Below are positions 1-64,000 of a stretch of 64,000 nt of DNA, one piece after another. The notes under the pieces are model-generated. The model saw nothing but the letters and a program-made list of their open reading frames with translations. It ran no database searches and was not told the origin of the DNA. This stretch comes from Procambarus clarkii. Taxonomy: Eukaryota; Arthropoda; Malacostraca; Decapoda; Cambaridae. How positions within the stretch are numbered: the first letter of the stretch is position 1; every line of letters starts with the position of its first letter. A program made the translations under genes and the position numbers. The stretch is from contig NC_091150.1 of the NCBI RefSeq assembly GCF_040958095.1, positions 64,679,368 to 64,743,367 on the forward strand, written 5' to 3'.

Positions 1-1075
1 GGATTATTTAGATCATCCTTAAACTCGATAAAATAATTGTCTAAATTATCTTTGCTCGTTTGTAAACTTTTACGGTACATGCTGGAATCATTAATAGTTT
101 TCTCTATAGCAATATCAGTAAGATTGGGAGATGTGACATTATTTAACTGAGGAAATGTGTCTGGTTTATTAGGCTCTGCAGGTTTCATTGTCGCTGTATG
201 CGCTGTATTTACAAATCGCTTATTAGGTGGATATTTATTGCCATCTTTAAGGCCTCGTTTTAATTTTTCGCATGCTGTGGTGGATGATGGGGGTTTGGGT
301 TCAGAACTGGCAGTAAATACTGCTTCTCCATTCTTATTAATGATAAGAATATTATGGGGAGTGGTGATACACTCACCATTAAGTGGAGGGAAATCTTTAA
401 GTGCATTGGGATCATCTGATAAAGTAATAGCTAAGGCCAGAAAATCGTGCATTCGATGTGTGGACAAGGGTTCATAACAAGCAAAATTTGTTCGATTTAG
501 ATATAATCTACTCCCATCATTATCTGTTGATGAGATTGTTTTCATTTGTAAACGTCGCTGAGATTGGATCAGTTGAGAAAAGTATATGTTTAAGACGGAA
601 TTTACATCAAAGATTTTTAGTAGAACTATGTTCGTTATTTCCTGCCTTAACGAATTGGTCAGGTGGGTTACTTATTAATTTATTTCTGTTAATTGATGAT
701 GGTGATGATGTTACTGGATTTGCTATATTCCCTTTGTAATAACCATTAGCATGGGAATTAGGAAGAGCTTTCATGAAATTCATATAAACTTTCATTTGAC
801 GATCAATGTCACCATCATTACAAACAACAGTTTCATCTGTATCGACCCAAATCACTTTAACTCCCTGGTCTGTAAGATTAGACGACATAGCTAACATCTG
901 TAAAAAGATCTTTGAATCAGGGATGAGAATATTACCCAGATGAAAAGATATATTCATGGCATTTTGCATATTAGGATAGACTTTCTGATTAACATTAAAA
1001 CTTGTTAAGGCATGAAACATAGGGCCTAGGTTATAAGTATTTTGTAGTCCAGTTTTTCTGGAACAAGACACACAA
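1..1075 (-). pseudogene. Broken AT-rich ORF, virus-like style, open at window edge
   Basis: On the minus strand a reading frame runs from 1071 to 607 (about 154 codons). A different frame then continues without a stop from about 625 to base 1, so the coding region appears to continue through a frameshift in the A-run near 615-625 and off the window. The first part has no recognised domain. The second part is rich in Asn, Thr and Pro. Composition and style resemble the gene cluster at 35-49 kb, but no homology was established. The upstream end stops abruptly where the tRNA-like tandem repeat begins (about 1075), so the true start is missing. I do not recognise a function. Confidence 0.45.
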
Positions 1076-1108
1076 ACTCGACTCGAACCAGGTTCGAGGC
1101 TAGGGTTG

Positions 1109-2631
1109 TGCTGGCTAGGGTTCGAGTCTCCTGGTGGGAAAGTGTTCTAAAGTTGTATACTTCACTCTCGTGTTTAGGAGAGTTGTGCCTTAAGCATAGA
1201 CACTGTGTCTTCCCATATTAACAGGGACTTGATGAAATAAACGTATAAATGACCCCTCACTTGCTCTAGTGCTCTTGGGAGGTGGTGATCTTTGTGGTAT
1301 ATAAATACTCCGAAATTACCATCTCTTTTAGGGGTCTGAGCAGGTGGTGGAGCGGGTTAAGGCGTACCTGTTATGCCAGTTGCTGGAAGGCTTCTGTGCT
1401 GGCTAGGGTTCGAGTCTCCTGGTGGGAAAGTGTTCTAAAGTTGTATACTTCACTCTCGTGTTTAGGAGAGTTGTGCCTTAAGCATAGACACTGTGTCTTC
1501 CCATATTAACAGGGACTTGATGAAATAAACGTATAAATGACCCCTCACTTGCTCTAGTGCTCTTGGGAGGTGGTGATCTTTGTGGTATATAAATACTCCG
1601 AAATTACCATCTCTTTTAGGGGTCTGAGCAGGTGGTGGAGCGGGTTAAGGCGTACCTGTTATGCCAGTTGCTGGAAGGCTTCTGTGCTGGCTAGGGTTCG
1701 AGTCTCCTGGTGGGAAAGTGTTCTAAAGTTGTATACTTCACTCTCGTGTTTAGGAGAGTTGTGCCTTAAGCATAGACACTGTGTCTTCCCATATTAACAG
1801 GGACTTGATGAAATAAACGTATAAATGACCCCTCACTTGCTCTAGTGCTCTTGGGAGGTGGTGATCTTTGTGGTATATAAATACTCCGAAATTACCATCT
1901 CTTTTAGGGGTCTGAGCAGGTGGTGGAGCGGGTTAAGGCGTACCTGTTATGCCAGTTGCTGGAAGGCTTCTGTGCTAGCTAGGGTTCGAGTCTCCTGGTG
2001 GGAAAGTGTTCTAAAGTTGTATACTTCACTCTCGTGTTTAGGAGAGTTGTGCCTTAAGCATAGACACTGTGTCTTCCCATATTAACAGGGACTTGATGAA
2101 ATAAACGTATAAATGACCCCTCACTTGCTCTAGTGCTCTTGGGAGGTGGTGATCTTTGTGGTATATAAATACTCCGAAATTACCATCTCTTTTAGGGGTC
2201 TGAGCAGGTGGTGGAGCGGGTTAAGGCGTACCTGTTATGCCAGTTGCTGGAAGGCTTCTGTGCTGGCTAGGGTTCGAGTCTCCTGGTGGGAAAGTGTTCT
2301 AAAGTTGTATACTTCACTCTCGTGTTTAGGAGAGTTGTGCCTTAAGCATAGACACTGTGTCTTCCCATATTAACAGGGGACTTGATGAAATAAACGTATA
2401 AATGACCCCTCACTTGCTCTAGTGCTCTTGGGAGGTGGTGATCTTTGTGGTATATAAATACTCCGAAATTACCATCTCTTTTAGGGGTCTGAGCAGGTGG
2501 TGGAGCGGGTTAAGGCGTACCTGTTATGCCAGTTGCTGGAAGGCTTCTGTGCTGGCTAGGGTTCGAGTCTCCTGGTGGGAAAGTGTTCTAAAGTTGTATA
2601 CTTCACTCTCGTGTTTAGGAGAGTTGTGCCA
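1109..2631 (+). repeat. Tandem tRNA-like array, 288-bp unit (family A)
   Basis: About five near-identical units repeat every 288 bp (one spacing is 289 because of an extra G near 2378). Each unit carries a D-arm/box A-like segment (GGTGGAGCGGGTTAAGGCG) and, about 60 bp later, a T-arm/box B-like segment (GGGTTCGAGTC), as in a tRNA-Ser/Leu-like or tRNA-derived SINE. Copies differ by only a few bases, such as GGCTAG to AGCTAG near 1975, so the array is recently amplified or homogenised. The repeated 75-aa reading frame in it is a by-product. The array ends in a short (TA)n. Confidence 0.9.
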
Positions 2632-2655
2632 TATATATATATATATATATATCCT

Positions 2656-2791
2656 AGAAGAGGTACTGCCTCTGGTGCAAGTGTAGGGACCCATAGCCTC
2701 GGAGAAGAAAATAAAGATTACTCAGAGAAGACCTTGTGGATCCTCACTGAACACTTTGATATTTTCTTCTCCTACCACCCCTATTCTTTTG

Positions 2792-2800
<9 letters not shown>
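2656..2800 (+). repeat. Dispersed repeat C, copy 1
   Basis: An approximately 145-bp sequence between two TA microsatellites. It recurs almost unchanged at 26572-26740 and in reverse orientation at about 35157-35305. It contains the recognisable strings GGACCCATAGCCTCGG and CCTTGTGGATCCTCAC. It is a noncoding piece of an unidentified dispersed element. Confidence 0.8.

Positions 2801-2875
<75 letters not shown>
2797..2875. repeat. (TA)n microsatellite
   Basis: Nearly pure TA dinucleotide run of about 75 bp. It produces spurious Ile-Tyr reading frames on both strands. Confidence 0.97.
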
Positions 2876-3687
2876 GACTTTATTTGAAAATGTCATTACA
2901 CAAAATGGGTTTACAACATTGGTTACAGTGCATGGTACAAGGCTACTTGTCACAAGTTGCATAGCTGACAAGTCACAAGTTGTTATTATATTACACAAAT
3001 ACATACACATATCAATAATCTGTTTTATATCACAAGTCATTGATTCACCAAGAGCAGTTACTTTATTCATCAAAAGTTTTTTAGTTATGAAAGGTTATTT
3101 CATGCTATATAAACTTATAAAAATCAATAAACTTGAACATAAACGCATTGAAAACAATAAAAAATGTCATCTCCTTATCAAAGATTATTTCAGAAGTTAC
3201 ACAAATTAACAAAAAAAAAATAACATGTTACATTAGGATAAAAATATTTTATTTCATTTATTGTATACCCAATACTCGTCCTTTAGGCGACAGTGGAAAG
3301 GATTACAGAGGGACATAATGGGTTCAGGGGATGATCCACGTAAAATTCTTTTAGCTAAACAAGTTACAGTCTTAATAAGCTAGTTACAAAATTCAGTACA
3401 CATCGTCATATCAAAGCTTTTACTGTGCAATACAGTGTTTGGCCGGAATGGGGTGGAGGCGGCAATGGCGGCCTCGATGAATGGCTGGGATGTTGCTGGT
3501 GTGTGGGGGTCAAAGTTCCTCCTCCCTGAAGCTCCGAAAAAGTGGCCGCTTGGATGTCAAAGGCCAAAGTTGAGGTGGAGCTGAAGTGCTGGAGCTAGTG
3601 CCGGCTGCAGAAGTGGCCACGCACCACTCCTCCTGGCCTTTTATACCGTCGTTGGCCCCGCCTACTTCAGGTGGCTAATTTTATAGT
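2876..3687. other. No gene; unclassified repeat-like DNA
   Basis: AT-rich sequence followed by a GC-richer block (about 3430-3660). The first part, starting with a stretch that reads TTTGAAAATGTCATTACACA, is shared with 26735-26760, so it is dispersed repeat sequence. No coding region is supported. Confidence 0.6.
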
Positions 3688-3900
3688 GGATGAGTCATAC
3701 TCTATTTTTAGACATGACATCACTCTGATCATGTGACCATCAGTGACAGTATCCTATCTAGTGGATGAGTCAGACCCTATTTTTAGACGTGAGATCACTA
3801 TGACTTCCAACATTACCATATTTGGGCAGGCAGGATACTGTCACCTGAGGTTCACGTGATCAGAGTGACGTCATGTCTAAAAATAGAGTATGACTCATCC
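3688..3900. mobile_element. Fold-back (MITE-like) element with ~52-bp inverted termini
   Basis: The left arm beginning GGATGAGTCATACTC near 3692 is the reverse complement of the right arm ending at about 3899 (GAGTATGACTCATCC), with a few mismatches. The spacer holds a second partial copy of the arm (about 3761-3800). There is no coding capacity. A long CT run follows immediately. Confidence 0.75.
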
Positions 3901-3905
3901 AACAA

Positions 3906-4175
<270 letters not shown>

Positions 4176-4286
4176 GTATTAATTAATTTAAATAATAAAA
4201 TAATATTATTATTATAATTCTTAAAAAAAAAGAAATAGAGAGGATAGTTACATATACACTGGTTGAAATTTTATTTCCATATTACG

Positions 4287-4293
4287 TGTGTGT

Positions 4294-4373
<80 letters not shown>
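4287..4373. repeat. (GT)n microsatellite
   Basis: Almost pure GT run of about 85 bp, abutting the SINE-like repeat that follows. Confidence 0.97.
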
Positions 4374-4375
<2 letters not shown>

Positions 4376-4500
4376 ACCTAGTTGTGCTTGAGGAGGATTG
4401 AGCTTCGGCTCTTTGATTCAACCCTATTAATTTTCAATGAACTGGTGTGCAGATTCCTTAGCCTATTGGGCTTTATCATATCTACATTTGAAGTCTGCCT
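4374..4500 (+). repeat. SINE-like dispersed repeat E, copy 1
   Basis: An approximately 125-bp sequence beginning CCACCTAGTTGTGCTTG and ending in ATCATATCTAC. A reverse-complement copy lies at 9106-9228. Both copies have a GT/CA microsatellite on the same side, as if the repeat's tail seeded the microsatellite. Confidence 0.7.
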
Positions 4501-7500
4501 GTGAGGAGATGGTTCACCAGCTCACTTACAATAGTGCTCTTATGCCTGTGGGAGCCAGTACACTTGTTAAGTGCACTTGTTAAGTGGGCGGACTTAAGTT
4601 TGGTAACCAGCAACCGAAACATCTAGTGTTTGGGCTCATGTGAGAGCCCTAGTCATCAGCAGTCCATAAATGTTACCCTGGCCGGGGTGGCATGTCTGTG
4701 GACAGTGCTAGAGCTGATAGCATCATCTCATTGTATGGCATGGAGCCAGACAACTTTGCGCGCGAACGGCTAGGCCGCAGGCGTGGGTGAAGCATGTGGG
4801 CCTCCCGCGCTCGCTAGCTACTTGAGTCGTTGTCATGGAAACCAGCCGCCATCTTAGTAAACATCTTGAGCCGCCATGTTGGTCGGCCATCTTGGAGCTG
4901 CCCTAGGGGCTATGCTACACCGTCGCTGATTGGATGAGAGGGGTAGGCCGCTGTATGCCTTCCTCTCATTGGTTATTTCGAGAAGGACGCGGGGATAGCC
5001 GTTGTGTAGCATCATTCTGAACTCAGCCGCCACCTTGTCAAGACTCTCTCTGTACTCAATTCGGCCAAATTGAAGTATAGGGCGTCGTGGTGGCTGGACT
5101 ACTCAACTGCTGATGCTTCCTGCTTCACCTACGACAACGGTCGTCACAGAATCCGGCCGAAGTCGTCGCTTGGAGGGGTTTAAGACATTATTGTATGCAG
5201 GGGGTAGAGGTACAGTGATCTGGGATCGTGGGGGAATGTGCATACGAGCAGCAACAGACTCGTAGATCCCATACCAGTGTTGATTAGACTTGCTAGTGCT
5301 CTGTAGCAGTCGATGGGAACGGAGAAATTCGTGTCAGTGTTAAGGCAAATTTCCCATGTTTTTTGTGAGACGCTATCGTTGTGCGCGTCACCTGGGTATG
5401 AACACTTCACTTCACCGGTGGGTCGAGGGTGCGAACTCAGCCGTGTTGAGTGGGAGGGGTTCGAGTGTGCGCCAATTTTCCGTATAAGTACTACGTAAGG
5501 AACTACCGCCGCTTACGCCACTTGGGATGAGCCAGCCACCTATAGCGGGGTGCCTGATGTATGGGAATGGTGTGTAAAGCCGGCAGTGTGAATGAGTAAG
5601 TACCTATGTGTGTATTTCGGTGATTAGTAGTCTCTAAAGCTTGAATTCGAGGTCAAGTGTTCCGTCACATTGTCACGCAGCACCTGTTCAGGTGAAGTGA
5701 ATTGTGGGCGAGGAGATTAATCACCTGTGTTGTCATCTTGTCAGTCCAGAGGGACTCAAGTCTGGTGTACACAGACGTACAGTGTGTGTGTGTGTGGGGG
5801 TACACACGGGAACAGAATATACATAGATTAGCCAAGGACTAAGAGGATGTCCCTGTAATAATTCTTTTATTTCATTGTGGTAATCATTTTGATCGTCCGT
5901 GGGACGGAGTGATATCATTTCCATGTGTGGTCTTGCAGGTGTGGAATTCCAACACTGAGCGCTCAGGTATGTGTAACGCCAGTGATTCCTGGCAATGATT
6001 ATTGTGGAGTGTGCCACAGTGTGGATTAAATTTCTTGTATTGTTCCCAGGGCCGTGACAAGTGTGATTTATATAAATATATATTGTGGTTGCAGTATGTA
6101 TTAACGTAATTTTGGTGAGTTTTGGTGAGTGACGAGGTCGTCTAGAGAGACCGCCCCCGCTCTGTCGAGTAACGTAACTCTCGAGTGTTTATCGACATGC
6201 GTGATCGATAAATCACTCACCCATGTGATTTAAGGAGTGTGAGATTCTCCTTAGTGATCCCAATAACGTTTGATAGCTGTAGGCTACATGTGTCAGCAGT
6301 AATTATATATATATATATATAATCGTAGTGTCACGGTGCCCAGTGTTATCGAGTTATTTACTGTGAGGTGATTGAAATATATTGACCTGTGTTCTAGGGG
6401 GTTATTGAGAGCACTGGGGTCATTTGCAACAGTAAACGATATTTGGAAATTAGAGTACTTGCTATGTGTGTTATTGCAAAGGGGGTTGTTATTTGATGGT
6501 GATTGTTGCTAGTGTTGAGCAATCACCGTATGTGATTGCAGTTCAGTAAAGCCATTGTGGGGCAGTGTTCTAGAGGGTTCATGTCCTGTAGGTTATTTTA
6601 CTAGGTTCTGCAGTATTGTCATTGCAACCGGATTGTAACGTAAATCACTGTTAGTGATTTGTCATTGTCGTGGGTGAACTCGGCTGTAGACGAGTACTTG
6701 GGTACACATATATTCTCCTGGTTATCTGGTAGGACATCGAAGTCCAGTATTCAGTGAGGTGATTGCGAGGCAATTAATATAACGTAACCAAGGGAACGCC
6801 CATTGCTTTAAGAGAATTTGTTCTTTGACAATTTGAGTAACGTAGAATACGTTTGGGTTAATTTACTTTCCTGCAAGCAGCTACGGTAGTCTCAAGGAGC
6901 CTAGCCATCAGCCAGATAAGAATTAGAGTATTGTCTGTCGTAATTAACGGTCAGTGGGCCGGGTAATTGACGTGTTTCAGGAAGTCAAAGTAATTAACCT
7001 CGATCCTTGTTTGATCGACTCACACGAAGGCTACATTGTTCCATTAACGTAACGTCGTTATCTGCCCGGAAGTACCGGCACTTGATTGACTCGTGGGAGG
7101 AGTAGCGTCATTTTAGAATAACGTAAACGTGGGGCTAATTACTGTTATTAGCCGCCTGAATTGGTCTGAGTATGGAAGGCTTAGACGGAATTCATACCTT
7201 AATGTAAATTGCTGAGCCAGTGTGAAAGGTTGCGTATTTTAATTGTTTAATTATTGATCTTGAGGATAATAATTAATTACTCTAAAGGTAATCACGAGTG
7301 ATTACCGTTCTCTTAGCACTTTGGACATTGTAAATCAGAGTTTACCATCGCTGAGTGATTAGTAACCGATTAACGTAAATTAACATAACTAGTAAAGAGA
7401 TTAATCAGCTGTCTGGTAGTACAGGGATTAATGGGATTTTCTCACTGAATGCTCGACGGGTAGAGTGTTGTGTAATTTCCGCGTTACTAGTGACAGTTGT

Positions 7501-8000
7501 AAGAGTTGTTAATTTAACGTAAATGTTATTGTGTTATTAACGTAAATCAATTGTTATTGATTGTTGATCGTCCGTGGGACGGAGTGTTAACGTAAGGATT
7601 AATTTGAGGAAGGGTGCTGGAGTTGCCAGTGAACCCATTAGTTATTGTTGTCATTGAAAGACTACTGATTTGATTGCATTGCAACCGCTGTTGCAGGAGT
7701 AGACTGCACTGAGGCGTAGAACAGTTAGGAGGTTACTGGAGACGTATTTCAGAACCTACTGTGTCATTTGTTGTAATTGTGATTATAGATCTATTAGTTC
7801 TTGTTTCTTGTTGATTCCTCTGTGGTCACGCTTATGTTTGAGTTAGTTCATTATGCAGTCCGAGGGGCTGGTGTCTAGCTGTCATTGATAGTGTCACAGG
7901 AAGGATTTCGAGTAACGTCATTGACATTTCTTTTGTTTTGTTGTAGTAGTTAGTACTTTATTGAATAAACTAACTTGTTATGTTTAACACTGTCTTTTCG
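4501..8000. other. 3.5-kb region without genes; possible long terminal or untranslated part of a mobile element
   Basis: No reading frame here looks coding. The stretch 6110-7920 contains the motif TAACGTA more than ten times at irregular spacing. The string GATCGTCCGTGGGACGGAGTG occurs near 5890 and again near 7566. A polyadenylation-like AATAAA lies at 7964-7969, soon followed by TTACA and a C-rich stretch, which would fit an LTR or 3' end of a retroelement read on the plus strand. I could not find a matching second LTR, so the identity is unresolved. Confidence 0.35.
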
Positions 8001-8605
8001 TTACACCCCCACACATTATTATTGTTATGCAAATGTTCTTCACACTCGACTAATAAAATTGAGACTAATTTTCTGAGCTTTGGATCAAATATACGGCACC
8101 ACACAACAATAAATTATTGTTGTGAGAGCCCGTGACCTACTCGTTAGATTCGCTTCGGCGATTGGCGAAGGTCGGCGGCCTAAGTGGGGGGGGATTTCAA
8201 TTTTCATTGGGGTCTCGGCGTTTGCTCGCGCCTAGTCAATTGTTCATACATGGTCCCAAAGTGAGGAATGAGCTATTTACTACACTGGTGTGTTAGCTAA
8301 GCAAGTCCTTCCTCAGGTGACCTAGTTGAATATCACGACAGGAATAAAGGTTAAAGAATAAAGAAAATTCTTAGAAATTTTCCAAGCTAAAATTCCTTAT
8401 ACCAATTTCAATTTATTCCAAAACTTCTCACAAGTTAATACTCAAAACTCTCACACTGCCTCCCACTCATCACTCCTTAAAATATTCCGTCTGTTAGATT
8501 CTCTGGTTCTTTTATATCTATAATCAAGTTTTCCAAAGCCTCACCAAACATTTACCCACAAACCATTTTTATTCATCTCTCAGATTTCATGAAATCTCTT
8601 ATCTG
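8001..8605. other. No gene seen
   Basis: Mixed sequence with a GC-richer patch near 8150-8240 and AT-rich remainder. No ORF, repeat partner in this window or RNA gene was recognised. Confidence 0.4.
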
Positions 8606-8608
8606 GGG

Positions 8609-8725
<117 letters not shown>

Positions 8726-8734
8726 TTTACAACT

Positions 8735-8885
8735 GAGTCAAGATAAAATATAATAATGACAACAACTCATAACTTAACTTAATATTCTCTAGGATGCCTA
8801 AAATTGGCCACACGTGTCTAATCTAGCTCTGTGGCCTGCATAACTTTATACAGTATATATAAAACTAAACTCCTATTCGCTCTTT
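8735..8885 (+). repeat. Dispersed repeat D, copy 2
   Basis: Diverged copy of 4018-4175, again placed just after a (CT)n run. Confidence 0.8.
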
Positions 8886-8986
8886 TTTTTAAGTAAATAA
8901 TTTAATACTTCAATCGTCCCTGTGGCTCATATGGGTTGTAAGGTTCCAACTGTGTTTCCTTATTCACGTACCATCCACATAAATAC

Positions 8987-9001
8987 ACACACACACACAC
9001 A

Positions 9002-9088
<87 letters not shown>

Positions 9089-9102
9089 GCACACACACAC
9101 AT
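8987..9102. repeat. (CA)n microsatellite
   Basis: CA run with a few interruptions (CATAC, CAAAC, CGCAC). It gives false His-Thr and Cys-Val reading frames. Confidence 0.97.
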
Positions 9103-9105
9103 GTA

Positions 9106-9228
9106 GATATGACAGAGCCTGATAGGCTCAGGAATCTGTACACCTGTTGATTGACGGTTGAGAGGCGGGACCAAAGAGCCAGAGCTCAACCCCCGCAAAC
9201 ACAACTAGGTGAGTACAACTAGGTGAGT
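9106..9228 (-). repeat. SINE-like dispersed repeat E, copy 2
   Basis: Reverse complement of the 4374-4500 sequence; ends with a short duplicated ACAACTAGGTGAGT. Flanked on both sides by CA repeats. Confidence 0.7.
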
Positions 9229-9298
9229 ACACACACACACACACATACACATCAGATGAAAATAAAAAATCAATAAAAAAAATAATAATAAAACAAAG

Positions 9299-10293
9299 AT
9301 GACTGCAAACACGGGGATTATAAACACACCAACAGATGATTGTTTCAAAGAATTCTCACCTCAAAATATAATGAAAAGGGGTTTTCTCGGCCAGTTACAG
9401 ATAATTGAGGATACGCAAAAGAAGTATGTAGAAAGAGCATTGAAATTTGAAGAAGAAAATGGAACTCTCTGGTGTGAGTTTCACACTTTAAAAAGAAGTA
9501 TTCTTCAGCAAGGTCAGAATGTTACTGCATTAACGGACAAGGTAAAGATTCAAGAGGAACAAATCAAGGAACTAGTGAAAGAAAATGAGGTATGGAAACA
9601 GTAATTTGGCAAGGATGTGCAAAGGGAAACTGCATTTGCAACTCACATAGAGGAGGTTAATAGAGAACTAGAAAAGTACATAGAAAAAATAAAAGAGACG
9701 TATGCACAAATTGTAAAAAGAAGGAGACAATCAAGGAAGTGAGTTTGGAAATCAAAACCAGAAATGACAAAAATGAAACAGAAATGAGGCAAGCAATTAG
9801 GAAAGAACTAGTAATCAACAGTGACCTATTTCAAAACACTGCAAATAGAAGTAAGTCCATAATAATTTTCGGGTGTTTAGAAAAGGGAATATCATCTAGG
9901 GTGGATAGAGTAGCAGAAGAGATGAAAATCATAGATAAAATAGTAGGTTTAGGAGAAGGTCTAAATTCAAAGGAAAATGTCAGTGGTTTTAGAAGAATAG
10001 GAAAATATGAGAAGAACAAGAACCGCCCCTTAAGGGTTACATTTAATGAAATTAAAAACATGATGGAAGTGCTTAGAAATGCCAGGAAATTACAGTGTGA
10101 TAAGTTTAGCAAATGTTGGTCAATAAGACAAGACCTCTCAAAGAAAGATAGAGAAAAGCTGAAAATGAACAGTGAAGCAAAACGTCTTAATGGGAAAAAA
10201 ACTGAAGAAGAAAAGAATTCATTTTTCTATAAAGTGTCAGGGACTGGAAAGTTAGTAAAATGGTACATAAAAACAGATGAACAAAACCATTAG
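9299..10293 (+). pseudogene. Non-LTR retrotransposon ORF1-like protein, broken
   Basis: Two reading frames (9299-9604 and 9739-10293) make up one degraded protein. The first starts with an ATG and holds a predicted coiled coil (Glu/Lys/Leu-rich, about residues 35-100), then a TAA at 9602-9604. The same frame stays coding-like to about 9700 before a frameshift. The second part contains a segment like an RNA-binding ORF1p domain (SIIIFGCLEKG... GFRRIGKYEKNKNRPLRVTF) and a Lys/Glu-rich C-terminus. The immediate downstream sequence (NIVYANTDGVR-type) resembles the start of an endonuclease/RT ORF2, which supports a LINE ORF1. The function in the intact element would be binding of element RNA. Confidence 0.65.
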
Positions 10294-10317
10294 AGGAAGG
10301 GGGAGTAAGGAACAAAG

Positions 10318-10500
10318 AGATAGGGAACATGTGCCTGAATATTGTATATGCCAACACAGATGGAGTAAGATGAAAAGTATTGGAGCTGAGATGATAAACT
10401 GATAATTGTAAATGCCTACAACCCACCACCAGCAAGCAATACATGGACAAAAGAGGAACTGGATTACAAATGAGAGGACTTCATGAGTGAGACTGTAGTA
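10318..10500 (+). mobile_element. Remnant of LINE ORF2 endonuclease start
   Basis: Just downstream of the ORF1-like remnant the plus strand encodes a short NIVYANTDGVR-like stretch and, after an apparent deletion, an IIVNAYNPPP-like stretch. Both are typical of the N-terminal apurinic-type endonuclease domain of CR1/Jockey-like LINEs. Everything beyond, including RT, is missing. Confidence 0.5.
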
Positions 10501-10599
10501 AAATCAGATGATAACTGTAGTAAAACTAATGATAACCAATGGTGTACATATGATATATAAAAAGATGATGAGACTCACACAAACAGTCAGTTAATCAGC

Positions 10600-10875
10600 C
10601 GGACCAGAGCATTCTTCATGAATCTTACCTGTCTCAACCAATGGTATAAATATAAGATGAGTTTGAGTTGGTTTTTTGCTTACTTAATTGAAAAACTTTA
10701 TCATTTCCCAGGTAGTGCCTGGAAGCTACTTCAACTGGGTAGCAGTTAAGAAACTGAAAGAATTATAGTTAACATCGAGGAGAATAACTAATTATGATAA
10801 ATATTGAGGGTCACGTCAAATGGAAATGGGAATATACTCCATCTGATCAAAGGGAAGTCACCAGTTCTAAGTTAA
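10600..10875 (+). repeat. Diverged repeat F, copy 1
   Basis: Matches, with considerable divergence, the reverse complement of the 43.2-43.9 kb region: shared strings include GCATTCTTCATGAATCTTA, GCCTGGAAGCTACTTCAACT and CTGATCAAAGGGAA. The 43-kb copy is split by a SINE; this one is not. No intact ORF is present here. Confidence 0.65.
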
Positions 10876-10978
10876 CACAAAGGGGTCTACCTTGGGTCAA
10901 CCCAGAGACTCCTCACAAGAGTCAATCCATGGATAAGCCATCCCGGACTAGCAACGTTCAAATCTTTAAATAAAATGG

Positions 10979-11457
<479 letters not shown>

Positions 11458-11538
11458 ATATATATATATATATGCAATTGACGATCACAAAACACTGATC
11501 ATTTTATGCGGAAAATCCACAGAGAAATATGAAATGAG

Positions 11539-11576
11539 GTGAACGTTTCGGCTTTGTTAAAGCCTTTGTCAACACC
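11539..11576 (-). ncRNA. Hammerhead-ribozyme-like motif, PLE family 1
   Basis: Read on the minus strand: TTGACAA-type core, a stem-loop with arms GGCTTT/AAAGCC, then the conserved GAAA and ACGTT. The second core box and a strong stem II are present. The first box differs from the CTGANGA consensus, so activity is uncertain. PLE terminal repeats are known to carry minimal hammerheads with a very short stem III, and the position fits. Confidence 0.45.
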
Positions 11577-11801
11577 AGACTGACTAAGGAGAAGGGAGAA
11601 GGGGAGGATATATAGGCCGACACCTGACCAACCCATCCCTAGGGTTGGTCAGGTGTAATTAACCAAAAAAGGTATAGCTTAGCTTAGAATGGTCAAAGAG
11701 GATTAAGCGGTCAGAGAATAAGGATGAAAGATTAAAGAAAAGCCTCATGAACACACAATATATGAATATACAATTATAATGAGACATTGTAAGCCTCTCT
11801 A

Positions 11802-13775
11802 TCAGAGTTGTTTCTTAAACTGCTGTGCAATATTATAACTTAAAAATGGATCAAGTTTGTACATTCCAGTACTAACATTAAGAAGATTTGGACACTGACT
11901 GATTAGAGCAGACTCAATCAAATTCCGTTCCACGAAATCCCCACAATTGGTAATGCTTTTTGCCCCATTCCAGTTAATATTGTGATCGCATAAACTCGTA
12001 TGTAGATACAATGCATTAGACGTTTGGGCAGTCCTTATACTATAAGCATGTTGTGACAACCGCAATTGTAAGGACTTTCCTGTTTGTCCATGGTACACAG
12101 AATCACAATCATTGCAGGGAATCGAATACACACAACCTGCTGTATCAGGGGAGTTTTTTATTAAATTGGATTTGATCGTACTATTAGTAAACACCAAATT
12201 TATATTAAGTTTCTTAAAAATCAGAGACAATTTTTCAAGTCCACTCGCATAAGGTACCACCAATGAGTTAATAATTTTTGGTTTCGCCTTAGGGACGTGA
12301 TTATAAAACGTACGCTTGGCTTGTACAAACGAGAAATCCAAAAACCTCTTAGGATATTGTAAACTCTTCCCAATTTCATATATTTTAGCAATCTCTTCAT
12401 CAAAAAACTCAGGGCTGCAAATCCTCAAAGCTCGTAGAAACATTCCTGAAAATACTGCCTGTTTAACTTTACTATGATGATTCGAATAAAAATGAACATA
12501 CGACCCCACGTTGGTAGGTTTCCTATACACATTAAATTTGAACTTTCTAGTGACTCTATGAATCATAATGTCCAAAAACGGAAGAGTACCATTTTCCTCA
12601 GTTTCACAAGTGAATTTTATTGAAGGTACCAAAGAATTGAGTTCATTAAGAAAAACTATCTGGTCTTTGTTGCACGGCCATAAGCACAAAATATCATCAA
12701 CATACCTATACCAAACTACATTAGCCGGGATAATCCTGGATAAGATTTTTGTTTCAAAGAATTCCATATACAAATTGCTTAAAACTGGGGACAGGGGATT
12801 GCCCATCGCCATACCAAATGTTTGTTTGAAAATTTTTCCATTAAAACTAAAATAATTGTCTTTTATACACAATTTAATAAGTTCCAATACTTTATTGGTC
12901 TGCAAGCTCAAATTATATTTAGGCAGTTCCTCACGTAGAAATTCTAACAGATCATCAACAGGAACTTTAGTGAATAAAGAGGTCACATCGAAACTTATAA
13001 GTTTAAAATCAAAATTTAAATTCAGTGTGGATAGCTTATTAACTAAGTCCACATTGTTTGTCAAGTGTGAGTTGGAAATAGTACCAACTATAGGGGACAA
13101 AACTTTGACTAACCACTTAGAGAGTTTATAAGCCGCCGAACCAATTGAACTAATAATTGGCCTTGCCGGATTATATGGCTTATGAGTTTTTATAAGACCA
13201 TACATGTAAGGAAGAGAGGGGGATCGACTTGTTAGCCTAGATATCAACTCTTTATCGCCTTTACACACAGTTTTAAGAGTTTTGTTAAAATGTGCAATCA
13301 CTTTTTCAGTAGGATCTCTGTTAACCAATAGATAAGTATCCCTGTCTTCCAAGAGTAACTCCATTTTTCGGACATAGTCATCTTTATTCATAATAACTAC
13401 TGCATTTGACTTATCAGCCTTGGTAATATGTAATGAACTATCTTTTTTGAGATTTTTGAACGCATGAACAAATCGACTTGGACAATTAGGAACAGAATTG
13501 TTAAGTAAAACGTCATACATCATACCTTTGCACACATTAATATCTTCAACTGAGACATTGCTATACTTTTCAAGATTGCTGAAACCTTTGGCAATATCTA
13601 CATAATTGACTGTTCCGTTAGATGTGGCAAAGCTCAGGCCATATCCTAATGCAGTAATCGTGTCATTATCAAGCTGTCTATCCGAGAGGTTTATAACAAA
13701 ATCCCGGTTGGAGTGTTTATTCCAGTCACTTTGTTGAATAAGTTTCTTTAATTTGAAATCAAGTTTAGTACTCAC
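11802..13775 (-). CDS. Penelope-like element reverse transcriptase with GIY-YIG endonuclease
   Basis: An uninterrupted 657-codon frame. The reverse transcriptase domain fills roughly residues 120-470: an ITKADKSNAVVIMN motif (usual PLE I/V-KKADKG region), LPYMYGLIKTHK, SFDVTSLFTKVP (catalytic Asp, motif A), GMAMGNPLSPVLSN (motif B) and WYRYVDDI (motif C, near 12693-12704). The last about 130 residues form the PLE-type GIY-YIG domain (VYSIPCNDCDSVYHGQTGKS, then an R and E pattern). It would copy element RNA at a nicked target. The frame opens with GTG, not ATG, and lies right at the inverted junction, so the original N-terminus is missing. It appears intact otherwise. Confidence 0.88.
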   Translation of the reverse strand: MSTKLDFKLKKLIQQSDWNKHSNRDFVINLSDRQLDNDTITALGYGLSFATSNGTVNYVDIAKGFSNLEKYSNVSVEDINVCKGMMYDVLLNNSVPNCPSRFVHAFKNLKKDSSLHITKADKSNAVVIMNKDDYVRKMELLLEDRDTYLLVNRDPTEKVIAHFNKTLKTVCKGDKELISRLTSRSPSLPYMYGLIKTHKPYNPARPIISSIGSAAYKLSKWLVKVLSPIVGTISNSHLTNNVDLVNKLSTLNLNFDFKLISFDVTSLFTKVPVDDLLEFLREELPKYNLSLQTNKVLELIKLCIKDNYFSFNGKIFKQTFGMAMGNPLSPVLSNLYMEFFETKILSRIIPANVVWYRYVDDILCLWPCNKDQIVFLNELNSLVPSIKFTCETEENGTLPFLDIMIHRVTRKFKFNVYRKPTNVGSYVHFYSNHHSKVKQAVFSGMFLRALRICSPEFFDEEIAKIYEIGKSLQYPKRFLDFSFVQAKRTFYNHVPKAKPKIINSLVVPYASGLEKLSLIFKKLNINLVFTNSTIKSNLIKNSPDTAGCVYSIPCNDCDSVYHGQTGKSLQLRLSQHAYSIRTAQTSNALYLHTSLCDHNINWNGAKSITNCGDFVERNLIESALISQCPNLLNVSTGMYKLDPFLSYNIAQQFKKQL

Positions 13776-14169
13776 CTTTGAGGTCTACCTGCAGAAAGGT
13801 GAGTACTAAACTTGATTTCAAATTAAAGAAACTTATTCAACAAAGTGACTGGAATAAACACTCCAACCGGGATTTTGTTATAAACCTCTCGGATAGACAG
13901 CTTGATAATGACACGATTACTGCATTAGGATATGGCCTGAGCTTTGCCACATCTAACGGAACAGTCAATTATGTAGATATTGCCAAAGGTTTCAGCAATC
14001 TTGAAAAGTATAGCAATGTCTCAGTTGAAGATATTAATGTGTGCAAAGGTATGATGTATGGCGTTTTACTTAACAATTCTGTTCCTAATTGTCCAAGTCG
14101 ATTTGTTCATGCGTTCAAAAATCTCAAAAAAGATAGTTCATTACATATTACCAAGGCTGATAAGTCAAC
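13406..14169. repeat. ~374-bp inverted repeat (PLE 5' hairpin)
   Basis: 13406-13780 and 13796-14169 are reverse complements around a ~15-bp spacer (GAGGTCTACCTGCAG region). I saw a single substitution in the coding arm (GAC versus GGC near 14060). The right arm encodes the first ~125 residues of the PLE protein and then ends abruptly in the tandem array that follows. Confidence 0.9.
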
Positions 14170-15200
14170 ACTGGGTGTGAGTTTTCAGTTGCATATTGTC
14201 CTGGGGACCATTCAGGCTTGTTCGCATTTGTGTTCCTCACAGTGTGCCCCAAAGAATGAGGTGATTTGGTAAAATGCTATGCCCAAGATTACTATCCGAG
14301 TGCCGGCGGTGGGGTGGTTCAAATAGCCTCGGCTATCACCTCATTATGTCCGGTCGTGATGGTCAAGTGGATTAAGGCGTCTTGTACATACCAGTTGCGT
14401 TGCTTCTGGGAGTATGGGTTCGAGTCACTTCTGGGGTGTGAGTTTTCAGTTGCATATTGTCCTGGGGACCATTCAGGCTTGTTCGCATTTGTGTTCCTCA
14501 CGTGTGCCCCAAAGAATGAGGTGATTTGGTAAAATGCTATGCCCAAGATTACTATCCGAGTGCCGGCGGTGGGGTGGTTCAAATAGCCTCGGCTATCACC
14601 TCATTATGTCCGGTCGTGATGGTCAAGTGGATTAAGGCGTCTTGTACATACCAGTTGCGTTGCTTCTGGGAGTATGGGTTCGAGTCACTTCTGGGGTGTG
14701 CGTTTTCAGTTGCATATTGTCCTGGGGACCATTCAGGCTTGTTCGCATTTGTGTTCCTCACGTGTGCCCCAAAGAATGAGGTGATTTGGTAAAATGCTAT
14801 GCCCAAGATTACTATCCGAGTGCCGGCGGTGGGGTGGTTCAAATAGCCTCGGCTATCACCTCATTATGTCCGGTCGTGATGGTCAAGTGGATTAAGGCGT
14901 CTTGTACATACCAGTTGCGTTGCTCCTGGCAGTATGGGTTCGAGTCACTTCTGGGGTGTGAGTTTTCAGTTGCATATTGTCCTGGGGACCATTCAGGCTT
15001 GTTCGCATTTGTGTTCCTCACGTGTGCCCCAAAGAATGAGGTGATTTGGTAAAATGCTATGCCCAAGATTACTATCCGAGTGCCGGCGGTGGGGTGGTTC
15101 AAATAGCCTCGGCTATCACCTCATTATGTCCGGTCGTGATGGTCAAGTGGATTAAGGCGTCTTGTACATACCAGTTGCGTTGCTTCTGGGAGTATGGGTT
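14170..15200 (+). repeat. Tandem tRNA-like array, 260-bp unit (family B)
   Basis: About four units with exact 260-bp spacing (for example the GGTAAAATGCTATGCCC block at 14270, 14530, 14790 and 15050). Each has a box A-like segment (TGGTCAAGTGGATTAAGG) and a box B-like GGGTTCGAGTC about 60 bp downstream. Nearly identical copies indicate recent expansion. A second, larger array of the same family sits at 21.7-24.3 kb. Confidence 0.9.
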
Positions 15201-15217
15201 CCCAGCAAACAATTTTA

Positions 15218-15372
15218 GGTTGCCACAACATATCTGGAAAGTATTTGAAAGTATTGGAAACGTTTGTTTTATCGTATCAGATACGATATTGTGTGTGGAC
15301 TTAAATAGGTTTCCAAAACTTATAACCAAGACATATGTATCTAACACTAATTTGAGATGTTGTGGCAACTTT
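15218..15372. mobile_element. Small fold-back element
   Basis: GGTTGCCACAACAT near 15218 is mirrored by ATGTTGTGGCAAC near 15355, giving a ~155-bp MITE-like unit with short inverted ends and no coding capacity. Confidence 0.55.
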
Positions 15373-15399
15373 ACACTCCTAACATGAGTCATTCATAAT

Positions 15400-15650
15400 C
15401 CATTCATATACCAATATGAATCTCTTATGAAAGGTTTGAGCCAATAATCTGAACCCTTTTCACATCTTTGTGTTTAAAGTTAAATTTCTTGAAATTAAAT
15501 TATTTTTTATATTATATTATTTTTATTATATTTTATATTATATTATTATTTTCAATTTAAATATTAAAACCAATTTAAGGGTAAAAAAAATCTAATAATT
15601 TATATTTCTTTTATTATTTACTAACAATTATAATTATTTACTAACGGAGA
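15400..15650. other. AT-rich spacer, no gene seen
   Basis: Low-complexity A/T sequence with TTATATTATA-like runs; nothing recognisable. Confidence 0.6.
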
Positions 15651-15654
15651 GAAG

Positions 15655-17985
15655 GGAGACTGTACGGCGGAGAGTGGCGGCTGTGGCGGACAGTGGCGGC
15701 GGTGGCGGATAGTGGCGGCGGGCGGACAGTGGCGGCGGGCGGACAGTGGCGGCGGCGGGCGGACAGTGGCGGCGGCGGGCGGACAGTGGCGGCGGGTGGA
15801 CAGTGGCGGCGGTGGCGGATAGTGGCGGCGGGCGGACAGTGGCGGCGGCGGGCGGACAGTGGCGGCGGGCGGACAGTGGCGGCGGTGGCGGATAGTGGCG
15901 GCAGGCGGACAGTGGCGGCTGTGGCGGATAGTGGCGGCGGGCGGACCGTGGCGGCTTTGGCGGCGGTGGTGGACAGTGGCGGCGGGCGGACAGTGGCGGC
16001 GGCGGGCGGACAGTGGCGGCGGCGGGCGGACAGTGGCGGCGGTGGGCGGACAGTGGCGGCGGCGGGCGGACAGTGGAGGCGGCGGGCGGACAGTGGTGGC
16101 GGTGGCAGACAAGTGGTGGCGGTGGCGGACAGTGGCGGCGGTGGCGGACAGTGACGGCGGTGGCGGATAGCTGGCGGCGGTGGTGGCGGGTGGCGGCGTC
16201 TGTGATGAGTGGTGGCGGCTGGCGGTGGTGGGTGGTGGTGGCGGCGGTGGTGGTGGTGGGTGGTGGTGGCGGCGGCGGCTGGTGGTGGTGGGTGGTGGCG
16301 GCGGTGGTGGTGGGTGGTGGTGGCGGCGGTGGTGGTAGGTGGTGGTGGCGGCGGCGGCTGGTGGTGGTGGGTGGTGGCGGCGGTGGTGGTGGTGGTGGTG
16401 GCGGCGGCGGCTGGTGGTGGTGGGTGGTGGCGGCGGGTGGTGGGTGGCGGCGGCGGCTGGTGGTGGTGGGTGGTGGCGGCGGGTGGTGGGTGGTGGCGGC
16501 TGTGGTGGGTGGTGGCGGGCGGTGGCGGGCGGTGGCGGGCGGCGGCGGCTGTGGTGGGTGGTGACGATCGGCGGTGGGGGGGGCTGGTGGCGGCTGGCGG
16601 TGGCGGCTTGCGGTGGCGACTGTGGCAACGGGCGGTGATGGCTGAAAGCGGGCGGTGGTGGCGGCTGGTGGCAGGTGGTGGTGGCGGTGGTGGCGGCTGG
16701 TGGTGGCGGCTGGTGGTGGTGGCAGCTGGTGGCGGTGATGGCGGCTGGTGGTGGTGGCAGCTGGTGGTGGTGATAGCAGGCTGGTGGTGGTGGTGGTGGC
16801 GGCTGGTGGTGGTGGCAGCTGGTGGCGGCTGGTGGTGGTGGTGGTGGTGATGGCGGCTGGTGGCGGGCGGTGGCGGGCGGTGGCGGCTTGTGGCGGCTGG
16901 TGGTGGCGGCGGTGGTGGGTGGTGGTGGTGGTGGTGGGTGGTGGTGGCGGCTGTGGTGGGTGGTGGCGGTGGTGTCGGCGGCGGCTGTGGTGGGTGGTGA
17001 CGGCGGTGGTGGTGGGTGGTGGTGGCGGCGGCGGCTGGTGGTGGGTGGTGGTGGCGGCGGCGGTGATGGGTGGTGGCGGCGGTGGTGGTGGGTGGTGGTG
17101 GCGGCGGCGGCTGGTGGTGGTGGGTGGTGGTGGTGGGTGGTGGCGGCGGGTGGCGGTGGTGGGTGGCGGGTGGCGGCTGGTGGTGGGTGGTGGCGGCGGG
17201 TGGTGAGTGGCGGTGGTGAGTGGCGGTGGTGGGTGGCGGTGGCTGGTGGCGGCTGGTGGTGGGTGGTGGCGGCGGGTGGTGAGTGGCGGTGGTGGGTGGC
17301 GGTGGCGGGTGGCGGCTGGTGGTGGGTGGTGGCGGCGGGTGGTGAGTGGCGGTGGTGGGTGGCGGTGGCTGGTGGCGGCTGGTGGTGGGTGGTGGCGGCG
17401 GGTGGTGAGTGGCGGTGGTGGGTGGCGGTGGCGGGTGGCGGCTGGTGGCGGGTAGTGGCGGGTGGCGGCTGGTGGTGGGTGGTGGCGGGTGGCGGCTGGT
17501 GGTGGGTGGTGGCGGGTGGCGGCTGGTGGTGGGGTGGCGGGTGGTGGGTGGTGGCGGCGGGTGGTGAGTGGCGGTGGTGGGTGGCGGTGGGTGGTGGTGG
17601 GTGGTGGCGGGTGGCGGCTGGTGGTGGGTGGTGGCGGGTGGCGGCTGGTGGTGGGTGGCGGCTGGTGGTGGGTGGCGGCGGGTGGCGGCTGGTGGTGGGT
17701 GGCGGGTGGCGGCGGGTGGCGGCTGGTGGTGGGTGGCGGGTGGCGGCTGGTGGTGGGTGGCGGGTGGCGGCTGGTGGTGGGTGGCGGGTGGCGGCTGGTG
17801 GTGGGTGGTGGCAGGTGGCGGCTGGTGGCTGGTGGTGGGTGGTGGCGGGTGGCGGGTGGCGGCTGGTGGTGGGTGGTGGCGGGTGGTGGCGGGTGGCTGG
17901 CTGGGTGGCGGCTGGTGGGTGGCGGGTGGCGGCGGGTGGCGGCGGGTGGCGGCGGGTGGCGGCTGGTGGCGGCCAGCTGGGACAC
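15655..17985. repeat. 2.3-kb G-rich minisatellite (GGC/GGT repeats)
   Basis: Almost entirely GGC and GGT triplets with interspersed GACAGT, GGGTGG and GGCTGGT blocks. The first ~500 bp repeats a GGCGGACAGTGGC unit; the rest is TGGTGGGTGGTGGCGG-like. The plus strand is strongly G-rich and C-poor, with many GGG runs that could form quadruplexes. Multiple overlapping Gly/Trp/Arg or Pro/His/Thr frames are open on both strands because the unit has few stop codons; none is a supported gene. Confidence 0.95.
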
Positions 17986-17999
17986 ACCCTTCACCACTG

Positions 18000-18289
18000 A
18001 AGGTCTGAGCTCAACTAACCATATGTCTCTCTCACCCACCAGAACAGTGTTGCCAGCTCGCGCTCTCAAAATGTTTCCTTCAAAGATTGTATATTATCTT
18101 TGAACAACAAGTTTGATTATCAAGGAAATAATGCATATATTATTGTCACATTAATACTGTGCAATATCTTATTACATTCCTGCTAAATAATTATAATTTG
18201 AAACAGGACAAAAAATCCAACATATATATAAAAACCAACATTAGAGATCACGAGGCCTAGGCCTCGCCTGTGACCACACATCCTGCCTC
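18000..18289. other. Spacer without recognised features
   Basis: Short AT-rich unique-looking sequence between two minisatellites. No gene seen. Confidence 0.5.
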
Positions 18290-20455
18290 CCTGGCCTGCT
18301 ACTCTCTAACACCTCACACTCTTAACTCTCTCATAATCACTCTCACTCTCTTACTCTGTCACTCTTACTCTCTGTCACTCTTACTCTCTGTCACTCTTAC
18401 TCTGTCACTCTTACTCTCTGTCACTCTTACTCTCTGTCACTCTTACTCTCTGTCACTCTTACTCTCTGTCACTCTTACTCTCTGTCACTCTTACTCTCTG
18501 TCACTCTTACTCTGTCACTCTTACTCTCTGTCACTCTTACTCTCTGTCACTCTTACTCTCTGTCACTCTTACACTCTGTCACTCTTACTCTCTGTCACTC
18601 TGTCACTCTTACACTCTGTCACTCTTACACTCTGTCACTCTTACACTCTGTCACTCTTACACTCTGTCACTCTTACACTCTGTCACTCTTACTCTGTCAC
18701 TCTTACTCTCTGTCACTCTTACTCTCTGTCACTCTTACTCTGTCACTCTTACTCTCTGTCACTCTTACTCTCTGTCACTCTTACTCTGTCACTCTTACTC
18801 TCTGTCACTCTTACTCTCTGTCACTCTTACTCTCTGTCACTCTTACTCTCTGTCACTCTTACTCTCTGTCACTCTTACTCTGTCACTCTTACTCTGTCAT
18901 TCTTACTCTGTCATTCTTACTCACTCTCTCACTCTTACTCTCATACTCTTACTCTCAATTACTCTTACTCTCAATCACTCTTACTCCCAATCACTCTTAC
19001 TCTCAATCACTCTTACTCTCAATCACTCTTACTCTCAATCACTCTTACTGTCATTCTTACTCTTACTCACTCTTACTCTCAATCACTCTTATTCTCATTC
19101 TTACTCCTACTCCCAATCACTCTTACTCCCAATCACTCTTACTCTCAATCACTCTTACTCCCAATCACTCTTACTCTCAATCACTCTTACTCTCAATCAC
19201 TCTTACTCTCAATCACTCTTACTCTCATTCTTACTCTTACTCACTCTTACTCTCAATCACTCTTATTCTCATTCTTACTCCTACTCCCAATCACTCTTAC
19301 TCCCAATCACTCTTACTCTCAATCACTCTTACTCCCAATCACTCTTACTCTCAATCACTCTTACTCTCAATCACTTTTACTCTCAATCACTCTTACTCTC
19401 AATCACTCTTACTCTCACTAACTCTCAATCACTCTTACTCTCACTCTAACTCTCAATCACTCTTACGCACTATTACTCACTCTTTCTCTCAGTCATCCTT
19501 ACTCACTCTCATACTCACTCTTACTCTCTGTCACTCTTACTCTCTGTCACTCCTACTCTGTCACTCTTACTCTGTCACTCTTACTCTCTGTCACTCTTAC
19601 TCTCTGTCACTCTTACTCTCTGTCACTCTTACTCTCTGTCACTCTTACTCTCTGTCACTCTTACTCTCTATCACTCTTACTCTGTCATTCTTACTCTGTC
19701 ACTCTTACTCACTCTCAGTCACCCTTTCCCATTCATACTCACTCTCTCACTCTTACTCTCATACTCTTACTCTCAATTACTCTTACTCTCAATCACTCTT
19801 ACTCCCAATCACTCCTACTCCCAATCACTCCTACTCTCAATCACTCCCACTCTCATTCTTACTCTTACTCCCAATCACTCTTACTCTCAATCACTCTTAT
19901 TCTCATTCTTACTCTTACTCTCACTCTTACTCTTACTCCCAATCACTCTTACTCCCAATCACTCTTACTCTCAATCACTCTTACTCTCAATCACTCTTAC
20001 TCTCAATCACTCTTACTCTCATTCTTACTCTTACTCACTCTTACTCTCAATCACTCTTATTCTCATTCTTACTCCTACTCTCACTCTAACTCCTACTCCC
20101 AATCACTCTTACTCCCAATCACTCTTACTCTCAATCACTCTTACTCCCAATCACTCTTACTCTCAATCACTCTTACTCTCAATCACTCTTACTCTCAATC
20201 ACTCTCAATCACTCTTACTCTCACTCTAACTCTCAATCACTCTTACTCTCATACTCACCCTTACTCTCAATCACTTTACTCTCACTCTTACTCATTCTGT
20301 CACCCTTACTCACTCTGTCACTCTTACTCACTCTCAGTCACTCTTACTTATACTCACTCTTACTCACACTTACACACTCTCTGGCACTCTCACTCACCTT
20401 CAGTCACTCTTACTCACACTTACCCACTCTCGCTCACTCTTACTCACTCTAGTTA
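18290..20455. repeat. 2.1-kb pyrimidine-rich minisatellite
   Basis: Variants of CACTCTTACTCTCTGT, CACTCTTACTCTCAAT and CACTCTTACTCCCAAT alternate in blocks, with higher-order repetition (the ~19080-19200 pattern recurs at ~19260-19380 and ~20040-20200). The plus strand is overwhelmingly C/T. The 383-codon frame inside is an artefact of the repeat. Confidence 0.95.
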
Positions 20456-20945
20456 ATAAGAACACGCCAATATAAGACAACAAAACGTTTTCAGTTTCTT
20501 TCTCACCACTTTCCAGCAACTTTTATAATTTATATAAATTATCTTAGGGAATAATACATAAATTATATATTTAAACATGATATTAGTGTTTAGTGGAATG
20601 CATAAGGAGTCAAATTGTGTTAAAAAGAGCGATTTTTAGAAAATTTGGAAAACTACTTTTTTCTGTTCATATTATAACTAAATGGATTTTAAAGGTTTCA
20701 CTCAGCCAATATATATCATTCACAATTTATTAATGAATTTTACAAAAAAACACCATAAATTTTATATTTAAACATGTAAAAACTATTTGTTTTACATTTG
20801 GAAGAAAATAATTGTAGAAAAACAATTTATAATTAAACCTTTGTGTTTGGATTTTTTGAGTAAAAGTTTCTCAAAGGCTCTCCTGCACCATTCTCAATGC
20901 AAATCATTCCCACACCTATGGGAAGAGATAGGCGAACGTTGTGTA
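20456..20945. other. AT-rich DNA, no gene seen
   Basis: Unique-looking AT-rich sequence with no supported ORF or repeat partner in this window. Confidence 0.5.
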
Positions 20946-20957
20946 GATGATTTGTGT

Positions 20958-20996
20958 TTGCTGGGTTCGAGTCACTTCTGGGGTGTGAGTTTTCAG

Positions 20997-20998
<2 letters not shown>
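20958..20998 (+). repeat. Truncated family-B tRNA-like unit
   Basis: GGGTTCGAGTCACTTCTGGG and the following bases equal the box B end of the family-B unit; the sequence then passes directly into (TA)n. Confidence 0.8.
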
Positions 20999-21070
<72 letters not shown>

Positions 21071-21073
<3 letters not shown>

Positions 21074-21459
21074 GTACCTAGTAGCCAGAACTCACTTCTC
21101 AGCCTACTATGCAAGGCCCGATTTGCCTAATAAGCCAAGTTTTACTGAATTAATATATTTTCTCTAATTTTTTTCTTATGAAATGATAAAGCTACCCATT
21201 TCATTATGTATGAGGTCAAATTTTTTTTATTGGAGTTAAAATTAACGTAGATATATGACCGAACCTAACCAACCCTACCTAACCTAACCTAACCTATCTT
21301 TATAGGTTAGGTTGGGTTAGGTAGTAGAAAAAGTTAGGTTAGGTTAGGTTAGGTAGGTTAGGTAGTCGAAAAAACATTAATTCATGAAAACTTGGCTTAT
21401 TAGGAAAATTGGGCCTTGCATAGTAGGCTGAGAAGTGCGTTCTGGCTACTAGGTACGAC
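21071..21459. mobile_element. TTAGG fold-back element, copy 1
   Basis: Starts GTCGTACCTAGTAGCCAG and ends with its reverse complement (CTGGCTACTAGGTACGAC). The inverted termini extend ~80 bp. The middle carries CCTAACC blocks and their inverse AGGTTAGG around a CTTTATAGG-type centre. Flanked by (TA)n on both sides. Confidence 0.85.
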
Positions 21460-23264
<1,805 letters not shown>

Positions 23265-24305
23265 GTTGTCCTGGGGACCATTCAGGCTTGTTTGCATTTG
23301 TGTTCCTCACGTGTGCCCCAAAGAATGAGGTGATTTGATAAAATGCTATGCCCAAGATTACCATCCGAGTGCCGGCGGGGAAGTGGTTCATATAGCCTCG
23401 GCTATCACTTCCTTTTGTCCGGTCGTGATGGTCAAGCGGATTAAGGCGTCCCTGTACATACCAGTTGTGGGAGTATGGGTTCGAGTCACTTCTGGGGTGT
23501 GAGTTTTCAGTTGTATATAGTCCTGGGGACCATTCAGGCTTGTTTGCATTTGCGTTCCTCACGTGTGCCCCAAAGAATGAGGTGATTTGATAAAATGCTA
23601 TGCCCAAGATTACCATCCGAGTGCCGGCGGGGAAGTGGTTCATATAGCCTCGGCTATCACTTCCTTTTGTCCGGTCGTGATGGTCAAGCGGATTAAGGCG
23701 TCCCTGTACATACCAGTTGTGGGAGTATGGGTTCGAGTCACTTCTGGGGTGTGAGTTTTCAGTTGTATATAGTCCTGGGGACCATTCAGGCTTGTTTGCA
23801 TTTGTGTTCCTCACGTGTGCCCCAAAGAATGAGGTGATTTGATAAAATGCTATGCCCAAGATTACCATCCGAGTGCCGGCGGGGAAGTGGTTCATATAGC
23901 CTCGGCTATCACTTCCTTTTGTCCGGTCGTGATGGTCAAGCGGATTAAGGCGTCCCTGTACATACCAGTTGTGGGAGTATGGGTTCGAGTCACTTCTGGG
24001 GTGTGAGTTTTCAGTTGTATATAGTCCTGGGGACCATTCAGGCTTGTTTGCATTTGTGTTCCTCACGTGTGCCCCAAAGAATGAGGTGATTTGATAAAAT
24101 GCTATGCCCAAGATTACCATCCGAGTGCCGGCGGGGAAGTGGTTCATATAGCCTCGGCTATCACTTCCTTTTGTCCGGTCGTGATGGTCAAGCGGATTAA
24201 GGCGTCCCTGTACATACCAGTTGTGGGAGTATGGGTTCGAGTCACTTCTGGGGTGTGAGTTTTCAGTTGTATATAGTCCTGGGGACCATTCAGGCTTGTT
24301 TGCAT
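23265..24305 (+). repeat. Family-B tRNA-like array, right (forward) arm
   Basis: About four 252-bp units in forward orientation, joined head-to-head with the left arm at 23264/23265 (ACTGAAAA|GTTGTCCTGG). One unit carries T to C at 23551. It ends in a short (TA)n near 24305. Confidence 0.92.
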
Positions 24306-24363
24306 ATATATATATATATATGACAATGTCAGACCACGGAGGAAAAATGAAACAGGAATTTCC

Positions 24364-24400
24364 TTAAGTACTTTCGTATATTAAATACATCTTCAGAAGG
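24364..24400 (-). ncRNA. Hammerhead-ribozyme-like motif (left palindrome arm)
   Basis: On the minus strand: CTGAAGA (fits CTGANGA), a stem with arms GTAT/ATAC, then CGAAA followed by the self-complementary GTAC. All core boxes of a minimal type-I hammerhead are visible. Confidence 0.55.
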
Positions 24401-24413
24401 TCCTTCAGAAAGA

Positions 24414-24452
24414 CCTTCTGAAGATGTATTTAATATACGAAAGTACTTAAGG
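24414..24452 (+). ncRNA. Hammerhead-ribozyme-like motif (right palindrome arm)
   Basis: Mirror copy of the preceding motif: CTGAAGA, stem GTAT/ATAC, CGAAA, GTAC. The flanking AAGGNCCTT/AAGGAAATTCC sequence could supply stem I. Confidence 0.55.
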
Positions 24453-24525
24453 AAATTCCTGTTTCATTTTTCCTCCGTGGTCTGACATTGTCACATTCTT
24501 AATCACGTGTTTATTTTCGTGATAT

Positions 24526-24528
<3 letters not shown>

Positions 24529-24620
<92 letters not shown>
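24529..24620. repeat. (TA)n microsatellite
   Basis: Pure TA run, about 90 bp, inside a PLE family 2 N-terminal fragment. Confidence 0.97.
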
Positions 24621-24622
<2 letters not shown>

Positions 24623-24773
24623 TATATTTTGGTAGCAGTCTTTCCTGTAGACATATATTATTAAATATGACCGAAAAAGTAAGATTAATAATTCTAACAC
24701 GAATTTTCTCTATCTTTCTTACATTTCTTTTCACTGTTGATGGTAATTCAAAGATCAATTCTCCAAAATTCAT
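24621..24773 (-). mobile_element. PLE family 2, N-terminal fragment of a second tandem copy
   Basis: From ATG at 24773 the minus strand encodes MNFGELIFEL and ~50 residues ending at LLPKYTN, then (TA)n. The same N-terminus occurs at 56156-56269, and the related family 3 starts [10 protein letters not shown]. It lies downstream (on the minus strand) of a C-terminal copy, the head-to-tail partial repeat known for PLE pLTR structures. Confidence 0.75.
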
Positions 24774-25074
24774 TTTTATTTCTTGTCTGACGCGACACTT
24801 GAGCGTGTTTCGTAAAACTTATTACATTTTCAAAGACTTTAGTTTACAAACACACAACTGAAACTGAATAGAGCTTACATATCTTCGAGGTTTATATCTA
24901 CATTTGGGTGAGGTGGATGAGGTGAAAAACGAACTTTCAACAATGGGTATTCAATGGGTATTAAATTCCAACACAAGACAGAACACGAAACAATGGGTAT
25001 TGAATGGGTATTAAATTCAAACACAAGACAGAACACGAAACAATGGGTATAGAATGGAAGTAATTGTAGAAAGC

Positions 25075-26331
25075 CTATTGGTCCATATTTATTGATGCTT
25101 CTATATTGGAGCGGAGTCTTGAAGTGGGTAGAATATAGTTGTGCATTAATTGGCTGTTGATTGCTGGTGTTGACTTCTTGATGTGTAGTGCCTCGCAGAC
25201 GTCAAGCCGCCTGCTATCGCTGTATCTATCGATGATTTCTGTGTTGTTTGCTAAGATTTCTCTGGTGATGGTTTGTTTGTGGGAAGAGGTTATATGTTCC
25301 TTAATGGAGCCCTGTTGCTTATGCATCGTTAAACGCCTAGAAAGAGATGTTGTTGTCTTGCCTATATACTGTTTTTTTTAAGCTTACAGTCCCCAAGAGG
25401 GCATTTGAAGGCATAGACGACGTTGGTCTCTTTTAAAGCGTTATGTTTTGTGTCTGGAGAGTTTCTCATGAGTAGGCTGGCCGTTTTTCTGGTTTTATAG
25501 TAAATCGCCAGTTGTATCTTCTGATTTTTGTCTGTAGGGATAACGTTTCTACTGACAATATCTTTCAGGACCCTTTCCTCCGTTTTATGGGCTGTGGAAA
25601 AGAAGTTCCTGTAAAATAGTCTAATAGGGGGTATAGGTGTTGTGTTAGTTGTCTCTTTAGAGGTTGCATGGCGTTTCACTTTCCATCTTATGATGTCTTC
25701 GACGAAACCATTGGAGAAGCCGTTGTTGACTAGGACCTGCCTTACCCTACAGAGTTCTTCGTCGACTTGCTTCCATTCTGAGCTGTGGCTGAGGGCACGG
25801 TCGACATAAGCGTTAACAACACTCCTCTTGTACCTGTCCGGGCAGTCACTGTTGGCATTCAGGCACATTCCTATGTTTGTTTCCTTAGTGTAGACTGCAG
25901 TGTGGAAAACTCCGCTCCTTTCCATGACTGTTACATCTAGAAAGGGCAGCTTCCCATCCTTCTCCATCTCGTAAGTGAAACGCAACACAGAATTCTGCTC
26001 AAATGCCTCCTTCAGCTCCTGCAGATGTCAACATCGTCAACATACCTGCAGTATATGGCCGGTTTCAAGTTCATGTCGACTAAGACTTTTTGCTCGATGG
26101 TACCCATGTAGAAGTTTGCAAACAGGACACCTAGGGGAGAACCCATGGCGACCCCATCTACTTGCTTATACATGTGTCCATCCGGGCTCAAGAAAAGTGC
26201 CTCTTTAGTACAAGCTTGGAGTAGTTTCCTTAGACTGTTTTCTGGTATGTCAAGAGGAGTACAGTCCGGATCACGGTACACTCTGTCGGCTATCATCCTG
26301 ATTGTTTCATCCACAGGTACGTTGGTAAACA

Positions 26332-26346
<15 letters not shown>
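25075..26346 (-). pseudogene. PLE family 2 reverse transcriptase / GIY-YIG, broken
   Basis: The minus strand from 26346 encodes [13 protein letters not shown] (motif A), GVAMGSPLGVLFANF (motif B) and CRYVDD (motif C). Right after YVDD a deletion of roughly ten codons or more and a frameshift lead to 25988-25362 (LPFLDVTVMERS and the downstream RT thumb region, ending at the CPLGDC start of the GIY-YIG domain). Another frame break near 25365 is followed by 25326-25075 with the C-terminus. Loss of residues after the catalytic YVDD makes the copy non-functional. Confidence 0.85.
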
Positions 26347-26571
<225 letters not shown>

Positions 26572-26760
26572 AACCTAGAAGGGGTACCACCTCAGGTGCA
26601 AGTGTAGGGACCCATAGCCTCGGAGAAGAAAATAAAGAGTACTCAGAGAAGACCTTGTGGATCCTCACTGAACACTGATATTTTCTTCTCCTACCACCCC
26701 TATTCTTTTGGTATGTGTGTATATTTATCTAACTTTATTTGAAAATGTCATTACACAAAA
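26572..26760 (+). repeat. Dispersed repeat C, copy 2
   Basis: Same sequence as 2656-2800 plus the following ~25 bp of the 2876 region. It ends where the LINE 3' end begins (an A-run near 26757). Confidence 0.8.
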
Positions 26761-26764
26761 AAAG

Positions 26765-28272
26765 TTACTCAGATGGCGGGCAGGAACCATGGATGCAGTG
26801 AGCATTTCCTCTCTGGATTGCCACACTAAGGCGCTGAAAAAGAAAACTGGCAGCTCTAGGGTCTCTAGTTGTTTCGATTAGCTTAGACCCCAACTCCTTC
26901 AAAAAGCTAGCAGCACTTTTACCCCAGGCACCAAGTGTCTCTGAGGCAATGGGGACAAAATTGTAGTGGTGCTCAAGGTCTCTGTATTTAGGTGACTTGG
27001 CCGCTTCCCGGTGATTGGCAGCTCCTCCTGCTTGTGTAGCACTGAAGTCAACATAGGTATTGGCTAAAGTTGAAACGCATGTGTAGTCCCACACTAACTG
27101 TCTACCATTCTTCCAGGGGTTCACCGTGATTCTGTCTGGGCGACCGACAGGCTCATCAGAGTTGCGGGACATTAGGTAACGGGGCTCTCTCTCTGCTGGA
27201 CAACCGGCTGTGGTAAGGCTTCTCTTAATAATGTCATTGACCTCGCCGTGTCTTGCATGCCATCCCCCTGTCCTTTGGCAGAGAAGGCCATGCCGTCCGT
27301 ATCTGTCGGCCTCTGCCTCGCCACAAATACACCTGTATTCGGTGTGGATTGGGGCAGCGAGGCGGAGAGCCACGGCAATTCGGAGGGCCTGCAGTGTGAG
27401 ACGGGTGCCGGTTGCTGACATTGGGGTTGCTAATAGGAAATCACCTGCATGGGGAGCTGCTACAGCTCTAAGTCGGGCAGTGTCATGTGGTGTTGTCGCA
27501 GCTTCTAGCAAAGTCGCAGCTTCTTGGTCGGCAATGGGGCGATCCCAGCTGGATTGCTTATTGGCTTCAGAAGGCGGTGGTTGGGGTGCTGGTCCTGCGA
27601 GAGAGACCCATTTGGTTGTGCAGTCTGTGAAGCTGGGATCATGTACCCCAGCCTGTTGAACTAGGTGCTCAGGTAGGATTTCCTTCACCAAGTTGTCAGA
27701 CCCCACTGAAGAGGACAGGAACGCTGGTACAGCAATTTGTGTTGCTGTGCGCACGCCAAGGCCCCCGAGTCTGACAGGAAGGGAGGCCTGTTTCCACTGT
27801 AAGTCGCTGAGGGAAAGATTGAGGGCTTTTTCTAGTGTTGATTTCAGCAAGCTGTCGTACTCTTCTAATTTAATATTGTTGAAAGATGGCGAACATCTTA
27901 GAAAGTACGTCAGCCTGGGGAGGGACAAGCATCTGGTGATGAGGTAAAGTGCATCATGAGCATCGATGTCTTCAATCCTCTCGTTCATCCTCTTCAGGTC
28001 AGTGATCTTCTTACCGAGGACCCCGTCGATGGCATTCCTTCCAAGAGGAGCACCTAGGAGTGTGCTGTCCTCAGGGTTGGTTGTATGAATGTCAGGCATA
28101 ACAACCTTTATTTGCTCTATTATGTGCTGGTTGGTGGAGGTTATTTCGCACTTGGAAGGGTTCAGAGTGAGGCCTAGGCTTGCTCCTTCCTCCTGAATTA
28201 TTCTTATGTCGTCCAAGAGTGAGGCTGGGGAGCCGGCTAGAGTACCATCGTCCAAAAACCAAATGTTGAGCT

Positions 28273-28275
<3 letters not shown>
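26765..28275 (-). mobile_element. 5'-truncated non-LTR retrotransposon with RT and restriction-like endonuclease
   Basis: A 496-codon minus-strand frame, open at the 5' side where (TA)n cuts it. It begins inside the RT at FLDDGTLAG (catalytic motif C as F-x-DD), continues with LNPSKCE (motif D region) and LGAPLG (motif E), then an Ala/Leu-rich thumb. The C-terminal third has a Cys/His cluster (CICGEA...RHGLLC) followed by RPDRITVNPW...LVWDYT, which resembles the RPD-x(n)-D/E core of restriction-like endonucleases in R2/NeSL-type elements. The frame is intact to its stop at 26765. The type assignment is inference. Confidence 0.7.

Positions 28276-28347
<72 letters not shown>
28276..28347. repeat. 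(TA)n microsatellite, LTR element target
   Basis: TA run that resumes at 35062 after the LTR element, i.e. the element inserted in a microsatellite (4-bp ATAT duplication is compatible but not provable). Confidence 0.85.
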
Positions 28348-28350
<3 letters not shown>

Positions 28351-30097
28351 CACGTGGGGGGGTGGGCGGTCCGGGGCTCTGCTAACACTCGGCTGCTAGG
28401 GGCTCAAAGGGCCCAAATACTCAGCCCCTCCGACTCCCTGGATTCACCGGAGTCTCCTTGGCCACACAAGATAGGACCAACAATGCCCACCTCCGCAGGT
28501 CTTTGCTTCCACCACAAAGGGGTGCCACTGATTCACCCTGGAAGCCCTTCAGTCAACCACGGGGAAACTGCTGTTAACAGTTCCGGCCTAGACCCGTGGG
28601 GGAGTGAAGGAAGACTCAGGCTTACCTATAACCATAGCCTCTCTGAGTCTTGCCTGCCAGACAAAAAAAAGGTTGCAGGAACTCCTTTCCCGCCTGTCTT
28701 CTCTATCTTCCTCTTAGCAAGGTCGCCAGCTGGGTTATTATATCTGCACCCCAGCAATGCAGTTCAGTGGGTGTATCATATATCGTTTGTAGCCAGAAAT
28801 GTATGCTCATAGAGAAATATCACAAATGGAGGCACACTCAAACACAGTAATAAAATGTGTGGATTTACTGACGCAAATTACATGAACACACACACACAAT
28901 CACAAGTAATACATGAATATGGAATATGGATGATGAGTCTGGAGATCGTCAGCCTCTTCTTCCACGACCTCCAACTCTCCTTCAACTGGGCAGGAAGACA
29001 GGAGTCTCACACTCTCACAGGAGGGCCTCTTCCCCACGTCGGCACCTCTTCTTCACTGTCCTGCCATCCATACACACTGTCCTCTCTGACAGTCCTGGAC
29101 ACAAGCTGCCTTGCAGCCTATTCTACCATTAAAGCAATAAAGTCTTGCTGCCACATACACAAGTAAATATTGTGGCCTAACTAGCCTACTCATACAAGGG
29201 GTAATGGGAGGGAAAAATGATCTACCTTACACTCCTGGCTCACGACGCCTGTCCCTCGATGGTGTGATGGTCCCACGCTTCCTTGGGTCGATCCTCGACG
29301 ATCCAGGGCGTTCCACAGGTCCTCAGGTGTCGTGAAGCCTTCGCGTCGTCGCCGTTCCAATCCCTGAGGTTCAGCTGCCCCAATCCTGGTTCATCGATGG
29401 GCGCTGAGCTAATCACTATTTTTCCCCACACTCGCCTCTCCCACAGGGCGTCGCTCCTTGTCCTAGGCACTGTGTCGTCCTTCCAAGATTCTCGGTGGAT
29501 GTGACCCCAGTCACAGCTAGCTTGCTCGCCCACCTTCCAGACCTCAACGTCCAGCCAGCGGCGCCGCCCAGCGTCGTCGCCGACTATTTTCCAAGTTTGG
29601 GCACTTCTCTGCTCACTGAACTTGGTTCCTCTTTGGCTTCCCAGAAGCGCAGGGTCTCCAATGACTATGGTGGCTGCGACAGCCAGCTCTATCCACTGAA
29701 CAAGGCTTGCAGAGCCTCCAATCCCTGAGAGCAGACCGAGGCGCGTCCTGTCGCTTCCACGGTCAGTACAACTCTCCCGTTGGCGCCGCCCGGGGCACTC
29801 GGTGACGTCATGGCGGGCCCTGATTTGTCGCCCGCGACCTACGTCGGCCAATCCGCGATCGGCATAGTGTCCCTTCCACAAGGTCATATCTGCCTTAGGG
29901 GATACTGTTTCATTTTATAACAGGGCGCCAATTTTCCTTTATTTACAACATATAATATAACCTCATTCCATTAAATGGCAGCCGGTCTGGTCGCCACATA
30001 TATCATTAGACTCCCTGAACCTCAGAGAATCAGTAGGGAGAGCTGATATGACTCTTTAAGCCGGCAAACGAAAGAAATAGGAGAGGGCACCGTAACA
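28348..30097 (-). repeat. LTR (3' LTR of the minus-strand element)
   Basis: Plus-strand ends TGTCACGTGG and CCGTAACA. On the minus strand a TATAAAA box lies at about 29914-29920, a plausible promoter. A 215-codon frame in the LTR (29887-29240) occurs in both LTRs and looks incidental. Confidence 0.92.
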
Positions 30098-30098
30098 T

Positions 30099-30113
30099 AC
30101 CCCTCCCCTTAAA
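30099..30113 (-). promoter_or_regulatory. Polypurine tract
   Basis: Minus strand AAGGGGAGGGGTA directly before the 3' LTR: the expected primer site for second-strand synthesis. Confidence 0.8.
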
Positions 30114-30153
30114 ATAAGAGTCATATCGGAAGAGCAGCACTCAAGAGGGCAAT

Positions 30154-30930
30154 CTATACTCTTGCTCCCTCCGTTCCTGAAGTGTCACTCCTCCAGTTGG
30201 CGATGTGGCTCGTTCCACCTTGCCAGTCACTTGTCTCATTATATCTCCACCTCGCATAGGACCGGGTGTGATGGGTGTTCCCTGAACACCTACAAGAAAT
30301 CCTCTCTCCGTGGCTACGAGTGTACTCCCACGGCTCGTTACCACTGTAAGATTCAGTGCATGCAGCGCCTCCACCGCGTCGTGCACTCCGAGATAGTCTT
30401 GCATTTCCACTGCGTCCTACAGGTACTCCATGTTTCCTCTCATGATCTCCTCTTCGCCAATCTTCTCTCTTCTCGGTTCCTCTTCTCCCGTAGGTGCGTT
30501 GTCTCCTCACAGTGGCACTTGTAACCTGTACTCCATCCAGCAGCTTCCTCTCTTCCACACTAGGCTTTTGCGATGGCCCAATGCCCCTCTGGTTAGGCTG
30601 GCGCCTACCCTGGGTGTACCTATTCCCTGCTTTCTTCGTATTGCCTTTCCTATACCACTCGCTCCTTCGTTCCCGACGAACATCTTCACTCCTCCATGAG
30701 ATTCTCTTCCCTGCAGACGTCTTCTTCGGTTCGTGGTTGGGCTCATCCACCTCCCTGTGGCTCACCTCACCACGGTGGTTCGTCTTGCACCTACCACTAT
30801 TCATCTGGCCGGCATAGGGTGCCTTGCGTCGTGGCTCCTCCACTCCGCCCCTCACTGCCGTTCGCTCATCCACTGAGCTTACTTTATTCACGTTTCTGTA
30901 TGGAGGGAGTGCGGTCTGCAGCCTCTGCAC
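30154..30930 (-). CDS. Basic ORF downstream of gag in the LTR element
   Basis: A 258-codon frame rich in Arg, Gly, Ser and Glu. It is not related to RT or integrase as far as I can see. It starts just after the gag stop region and ends near the polypurine tract. An alternative overlapping frame at 30141-30410 begins MEMQDYLGVH and looks at least as protein-like, so this may be a decayed pol or env remnant rather than a gene. Confidence 0.3.
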   Translation of the reverse strand: MQRLQTALPPYRNVNKVSSVDERTAVRGGVEEPRRKAPYAGQMNSGRCKTNHRGEVSHREVDEPNHEPKKTSAGKRISWRSEDVRRERRSEWYRKGNTKKAGNRYTQGRRQPNQRGIGPSQKPSVEERKLLDGVQVTSATVRRQRTYGRRGTEKREDWRRGDHERKHGVPVGRSGNARLSRSARRGGGAACTESYSGNEPWEYTRSHGERISCRCSGNTHHTRSYARWRYNETSDWQGGTSHIANWRSDTSGTEGARV

Positions 30931-30957
30931 CGCCCCAGGCGTTTGTACAGCTGCTCC

Positions 30958-33129
30958 TCACCACTCCTCCACACGCATCATCAGGCTTAGTCGGAGGTCC
31001 CCGTCGGAGTTTTCCACAACCTCCGACGACCTCTCTGCACTCTCGCCCTCGTTGTCGTCGTCTCTGGCGACGTTTTCTCTGGCGAAGTCGGCTTCCTCAC
31101 GACCATCTGGAACGACCGATACCTCACCTGGCAGGGTTGTACCGCTGCTTGCAACATAGGCACTCCTGGCCCAATCGGGTTGTATCCTGCCTCCTCCGAG
31201 GTCATTACCCAGCACCATCTGTACATGCTCTAGGGGTAACTTAGGGGCTACAGCTACTATAGCTTTCTCGACTCCGCAGTCGGCAATCAGCTGTACTTCG
31301 TGAAGTGGCAGCCTGTATTCCTCCCCCACACTGCGTATCCTCACCACTCCCACAGGTGAATCATTAAATTCCTTGGGGAGAATACTCCTGGTCACCATAC
31401 TTATGTCAGCACCCGTATCTCGAAGCACGGCAACCTCCACTGGGTCTGACTTTCCAAACTTCACGTTGGCCCCGAAAACGAAGGGATGTTCACCCAACTT
31501 CATTTCCCAACCATTCACGTTGGGTCCACTATAATATGGGGTGTGAACAAACACTCTCTCCTCTTCCAACATTAATCCTACATTCCTTTGGTGCTCCTCA
31601 CACTCGCGGGCATAATGTCCTCTCACGCCACAGTTGTAGCATCGGCTGCCTCCCCTGGGCGGCCACTCGCTAGTCACTCTGGCGGTACCACTTGCAGACG
31701 TCCCCTGTGTCCTCCTTGGACTCCTTGTCGTCGTGTCCGGGACTGTAGCACTTGCTCCCGAGTTAGGTCCACTGCTCACAGCTTGGGGCTTCCTCCCCGC
31801 GTCTCTTGAGCTCTTGAACCACGTTACTTCATCGGGCACACTACTCTTGGGAGAGTCCCCACCCGTCCTCGCTCCTCCTGAACTCCTAAGGTTCCCTCCC
31901 GACCTGGGGTAAGGCGAGTGTCTGGGCGGCCCCTCCCTCCTGATATGTAGTGCCTCCTCCAGCATGTCGGCTCGGTCCGCTGCAGCCTTCAGGTCCTTAA
32001 TACCTGCTTCTCTCAACCTTACTCGCAACTCAGGATGGAGCACTGACATAAACTTCTCCATCACTATCAGTCGTTTGATATCATCCACCGACTCCGCTTC
32101 CTCCGCCTTCAACCATCGTAGGAATTTCCGTTCCATATCCCTGGCGGTCTCGGCGTAAGTCTTTCCCGACGCTCTTGTACACTCTCTGAACCGCTTCCGG
32201 TACATCTCCGGAGTCAGCCGGAATGAGTGGAGAACCGCATTCTTAATCGCGTCATAACTAGTACACTCCTCTAGGTCCAGCATGTTATAGGCTTCCCGGG
32301 CCTCACCAGTCAACCTGCCCTGGACCAGAGCAGCCCAATCATCTTCCGGCCACTCCTTCAGAGTTGCTATCCGTTCAAAGTGTTCGAAGAACGCCTCAGC
32401 TTCTTGTGGTTCGAACGTAGGTAAGTCACGTTCCCTTACCTTGAGGTCATCCCGCTGTGCAGGTAGTGAGGGCAGACCGCGTTCAACGCGACGCAATTCG
32501 ACTTCTTTCTTTGCCCTTATCTCCTCCAGTCGCAGTTGTCTCTCTCCTTCTTCCCGCTGCAGCCGAGCTTCTCGCTCCTCTCGCTGCAGCTCAGCCGCAC
32601 GTTCCTCTCGCTGCAGCTCAGCCGCACGTTCCTCTCGCTGCAGCTCAGCCGCACGTTCCTCTCGCTGCAGCTGCAGCCGTGCTTCTCTCTCCTCTCGTCG
32701 CAGCTGGGCTTCCAGTTGCATCTTCATTATTTCCAGTTGCAGGCTCCTCTTACTACAGCTGGACCTTCCACTGCTCCCATGTTCACTGTGAATTCTCTCC
32801 ACACTGGTAGGCGCTTGGGGAGGCCCTAGTCGGGACGGTTCACCTTGCGATGGCTCTCCTCGGGACGGCTCCTCTTGAGATGGCTCCTCTCCCGTCGCTT
32901 CCTCTCGAGCTGTGAGCTGTGCCATGATCTCTATCCTTCGCTCCGCTGCCTTAGTCGTCCTCAACCTGATCCCAAAGTGGTTTGCCACTTGTTGGAGCTG
33001 GGCCTTGGTACACTCCTCCAAAATTCTCTCGTCCCTTGTGTCAATAAATTTCTTTACTTTGTCCTCCTCCATCTCTATATCATTGAGCATACACGACGGC
33101 ACAGACAAGTTAGTAGGCACTAATTTCAC
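30958..33129 (-). CDS. gag: Gag polyprotein with zinc knuckle and aspartic-protease motif
   Basis: An intact 723-codon frame. Residues ~1-90 are a charged N-terminal region; ~130-240 is a coiled coil with repeated QREERAAEL units; ~250-400 is a capsid-like helical domain (FEHFERIATLKEWPEDDWAA, YRKRFRECTRASGKTYAE). The CCHC zinc knuckle CYNCGVRGHYAREC is encoded at about 31599-31640. Downstream is LRDTGADISMV (31397-31422 region), the DTGA active site of a retroviral-type protease, so gag and protease are fused in one frame. In the family Gag packages element RNA into particles and the protease matures it. The ATG may be at 33129 or at a later Met. Confidence 0.85.
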   Translation of the reverse strand: MKLVPTNLSVPSCMLNDIEMEEDKVKKFIDTRDERILEECTKAQLQQVANHFGIRLRTTKAAERRIEIMAQLTAREEATGEEPSQEEPSRGEPSQGEPSRLGPPQAPTSVERIHSEHGSSGRSSCSKRSLQLEIMKMQLEAQLRREEREARLQLQREERAAELQREERAAELQREERAAELQREEREARLQREEGERQLRLEEIRAKKEVELRRVERGLPSLPAQRDDLKVRERDLPTFEPQEAEAFFEHFERIATLKEWPEDDWAALVQGRLTGEAREAYNMLDLEECTSYDAIKNAVLHSFRLTPEMYRKRFRECTRASGKTYAETARDMERKFLRWLKAEEAESVDDIKRLIVMEKFMSVLHPELRVRLREAGIKDLKAAADRADMLEEALHIRREGPPRHSPYPRSGGNLRSSGGARTGGDSPKSSVPDEVTWFKSSRDAGRKPQAVSSGPNSGASATVPDTTTRSPRRTQGTSASGTARVTSEWPPRGGSRCYNCGVRGHYARECEEHQRNVGLMLEEERVFVHTPYYSGPNVNGWEMKLGEHPFVFGANVKFGKSDPVEVAVLRDTGADISMVTRSILPKEFNDSPVGVVRIRSVGEEYRLPLHEVQLIADCGVEKAIVAVAPKLPLEHVQMVLGNDLGGGRIQPDWARSAYVASSGTTLPGEVSVVPDGREEADFARENVARDDDNEGESAERSSEVVENSDGDLRLSLMMRVEEW

Positions 33130-33276
33130 CGTTTCAGTCCCTTAGCTGGTTGAGTAACAGTACCACCGAATTCACTGGCCACACTGTATTAGTACCCTGG
33201 CAACACTTGTCTTGAAATTTGGTCCACACTGTAGCTTGATCCACGCTTCCTGGCGAAGTTCCCAGTTCTTGGCTAC

Positions 33277-33304
33277 TGGGGTTCGAATCCTGGCGAGGTC
33301 GCCA
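33277..33304 (-). promoter_or_regulatory. Primer-binding site, extended tRNA complement
   Basis: Seven bases inside the 5' LTR the minus strand reads TGGCGACCTCGCCAGG and continues as a T-arm complement (ATTCGAACCC). The plus strand therefore equals a tRNA 3' half: GGGTTCGAATCCTGG, acceptor strand, GGTCG, CCA. The GGTCG-CCA end suggests a tRNA-Arg type. A degenerate second copy lies at ~33250-33270. Confidence 0.75.
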
Positions 33305-33311
33305 GTTCTCT

Positions 33312-35057
33312 TGTCACGTGGGGGGGTGGGCGGTCCGGGGCTCTGCTAACACTCGGCTGCTAGGGGCTCAAAGGGCCCAAATACTCAGCCCCTCCGACTC
33401 CCTGGATTCACCGGAGTCTCCTTGGCCACACAAGATAGGACCAACAATGCCCACCTCCGCAGGTCTTTGCTTCCACCACAAAGGGGTGCCACTGATTCAC
33501 CCTGGAAGCCCTTCAGTCAACCACGGGGAAACTGCTGTTAACAGTTCCGGCCTAGACCCGTGGGGGAGTGAAGGAAGACTCAGGCTTACCTATAACCATA
33601 GCCTCTCTGAGTCTTGCCTGCCAGACAAAAAAAAGGTTGCAGGAACTCCTTTCCCGCCTGTCTTCTCTATCTTCCTCTTAGCAAGGTCGCCAGCTGGGTT
33701 ATTATATCTGCACCCCAGCAATGCAGTTCAGTGGGTGTATCATATATCGTTTGTAGCCAGAAATGTATGCTCATAGAGAAATATCACAAATGGAGGCACA
33801 CTCAAACACAGTAATAAAATGTGTGGATTTACTGACGCAAATTACATGAACACACACACACAATCACAAGTAATACATGAATATGGAATATGGATGATGA
33901 GTCTGGAGATCGTCAGCCTCTTCTTCCACGACCTCCAACTCTCCTTCAACTGGGCAGGAAGACAGGAGTCTCACACTCTCACAGGAGGGCCTCTTCCCCA
34001 CGTCGGCACCTCTTCTTCACTGTCCTGCCATCCATACACACTGTCCTCTCTGACAGTCCTGGACACAAGCTGCCTTGCAGCCTATTCTACCATTAAAGCA
34101 ATAAAGTCTTGCTGCCACATACACAAGTAAATATTGTGGCCTAACTAGCCTACTCATACAAGGGGTAATGGGAGGGAAAAATGATCTACCTTACACTCCT
34201 GGCTCACGACGCCTGTCCCTCGATGGTGTGATGGTCCCACGCTTCCTTGGGTCGATCCTCGACGATCCAGGGCGTTCCACAGGTCCTCAGGTGTCGTGAA
34301 GCCTTCGCGTCGTCGCCGTTCCAATCCCTGAGGTTCAGCTGCCCCAATCCTGGTTCATCGATGGGCGCTGAGCTAATCACTATTTTTCCCCACACTCGCC
34401 TCTCCCACAGGGCGTCGCTCCTTGTCCTAGGCACTGTGTCGTCCTTCCAAGATTCTCGGTGGATGTGACCCCAGTCACAGCTAGCTTGCTCGCCCACCTT
34501 CCAGACCTCAACGTCCAGCCAGCGGCGCCGCCCAGCGTCGTCGCCGACTATTTTCCAAGTTTGGGCACTTCTCTGCTCACTGAACTTGGTTCCTCTTTGG
34601 CTTCCCAGAAGCGCAGGGTCTCCAATGACTATGGTGGCTGCGACAGCCAGCTCTATCCACTGAACAAGGCTTGCAGAGCCTCCAATCCCTGAGAGCAGAC
34701 CGAGGCGCGTCCTGTCGCTTCCACGGTCAGTACAACTCTCCCGTTGGCGCCGCCCGGGGCACTCGGTGACGTCATGGCGGGCCCTGATTTGTCGCCCGCG
34801 ACCTACGTCGGCCAATCCGCGATCGGCATAGTGTCCCTTCCACAAGGTCATATCTGCCTTAGGGGATACTGTTTCATTTTATAACAGGGCGCCAATTTTC
34901 CTTTATTTACAACATATAATATAACCTCATTCCATTAAATGGCAGCCGGTCTGGTCGCCACATATATCATTAGACTCCCTGAACCTCAGAGAATCAGTAG
35001 GGAGAGCTGATATGACTCTTTAAGCCGGCAAACGAAAGAAATAGGAGAGGGCACCGT

Positions 35058-35061
<4 letters not shown>
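33312..35061 (-). repeat. LTR (5' LTR of the minus-strand element)
   Basis: Same 1750-bp sequence as 28348-30097; no difference was noticed on reading. Confidence 0.92.

Positions 35062-35115
<54 letters not shown>
35062..35115. repeat. (TA)n microsatellite
   Basis: Continuation of the microsatellite into which the LTR element inserted. Confidence 0.95.
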
Positions 35116-35117
<2 letters not shown>

Positions 35118-35156
35118 ACCCATGTATATCTTGTAACCATCAAATGCATAATAAAG

Positions 35157-35305
35157 CACAAAAAATATTCAAGGAAGGGGGTGGTAGGAGAAAAGCACAC
35201 AGAAACTGTATTGGAGGGGATCTAAACATTCCCTCTAATGCGTTATGCGTGGTTTCCTCCGAGGCTATGGGTCCCCCTTCTTCCAGCTAGAGGTGGTACT
35301 CCCTT
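35157..35305 (-). repeat. Dispersed repeat C, copy 3 (diverged)
   Basis: Reverse-oriented copy of 2656-2800 (CCGAGGCTATGGGTCCC on the plus strand), more diverged than the other two. It ends at the left boundary of the viral-like cluster. Confidence 0.65.
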
Positions 35306-35483
35306 CCTATATATTTCCTATAAATATGAAACTGGAAAAAGTTCATATATTGATATTCCCACCGATGATTCCAATAGGAAAAGTATAAGAATGTTAGAAA
35401 CCACCCTTCCTAACGTTGTTTATACGCCTCAAATAGGGTTCGTTATCCTTGAAAATAGATGTTGTAATGAAATGTTTGTTTAA

Positions 35484-38420
35484 CCCCTTAACTGCGTTGC
35501 CTCCAAATGTGACAACCCCGCAGTGTGCAGGAAATAAATTCTCTGGAAAAAATTATTTTTCCTTTTTAAAGTGTCAAAAACCCTTCCCTCAGTATGGGTA
35601 TGTAAAAAAAAGTCGAAATTGTACTTACTTTGGCTGCTATGGGGTCCGGAAGTTGGGGCGTGACGTCATCATTCCCCGTGGGCGCGTGCCGTAAGCTCTC
35701 GGAGGTGGTGGGGTGCTCGGGGCGGGGCGCGCGAGTTGCCGCGAATATATTTTCGTTCATTTTTTGCGCACCTTTCCAAATACATTTTCATTGTTTTTAT
35801 GGGCCAATCCAATGTATAATGAACACGTACACTATAATATCGCAGTACAACATCCGTACTGTCCGTAGACACTGTGTTACGTGCATCGCAAACAAGTTCA
35901 CTTATCCTGCACAATTTTCAATGTATCATGCCTAATATATTTATATTTACACTTTATATACACACTGTACAGTATCACACACTATATACACACACCATAA
36001 ACACACTCAGTACTCCGCGAGTGTGTGATATGCAGCGAAACAGCCAACGGGGCCGAGTGGCACCTTGCACTCCACGCACCAGGTGCTGATACATCTTCGT
36101 TTCTGTTCTCTGTGGGTAGTGTTCCTGCATACTAGACGTACGTTTACCCTTCTCCCGTGATGCTGTGCCTAGCATATACTCGAGCATATGTACTCCAAAG
36201 TTCTCATTACCCCTTAATCTGTCTGGAGCTGCATGTGGCATTGTTGCTTGCACTCCGCGCGGTACAACAGAACCCTCCTCGCCATACTTTACTAGCAGCT
36301 GTGACACAACACTAGCACTGAATGTACGTATAGACGGTCTCCTGCCAGATTTTACTAGGTACATATTGAAGCAGTTGAGCACTGCAACATCCATGAGGTG
36401 GAAGAAGAACTTTTTAGTCCACTTCACAGACTTGCGCACGCACTCCACTCCACCAAGCATCATGTCACACTTATCGACGAGGCGCATGTTCACGTTGTAC
36501 TCTATGACACAGTCTGGCTTATACACGGTGTTGCGTGTCTGAAAGTGGACTTTCCCACTGTCCAACATGGCACCGGTGTGAATCGTAGTCAGCATATTCA
36601 CCTCGCGTCTGTCCTTCCACCGCACTGACAGCGTATTGTCACACTTGCGCAGCTGGCACTCACCCACGGCTATAGCTATACCGAACACTGGCATTTCCTT
36701 CCTGTTGCTCTTCACAGTGCCACATACGCCGGTATTGTGGGCAAGGAGGTATCTGGTCAATAAGGGGCTGGTGTAATAGTTGTCGGTGAACAGTACATGC
36801 CCCTTGTTCAGCAACGGTTCCATCAGGGTTTTTACGACACTGCCAGAGAACCCGTGTTCATCTTGAGCCGGTATGTCGACGTCTGTACCAGAATATGATA
36901 TCATGTCCAAGAGAATACCAGTCTCACAGTCGCACAGCACAAAAAACTTCAGTCCAAATCGGTGCCGCTTTGATGGAATGTACTGCTTGAATGCCAGTCG
37001 CCCCTTGAACAGTACAAGCGACTCGTCAATAACCACATTCTGTCCAGGTACAAAATAATCCCTGAACTTCCCCCTCATGTCACTGAACATCTTCCGTACT
37101 TTCCACAATCTGTCGTGTCTGTCCTCATTTGCATTATTCTCGAAATGCAGGCACCTGAGAATCAAGAGAAACCTATCACGCGACATGTACCGGTTGAACA
37201 CGGGGGGTGGAACAAGGCTGTCTTTGCTCCAATAATCCTGGATGACAGCTTTCTCAGAGTGCTTCATCATCATACAGAGTGCCAGAAACACGTAAATTTC
37301 GTCGATTGTCGTGTCCTTCCATCGTGTGAGCCGTGAGGCAGGTAAAATGCCTTCGTCTATGAGGCTGTGAGCGAACCTGTTTGTCTCAGTCACAAGATGC
37401 GTCATGAATACATTGTCAAAATATGCCTGAAAATATTCCATGTTTGCCATATCATCACCAGTATATGGGAATAATGGTGTAACACCAAAATCGCTATCAT
37501 CAAATGTTGGTATTTGAGGGACAAATGTGGTGCAATCCTCCCACACAAGTACACCAGGGGGTTTGGTGTTGGCGCCAACACCACGGCAAACACCACCACG
37601 AGCACCAAAACTACGGCTACGTCGTCCACTACTTCTGCTGGAGCTGCGTGAGGGTATGCTAGGCGCTGAGGCAGATTTACGTACTGTAGACCTACCACGA
37701 ATAAATGATGTTGAGGGGCCACTGTCGTTGTCCACATGCTGTGAGGCACGCTGCCGCCTGCCGCGGCGTGTTGCTGAGGTAGCAAAACCCCGCCTGGTAA
37801 CACCACCACTGTTCGTACTCGGGTCGTCCACACTACTCATATCGGAGCCAATGTCACTGAAGCCCGAGAAAGATTCGTCACATGTACTATCACTGAATAA
37901 ACTACTAGCGTCTGGGGACATACATAATGGTGGTGATGATAACGGTGTTGACCCAGGGCGGCGAGGCAGGTCGGGCGAGGCAGGCCGGGCAAGGCACGTG
38001 TACCACACACACTCGCTACATCTTCCAATTCCGTCTCTTCCTCACTCGTATCAGGTCTCTGAGTTAGGCCTTTCTCTGGATCATAGTCCAGGTCATCATC
38101 CAGAGCACCGTCATCATACAAAATATCGCGTATTTCCTCCTCAGAGAGTCGTTTTCCATGACTGCGGGTCACCGTGGAGCGGGAGCTCGTAGAGGATGCG
38201 TCAGACATGGTTGCTGCTGTGAAACTGAGGCTCCCCACGGCCGCAGGGCATGCTGGGATTTTTTTTTAAGATGGCGGACGATCACTGGGGCCCCCACCCA
38301 CCCATACCATACCCGCGTCACCGCGCGCCAGTTTTGAATGGAACGTGAAAAATCAAAATACCCGGAGGCGCGTTGCGCAAACCAGACGCGAGCCTGCAGG
38401 CGCGTTGCGCAGTTTAAGGG
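35484..38420 (-). mobile_element. piggyBac-type DNA transposon
   Basis: Flanked by TTAA at 35480-35483 and 38421-38424, the diagnostic piggyBac duplication. The inverted ends are CCCCTTAACTGCG (left) and the complement of CGCAGTTTAAGGG (right). Length 2937 bp. It contains one transposase gene on the minus strand. It lies inside a viral-like ORF. Confidence 0.92.
36007..38208 (-). pseudogene. piggyBac transposase, frameshifted
   Basis: The N-terminus starts at ATG 38208 (MSDASSTSSR, acidic region SEEEIRDILYDDG typical of the family). The frame changes near 38000 into the 677-codon frame 38008-35975. The DDE/D core is present: LCDCETGILLD (first Asp), LFTDNYYTSP (second Asp), VDKCDMMLGG (third Asp). 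The C-terminal cysteine-rich domain (C-x2-C ... CVECKVP ... CF ... YHT pattern) is only found in a shifted frame from about 36135 to a stop at 36007-36009, so a second frameshift has removed it. The copy looks inactive. Confidence 0.85.
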
Positions 38421-39536
38421 TTAAAGAATACAATTACATTTTTACCAAATATATTAACTCGAGGTACCAGCACAAACTTTATTGTTGAAAATTCCCTAGG
38501 GAATATTACCCAAATACTATATCATCCATCAGTAAATATTTGGCAGAAATGGTTTAAATTATAATAAATTAAAACAAAAAATTACTACAACATCCACCAA
38601 TGATGTTAATAATCTTAGCAGTGCCTTAAAAAATAAACAGTATAAAAAAGCTTTCCAAATCTATTTAAATTTTGAAAAATCTATTCTAAAGACACTCTTT
38701 ACACACAACAAAATAAAATTTCACTATAAAAATAGTTCAGAGACTCTAAACCCATTTCCTCTGATAATATGTTACACCCTATTTAACTTAGCAATACAAG
38801 AAGATGGGAAAAGAGAGATGAAACAATTTGAACCCGAAGGAAAATGCTCAAGAATTAAATGAATTCTTTAAAAATACCAATAATATCGACCGAATAGTGG
38901 GTTCATCCCTCATTAATGATTTTTTAACTAACCTTATATTTTGTGTGATCAAGGAATTTGAAAACGAAAATATGGACGGACCCAATCATATGAACAGATT
39001 TTTTAGTGTATATAAATTGTTTGAACGGTTTCTATCTACCCTTGAATGTAGTCATCTTCATACACCGAATTCAATCTTTGCCCAACTGATTTACCTTTCT
39101 TATCTGTTATGTAAACGAATGAATGAACTCATTAAATGTTGTGTAAATATGAACACTGTCGCTAGTTCTAAAATAGATGAAATTCAAAATACCTTTCAAA
39201 CTAATTTGACCCAAATGGATAATAATAATAAATTTTGTATGCAACAGTTACATGAATATTATCAACGGCAACTTAAAAATTCTCAAGAGGTCTTTAAAAA
39301 CAACATTGAAGAAATTTATAAAAAACTGAGGAAAGTAAAAATGAATTATGGGAAAGAATTAACTTTTCAAATATCGACACTATAAGCGAAAAAGAATTAA
39401 TGTTAAATAATCAGCTTGAGTTGATAGAACATCTCATACATAATATACCAATGGACGAAAGTGAAGATGATGAAAGTAGTTAATAAGTATTAAAGAAATA
39501 AGAAGACATAATATCGAAATGCAGAGAATTTTATTC

Positions 39537-39758
39537 TTATAGTGAGAAAATTTGTACCCATGTGAGAGGACGACATTGTCTACTGTTTACATGAGCATTT
39601 TCTGCTTCTTGTTTATTTATTAATAGTAACTGATCGTTTTCACATGAAATGACAAAGTAGTCACATTGTATCTTTTCTTTGTTTTCGATAGTCGATGTTA
39701 CTGTCCCAAAGATTTCTTTTTCACAGAAACATACTAAGGATGAGAGAGCTGTCACCAT
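39537..39758 (-). CDS. Small ORF overlapping the 38K-like gene's end
   Basis: A 73-codon frame from ATG 39758, overlapping the end of the preceding frame by ~38 bp. No recognised domain; it contains one CDYFVISCENDQLLL stretch. It may be a separate small gene or the C-terminus of the 38K-like protein after another frame break. Confidence 0.35.
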   Translation of the reverse strand: MVTALSSLVCFCEKEIFGTVTSTIENKEKIQCDYFVISCENDQLLLINKQEAENAHVNSRQCRPLTWVQIFSL

Positions 39759-40712
39759 AAGACAGACACTGGGTTAACTTTCCCTGAGGCGGGGGTTCTG
39801 TTCTTTTGCTACTACTATTATCATCTATTTCTCCATTTAAACCTTTAGAGAGAATAAAAGTATCTATATTTTTTATTTGATGAGGGGGTATATTGAAAGC
39901 TCCAAATTCTTTCACCACATCACGTATTGTATAAGGTTTGATAGATATCAAGCGACTATATTGCTGTTTGACTGTTCCATCATCATCATTTGTCTCTCTC
40001 TCATAACTCTTTTTTTTCTTCCTAAAGCATTATAAACAGCCCAATTATCTATCAGTATTGCTCTCATATCTGAATATTTAGGGTATTTATTGACAATATA
40101 TTTGTATGACTTACTAATACCATATACATTTTTGGATAAAACACAGTCATAATACGTTAGAACATGAGTAAAATATTGACACATGTTCAATAGTGTTAAA
40201 ACATTTTGGATATATGATCGTTTCCCTGCCGACCATAAAATAAGAATGTTATGTTTGTTGGTGGCTTTCATATAATCTAACATTTTATATAAGAATGGGC
40301 GTGTGTACACTGAAGGAAAACTATCTGACAAATTCAATTACAAATGTTGTTGTTCATCATATACAGCTAATGTATTATCAAAATAAAAAACGAGAAGAAC
40401 AGGTGCCTTCTTTTCCTCATTAAGATATCATACATATTTAAAAAAAAACATATCTTGAGAAAAATCTTCAGTATCTAAGCTCTTTTTACTATTAAAATAA
40501 TTATTACAATTATTATCATCGTTGTTTACTGGTGACAATATATTACTAGTAGTAATAGTAGTATTATTAATATCCCTAGTAGTAACAGTAGTAATAGTAG
40601 TATTATTAATATCACTAGTAGTAGCAGTAGTATCATTAGAAGCATCATTAGTAGTAGTTATATTAGAAGGAAAATATGACAAAAGTTGATTTGTACTCAT
40701 ATTCCACGACAT
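39721..40712 (-). pseudogene. HAD/CTD-phosphatase-like gene resembling the viral 38K family, broken
   Basis: The minus strand starts at ATG 40712 with a Thr/Asn-rich N-terminus. The same frame crosses a TGA (40428-40430) and a TAA (40338-40340), then continues to 39948, where an indel in the A8 run near 40010-40018 shifts it to 39951-39721. HAD-type motifs appear in order: motif I as FDNTL (the first Asp of DxDxT reads Tyr), RPFLYKMLDYM, motif II as ILILWSAG, and AILIDNW before the frameshift. This order and the total length (~330 codons) fit the 38K nucleocapsid protein of baculoviruses and nudiviruses, a CTD-phosphatase relative. A cellular NIF/CTD phosphatase is possible but lacks support from the neighbours. 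Confidence 0.55.
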
Positions 40713-40841
40713 TGTATTTTAATGTGTTTAAATTTTATTTTTTTTATTTTAAATAATTTATTTACTTAATTGTCTAACAAGGTAACAATAGGTAACATTG
40801 GATGACCAAATAATGTTGATGGTATATGTTTTATTACTTCC

Positions 40842-41829
40842 TCAATGAAATGTTTGTGTGTTAGAGTGCCGCATTTCCTCAGTGGGCAGTATATGTTTCT
40901 CGAGTAAGCATTTTAAATGAATCATAGCATGGACGATAATAACACAGATATTAAGAGCTGACATTCCCATTCCTTGTAGACTAGTGTTGAACATTTCTCT
41001 ATTAGACACATTTACAAATGTGTTATATAAAATGCGATGTGAACCTAACACTTTATATCGCTTATCTGCTCCTGGCATAACCAAACTGTAGGCATCTAAG
41101 CCACTTACCAGAGACCGGTCATTATTCTTGTTTAATGAATTTTTGTCATCATCTATAATTGTTTTATAAATGCTTTGTAATTCATTTATTGAATAAACAA
41201 TATACACATTATTAGTAATATGGTCAAAGTAAAGATTAATATACTCATAATCTTGAGGATGGAGGAGTTTTCCACTTTGATATCGATTACCCTCTAATGC
41301 CAAATTCAAAATTTCAGTATTTACTTCCATTCTACTCTCCTCGAAATCGACTAAGAGATAATTTCCTGGGGGTGATCTTGATATTTTTTGATTTTCAAAC
41401 CAACCATCAAACAAAAATTGATCAGCAGCTCCAAATAAATTTTCAATTGTTCTAGATGTAAGTTGCTGAGCCACATGTCCCATAAACCTAATCCAGTTAT
41501 GATAAACTTTATTTATAATAAATTGGGCACTTTCATGGGTATATATTAGAGCCGTGATTGGCTCAGCTTTGATAATGTTACTTTTACCTAGACACTCTTC
41601 AATATACTGTAAACGTCTTTCTACTCTAGCTAAGCGTGTTCTTTCCTCTAAATCATAATCATCAATATAAACATCTTTATTAAGGTTGTTTTTTTCGTTT
41701 TTCATTTGACCATCTGTGTTTACACGATATGCGTCACGGGAGGGTAAGAGTCCAGCTGCTGTTTTGACATATGACATACGTTGTTGCTGCTTTCTTCCGT
41801 ATTGATTTGTTTCATTATTTCTTTCTCTA

Positions 41830-41860
<31 letters not shown>

Positions 41861-42056
41861 TAGCTTCTGTTGTTGCAGTTGTTTGTTTTTTTCTACAATT
41901 AATATAAGATTTTTCATTATCACCGGTGCTGTAGATTCCTCCTTTTGAGGAGAAATAGGCCATCGACTCAAGACTTTCTGTTTCTTCTTCTTCTTCTTCT
42001 TCCTCTTGTTTTTCTCTTTTTTTTAACATGTTAGTGTCAAATGTATTATTATGCAT
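40842..42056 (-). CDS. Intact 404-aa orphan ORF in viral-like cluster
   Basis: ATG at 42056; no stop or frameshift. The N-terminal ~110 residues are low-complexity: an acidic run (~16-28), a Thr run and Gln/Arg-rich segments. Residues ~110-404 look globular, with a helical stretch (LEERTRLARVERRLQYIEECLG) followed by mixed alpha/beta sequence without recognised motifs. It is separated by ~235 bp from a divergent intact gene, which could share a bidirectional promoter. Intactness beside broken neighbours could be chance, recent arrival or selection. Function unknown. Confidence 0.6.
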
Positions 42057-42290
42057 TGTTATTTTTTTAATTATTTTTAACTACTTTAAATTTTATTGTA
42101 TTTATAAACACATTCTTTCATGTTCAACTCATTTTCTTGGAAAAGCGTCTCAAATATCTTCATCTTGTTGTGTAATTCTTATACATTTTGGGGGTCTCCC
42201 AATGTTGAACGAGAGACTTAGATGACACCAGCAGCGGAGACAGAGGTAAAATTTTAATATTTTTCAAAAATAATAATAATAATAAATCTG

Positions 42291-42971
42291 ATGGCCAGCT
42301 TATCAACTACGGATATTTTAAAATTACTCGAGGAACAGAAACGGCAAAATGTCAATATGCATTTGCTAGACTTGTACAATCCAAGAAATGATGGAACTGG
42401 AAACAAGGACCTGGATGAGTTTCCGCTGGTATATGATTCCATGTTATATAAGTTTATCATATATATAAAAGAATTCAAATCTAAATTAGGTAGTAATATT
42501 GCTATTATTGAAAAATATAATAAACAGTGCTTATCATATTCCCCTCAATATATATTAGGACATTACCTTTTAGGTGATACAAGTATTAATAGATATTATC
42601 AAGAATTTCAGTGGAAACTAGGTGATATTGGTCAGACTTCGGCTAGTTTTGCCCTAGGTAATATGGTAACCCCTAATTTGGATTATACGATGTGGATTAG
42701 GTCTGAAGATTTACAACTCAATCGTATATTTACTGGTCAAGCATATCTGACAATATCACAAATGCGTCAATTAATAAGTCAGTCACCATACCGAGCTCAT
42801 CAAATATTAGGTTTCAGTGATGTTACCATACCTTCGAAATTTGAAAAACTGGTTAACCAGGAAAATGCTGCTCAATTCTTTAATTTTATTCCATTTCTTC
42901 GTAACCCTCAATCTGTTCATGAAAAAGACATGGTATATATTACCGAAAAAATAGTATATTGTAAAAATTAA
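42291..42971 (+). CDS. Intact 226-aa orphan ORF in viral-like cluster
   Basis: ATG 42291 after a TAATAATAAT stretch; stop TAA 42969-42971. Composition Ile/Gln/Tyr/Asn-rich, no predicted membrane segment, no recognised domain. A middle segment (WKLGDIGQTSASFALGNMV) and the C-terminal half look like a compact helical protein. Divergent to the 404-aa ORF. I do not recognise a family. Confidence 0.6.
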   Translation: MASLSTTDILKLLEEQKRQNVNMHLLDLYNPRNDGTGNKDLDEFPLVYDSMLYKFIIYIKEFKSKLGSNIAIIEKYNKQCLSYSPQYILGHYLLGDTSINRYYQEFQWKLGDIGQTSASFALGNMVTPNLDYTMWIRSEDLQLNRIFTGQAYLTISQMRQLISQSPYRAHQILGFSDVTIPSKFEKLVNQENAAQFFNFIPFLRNPQSVHEKDMVYITEKIVYCKN

Positions 42972-43204
42972 TAAAAAAAGACAAGAAAATGTTTAATAAA
43001 AAATAGTTTATAACTTTTTGAAGCCAAACTTTTGATTTTTATTCTGGTGTGTTGAGAATAATAATAATATTGAAGAAATTTGCTTCTGATTAACTTTTAA
43101 TTGCTTACTTCTCTTTTTTTTTATTTGTCTTTGATTCTATTATTTAACCTCCCTTCAAAGTCGACATAGTCATGAAAAGCTTGTCTAAGTATCGCTGAGT
43201 CGCA

Positions 43205-43905
43205 TCAGCGATCACCATATTCACTTGGTGTTTGGTTCTCCTGGTCGTTCTCTTGCAGGGAACTTGTGATTTCCCTTTGATCAGATGGTGTATATTCCCG
43301 TTTCCATTCATTCTGACCCACTACCATCGCTACCAACATCACCACCCCATGTTTGAGGATAATACCACCAATATCATCCTCAATATTCTCATAAATAGTT
43401 ATTCTTCTCAATATTTTCAATAATCTTTTCAGTCTCTTAACAACTACCCAGTTGAAGTAGCTTCCAGGCCCTACCTGGGAAATAATAATGTTATTCAATT
43501 AATAGTTGTAATTTTTCATCAGTTATAACAAATTTGAATTAAAGCAAACACCTTGTATTCAGTAAGCCAAAAAACCACTCAAGCATCTAATATTTTTACC
43601 GTTGGTAATTTATAATTTAGATCGTTAGGTAAGAAGGGAGCCGAGCGGACAGCACGCAGGACTTGTGATCCTGTGGTCTTGGGTTCGATCCCAGGCGCCA
43701 GCGAGAAACAATGGGCAGAGTTTCTTTCACCCTATGCCCCTATTACCTAGCAGTAAAATAGGTACCTGGGTGTTAGTCAGCTGTCACGGGCTGCTTCCTG
43801 GGGGTGGAGGCCTGGTCGAGGACCGGGCCGCGGGGACACTAAAATGCCCCGAAATCATCTCAAGATAACCTCAAGATAAGATTCATGAAGAATGCTTTAT
43901 ATATC
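43205..43905 (-). repeat. Diverged repeat F, copy 2, interrupted by a SINE
   Basis: The minus strand from ~43900 matches the plus strand at 10600-10875, with the SINE at 43629-43880 inserted between the two halves. A 97-codon frame (43498-43205) includes GPGSYFNWVVVKRLKRLLKI and EWKREYTPSDQRE; the homologous stretch at 10.7 kb is interrupted by stops. A polypyrimidine-AG precedes the GTAGxGCCTGG block in both copies. Origin (viral or transposon) is unknown. Confidence 0.6.
43629..43880 (+). mobile_element. tRNA-derived SINE
   Basis: The 5' end is tRNA-like: box A-like GCCGAGCGGACAGCACGC and box B GGTTCGATCCC at ~43680. The body is a conserved-looking tail (CAGTAAAATAGGTACCTGGG, GTCACGGGCTGC) ending in a tandem TCAAGATAACC. 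The repeat F copy it splits is uninterrupted at 10.6 kb; TCTTA-like bases on both sides suggest the target duplication. Confidence 0.8.
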
Positions 43906-44420
43906 CTCTGGACATTATGGGTCATCATTAATTATCTCTTTGATTACTAACGCTGGTACCATCTACATCCTACTATGTCAACTTTCGTTGTTTCTACACA
44001 AATACACTCTACTTTCATAAATAAATACGTAACAAATATATGATGCTTAATTGCCCCAAGTAGATATATGGCCTTTGAACCCAGTATAACATTTCATTTA
44101 GAGATTGAACCTGGCAATGTATTTCTTAACCCGTCCCACTTAATTATGTACTGTAACTCCGTATAACTAAACTCGAAGGCAAGATCAACAATATTTCTTT
44201 CAAAGTTGAAATAACTTTTAACACACAATCTTGACCGAGTATGTGATAAACATTATCTATCATGTGTGTATATAATTACCTCATTTCTTTTTGTTTACTT
44301 TTTTAAAGAAAGTATAGTATATATGTTTATATATTCACTTAAATATAACTGCATAACATTTTATTTTAGAGAGTGAGACTTTCGCTATATATTTCTGAAC
44401 CAACCTTGCCCCCCAAAAAA
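43906..44420. other. AT-rich spacer, no gene seen
   Basis: About 500 bp of AT-rich sequence upstream of the Cys-rich gene; no convincing reading frame. It may contain the promoter of that gene. Confidence 0.5.
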
Positions 44421-45563
44421 ATGCTGGGTATAATTTATTTTCTTTTACTAATATACTTATTTATATGTACGGTAATTATTGGAGGCGAGACAATACAAAG
44501 AAAATGAAAGTTATTTCACTATGGTATAACCAGACAAAAAAATATGTCATCATTAGAATGGTACATTGATCAGGCTGAAAGTGATGATGTGTTAGATAAT
44601 AATCCCTTATTAATTTTATCAACATTTGGACACCATCAGGATGACAATCATCATCAAGCCTGTAAAGTGTGGGAAGGTATGAAACTAAATCAGTGTTGTA
44701 TATTTTTATCGTCTCCCTTATATTCTAAAGAAGGTAATGAAATATTACCAGCCAGTGCCTCCTGGCATGACGGATATTGGTTTGAAATATCTCCTACTAC
44801 TCCCACAATAATACCTACAGTTCCAGTATGTCCAACCACATTAGGTAAATTAATATGGCAAGATTACCAATATATATGTGAGTGTACAACTCTTGGATTA
44901 TTTATTGGAAAGCATTGTGATCAACCCACGATTAAACTTATTCGGGATAATGGATGTAGAAAAGTTGGATGGATTCATGATCTGAATATTATTGACATAT
45001 CTAAATTCAATCCAGTCAAAGAAGGCATATGTGTGGAATGTTCTGCTCCCAAAACGGTACCGAACATAGAAGGAATGGAACCTTCTTGTATCCCTATTCA
45101 CTTTAGTTCTTCATCTCAAAACTCCACTACACCGAGTAGTAGTAGTAATAGTAATAGTAGTAGTAACCCCTTTTATAAAACAAATGTTCCTTCCGATACC
45201 AAGGCACCTTGTGTGCACGACGCATTGAATCCAAATAAACAGAATGAACTTAATAAATATGTAGAGGGATATGGATGCTCATGTGACTATTACAGTGGCT
45301 ACGTTGAGGCTCTAATTCCTACATTGGTTGGCCTGTTTCGTGAAACAAATTTGATTAGTAATGCCTGTGTAAAAATTGGCCATAACACCAAAGATCCTCA
45401 TCGAGTTGATTTGGCTTATTATACGCTGGAGAATGGTGGCAAACCTTTACAAACTCACACTTACTATGAACTCGAACCCCTTTTCCAATCTCTGATGTCT
45501 CTTAATTTCTTTTTTTTTTTGGGGAGGGGGATATTTACAAAATTCCTTTCTCTAATGAGTTGA
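44421..45563 (+). pseudogene. Membrane-anchored Cys-rich protein, PIF-like (virion entry factor family), broken
   Basis: ATG 44421 begins a ~20-residue hydrophobic segment (signal anchor). An in-frame TGA (44505-44507) separates it from the 339-codon frame that continues from 44544 in the same phase. The ectodomain has about 16 Cys, with spacing such as CECTTLGLFIGKHC, CVECS and CSCDYY, plus a Ser/Asn linker (~190-215). A T-run near 45509-45518 probably shifts the true C-terminus. An N-terminal anchor with a Cys-rich ectodomain and a total near 380 residues fits per os infectivity factors (PIF-1/PIF-2-like) of baculo-, nudi- and nimaviruses, which sit in the virion envelope. This is by pattern only, so another secreted Cys-rich protein is possible. 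Confidence 0.45.
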
Positions 45564-45584
45564 CTGCTTACCATCAACATCCTC

Positions 45585-48500
45585 TTATTTATTTTCAACT
45601 ATTCCTCCCCTTATAATGTTTACATGTCTTTGATTCTTTTTCTCTGTTAATGCCTCGACTTGTCGCCTGCGTTGAGTCTTATCTTTTGCCCTTTGTTTTG
45701 CATCTTTTAATTTTGTTTTATCTCTTTTTTGTGTGGTTGTTTTCTCAACAGTTTCAGGCGAAGAAACTTTCTGAGTGGCGATTGCTTTTAAAATGCTGTC
45801 ATCACCCAATACACTTTCGTACTTAACTTTTAGGTTTTTAAGGAATCAAGGTTTTTCTGCTTCCATATTAGCCTCGTGTAATAACGCAATCGATTTTAAA
45901 TTCTTCTTTTCGTTATCGATAGACACTATTTGATTATTATCCTCATAGTTGTTTATAGAATACGTACCATTTATCAGGGTTAATTTACTAATATTGAATA
46001 GAAGCGGGAAAACGGGTGCTATTTCTATAGCTTCATTTATCATCTGTATGTTTAATATTTCAGATAGCATATCTTGGTGGTTATACATTTCTCGTGAAAA
46101 ATGAAGGTTTAATTGAATGGAACGCCGAAGAATATTATCGTTTATTACCATGACAAGATTCTTATAGAACTGGGCGCAGAATATAAATTCGAAGATATGA
46201 ATTGAAAGTGAAATAAATAATTGCATCATTTCAGATTTGGCCATTTCATTCCTGCAAAACATTTCTCTTATTGAGAGTTTGTCGAATGCTGATCTCAAAT
46301 ACTTATTGTTGCATTTCCCAGCCAAGTAAGCATCGAGCTGAGTAGTGACGGCTTGGATGATCGAAGTGAATTTATTAATTTCAGTTTCTTCATATTCAAT
46401 GGGATCCACCGAAGTCTCATCATGGTTAATCATCGACAAATGCATTCTTGTGTCACTTAATTCTGAAAGCATTTGTTTGTTGGAATCCTGGAGACTAGCA
46501 TTTGTCTGTTGAATGGTCAACAGGTTACAAGTTATTGTTTCATTTCTTTGTTGTAAGGTCCTAATATTTAAATCATTTTGTTGTTGTAAAGCCAGTATTT
46601 CATGAATATTATCAGAAGGGGACTTTGTTACGGATCCGAGTCCAGCGTCCTAGCACGGAGCAGTGACGACAACGCCATCTGTGAGTCTGCTCCCGAAACC
46701 CCTTCCAAATGGACAGCGCCATCTAGTGAGGTCGGGATATACCGGCCACAGGTGCTGGATTCCCGTCTTAATCAGCTCGTAACATAGCCGCTGCTGACCT
46801 CTGGTGAGGTGGCGCTTAGACAGCAACGCCATCTATGGAGTGGATAGGTGGACGTTTGTGTCTAAACCTGTAAGTGAGATGCCCTAAAGCGTCCCTAGTA
46901 CTGATGACGTGTCTGATTACAGAGTCGACCTGGGACTGCTGTATTGGATGGTGGGGCAGTTTACCCAAGGCAGCCATAGTCTCTCCACGAGTTTGCTTTG
47001 AGGAAGCTGTGAGTCACCCCCGGACGGACACTGTTGAATGTGTTAGCCTGCCTGTTATGTGGCAGTACCAGGAATCGTCGTATCTGGGGGCTGGCTGGTG
47101 GAGGAGACTAGCCACTGTGGTGCGGAGAGAGGAGAGTGATCTGCGGAATCACACGAGGCTCCTGCCTAGGGCTCGCTACCCTAGTATCGGTCGTGGAGTG
47201 GCCTACACAGCGGAGCTGATTGGAACCTGCCAGCTACAGGCTGGATTTGTGGTTGAAGGCCTCCACGATGGTGCACCCAATGGGACTGTGATTTGGCTGG
47301 CCTGTGGCCAGGGTAGATTCGCCGATAGAATCAGAGGATTCATCGTGGGCCACGACGAAGAGAACCAGGGCTACTCATCTTGAGCACCGTGGAGCATCCT
47401 GTGTCTTCAGAGGAAGACTAATCTGTATATAATAAGTGTAGTTATAACAACCCTGTATGTGACTGTGATATATTTTTTTATGGTGGTGGTAGCAATATAT
47501 ATACAAAAGCAGTGCATTTGTATCCCTTCCCCTTTAATTTACTTGCGTTACGGAACACACCCCTTGAAAGCCACTACTAACTTGGGGCCGGATACCCAAA
47601 CTCTAATAACATCAGAGAAGAACCCGGTTGCGACCCAATAGGGCCATAACAGACTTACGAATCACGTTCGAGATAATGTAATAAAAGTGTTGTACATTAT
47701 TTGTATTCAAATCTTGCCTTATTTCCTTCTGGAATAATGTATATATAATAGTAACAACTGTATAAACTTTTATAACTTCCTCATTCGTTCCTTTATGATA
47801 TCTTTCCAGGTCAACAATTTGTCTTATTATAATTTCTTTAACTAAAACTATTGATGCCACCACGTCTATTAACAATTTTGCAACATAATTAGGTTCGTCT
47901 AATTGGCGTTTTAAATTAACATTTTCATTTACATAGGGCATTATTTGACGTTCGTGTTCATATACTGTTTCATCGATAATATTAGTTTTAAATTTTTCTA
48001 ATATTTGATTAAATAAATTTCTTTCTTCCTCAATAGTAAAAATATTAAGTATATTATTATTTTGGTGTGGATCATTATTATTAATATTATTTAAACGGGA
48101 AATCCTGTCTCTAATGTCCTTTTCACGATCTCCGTGAATGTAGTTATCACATTCGGTATTCAACTGATGAATGAACTTATTATTGCTTCAATTTGTGATT
48201 TTCCTGTTGCTTTCGATTCATCATCATCTAAAGGAAATATGCTTGAAAAACAATGAATTATATCGCTATTCGATAATGTAGGTTTTGCATAAAGTCGCTC
48301 TAATGTTACAATATTATATTTATTTGCTTCATTTATATTCTTTACTAATGTATTATATTCATCATACTTGATTTTTTTAGAATTTTCACAATCTAGTAGT
48401 TTTTGTTGGCATTCCTGAACATAATGGTTTTGGGATACTAATAAATTATTATATTCTTCTTTTTCTGATAGTTTATCATCTTTGCATTTTTGTAGGGCTT

Positions 48501-49402
48501 GTTGGCATTCCAGAAATTGCATATTCTGGTTCGTTATATCGTTTTCACATGTGGCTAATTTTAGTTGGTATTCTTCAAGAGACATTAAATTTGTATTTAT
48601 TTGTCTATATAATTCTTGTTGTTGTTGACAACTTATAGTTAATTGTTCAAGTGCACTATTTAATTGTTGCTTACATGTTTTTAGGTCATTCTCGAGTGTA
48701 ACGTATTTGGATCTTATTCTAGTATTATTTGAATTTATTAAATTGGTTAGTTTTTCTTTTTCATCAGCTAAGTCTTTTATTTGTTTGTCTTTGTCTTCCG
48801 AGATATGTTGAATTTGTCTGTCTTTCTCATATAACATAAATGCATATTCTATTTCATACTGTTTCTTTTCATCATCGTATTGGATTCTAAGCTTCATTAA
48901 TTCAGTATTGTTTCGATCTTCTAGGTTATTTTTAAATTTATTTTGATTATCTTGAAGAGTTGAATTTTCCTTCTTTAAATTCTCTATTTCATTTTCTTGG
49001 TCTCCTAATTTCTCTGAAAGCTGCACAATAGTAAGTTTAATAGTAATCTCTCACATTTGTATTTAAATCTGTTATTGTGGCATCTTGATTTCCACATTTA
49101 ATTTCTAATTCACTTTTTTCATTCTCGCATTCATTACATTTTTTATTAAAATGAGCTATTGTTTGTTTTTGTTAATTCCGACTCTTAAGAGGATATGTTT
49201 CGGTTATTAATTTAATATATCGATCAGAGATAGTAAACAAATGAAGCATTTTATTCAATAATAGAATCATTCTTTTATCATCATCATTCACAACAACAAA
49301 ATTGTTAATAAGAGTTTTTATGAATATACGTTCTCTCAAACCCGAGGAACCGTCATCTAGGAATGTTATAGTATTCAAGATTGTTTTAACTATTTCACTC
49401 AT
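45585..49402 (-). pseudogene. Large coiled-coil gene, multiply broken and split by a solo LTR
   Basis: Starts at ATG 49402. A TAA at 49172-49174 is followed in the same frame by more coding to ~49045; a frameshift leads to 49026-48160; a further break near 48160 leads to 48163-47657, which meets the solo LTR. After removing LTR plus one duplication (1031 bp) the phase equals that of 46621-45848. That ends in a TGA (45846-45848), beyond which the same frame stays open to 45585 with a Lys/Arg-rich tail. Residues 48160-49026 are strongly coiled coil (Leu, Gln, Glu, Lys heptads); other segments are helical. Ancestral length may approach 900 codons. A structural virion protein is a guess. The breaks could alternatively mark two adjacent genes (boundary near 48160). 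Confidence 0.6.
46626..47651. mobile_element. Solo LTR (1026 bp)
   Basis: Begins TGTTACGGATCC and ends CCATAACA, i.e. TGTTA...TAACA inverted ends. It is flanked by the 5-bp duplication GACTT at 46621-46625 and 47652-47656. GC content is clearly higher than in the host ORF. A 169-codon frame inside (46874-47383) has no recognised homology. It does not match the LTRs at 28-35 kb beyond the terminal bases. A solo LTR results from recombination between the two LTRs of a full element. Confidence 0.9.
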
Positions 49403-49435
49403 TTTTTAAATTATTGGTATAATATAATTCTACGA

Positions 49436-49690
49436 TCAGGTGACAAAAATTAAGCAAGAAAAAGAAGGATGAGTGGTCTGCATTTTTTTGGACTGTCGGA
49501 AAGCCTTTGACACAGAGGCTTGTACATAAGTTGAAGAAACAGGTAAAAGAAACTGGAAGGGTGCTACTAAGTGATAAGGGACTGTCTAAGCAATATGGGT
49601 GAGACCTCCGATTGGCATAGCAAAGGCACCAGTGGAGTCCCACAGGGCTTTATACTCACTATATTCATAAGTTGTTTCAGTGAGGGATGG
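49436..49690 (+). mobile_element. LINE reverse-transcriptase fragment
   Basis: Encodes, with frameshifts and stops, FLDCRKAFDT (RT motif A) and SGVPQGFIL (motif B). It is a short, old CR1/RTE-like fragment bordering the viral-like cluster. Confidence 0.7.
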
Positions 49691-50367
<677 letters not shown>

Positions 50368-51685
50368 ATGCCCCAATCATTTTCAGATTCTTCTCATCAG
50401 CAAATACAACAGTCCAATGTAACTTTACAGTCTACTACATCATTACCAACATTTCAATCACAACATCACAAAGAAAGGCCCCCGAAAATAAATAATGAGA
50501 AGAAACATTATGAATGTTCAGGTTGCAATAAAAAATTCAGATGGCTATGCTTCTTAAAGAGTCATATGAGAGTTCATATGGGCGAAAAACCTTACAAGTG
50601 TACTACATGTGGTGAAAAATACGGATAGCTAAGTTCCTTAAAGAGTCACATGAGAGTTCATATGGGCGAAAAACCTTATAAGTGTTCTACATGTGGGGAA
50701 AAATTTAGATGGCTAAGCTCAGTAAAGATACATATGAGAGTTCATACGGGCGAAGAACCTTACAAGTGTACTACATGTGGGGGAAAATTCAGAGGGCTAC
50801 GCTCTTTAAAGATACATATGAGAGTTCATACAGGCGAAAAACCTTACAAGTGTACTACATGTGCGAAAATTTTTAGTTTTAAATCATGTTTGATTAGACA
50901 TTTGGTAAAACATACAGAGAATAAGCCCTTTAAGTGTCCTATGTGCAGTAAACATTTTAAAGATAAAAATAGTTTGAAGACACATCAGAAAATCCATAAT
51001 GGTGAGAAACCCTTTAAGTGTCCTACATGTGCTAAAAGATTCATCTACCGTACTAGTCTGAAAAATCATCTGAAAATCCATACTGGTGAGAAATCCTTTA
51101 AATGTACAACATGTGGGGAAAAATTTAGATGTCTATGCACCTTAGATACATATGAGAGTTCATACCGGCGAAAAACCTTACAAGTGTACTACATGTGGGG
51201 AAAAATTCAGAGGGTTACGCACCTTAAAGATACATATGAGAGTTCATACAGGCGAAAAACCTCACAAGTGTACTACATGTGGGAAAATTTTTAGTTTTAA
51301 ATCAAGTTTGATTAGACATTTGGTAGTACATACAGAGAAGAAGCCCTTTAAGTGTCCTATGTGTAGTAAACATTTTAAAGTTAAAAATAATTTGAAGACA
51401 CATCAGAAAATCCATAATGGTGAGAAACCTTTTAAGTGCTCTACATGTGCTAAAGAATTCCTCTACCCTACTAGTCTGAAAAAGCATCTAAAAATCCATA
51501 CTGGTGAGAAACCCTTTAAATGTCCTACATGTGCTAAAGAATTCCTCTACCCTACTAGTCTGAAAAAGTATTTGAAAATCCATACTGGTGAGAAACCTTT
51601 TAAGTGCTCTACATGTGCTAAAGGATTCATCCAATATATTAATATGAAAAATCATCTTAATAGTCATCATCAGGTGAATCTTTAA
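50368..51685 (+). pseudogene. C2H2 zinc-finger gene with ~14 fingers, broken
   Basis: ATG 50368 opens a Ser/Gln-rich leader (~45 residues), followed by tandem Krueppel-type fingers (C-x2-C-x12-H-x3-H with HTGEKP-type linkers) to 51685. Finger 2 has a TGG to TAG nonsense change (50626-50628). Finger 8 lost two bases near 51146 (TTAAAGATAC becomes TTAGATAC), shifting the frame. Finger 13 has Tyr in place of the first zinc His. Fingers 4-7 and 9-12 are near copies, so part of the array arose by block duplication. Products of such genes normally bind DNA in the nucleus. The AT-rich, intronless context resembles the viral-like cluster, but host origin is equally possible. Confidence 0.85.
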
Positions 51686-52011
51686 AGATATGTTTTCATT
51701 CATCAAGGAAACAAATAAGAACAACAGATAAATTAACATGTTTTAAAATGTTAAAGATTTATAAAATTTCAATGCCTCTTTTCATATTGCCCGTTAGTTT
51801 ACCATGATACGTTAATATCTTATTATATAATAAAATATCCTATCCCCCCCCCTCTAATATTTTATACCTAATAAATAGAGAATTTTATATAATGTTCTTT
51901 AATAACTGTGAGTGTGGAAAAAACAAGCTTCAACCAATTTAAATTATACGCTCATTCTCTTTTTTTTTAAGTGTATATAATATTATAGTATATGTAAATA
52001 TTTCATATATT

Positions 52012-52042
<31 letters not shown>

Positions 52043-52355
52043 TTATTAAAAAAAACAGGGGGTTAGATGGGTTAAGATGTTATGATGCCTATACCTTCAG
52101 TTATCAATAGGTATCACTTTGATGACGTCAACATTGTCTACATCCCGCTATGTCTTCCTGACGAACCTTTACTTGATTCTACAAAAATACACCCTACTCT
52201 CTAATATATAATAAAAAAAAATATATTGCATAATAGGCTAAATAGATAGACACCATCACCTTCTAGGCTTAATATTCAAGAGCCCTGTAAACTTGGCCTA
52301 CTGTGATGAGAGCTCTGTATATTAGGCCAAATAGTGAGTTATGGCTATTAGGTAC

Positions 52356-52370
<15 letters not shown>
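51686..52370. other. AT-rich DNA, no gene seen
   Basis: Includes a (TTA)n stretch at ~52010-52050 and fragments resembling the ends of the TTAGG fold-back element (~52300-52360). Confidence 0.6.
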
Positions 52371-52394
<24 letters not shown>

Positions 52395-52397
<3 letters not shown>

Positions 52398-52780
52398 GTA
52401 CCTAGTAGCCAGAACTCACTTCTCAGCCTACTATGCAAGGCCCGATTTGCCTAATAAGCCAAGTTTTCATGAATTAATTGTTTTTCGACTACCTAACCTA
52501 CCTAACCTAACCTAACCTAACTTTCTCTACTACCTAACCTAACCTAACCTATAAAGATAGGTTAGATTAGGTTAGGTAGGGTTGGTTAGGTTCGGTCATA
52601 TATCTACGTTAATTTTAACTCCAATAAAAAAACATTGACCTCATACATAATGAAATGGGTAGCTTTATCATTTCATAAGAAAAAAATTATAGAAAATATA
52701 TTAATTCAGGAAAACTTGGCTTATTAGGCAAATTTGGCCTTGCATAGTAGGCTGAGAAGTGCATTCTGGCTACTAGATAC

Positions 52781-52783
<3 letters not shown>
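52395..52783. mobile_element. TTAGG fold-back element, copy 2
   Basis: GTCGTACCTAGTAGCC at the left, complement ending GACTAC-type GATACGAC at the right. The interior has blocks of CCTAA followed by TTAGG around TATAAAGATA. (TA)n on both sides. Confidence 0.85.
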
Positions 52784-53318
<535 letters not shown>

Positions 53319-53707
53319 GTCGTACCTAGTAGCCAGAATGCACTTCTCAGCCTACTATGCAAGGCTCTATTTGCCTTATAAGCTAAGTTTTCATGAATTA
53401 ACTGTTTTTCGACTACCTAACCTACCTAACCTAACCTAACCTAACTTTTTCGGCTACCTAACCTAACCTAACCTATAAAGATCGGTTAGGTTAGGTTAGG
53501 TAGGGTTGGTTAGGTTCGGGCATATATCTACGTTAATTTTAACTCCAATAAAAAAAAATTGACCTCATTTATTATGAAATGGGTAGCTTTATCATTTCAT
53601 AAGAAAATAATTAGAGAAAATATATTAATTCAGGAAAACTTGGTTTATTAGGCAAATCAGGCCTTGCATAATAGGCCAAAAAGTGCGTTCTGGCTACTAG
53701 GTACGAC
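53319..53707. mobile_element. TTAGG fold-back element, copy 4
   Basis: Same termini and CCTAA/TTAGG core; bordered by (TA)n. Confidence 0.85.
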
Positions 53708-53737
53708 ATATATATATATAAATATATATATGTGTGT

Positions 53738-54110
53738 GTTGTACCTAGTAGCCGGAACGTCGTACTCGGCCTGCTATGCAAGGCCCGATTTGCCTTATAA
53801 GCCAAGTTTTCCTGAATTAGTATATTTTCTCTAATTTTTTTCTTATGAAATGATAAAGCTACCCATTTCATTATGTATGATGCCAATTTTTTTTTGTAGT
53901 TAAAATTAACGTAGATATATGACCGAACTTAACCAACCGTATCTAACCTATCTTTATAGGTTAGGTTAGATTAGGTAGCTGAGAAAGTTAAGTTAGGTTT
54001 GGTTAGGTAGGTTAGGTAGTCGAAAAACAATTAATTTATGAAAACTTGGCTTATTAGGCAAATCGGGCCTTGCATAGTAGGCTGAGAAGTGCGTTCTGGC
54101 TACTAGGTAC

Positions 54111-54113
<3 letters not shown>
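53738..54113. mobile_element. TTAGG fold-back element, copy 5
   Basis: More diverged left terminus (GTTGTACCTAGTAGCC); fewer TTAGG units. Ends at (TA)n before the palindromic tRNA-like array. Confidence 0.8.
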
Positions 54114-54175
<62 letters not shown>

Positions 54176-54178
<3 letters not shown>

Positions 54179-55045
54179 GACACAGTGTCTCTGCTTAAGG
54201 CACAACTCTCCTAAACACGAGAGTTAAGTATACAACTTTAGAACACTTTCCCACCAGGAGACTCGAACCCTAGCCAGCACAGAAGCCTTCCAGCAACTGG
54301 CATAACAGGTACGCCTTAACCCTCTGCACCACCACTCAGACCCTTAAAAGAGATGGTAATTTCGGAGTATTTAAATACCCCAAAGATCAACACCTCCCAA
54401 GAGCACCAGAGCAAGTGAGGGGTCATTTAGACGTTAATTTCATCAAGTCCCTGTTAATATGGGAAGACACAGTGTCTCTGCTTAAGGCACAACTCTCCTA
54501 AACACGAGAGTTAAGTATACAACTTTAGAACACTTTCCCACCAGGAGACTCGAACCCTAGCCAGCACAGAAGCCTTCCAGCAACTGGCATAACAGGTACA
54601 CCTTAACCCTCTGCACCACCACTCAGACCCTTAAAAGAGATGGTAATTTCGGAGTATTTAAATACCCCAAAGATCAACACCTCCCAAGAGCACCAGAGCA
54701 AGTGAGGGGTCATTTAGACGTTAATTTCATCAAGTCCCTGTTAATATGGGAAGACACAGTGTCTCTGCTTAAGGCACAACTCTCCTAAACACGAGAGTTA
54801 AGTATACAACTTTAGAACACTTTCCCACCAGGAGACTCGAACCCTAGCCAGCACAGAAGCCTTCCAGCAACTGGCATAACAGGTACGCCTTAACCCTCTG
54901 CACCACCACTCAGACCCTTAAAAGAGATGGTAATTTCGGAGTATTTAAATACCCCAAAGATCAACACCTCCCAAGAGCACCAGAGCAAGTGAGGGGTCAT
55001 TTAGACGTTAATTTCATCAAGTCCCTGTTAATATGGGAAGACACA
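54176..55045 (-). repeat. Family-A tRNA-like array, left (reverse) arm
   Basis: Three units with a 287-bp period in reverse orientation to 1.1-2.6 kb. Units carry TCTGCACC-type differences from the first array, so the two arrays were homogenised separately. Confidence 0.92.
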
Positions 55046-56096
55046 TGACCCCTCACTTGCTCTGGTGCTCTTGGGAGGTGTTGATCTTTGGGGTATTTAA
55101 ATACTCCGAAATTACCATCTCTTTTAAGGGTCTGAGTGGTGGTGCAGAGGGTTAAGGCGTACCTGTTATGCCAGTTGCTGGAAGGCTTCTGTGCTGGCTA
55201 GGGTTCGAGTCTCCTGGTGGGAAAGTGTTCTAAAGTTGTATACTTAACTCTCGTGTTTAGGAGAGTTGTGCCTTAAGCAGAGACACTGTGTCTTCCCATA
55301 TTAACAGGGACTTGATGAAATTAACGTCTAAATGACCCCTCACTTGCTCTGGTGCTCTTGGGAGGTGTTGATCTTTGGGGTATTTAAATACTCCGAAATT
55401 ACCATCTCTTTTAAGGGTCTGAGTGGTGGTGCAGAGGGTTAAGGCGTACCTGTTATGCCAGTTGCTGGAAGGCTTCTGTGCTGGCTAGGGTTCGAGTCTC
55501 CTGGTGGGAAAGTGTTCTAAAGTTGTATACTTAACTCTCGTGTTTAGGAGAGTTGTGCCTTAAGCAGAGACACTGTGTCTTCCCATATTAACAGGGACTT
55601 GATGAAATTAACGTCTAAATGACCCCTCACTTGCTCTGGTGCTCTTGGGAGGTGTTGATCTTTGGGGTATTTAAATACTCCGAAATTACCATCTCTTTTA
55701 AGGGTCTGAGTGGTGGTGCAGAGGGTTAAGGCGTACCTGTTATGCCAGTTGCTGGAAGGCTTCTGTGCTGGCTAGGGTTCGAGTCTCCTGGTGGGAAAGT
55801 GTTCTAAAGTTGTATACTTAACTCTCGTGTTTAGGAGAGTTGTGCCTTAAGCAGAGACACTGTGTCTTCCCATATTAACAGGGACTTGATGAAATTAACG
55901 TCTAAATGACCCCTCACTTGCTCTGGTGCTCTTGGGAGGTGTTGATCTTTGGGGTATTTAAATACTCCGAAATTACCATCTCTTTTAAGGGTCTGAGTGG
56001 TGGTGCAGAGGGTTAAGGCGTACCTGTTATGCCAGTTGCTGGAAGGCTTCTGTGCTGGCTAGGGTTCGAGTCTCCTGGTGGGAAAGTGTTCTAAAG

Positions 56097-56098
<2 letters not shown>
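55046..56098 (+). repeat. Family-A tRNA-like array, right (forward) arm
   Basis: Forward units with the same 287-bp period, joined head-to-head with the left arm at about 55045 (GAAGACACA|TGACCCCTCAC). Ends in (TA)n. Confidence 0.92.
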
Positions 56099-56155
<57 letters not shown>

Positions 56156-56158
<3 letters not shown>

Positions 56159-56282
56159 AAATATGACCGAAAAAGTAAGATTAATAATTCTAACACGAAT
56201 TTTCTCGATCTTTCGAACGTTTCTTTTCACTGTTGGTGGTAATTCAAAAATCAATTCTCCAAAATTCATTTTTTATTTCTAG
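56156..56282 (-). mobile_element. PLE family 2 N-terminal fragment
   Basis: Minus-strand MNFGELIFEL start at 56269 with ~38 residues before (TA)n; same layout relative to the C-terminal part as at 24.6-25.3 kb. Confidence 0.75.
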
Positions 56283-56503
56283 TCTGACGCGACACTTGAG
56301 CGCGTTTCGTAAAACTTATTACATTTTCAAAGAGTTTAGCTTACACTTACACAACTGAATAGAACTTACACATCTTCGATTTGTTTATATCTACTTTTGA
56401 GTGAGGTGGATGGGGTGAGGTGGTATTAATAGGGTATTAAATTCCTAAACACAAGACAGAACACGAAACAATGGATATTGAATGGAAGTGATTTGTAGAA
56501 AGC

Positions 56504-57430
56504 CTATTGGTCCATATTTCTTGATGCTTCTATATTGGAGCGGAGTCTTGAGGTGGGTAGAATATAGTTGTGCATTAATTGACTGTTGATTGCTGGTGTT
56601 GACTTCTTGATGTGTAGAGCCTCGCAGACGTCAAGCCGCCTGCTATCGCTGTATCTATAGATGATTTCTGTGTTGTTTACTAGGATTTCTCTGGCGATGG
56701 TTTGGTTGTGGGAAGAGATTATATGTTCCTTAATGGAGCCCTGTTGCTTATGCATCGTTAAACGCCTAGAAAGAGATGTTGTCTTGACTATATACTGGGT
56801 TTTTTGGAGCTAACAGTCCCCAAGAGGGCATTTGAAGGCATAAACGACGTTGGTCTCTTTTAAAGCGTTCTGCTTTGTGTCTGGAGAGTTTCTCATGAGT
56901 AGGTTGGCCGTTTTTCTGGTTTTATAGTAAATCGCCAGTTGTATCGTCTGATTTTTGTCTGTAGGGATAACGTTTCTATTAACAATATCTTTCAGGACCC
57001 TTTCCTCCGTTTTATGAGCTGTGGAAAAGAAGTTCCTGTAAAATAGTCTAATAGGGGGTATAGGTGTTGTGTTAGTTGTCTCTTCAGAGGTTGCATGGCG
57101 TTTCACTTTCCTTCTTATGATGTCTTCCACGAAACCATTGGAGAAGCCGTTGTTGACTAGGACCTGCCTTACCCTACAGAGTTCTTCGTCGACTTGCTTC
57201 AATTCTAAGCTGTGGCTGAGAGCACAGTCGACATAAGCGTTAACAACACTCCTCTTGTACCTGTCTGGGCAGTCGCTGTTGGCATTTAGGCACATTCCTA
57301 TCTTCGTTTCCTTAGTGTAGACTGCAGTGTGGAAACCTCCGCTCTTTTCCATGACTGTTACATCTAGAAAGGGCAGCTTCCCATCCTTTTCCATCTCGTA
57401 AGTGAAACGCAGCACGGAACTCTGCTCAAA
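56504..57430 (-). pseudogene. PLE family 2 C-terminal half, broken
   Basis: 57415-56810 encodes the region after the RT catalytic motif (LRFTYEMEKDGKLPFLDVTV... through CPLGDC); a frame break near 56805 leads to 56755-56504 with the C-terminal tail. It is closely similar to 25362-25988 and 25075-25326. The 5' RT part is missing; the sequence joins another PLE near 57440. Confidence 0.85.
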
Positions 57431-57449
57431 TGCCTCCTTCAGCTCCTGC

Positions 57450-57715
57450 AGATGTCTGACATCAGGTACCTGTGTAAAAATGTCGTTTGTTCATTTGTCA
57501 GAAAATGCTCACCAAATTGATTGGGAGAGTGCTTCTTCAATAACAAATTGTAAAAGCACCTATAACAGAAACATAATTGAATCTGCTTTCATACAGATCA
57601 CAAAAGAACGTAATTTGAATATTAGCAATGGTCGATATAACTTAGATCCATTTTTAATAGATCAGTTAAAGGGCGATTTAAGTAGGATTATTGAAACACA
57701 TTTGTCTCACTAATT
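57450..57715 (+). mobile_element. PLE (family 4) C-terminal fragment
   Basis: The plus strand encodes LSENAHQIDWESASSITNC and LDPFLIDQLK up to a stop at ~57713. This matches the pattern of the end of the family-1 protein (INWNGAKSITNC, LDPFLSYNI), so it is the GIY-YIG C-terminus of a related element. It meets the oppositely oriented family-2 fragment at about 57440. Confidence 0.7.
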
Positions 57716-58000
57716 CATTGTATATGTTTACCATTTTATGCTATAATTGTCTATGTATTGTGCCGTTGTATGTTTGCTGTATCAGATGGGCCATTGGGCT
57801 ACATCAGATGGGCCAATTGGGTGCATCTGATGGGCCAATAGGCCGTCTGCGTTGTCCACGTATTGTACCTCACCACTTCACCATTCTGTCCTGCCTATTT
57901 ATACCCATCACTCGATCTGTAAAATCACTCGTTCTGAAGATGTATTAATATACGAAAGTACTTAAGGAAATTCCTGTTTCATTTTTCCTCCGTGGTCTGA

Positions 58001-58006
<6 letters not shown>
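57716..58006 (+). mobile_element. PLE (family 4) 3' terminal sequence
   Basis: Noncoding tail with a short repeated CAGATGGGCCA unit (57783-57842), then the hammerhead-like motif and the CCGTGGTCTGACATTGT end that forms the palindrome at 24.3 kb. Confidence 0.75.
57933..57970 (+). ncRNA. Hammerhead-ribozyme-like motif, PLE family 4
   Basis: CTGAAGA core, stem-loop GTATTAATATAC, CGAAA and GTACTT. One base shorter in the stem II loop than the 24.4-kb copies. Confidence 0.55.

Positions 58007-58094
<88 letters not shown>
58007..58094. repeat. (TA)n microsatellite
   Basis: Pure TA run between a PLE end and a fold-back element. Confidence 0.97.
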
Positions 58095-60446
<2,352 letters not shown>

Positions 60447-60487
60447 TCATGCGGGTATAAAATCAACTATTATTGTAAGATCTGTTC

Positions 60488-60534
60488 ACTTGAGAATGAA
60501 CCATGGAGGTTCGAAACGTCGTGCAAATTATACA
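60488..60534 (+). ncRNA. Hammerhead-like motif, PLE family 3 (5' repeat)
   Basis: CACTTGAGAATGAACC, loop ATGGA, GGTT, CGAAACGTC, identical to the minus copy at 59960-60003. Confidence 0.4.
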
Positions 60535-60593
60535 AATAAGTGTAATACACTCTATAGTAAATCACTTCTTTTCTTCACCTTAAAAGTACGAAA

Positions 60594-63087
60594 ATGAGTT
60601 TTGGAGAACTCCTATTTCAATTAAGCCCTGATGCTAAGAAAATAGTTAGAGGGATAGAAGCCCTAAACCAGAAAATAATAAATACAGAATATGCAGTCAT
60701 ATTCAATGAAACATGTTTGAAAGAAAACCTGCTGCCAGTATACACCAATATAAACCCACATGACCCAGCAGTCCGCAATACAGAGTTTACCTATAGGTAT
60801 AGGCAAGAGCTCATTCGGTATCAACTAAACAAGAAGAAGGAAGCACTCCAAACCTTTATAGAGCAGGCGGAGCATCTGTTAAACAAATGGACCCAGTACG
60901 ACATCCCTATCCAACTCAAGCAAACCATCAACAGTGAACTATTTAACCTGAAACAACAACATAAAACTCTTGTAGAAACAAAGACACTCCGTAAGTTAAC
61001 ATCCCTAAACGGTGGACATCTAAAAATCCCTCGTCCTAAAGATGGCTACTTTAACCTGACTTCTTATGATCTTACCCAGGACCAACAAGACCTCTTAAAT
61101 CTTGGTCTAAATTGTCAATTCTTATCTAAACCAAAGATGCATCAAAAACGCCTGGAAATCGAAATGCTTCTGGACGATATCCATAAGCTAGAAGACAACA
61201 AAAAAGTCATCACCACTGACACACTTCAAGCTGAACTACTTGCAGAAGCAGTGAAAAAACGAGGAACATATTCATCTACAATCTTAACCCCACGACTCAA
61301 AGAAGCAGCGAAACAACTAAAACAAATCTGAAAGACGTAACAATAAGAAAAGCCGACAAAACAGCAGCATATGTATTGATTCCTACCCATGAATACATGA
61401 ACAAAATTAGCGACATCCTAAGTGACGACTCCAAATTTCAACGAATCACGAGGAACCCCGTAGAAGACCTTAAGCGGAAAGTAAACAAAACAATTACAGC
61501 AATCAACGCAAAGAAAGGTAGTGTGCATTTCAATAAACTTCAAGGCGACTATGGCTTAGGATATGCCTACGGCAATGTTAAGACGCATAAACCAGGTAAC
61601 CCACTACGCCCTATAATCAGCCAAATACCAACCCCAACTTATCACCTGGCAAAGAAACTCAATGAACTCCTAACTCCATACACTACAAGTAAGTTTAGTC
61701 AACAATCATCAGCAGATTTCCTAGAATTGATAAAATCTACCCAGCCCGATGGAATCATCGCTTCCCTGGACGTTGAATCCCTATTTACCAACGTCCCAGT
61801 CGACACAACCATAGGAATGATACTGGACAGAGTATACAGAGACGAGAGCACCCCAAATTAGACATACCTGAGCCACACTTGAAAAGTCTTCTCGAAGCAT
61901 GTACAAAGGAAGCCCCTTTCATCAGTCCACAAGGAGACATGTATTTACAAATAGACGGAGTAGCAATGGGCTCCCCCTTAGGAGTTTTATTTGCTAATTT
62001 TTATATGGGAACCATCGAAGATAGGGTCTTCAGTAGCAGACAAAAACCAACTGTATACTGCCGTTATGTAGATGACATATTCGTAATTGTAAAAGACTCA
62101 GATGAACTAATTGACCTAAAAAGACACCTAGAGAGAGAGTCAGTACTCCGATTTACACATGAAAATAGTGAAAATAACAGTCTGCCATTCTTGGATGTAC
62201 TAATAACAAAAACAGGATCCTCTTTAAGCACCAACGTATATACCAAGCCCACCAACATAGGATTATGCCTGAACGGTAGAAGTGAGTGCCCCCAAAGATA
62301 CAAAGCCAGTGTTCTCAATGCTTATATTCGTCGAGCGCTTACCCACTGCTCTGAATGGAGCAACGTGAGTAGAGAGTTTGAAAGAGTAACTCAGGTATTG
62401 GTGAACAACGGATAGAGCAACGCGGAAATAAACGCTGCTATAAGAAGACACTTGGACCGTTGGTATAATTCAGAACCTAGAACAGAAACCACAACACCCC
62501 CAATAAAATTATATTACAAATCAACCATGCACAGTGAACATATAAAAGAGGAAAGAATAATGAAAGAAATAATCCGTAAAGGAGTAAAAAGCACTACTCC
62601 TAACCAAAACATAAACCTGATAATATTCTACAAAACCAAGAAGACTTCCGAACTCCTTATCAAAAACAGCCCGAAGCCGACGGAGAACCCTCTACAGCAG
62701 TCAAGCGTTGTATACATGTACACTTGCCCCCACGAAGGATGTAACCTTCAATGTAAGTACATAGGTATGACGTCGACCAAGCTGACGAGGCGTTTGACAT
62801 GCCATCTTCAATCTGGTGCCCCTAGGAATCACATGAGACAAGCCCTTGACATTACTCTAACTAGAGAAATGTTGAACAAGAATACTTGCATAATAGACAA
62901 AACCCAAGATTCAAGAAGATTACAAATTCTTGAGGCAATTCACATAAGAATAGAGCGACCTACCATGAACACCCAAATCACGGAACTATTTACTCTACCC
63001 ACCATGAGAGTAAGGACAAGACAAGAACATATCGATGCCAACACAGAAGACAATGTCCAACATAACAGGCCAATTACACTGGATTAA
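60594..63087 (+). pseudogene. PLE family 3 reverse transcriptase / GIY-YIG, three breaks
   Basis: ATG 60594 opens an N-terminal helical domain (60594-61331). A frameshift near 61325 precedes VTIRKADKTAAYVLIP (conserved PLE fingers motif) and [12 protein letters not shown] (motif A). A frameshift near 61860 leads to GVAMGSPLGVLFANFYMG (motif B) and YCRYVDDIF (motif C, about 62059-62085). A TAG at 62413-62415 interrupts the same frame before the connector and GIY-YIG-type domain (VVYMYTCPHEGCNLQCKYIG) ending at 63087. Without these three changes the protein would have the usual PLE length (~830 codons). Confidence 0.88.
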
Positions 63088-63242
63088 TCTTTGTGTTTAC
63101 ATAGGAGATGCCTCGTATGGGCCAATAAGCCTTCTGCAGCCCATATGTTTATCCCTTATGTATCCCCCCATGTTTTCACCTTCATTGTATTATCACCTGA
63201 CCTAATGCGGGTATAAAATCAACTAGTATTGTAAGATCTGTT

Positions 63243-63280
63243 CACTTGAGAATGAACCATGGAGGTTCGAAATGTCGTGC
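63243..63280 (+). ncRNA. Hammerhead-like motif, PLE family 3 (3' repeat)
   Basis: Same motif as at 60488 but reads CGAAATGTC, breaking the ACGT self-complementary stem III bases. Confidence 0.35.
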
Positions 63281-63349
63281 AAATTATACAAATAAGTGTA
63301 ATACACTCTATAGTAAATCACTTCTTTTCTTCACCTTAAAAGTACGAAA

Positions 63350-63465
63350 ATGAGTTTTGGAGAACTCCTATTTCAATTAAGCTCTGATGCTAAGAAAATA
63401 GTTAGAGGGATAGAAGCCCTAAACCAGAAAATAATAAATACAGAATATGCAGTCATATTCAATGA

Positions 63466-63471
<6 letters not shown>
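63350..63471 (+). mobile_element. PLE family 3, N-terminal start of the next tandem copy
   Basis: [10 protein letters not shown] frame of ~40 codons cut by (TA)n. After the TA run the last ~25 bp reappear inverted (GTTTCATTGAATATGACTGC, 63539-63558). Confidence 0.85.
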
Positions 63472-63919
<448 letters not shown>

Positions 63920-64000
63920 GTCGTACCTAATAGCCAGAACGCACTTCTCAGCCTACTATTCAAGGCCCGATTTGCCTAATAAGCCAAGTTTTCATGAATT
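63920..64000. mobile_element. TTAGG fold-back element, copy 9 (cut by window end)
   Basis: GTCGTACCTAATAGCCAG terminus and the following ~65 bp of the inverted terminal sequence. Confidence 0.85.

What the first reader, a model, noticed from the sequence alone, without database searches (positions are those of the whole stretch)
35318..49402. Decaying cluster of virus-like genes (endogenous large dsDNA virus candidate)
About six consecutive AT-rich, intronless genes on alternating strands with short spacers sit inside repeat-rich host DNA. One resembles the 38K HAD family, one resembles membrane-anchored Cys-rich PIFs, one is a long coiled-coil protein, and two are intact orphan ORFs. This architecture is typical of nudi-, nimavirus or related genomes; endogenous nimavirus-like and nudivirus-like DNA is known in crustaceans. 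Combination and gene order could define a lineage not yet described.
Basis: partly seen in the sequence, partly recalled or inferred. Interest (0 to 1): 0.9.

Follow-up and report, generated by a model that had tools for sequence, protein, structure and literature searches.

The report
Decayed endogenous crustacean DNA virus copy
The gene cluster is one broken copy of a large DNA virus that has inserted itself many times into this crustacean's chromosomes; a sister lineage with mostly intact genes multiplied recently in the same genome.

Summary
Window 35319-35483 plus 38421-49402 is a decayed copy of a repeated endogenous large DNA virus in a 4.03 Gb crustacean genome, probably a crayfish (inferred). 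The piggyBac between the two parts came later (TTAA duplication). Five other loci carry the block or parts of it, two in the whole order helical gene / 38K-like / 404-aa / 226-aa / PIF-like. At 14 loci the left end was read; 12 have (AT)n within 60 bases, against 4% of window positions. A diverged sister lineage has tens of near-identical, mostly open copies of the PIF-like gene (79 scored, 59 without stops), the 38K-like gene, the 226-aa gene and a tyrosine recombinase, linked far above chance. Coding constraint is visible between lineages (dN/dS 0.21-0.32). PIF and 38K affinity is indicated, not proven: a low-confidence fold search put baculo-, hytrosa- and nudivirus PIFs on top, and the HAD protein matches the general family NIF. 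The virus family is open; nimavirus giant transposable elements are the closest known kind.

The parts
35319..35483 (.). left-hand fragment of the viral element (about 400 bp inside the left end, which this copy has lost)
   Evidence: L016 828-992 and L019 600-764 match at 95-97% and run directly into window 38421
35484..38420 (-). piggyBac transposon inserted into the viral element; transposase ORF 35975-38008; NOT viral
   Evidence: Pfam DDE_Tnp_1_7 1.4e-83; TTAA on both sides and similar CCC..TTAA ends; absent from L016 and L019
38536..39385 (+). gene A, orphan protein of helical look, split over two frames in this copy
   Evidence: ORFs; same gene in L016 and L019, its end in L020
39721..40712 (-). 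38K-like / NIF-type HAD gene, broken into several frames here; intact 396-aa relative in lineage B
   Evidence: NIF 3.1e-7 and DUF705 3.2e-5 for 39948-40337; frames; lineage B ORF, NIF 1.2e-11
40769..42056 (-). 404-aa-class gene, nearly intact; last about 30 residues in another frame
   Evidence: 3 relatives at 57-85% identity; frame change
42291..42971 (+). 226-aa gene, intact orphan; 151 matches in this genome, a lower bound
   Evidence: dN/dS lineage A vs B 0.21
43635..43873 (.). tRNA-SINE-like insertion (type by eye)
   Evidence: absent from L015, L016, L019; flanked by AGGTAAGA / AGATAAGA
44421..45501 (+). PIF-like gene (hydrophobic N-terminus, Cys-rich ectodomain); in-frame stop near the start, 3' third lost
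   Evidence: P0005 residues 1-357 of 550 align here with one stop; 9 relatives; BFVD fold search
45846..49402 (-). long coiled-coil gene in several frames, interrupted by an insert; start at 49402 read by eye
   Evidence: ORFs 45846-46649, 47612-48187, 48160-49050; collinear in the C64 copy L015/L017
46626..47651 (.). GC-rich insertion inside the coiled-coil gene
   Evidence: L017 joins window 46625 to 47652
49403..50799 (.). right-hand stretch shared with the C64 copy, including (AT)n and the first part of a C2H2 zinc-finger array; element part or shared flank not settled
   Evidence: L017 269-3346 matches 47652-50799 at 94-95%

Best explanation
The cluster is one decayed germline copy (lineage A) of a large, integrating, naldaviricete-like dsDNA virus that behaves in its host genome as a giant transposable element. 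SHOWN: lineage A copies start at the same terminus at 14 loci with different outer sequence, 12 of them within 60 bases of an (AT)n microsatellite; they are broken in different ways; the window copy carries a piggyBac, a SINE-like and a GC-rich insert that other copies lack, and has lost part of its PIF-like gene. SHOWN: a sister lineage B has tens of near-identical copies of the same genes, mostly open, linked with one another (PIF to 38K-like mostly 12-17 kb; PIF to 226 often 114-146 kb), with a tyrosine recombinase beside the 226-aa gene. INFERRED: the virus replicates its DNA, the recombinase (or another enzyme in lineage A) inserts it into microsatellites of the germline, and new copies come from germline re-infection or spread within cells; the PIF-like envelope protein serves entry by mouth and the HAD protein serves nucleocapsid assembly, as PIFs and 38K do in baculoviruses (recalled). 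Coding constraint on the PIF-like gene within lineage B suggests that copies pass through a stage in which the protein is needed, that is, a virus particle.
For: Same block at five further lineage A loci, whole order in L016 and L019, parts in L015/L017, L020, L021, 93-97% nt identity to the window. Termini: of 14 loci, 5 directly abut (AT)n of 10 or more units and 7 have it 18-34 bases away across A/T-rich sequence; 2 (L067, L072) are AT-rich without it; 4.3% of window positions have such an array within 60 bases on a given side. Copies: 226-aa gene 151 matches, 150 of 237 candidates scored; PIF-like 79 scored of 427 candidates, 59 without stops; 38K-like 150 scored of 266; recombinase 84 scored of 4617, 97-100% identical, 69 without stops. 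Linkage: 25 of 79 PIF copies have a 226 copy within 160 kb (0.93 expected); 54 of 79 have a 38K-like copy within 100 kb (0.59 expected), 30 of the 79 on the same strand 12.4-16.7 kb downstream. Recombinase: Phage_integrase 3.4e-5, XerA 3.6e-5, both below curated cut-offs. PIF: six of BFVD ranks 1-9 are PIF-2 or PIF-1 (best E 2.5e-3, prob 1.00), while the PDB search of the same model gave only noise. Constraint: 226 gene A vs B dN 0.118, dS 0.563; PIF window vs B 0.105/0.330; nine B PIF copies at even ranks 0.31; one pair sharing the PIF truncation 1.02. Homologues at 66-72% identity in the Astathelohania contejeani assembly, whose spores came from crayfish muscle (PMC7849709).
Against: No family-level marker (DNA polymerase, p74, p33) was found: Baculo_p74 gave no match, with a control that did not ring; the others were not searched. 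The PIF model has mean pLDDT 42, no BFVD hit reaches E 0.001 and TM-scores to the PIF hits are 0.10-0.28. The intact 38K-like protein matches the general family NIF, not DUF705. The recombinase has no PDB match by sequence and was seen in lineage B only, the (AT)n termini in lineage A only. The 114-146 kb spacing may include host transposons; 19 sparse probes round one B copy on C27 held none of the window's genes and looked viral, by eye, only from about -35 to +10 kb. The chance figures for linkage assume evenly spread copies. dN/dS within B for the 226-aa gene is 0.52, and the 1.02 rests on one pair.
Confidence: 0.87

Rival explanations
1. It is a divergent member of Nimaviridae: a crayfish counterpart of the endogenous nimaviruses of shrimps, crabs and isopods.
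For: Same life style as in PMC10871703 (abstract, sections 5 and 12 and passages seen): crustacean host, tens to hundreds of copies, mostly intact coding sequences in the assembled genomes, tyrosine recombinase in many, (AT/TA)n targeting in the sesarmid crab viruses; PIFs conserved in nimaviruses. WSSV-like integrated sequence is reported for the lobster Homarus americanus, also Astacidea (PMC10454600, passages).
Against: nr and UniRef were among the sources of the protein search, yet the only named hits were A. contejeani proteins (short-word search, so distant relatives can be missed). 38K is listed for baculo- and nudiviruses only (PMC10271883 Table 2, passages). No nimaviral core gene was tested.
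Confidence: 0.35
2. It belongs to the lefaviral side (nudivirus- or filamentovirus-like), as a 38K homologue would suggest.
For: DUF705 match of the window fragment above the cut-off (that DUF705 is the baculoviral 38K family is recalled); PIF-2/PIF-1 of baculo-, hytrosa- and nudiviruses at the top of the fold search.
Against: The intact homologue does not match DUF705 at E<=1; no Pfam PIF model matched any of 9 relatives; Baculo_p74 not found (inconclusive).
Confidence: 0.2
3. The sequences are microsporidian: the A. contejeani proteins are real parasite genes and the window is contaminated or laterally acquired.
For: The only named homologues carry A. contejeani names, and that assembly was screened for contamination with three programs.
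Against: Copies lie inside multi-megabase contigs of a 4.03 Gb genome, among host repeats and with transposons inside. The A. contejeani library came from crayfish muscle and its GC (27%) is close to that of the viral genes, so crayfish or viral contigs could pass the screening (inference).
Confidence: 0.03
4. The high copy number comes from host segmental duplication or assembly artefact, not from an element that inserts itself.
For: The window and the C64 copy share the same PIF truncation and a common right-hand stretch to 50799; some B copies lie close together on one contig.
Against: 14 left termini start at the same base (one of them at base 2 of the query) with different outer flanks; lineage B copies are on many contigs at different positions.
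Confidence: 0.05

Closest known systems
Endogenous nimaviruses as giant transposable elements (majani-, pemoni-, clopo-, whispoviruses; Kawato et al. 2023, PMC10871703)
   Same: crustacean germline, high copy number, large dsDNA genomes, tyrosine recombinase in many, insertion into simple repeats, PIF genes kept
   Different: no named nimaviral protein met by the protein search; a 38K-like HAD gene; here the lineage at (AT)n and the recombinase-bearing lineage are related, whereas in that paper the (AT/TA)n viruses use a Ginger2-like DDE integrase with a 46-bp inverted repeat
Sesarmid crab nimaviruses SiNMV and CdNMV
   Same: integration into (AT/TA)n
   Different: their 46-bp terminal repeat as printed does not resemble the terminus seen here (by eye); a scan of the window and the loci held at the time, both strands, found no inverted copy of our terminus (28 bases, up to 7 mismatches; it also missed L019, whose copy has a 2-base gap)
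Nudiviruses and baculoviruses
   Same: PIF-2/PIF-1-like by fold search; a HAD protein as 38K is
   Different: no Pfam PIF match; not shown to have lef genes; not known to me as high-copy microsatellite-targeting elements (recalled)
Astathelohania contejeani 'hypothetical proteins' TCON_1622, TCON_2073, TCON_2119
   Same: 66-72% identical relatives of three of the genes
   Different: named as microsporidian; most likely crayfish or viral contamination (inferred); the three lie on separate contigs (25.6, 16.3, 15.7 kb)

Membership tests
Naldaviricetes | pif genes (pif0, 1, 2, 3, 5) | tested here: inconclusive
   one PIF-like gene by fold search of a poor model; no Pfam PIF match; Baculo_p74 no match, control silent; Pfam PIF in the genome not answered
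Naldaviricetes | DNA polymerase and p33 sulfhydryl oxidase | not tested
   no search was made
Naldaviricetes | enveloped rod-shaped nucleocapsids, nuclear replication | not testable with these tools
   needs virions
Nimaviridae | nimaviral core genes (31-gene set in PMC10871703, passages) | not tested
   no nimaviral reference proteins were at hand; the protein searches named none
Nimaviridae-type giant transposable elements | many germline copies of a large viral genome with genes intact in recent copies | tested here: met
   size of one whole element not measured
Nimaviridae-type giant transposable elements | sequence-specific insertion into simple repeats | tested here: met
   12 of 14 lineage A left ends within 60 bases of (AT)n, background 4.3%; lineage B ends not found
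Nimaviridae-type giant transposable elements | virus-encoded integrase | tested here: met
   tyrosine recombinase in lineage B: Phage_integrase 3.4e-5, XerA 3.6e-5, both below curated cut-offs; 84 copies scored; not seen in lineage A
Baculoviridae/Nudiviridae 38K | 38K-family HAD protein | tested here: inconclusive
   window fragment DUF705 3.2e-5, intact homologue NIF only
Nudiviridae/Baculoviridae (Lefavirales) | lef-4, lef-8, lef-9 | not tested
   no search was made
piggyBac (35484-38420) | DDE_Tnp_1_7 transposase and TTAA target duplication | tested here: met

The most novel reading that the evidence does not exclude
A family-level lineage of large DNA virus, outside the described nimaviruses and nudiviruses, lives in crayfish chromosomes as a recently active giant transposable element: it uses a tyrosine recombinase to enter (AT/TA)n microsatellites, keeps a PIF-type entry gene under selection (so copies still pass through particles), and has split within one host genome into an old decayed and a young expanding lineage with different gene orders.
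Probability: 0.4. Interest if true: 0.92.

Novelty: new variant of a known kind. Interest (0 to 1): 0.8.

Why it matters
Endogenous nimaviruses suggested that large viruses can live as prophage-like giant transposable elements in crustaceans. This is a similar system with an unrelated-looking gene set, very high copy number and a recent burst. It makes testable whether such elements still make particles: entry genes can be compared for selection among dozens of copies of one genome. It also warns that proteins filed as microsporidian in public databases may be viral.

Tried and rejected
IMG/VR scans with the 226-aa, PIF-like (alignment), 404-aa and HAD proteins found no relative. PDB sequence searches gave nothing useful. 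AlphaFold of the 226-aa protein (pLDDT 47) and its fold search say nothing. Host-gene or transposon origin of the cluster was rejected: apart from the piggyBac and the NIF match of the HAD frame no Pfam family reached its cut-off, and the block recurs as a unit. Telomere-repeat targeting was considered because (TAACC)n arrays lie in the window; the lineage A ends are mostly at (AT)n instead. The (AT)n at 35062 and 49913 were considered as the ends of the window copy and dropped: homology to other copies starts at 35319 and runs across 49913 into 50799. In one search two loci (L006, L007) were read on the wrong strand; its within-A and A-vs-B means are void and were redone. The first PIF comparison within lineage B (top four hits, ratio 0.06) is biased by choice of best hits; nine copies at even ranks replaced it. 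A first count of 13 of 14 ends at A/T-only sequence was replaced by a stricter one, 12 of 14 with (AT)n of 10 or more units within 60 bases.
Full report
What is there. The region holds AT-rich, intronless frames on both strands. Above curated cut-offs Pfam finds two known things: a piggyBac transposase (35975-38008, 1.4e-83) and a HAD frame (39948-40337; NIF 3.1e-7, DUF705 3.2e-5). The other frames of the cluster have only sub-threshold matches.

Relatives elsewhere. The protein search gave 4 relatives for the 226-aa ORF, 9 for the PIF-like ORF and 3 for the 404-aa ORF. In each case one is a 'hypothetical protein' of the microsporidian Astathelohania contejeani (66-72% identity, on contigs of 15.7, 16.3 and 25.6 kb). 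That assembly was made from spores taken with a needle from muscle of the crayfish Austropotamobius pallipes, at median depth 3,663 and 27% GC, and was screened for contamination with BlobTools, MaxBin and PhylOligo (PMC7849709; part 1 of 2 of the text read). I still read these as crayfish or viral contigs in a parasite assembly (inference). Two unnamed entries, P0002 and P0005, are up to 99.6% identical to genes of this same genome. Six more PIF-like relatives at 33-37% identity (P0008-P0013) show further lineages. IMG/VR gave none.

PIF-like gene. The full-length relatives (472-555 aa) share 11 cysteine columns, present in 10 of 10 sequences; six of the nine have a strongly hydrophobic N-terminus by my 19-residue score, three not. 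An AlphaFold model of P0006 is poor (pLDDT 42). Even so, Foldseek against viral models ranks PIF-2 of a baculovirus first (E 2.5e-3, probability 1.00), with PIF-1 at ranks 2 and 3 and PIF-2 of hytrosa- and nudiviruses at ranks 5, 8 and 9; ranks 4 and 6 have no name and rank 7 is an adenovirus fibre. The same model against the PDB gives noise. No hit reaches E 0.001, and TM-scores are 0.10-0.28. I take it as a PIF-1/PIF-2-type protein, probable and not proven.

Whole-genome evidence. The window is G000:C1:64679368-64743367 of a 4.03 Gb genome. The 226-aa gene has 151 matches (150 of 237 candidates scored): by eye, about 20 at 83-94% identity to the window (lineage A) and most of the rest at 74-80% (lineage B), many with identical scores. 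P0006 finds 79 PIF-like copies (79 of 427 candidates scored), all covering at least residues 23-534 of 549, 59 of 79 without stops. The HAD fragment finds 150 (150 of 266 candidates scored), many with open frames of about 400 aa. All these counts are lower bounds.

Lineage A. L016 (C17) and L019 (C15) carry gene A, the HAD gene, the 404-aa gene, the 226-aa gene and the PIF-like gene in the window's order; L020 (C73) has the end of gene A, HAD, 404 and 226; L015 with L017 (C64) has 404 / 226 / PIF / coiled coil; L021 (C4) has part of 404, 226 and PIF. Nucleotide identity to the window is 93-97%. In the copies compared the frames break in different places. The piggyBac is absent from L016 and L019, the SINE-like piece from L015, L016 and L019, and the GC-rich piece from L017; duplicated target bases at the first two mark them as insertions. 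The PIF 3' end is present in L016 and in part in L021, but is missing at the same junction (45501) in the window and in C64, so these two share a deletion derivative.

Ends. L016, L019 and L020 stop matching at one sequence next to (TA)n while their outer flanks differ. A DNA search with that end listed 58 matches (40 of 189 candidates scored), 14 of them running from base 1 or 2 to 290. Flanks of these 14 loci were read (L065 is the same place as L016 and is counted once). Five directly abut (AT)n of 10 or more units, seven have it 18-34 bases away across A/T-rich sequence that may belong to the element's own end, and two (L067, L072) are AT-rich without it. In the window 4.3% of positions have such an array within 60 bases on a given side. 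Lineage A therefore mostly entered (AT/TA)n microsatellites. The window has lost this end: its homology begins at 35319.

Lineage B. Six 9.9-kb stretches round B copies are 96-99.7% identical to one another in alignments of 1.8 kb or more; shorter pieces against L014 go down to 93.7%. One of them, L011, is packed with ORFs. L011 carries a RING protein and, at 8287-9834, a 515-aa tyrosine recombinase (Phage_integrase 3.4e-5; XerA 3.6e-5; both below curated cut-offs; no PDB match by sequence; the R, H-x-x-R and Y motifs were seen by eye, from recall). It has 84 scored copies at 97-100% identity, 69 without stops. L059 carries an intact 396-aa HAD protein just after the 3' end of the 404-aa gene, the window's order; it matches NIF at 1.2e-11 and not DUF705.

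Linkage. 25 of 79 PIF copies have a 226 copy within 160 kb (0.93 expected if copies were evenly spread); 11 share one layout at 114-146 kb, and two pairs, on C16 and C49, lie 2.9 and 1.8 kb apart as in the window. 54 of 79 have a HAD copy within 100 kb (0.59 expected), 30 of the 79 on the same strand 12.4-16.7 kb downstream. Lineage B is thus a large element whose gene order differs from lineage A. The spacing may include host transposons: 19 sparse probes round one B copy on C27 held none of the window's genes and, by eye, looked host-like beyond about -35 and +10 kb.

Selection and age. For the 226-aa gene, 8 A and 6 B copies give dN/dS 0.21 between lineages (48 pairs), 0.47 within A, 0.52 within B. 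For the PIF-like gene, window against four B copies gives 0.32, and window against L015, which share the truncation, 1.02 (one pair, few differences). Nine B copies at every eighth rank of the 79, two of them with stops, give 0.31 (36 pairs that are not independent; 0.38 for the 21 pairs of the seven without stops). So coding constraint acted while the lineages diverged and among recent B copies, and the one pair available suggests that it ended after truncation. Mean dS is about 0.02 within B PIF and 0.07 within A 226; with a recalled, uncertain neutral rate near 3e-9 per site and year these are a few and about ten million years.

How it works. Best reading: an integrating large DNA virus whose genome is inserted into microsatellites by its own recombinase, spreads in the germline, and decays where it lands. 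Shown: copies, left ends, linkage, constraint, later insertions. Inferred: particle stage, PIF and HAD functions, recombinase use in lineage A, crayfish host.

Compared with known systems. Kawato et al. 2023 (PMC10871703; abstract, sections 5 and 12 and passages seen) describe 27 endogenous nimaviruses with 22-477 copies per haploid genome, tyrosine recombinases at telomere repeats or 28S rDNA, and Ginger2-like integrases at (AT/TA)n. The words crayfish, Procambarus and Cherax do not occur in its main text. WSSV-like integrated sequence is reported for the American lobster, also Astacidea (PMC10454600, passages). Three searches found no paper: crayfish with Naldaviricetes; crayfish with 'large DNA virus', endogenous and genome assembly; 'crayfish genome' with 'endogenous viral' and nudivirus; the listings showed no title on such an element in crayfish. 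The library holds open-licence papers only, so this does not show absence from print. The system works like the nimavirus elements; that it is a nimavirus has not been tested on core genes.

Noticed in passing
window 50368-51685: C2H2 zinc-finger array just right of the cluster; its first part (to 50799) is shared with the C64 viral copy (L017), so it may be viral cargo or a shared flank.
   Followed up: partly
P0003, P0006, P0015: Proteins filed under the microsporidian Astathelohania contejeani (TCON_2119, TCON_2073, TCON_1622) are relatives of these viral genes; probable contamination of a public genome.
   Followed up: partly
P0008-P0013: PIF-like proteins at 33-37% identity on unnamed ENA contigs up to 10.7 kb: further unexplored lineages.
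   Followed up: no
L015/L017 and window 45501: The same PIF-to-coiled-coil deletion junction in two distant loci: a defective form that spread, or an old duplication.
   Followed up: partly
G000:C58:399215-588788: Five 226-aa copies within 190 kb, both strands; other B copies also lie in the first megabase of their contigs (C13, C21, C31, C46, C124). Clustering not tested.
   Followed up: no
window 1107-2630, 14173-15201, 21737-24305, 54176-56103: 252-288 bp satellite arrays with near-identical units.
   Followed up: no
window 11802-13784, 25075-26728, 56504-57490, 60157-63087: Penelope-type reverse transcriptase and GIY-YIG-like pieces, read by eye.
   Followed up: no
window 28276-29914 and 33240-34878: Two copies of a block with identical ORFs flanking a Gag-like ORF (30958-33141), read by eye: probable LTR retrotransposon.
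   Followed up: no
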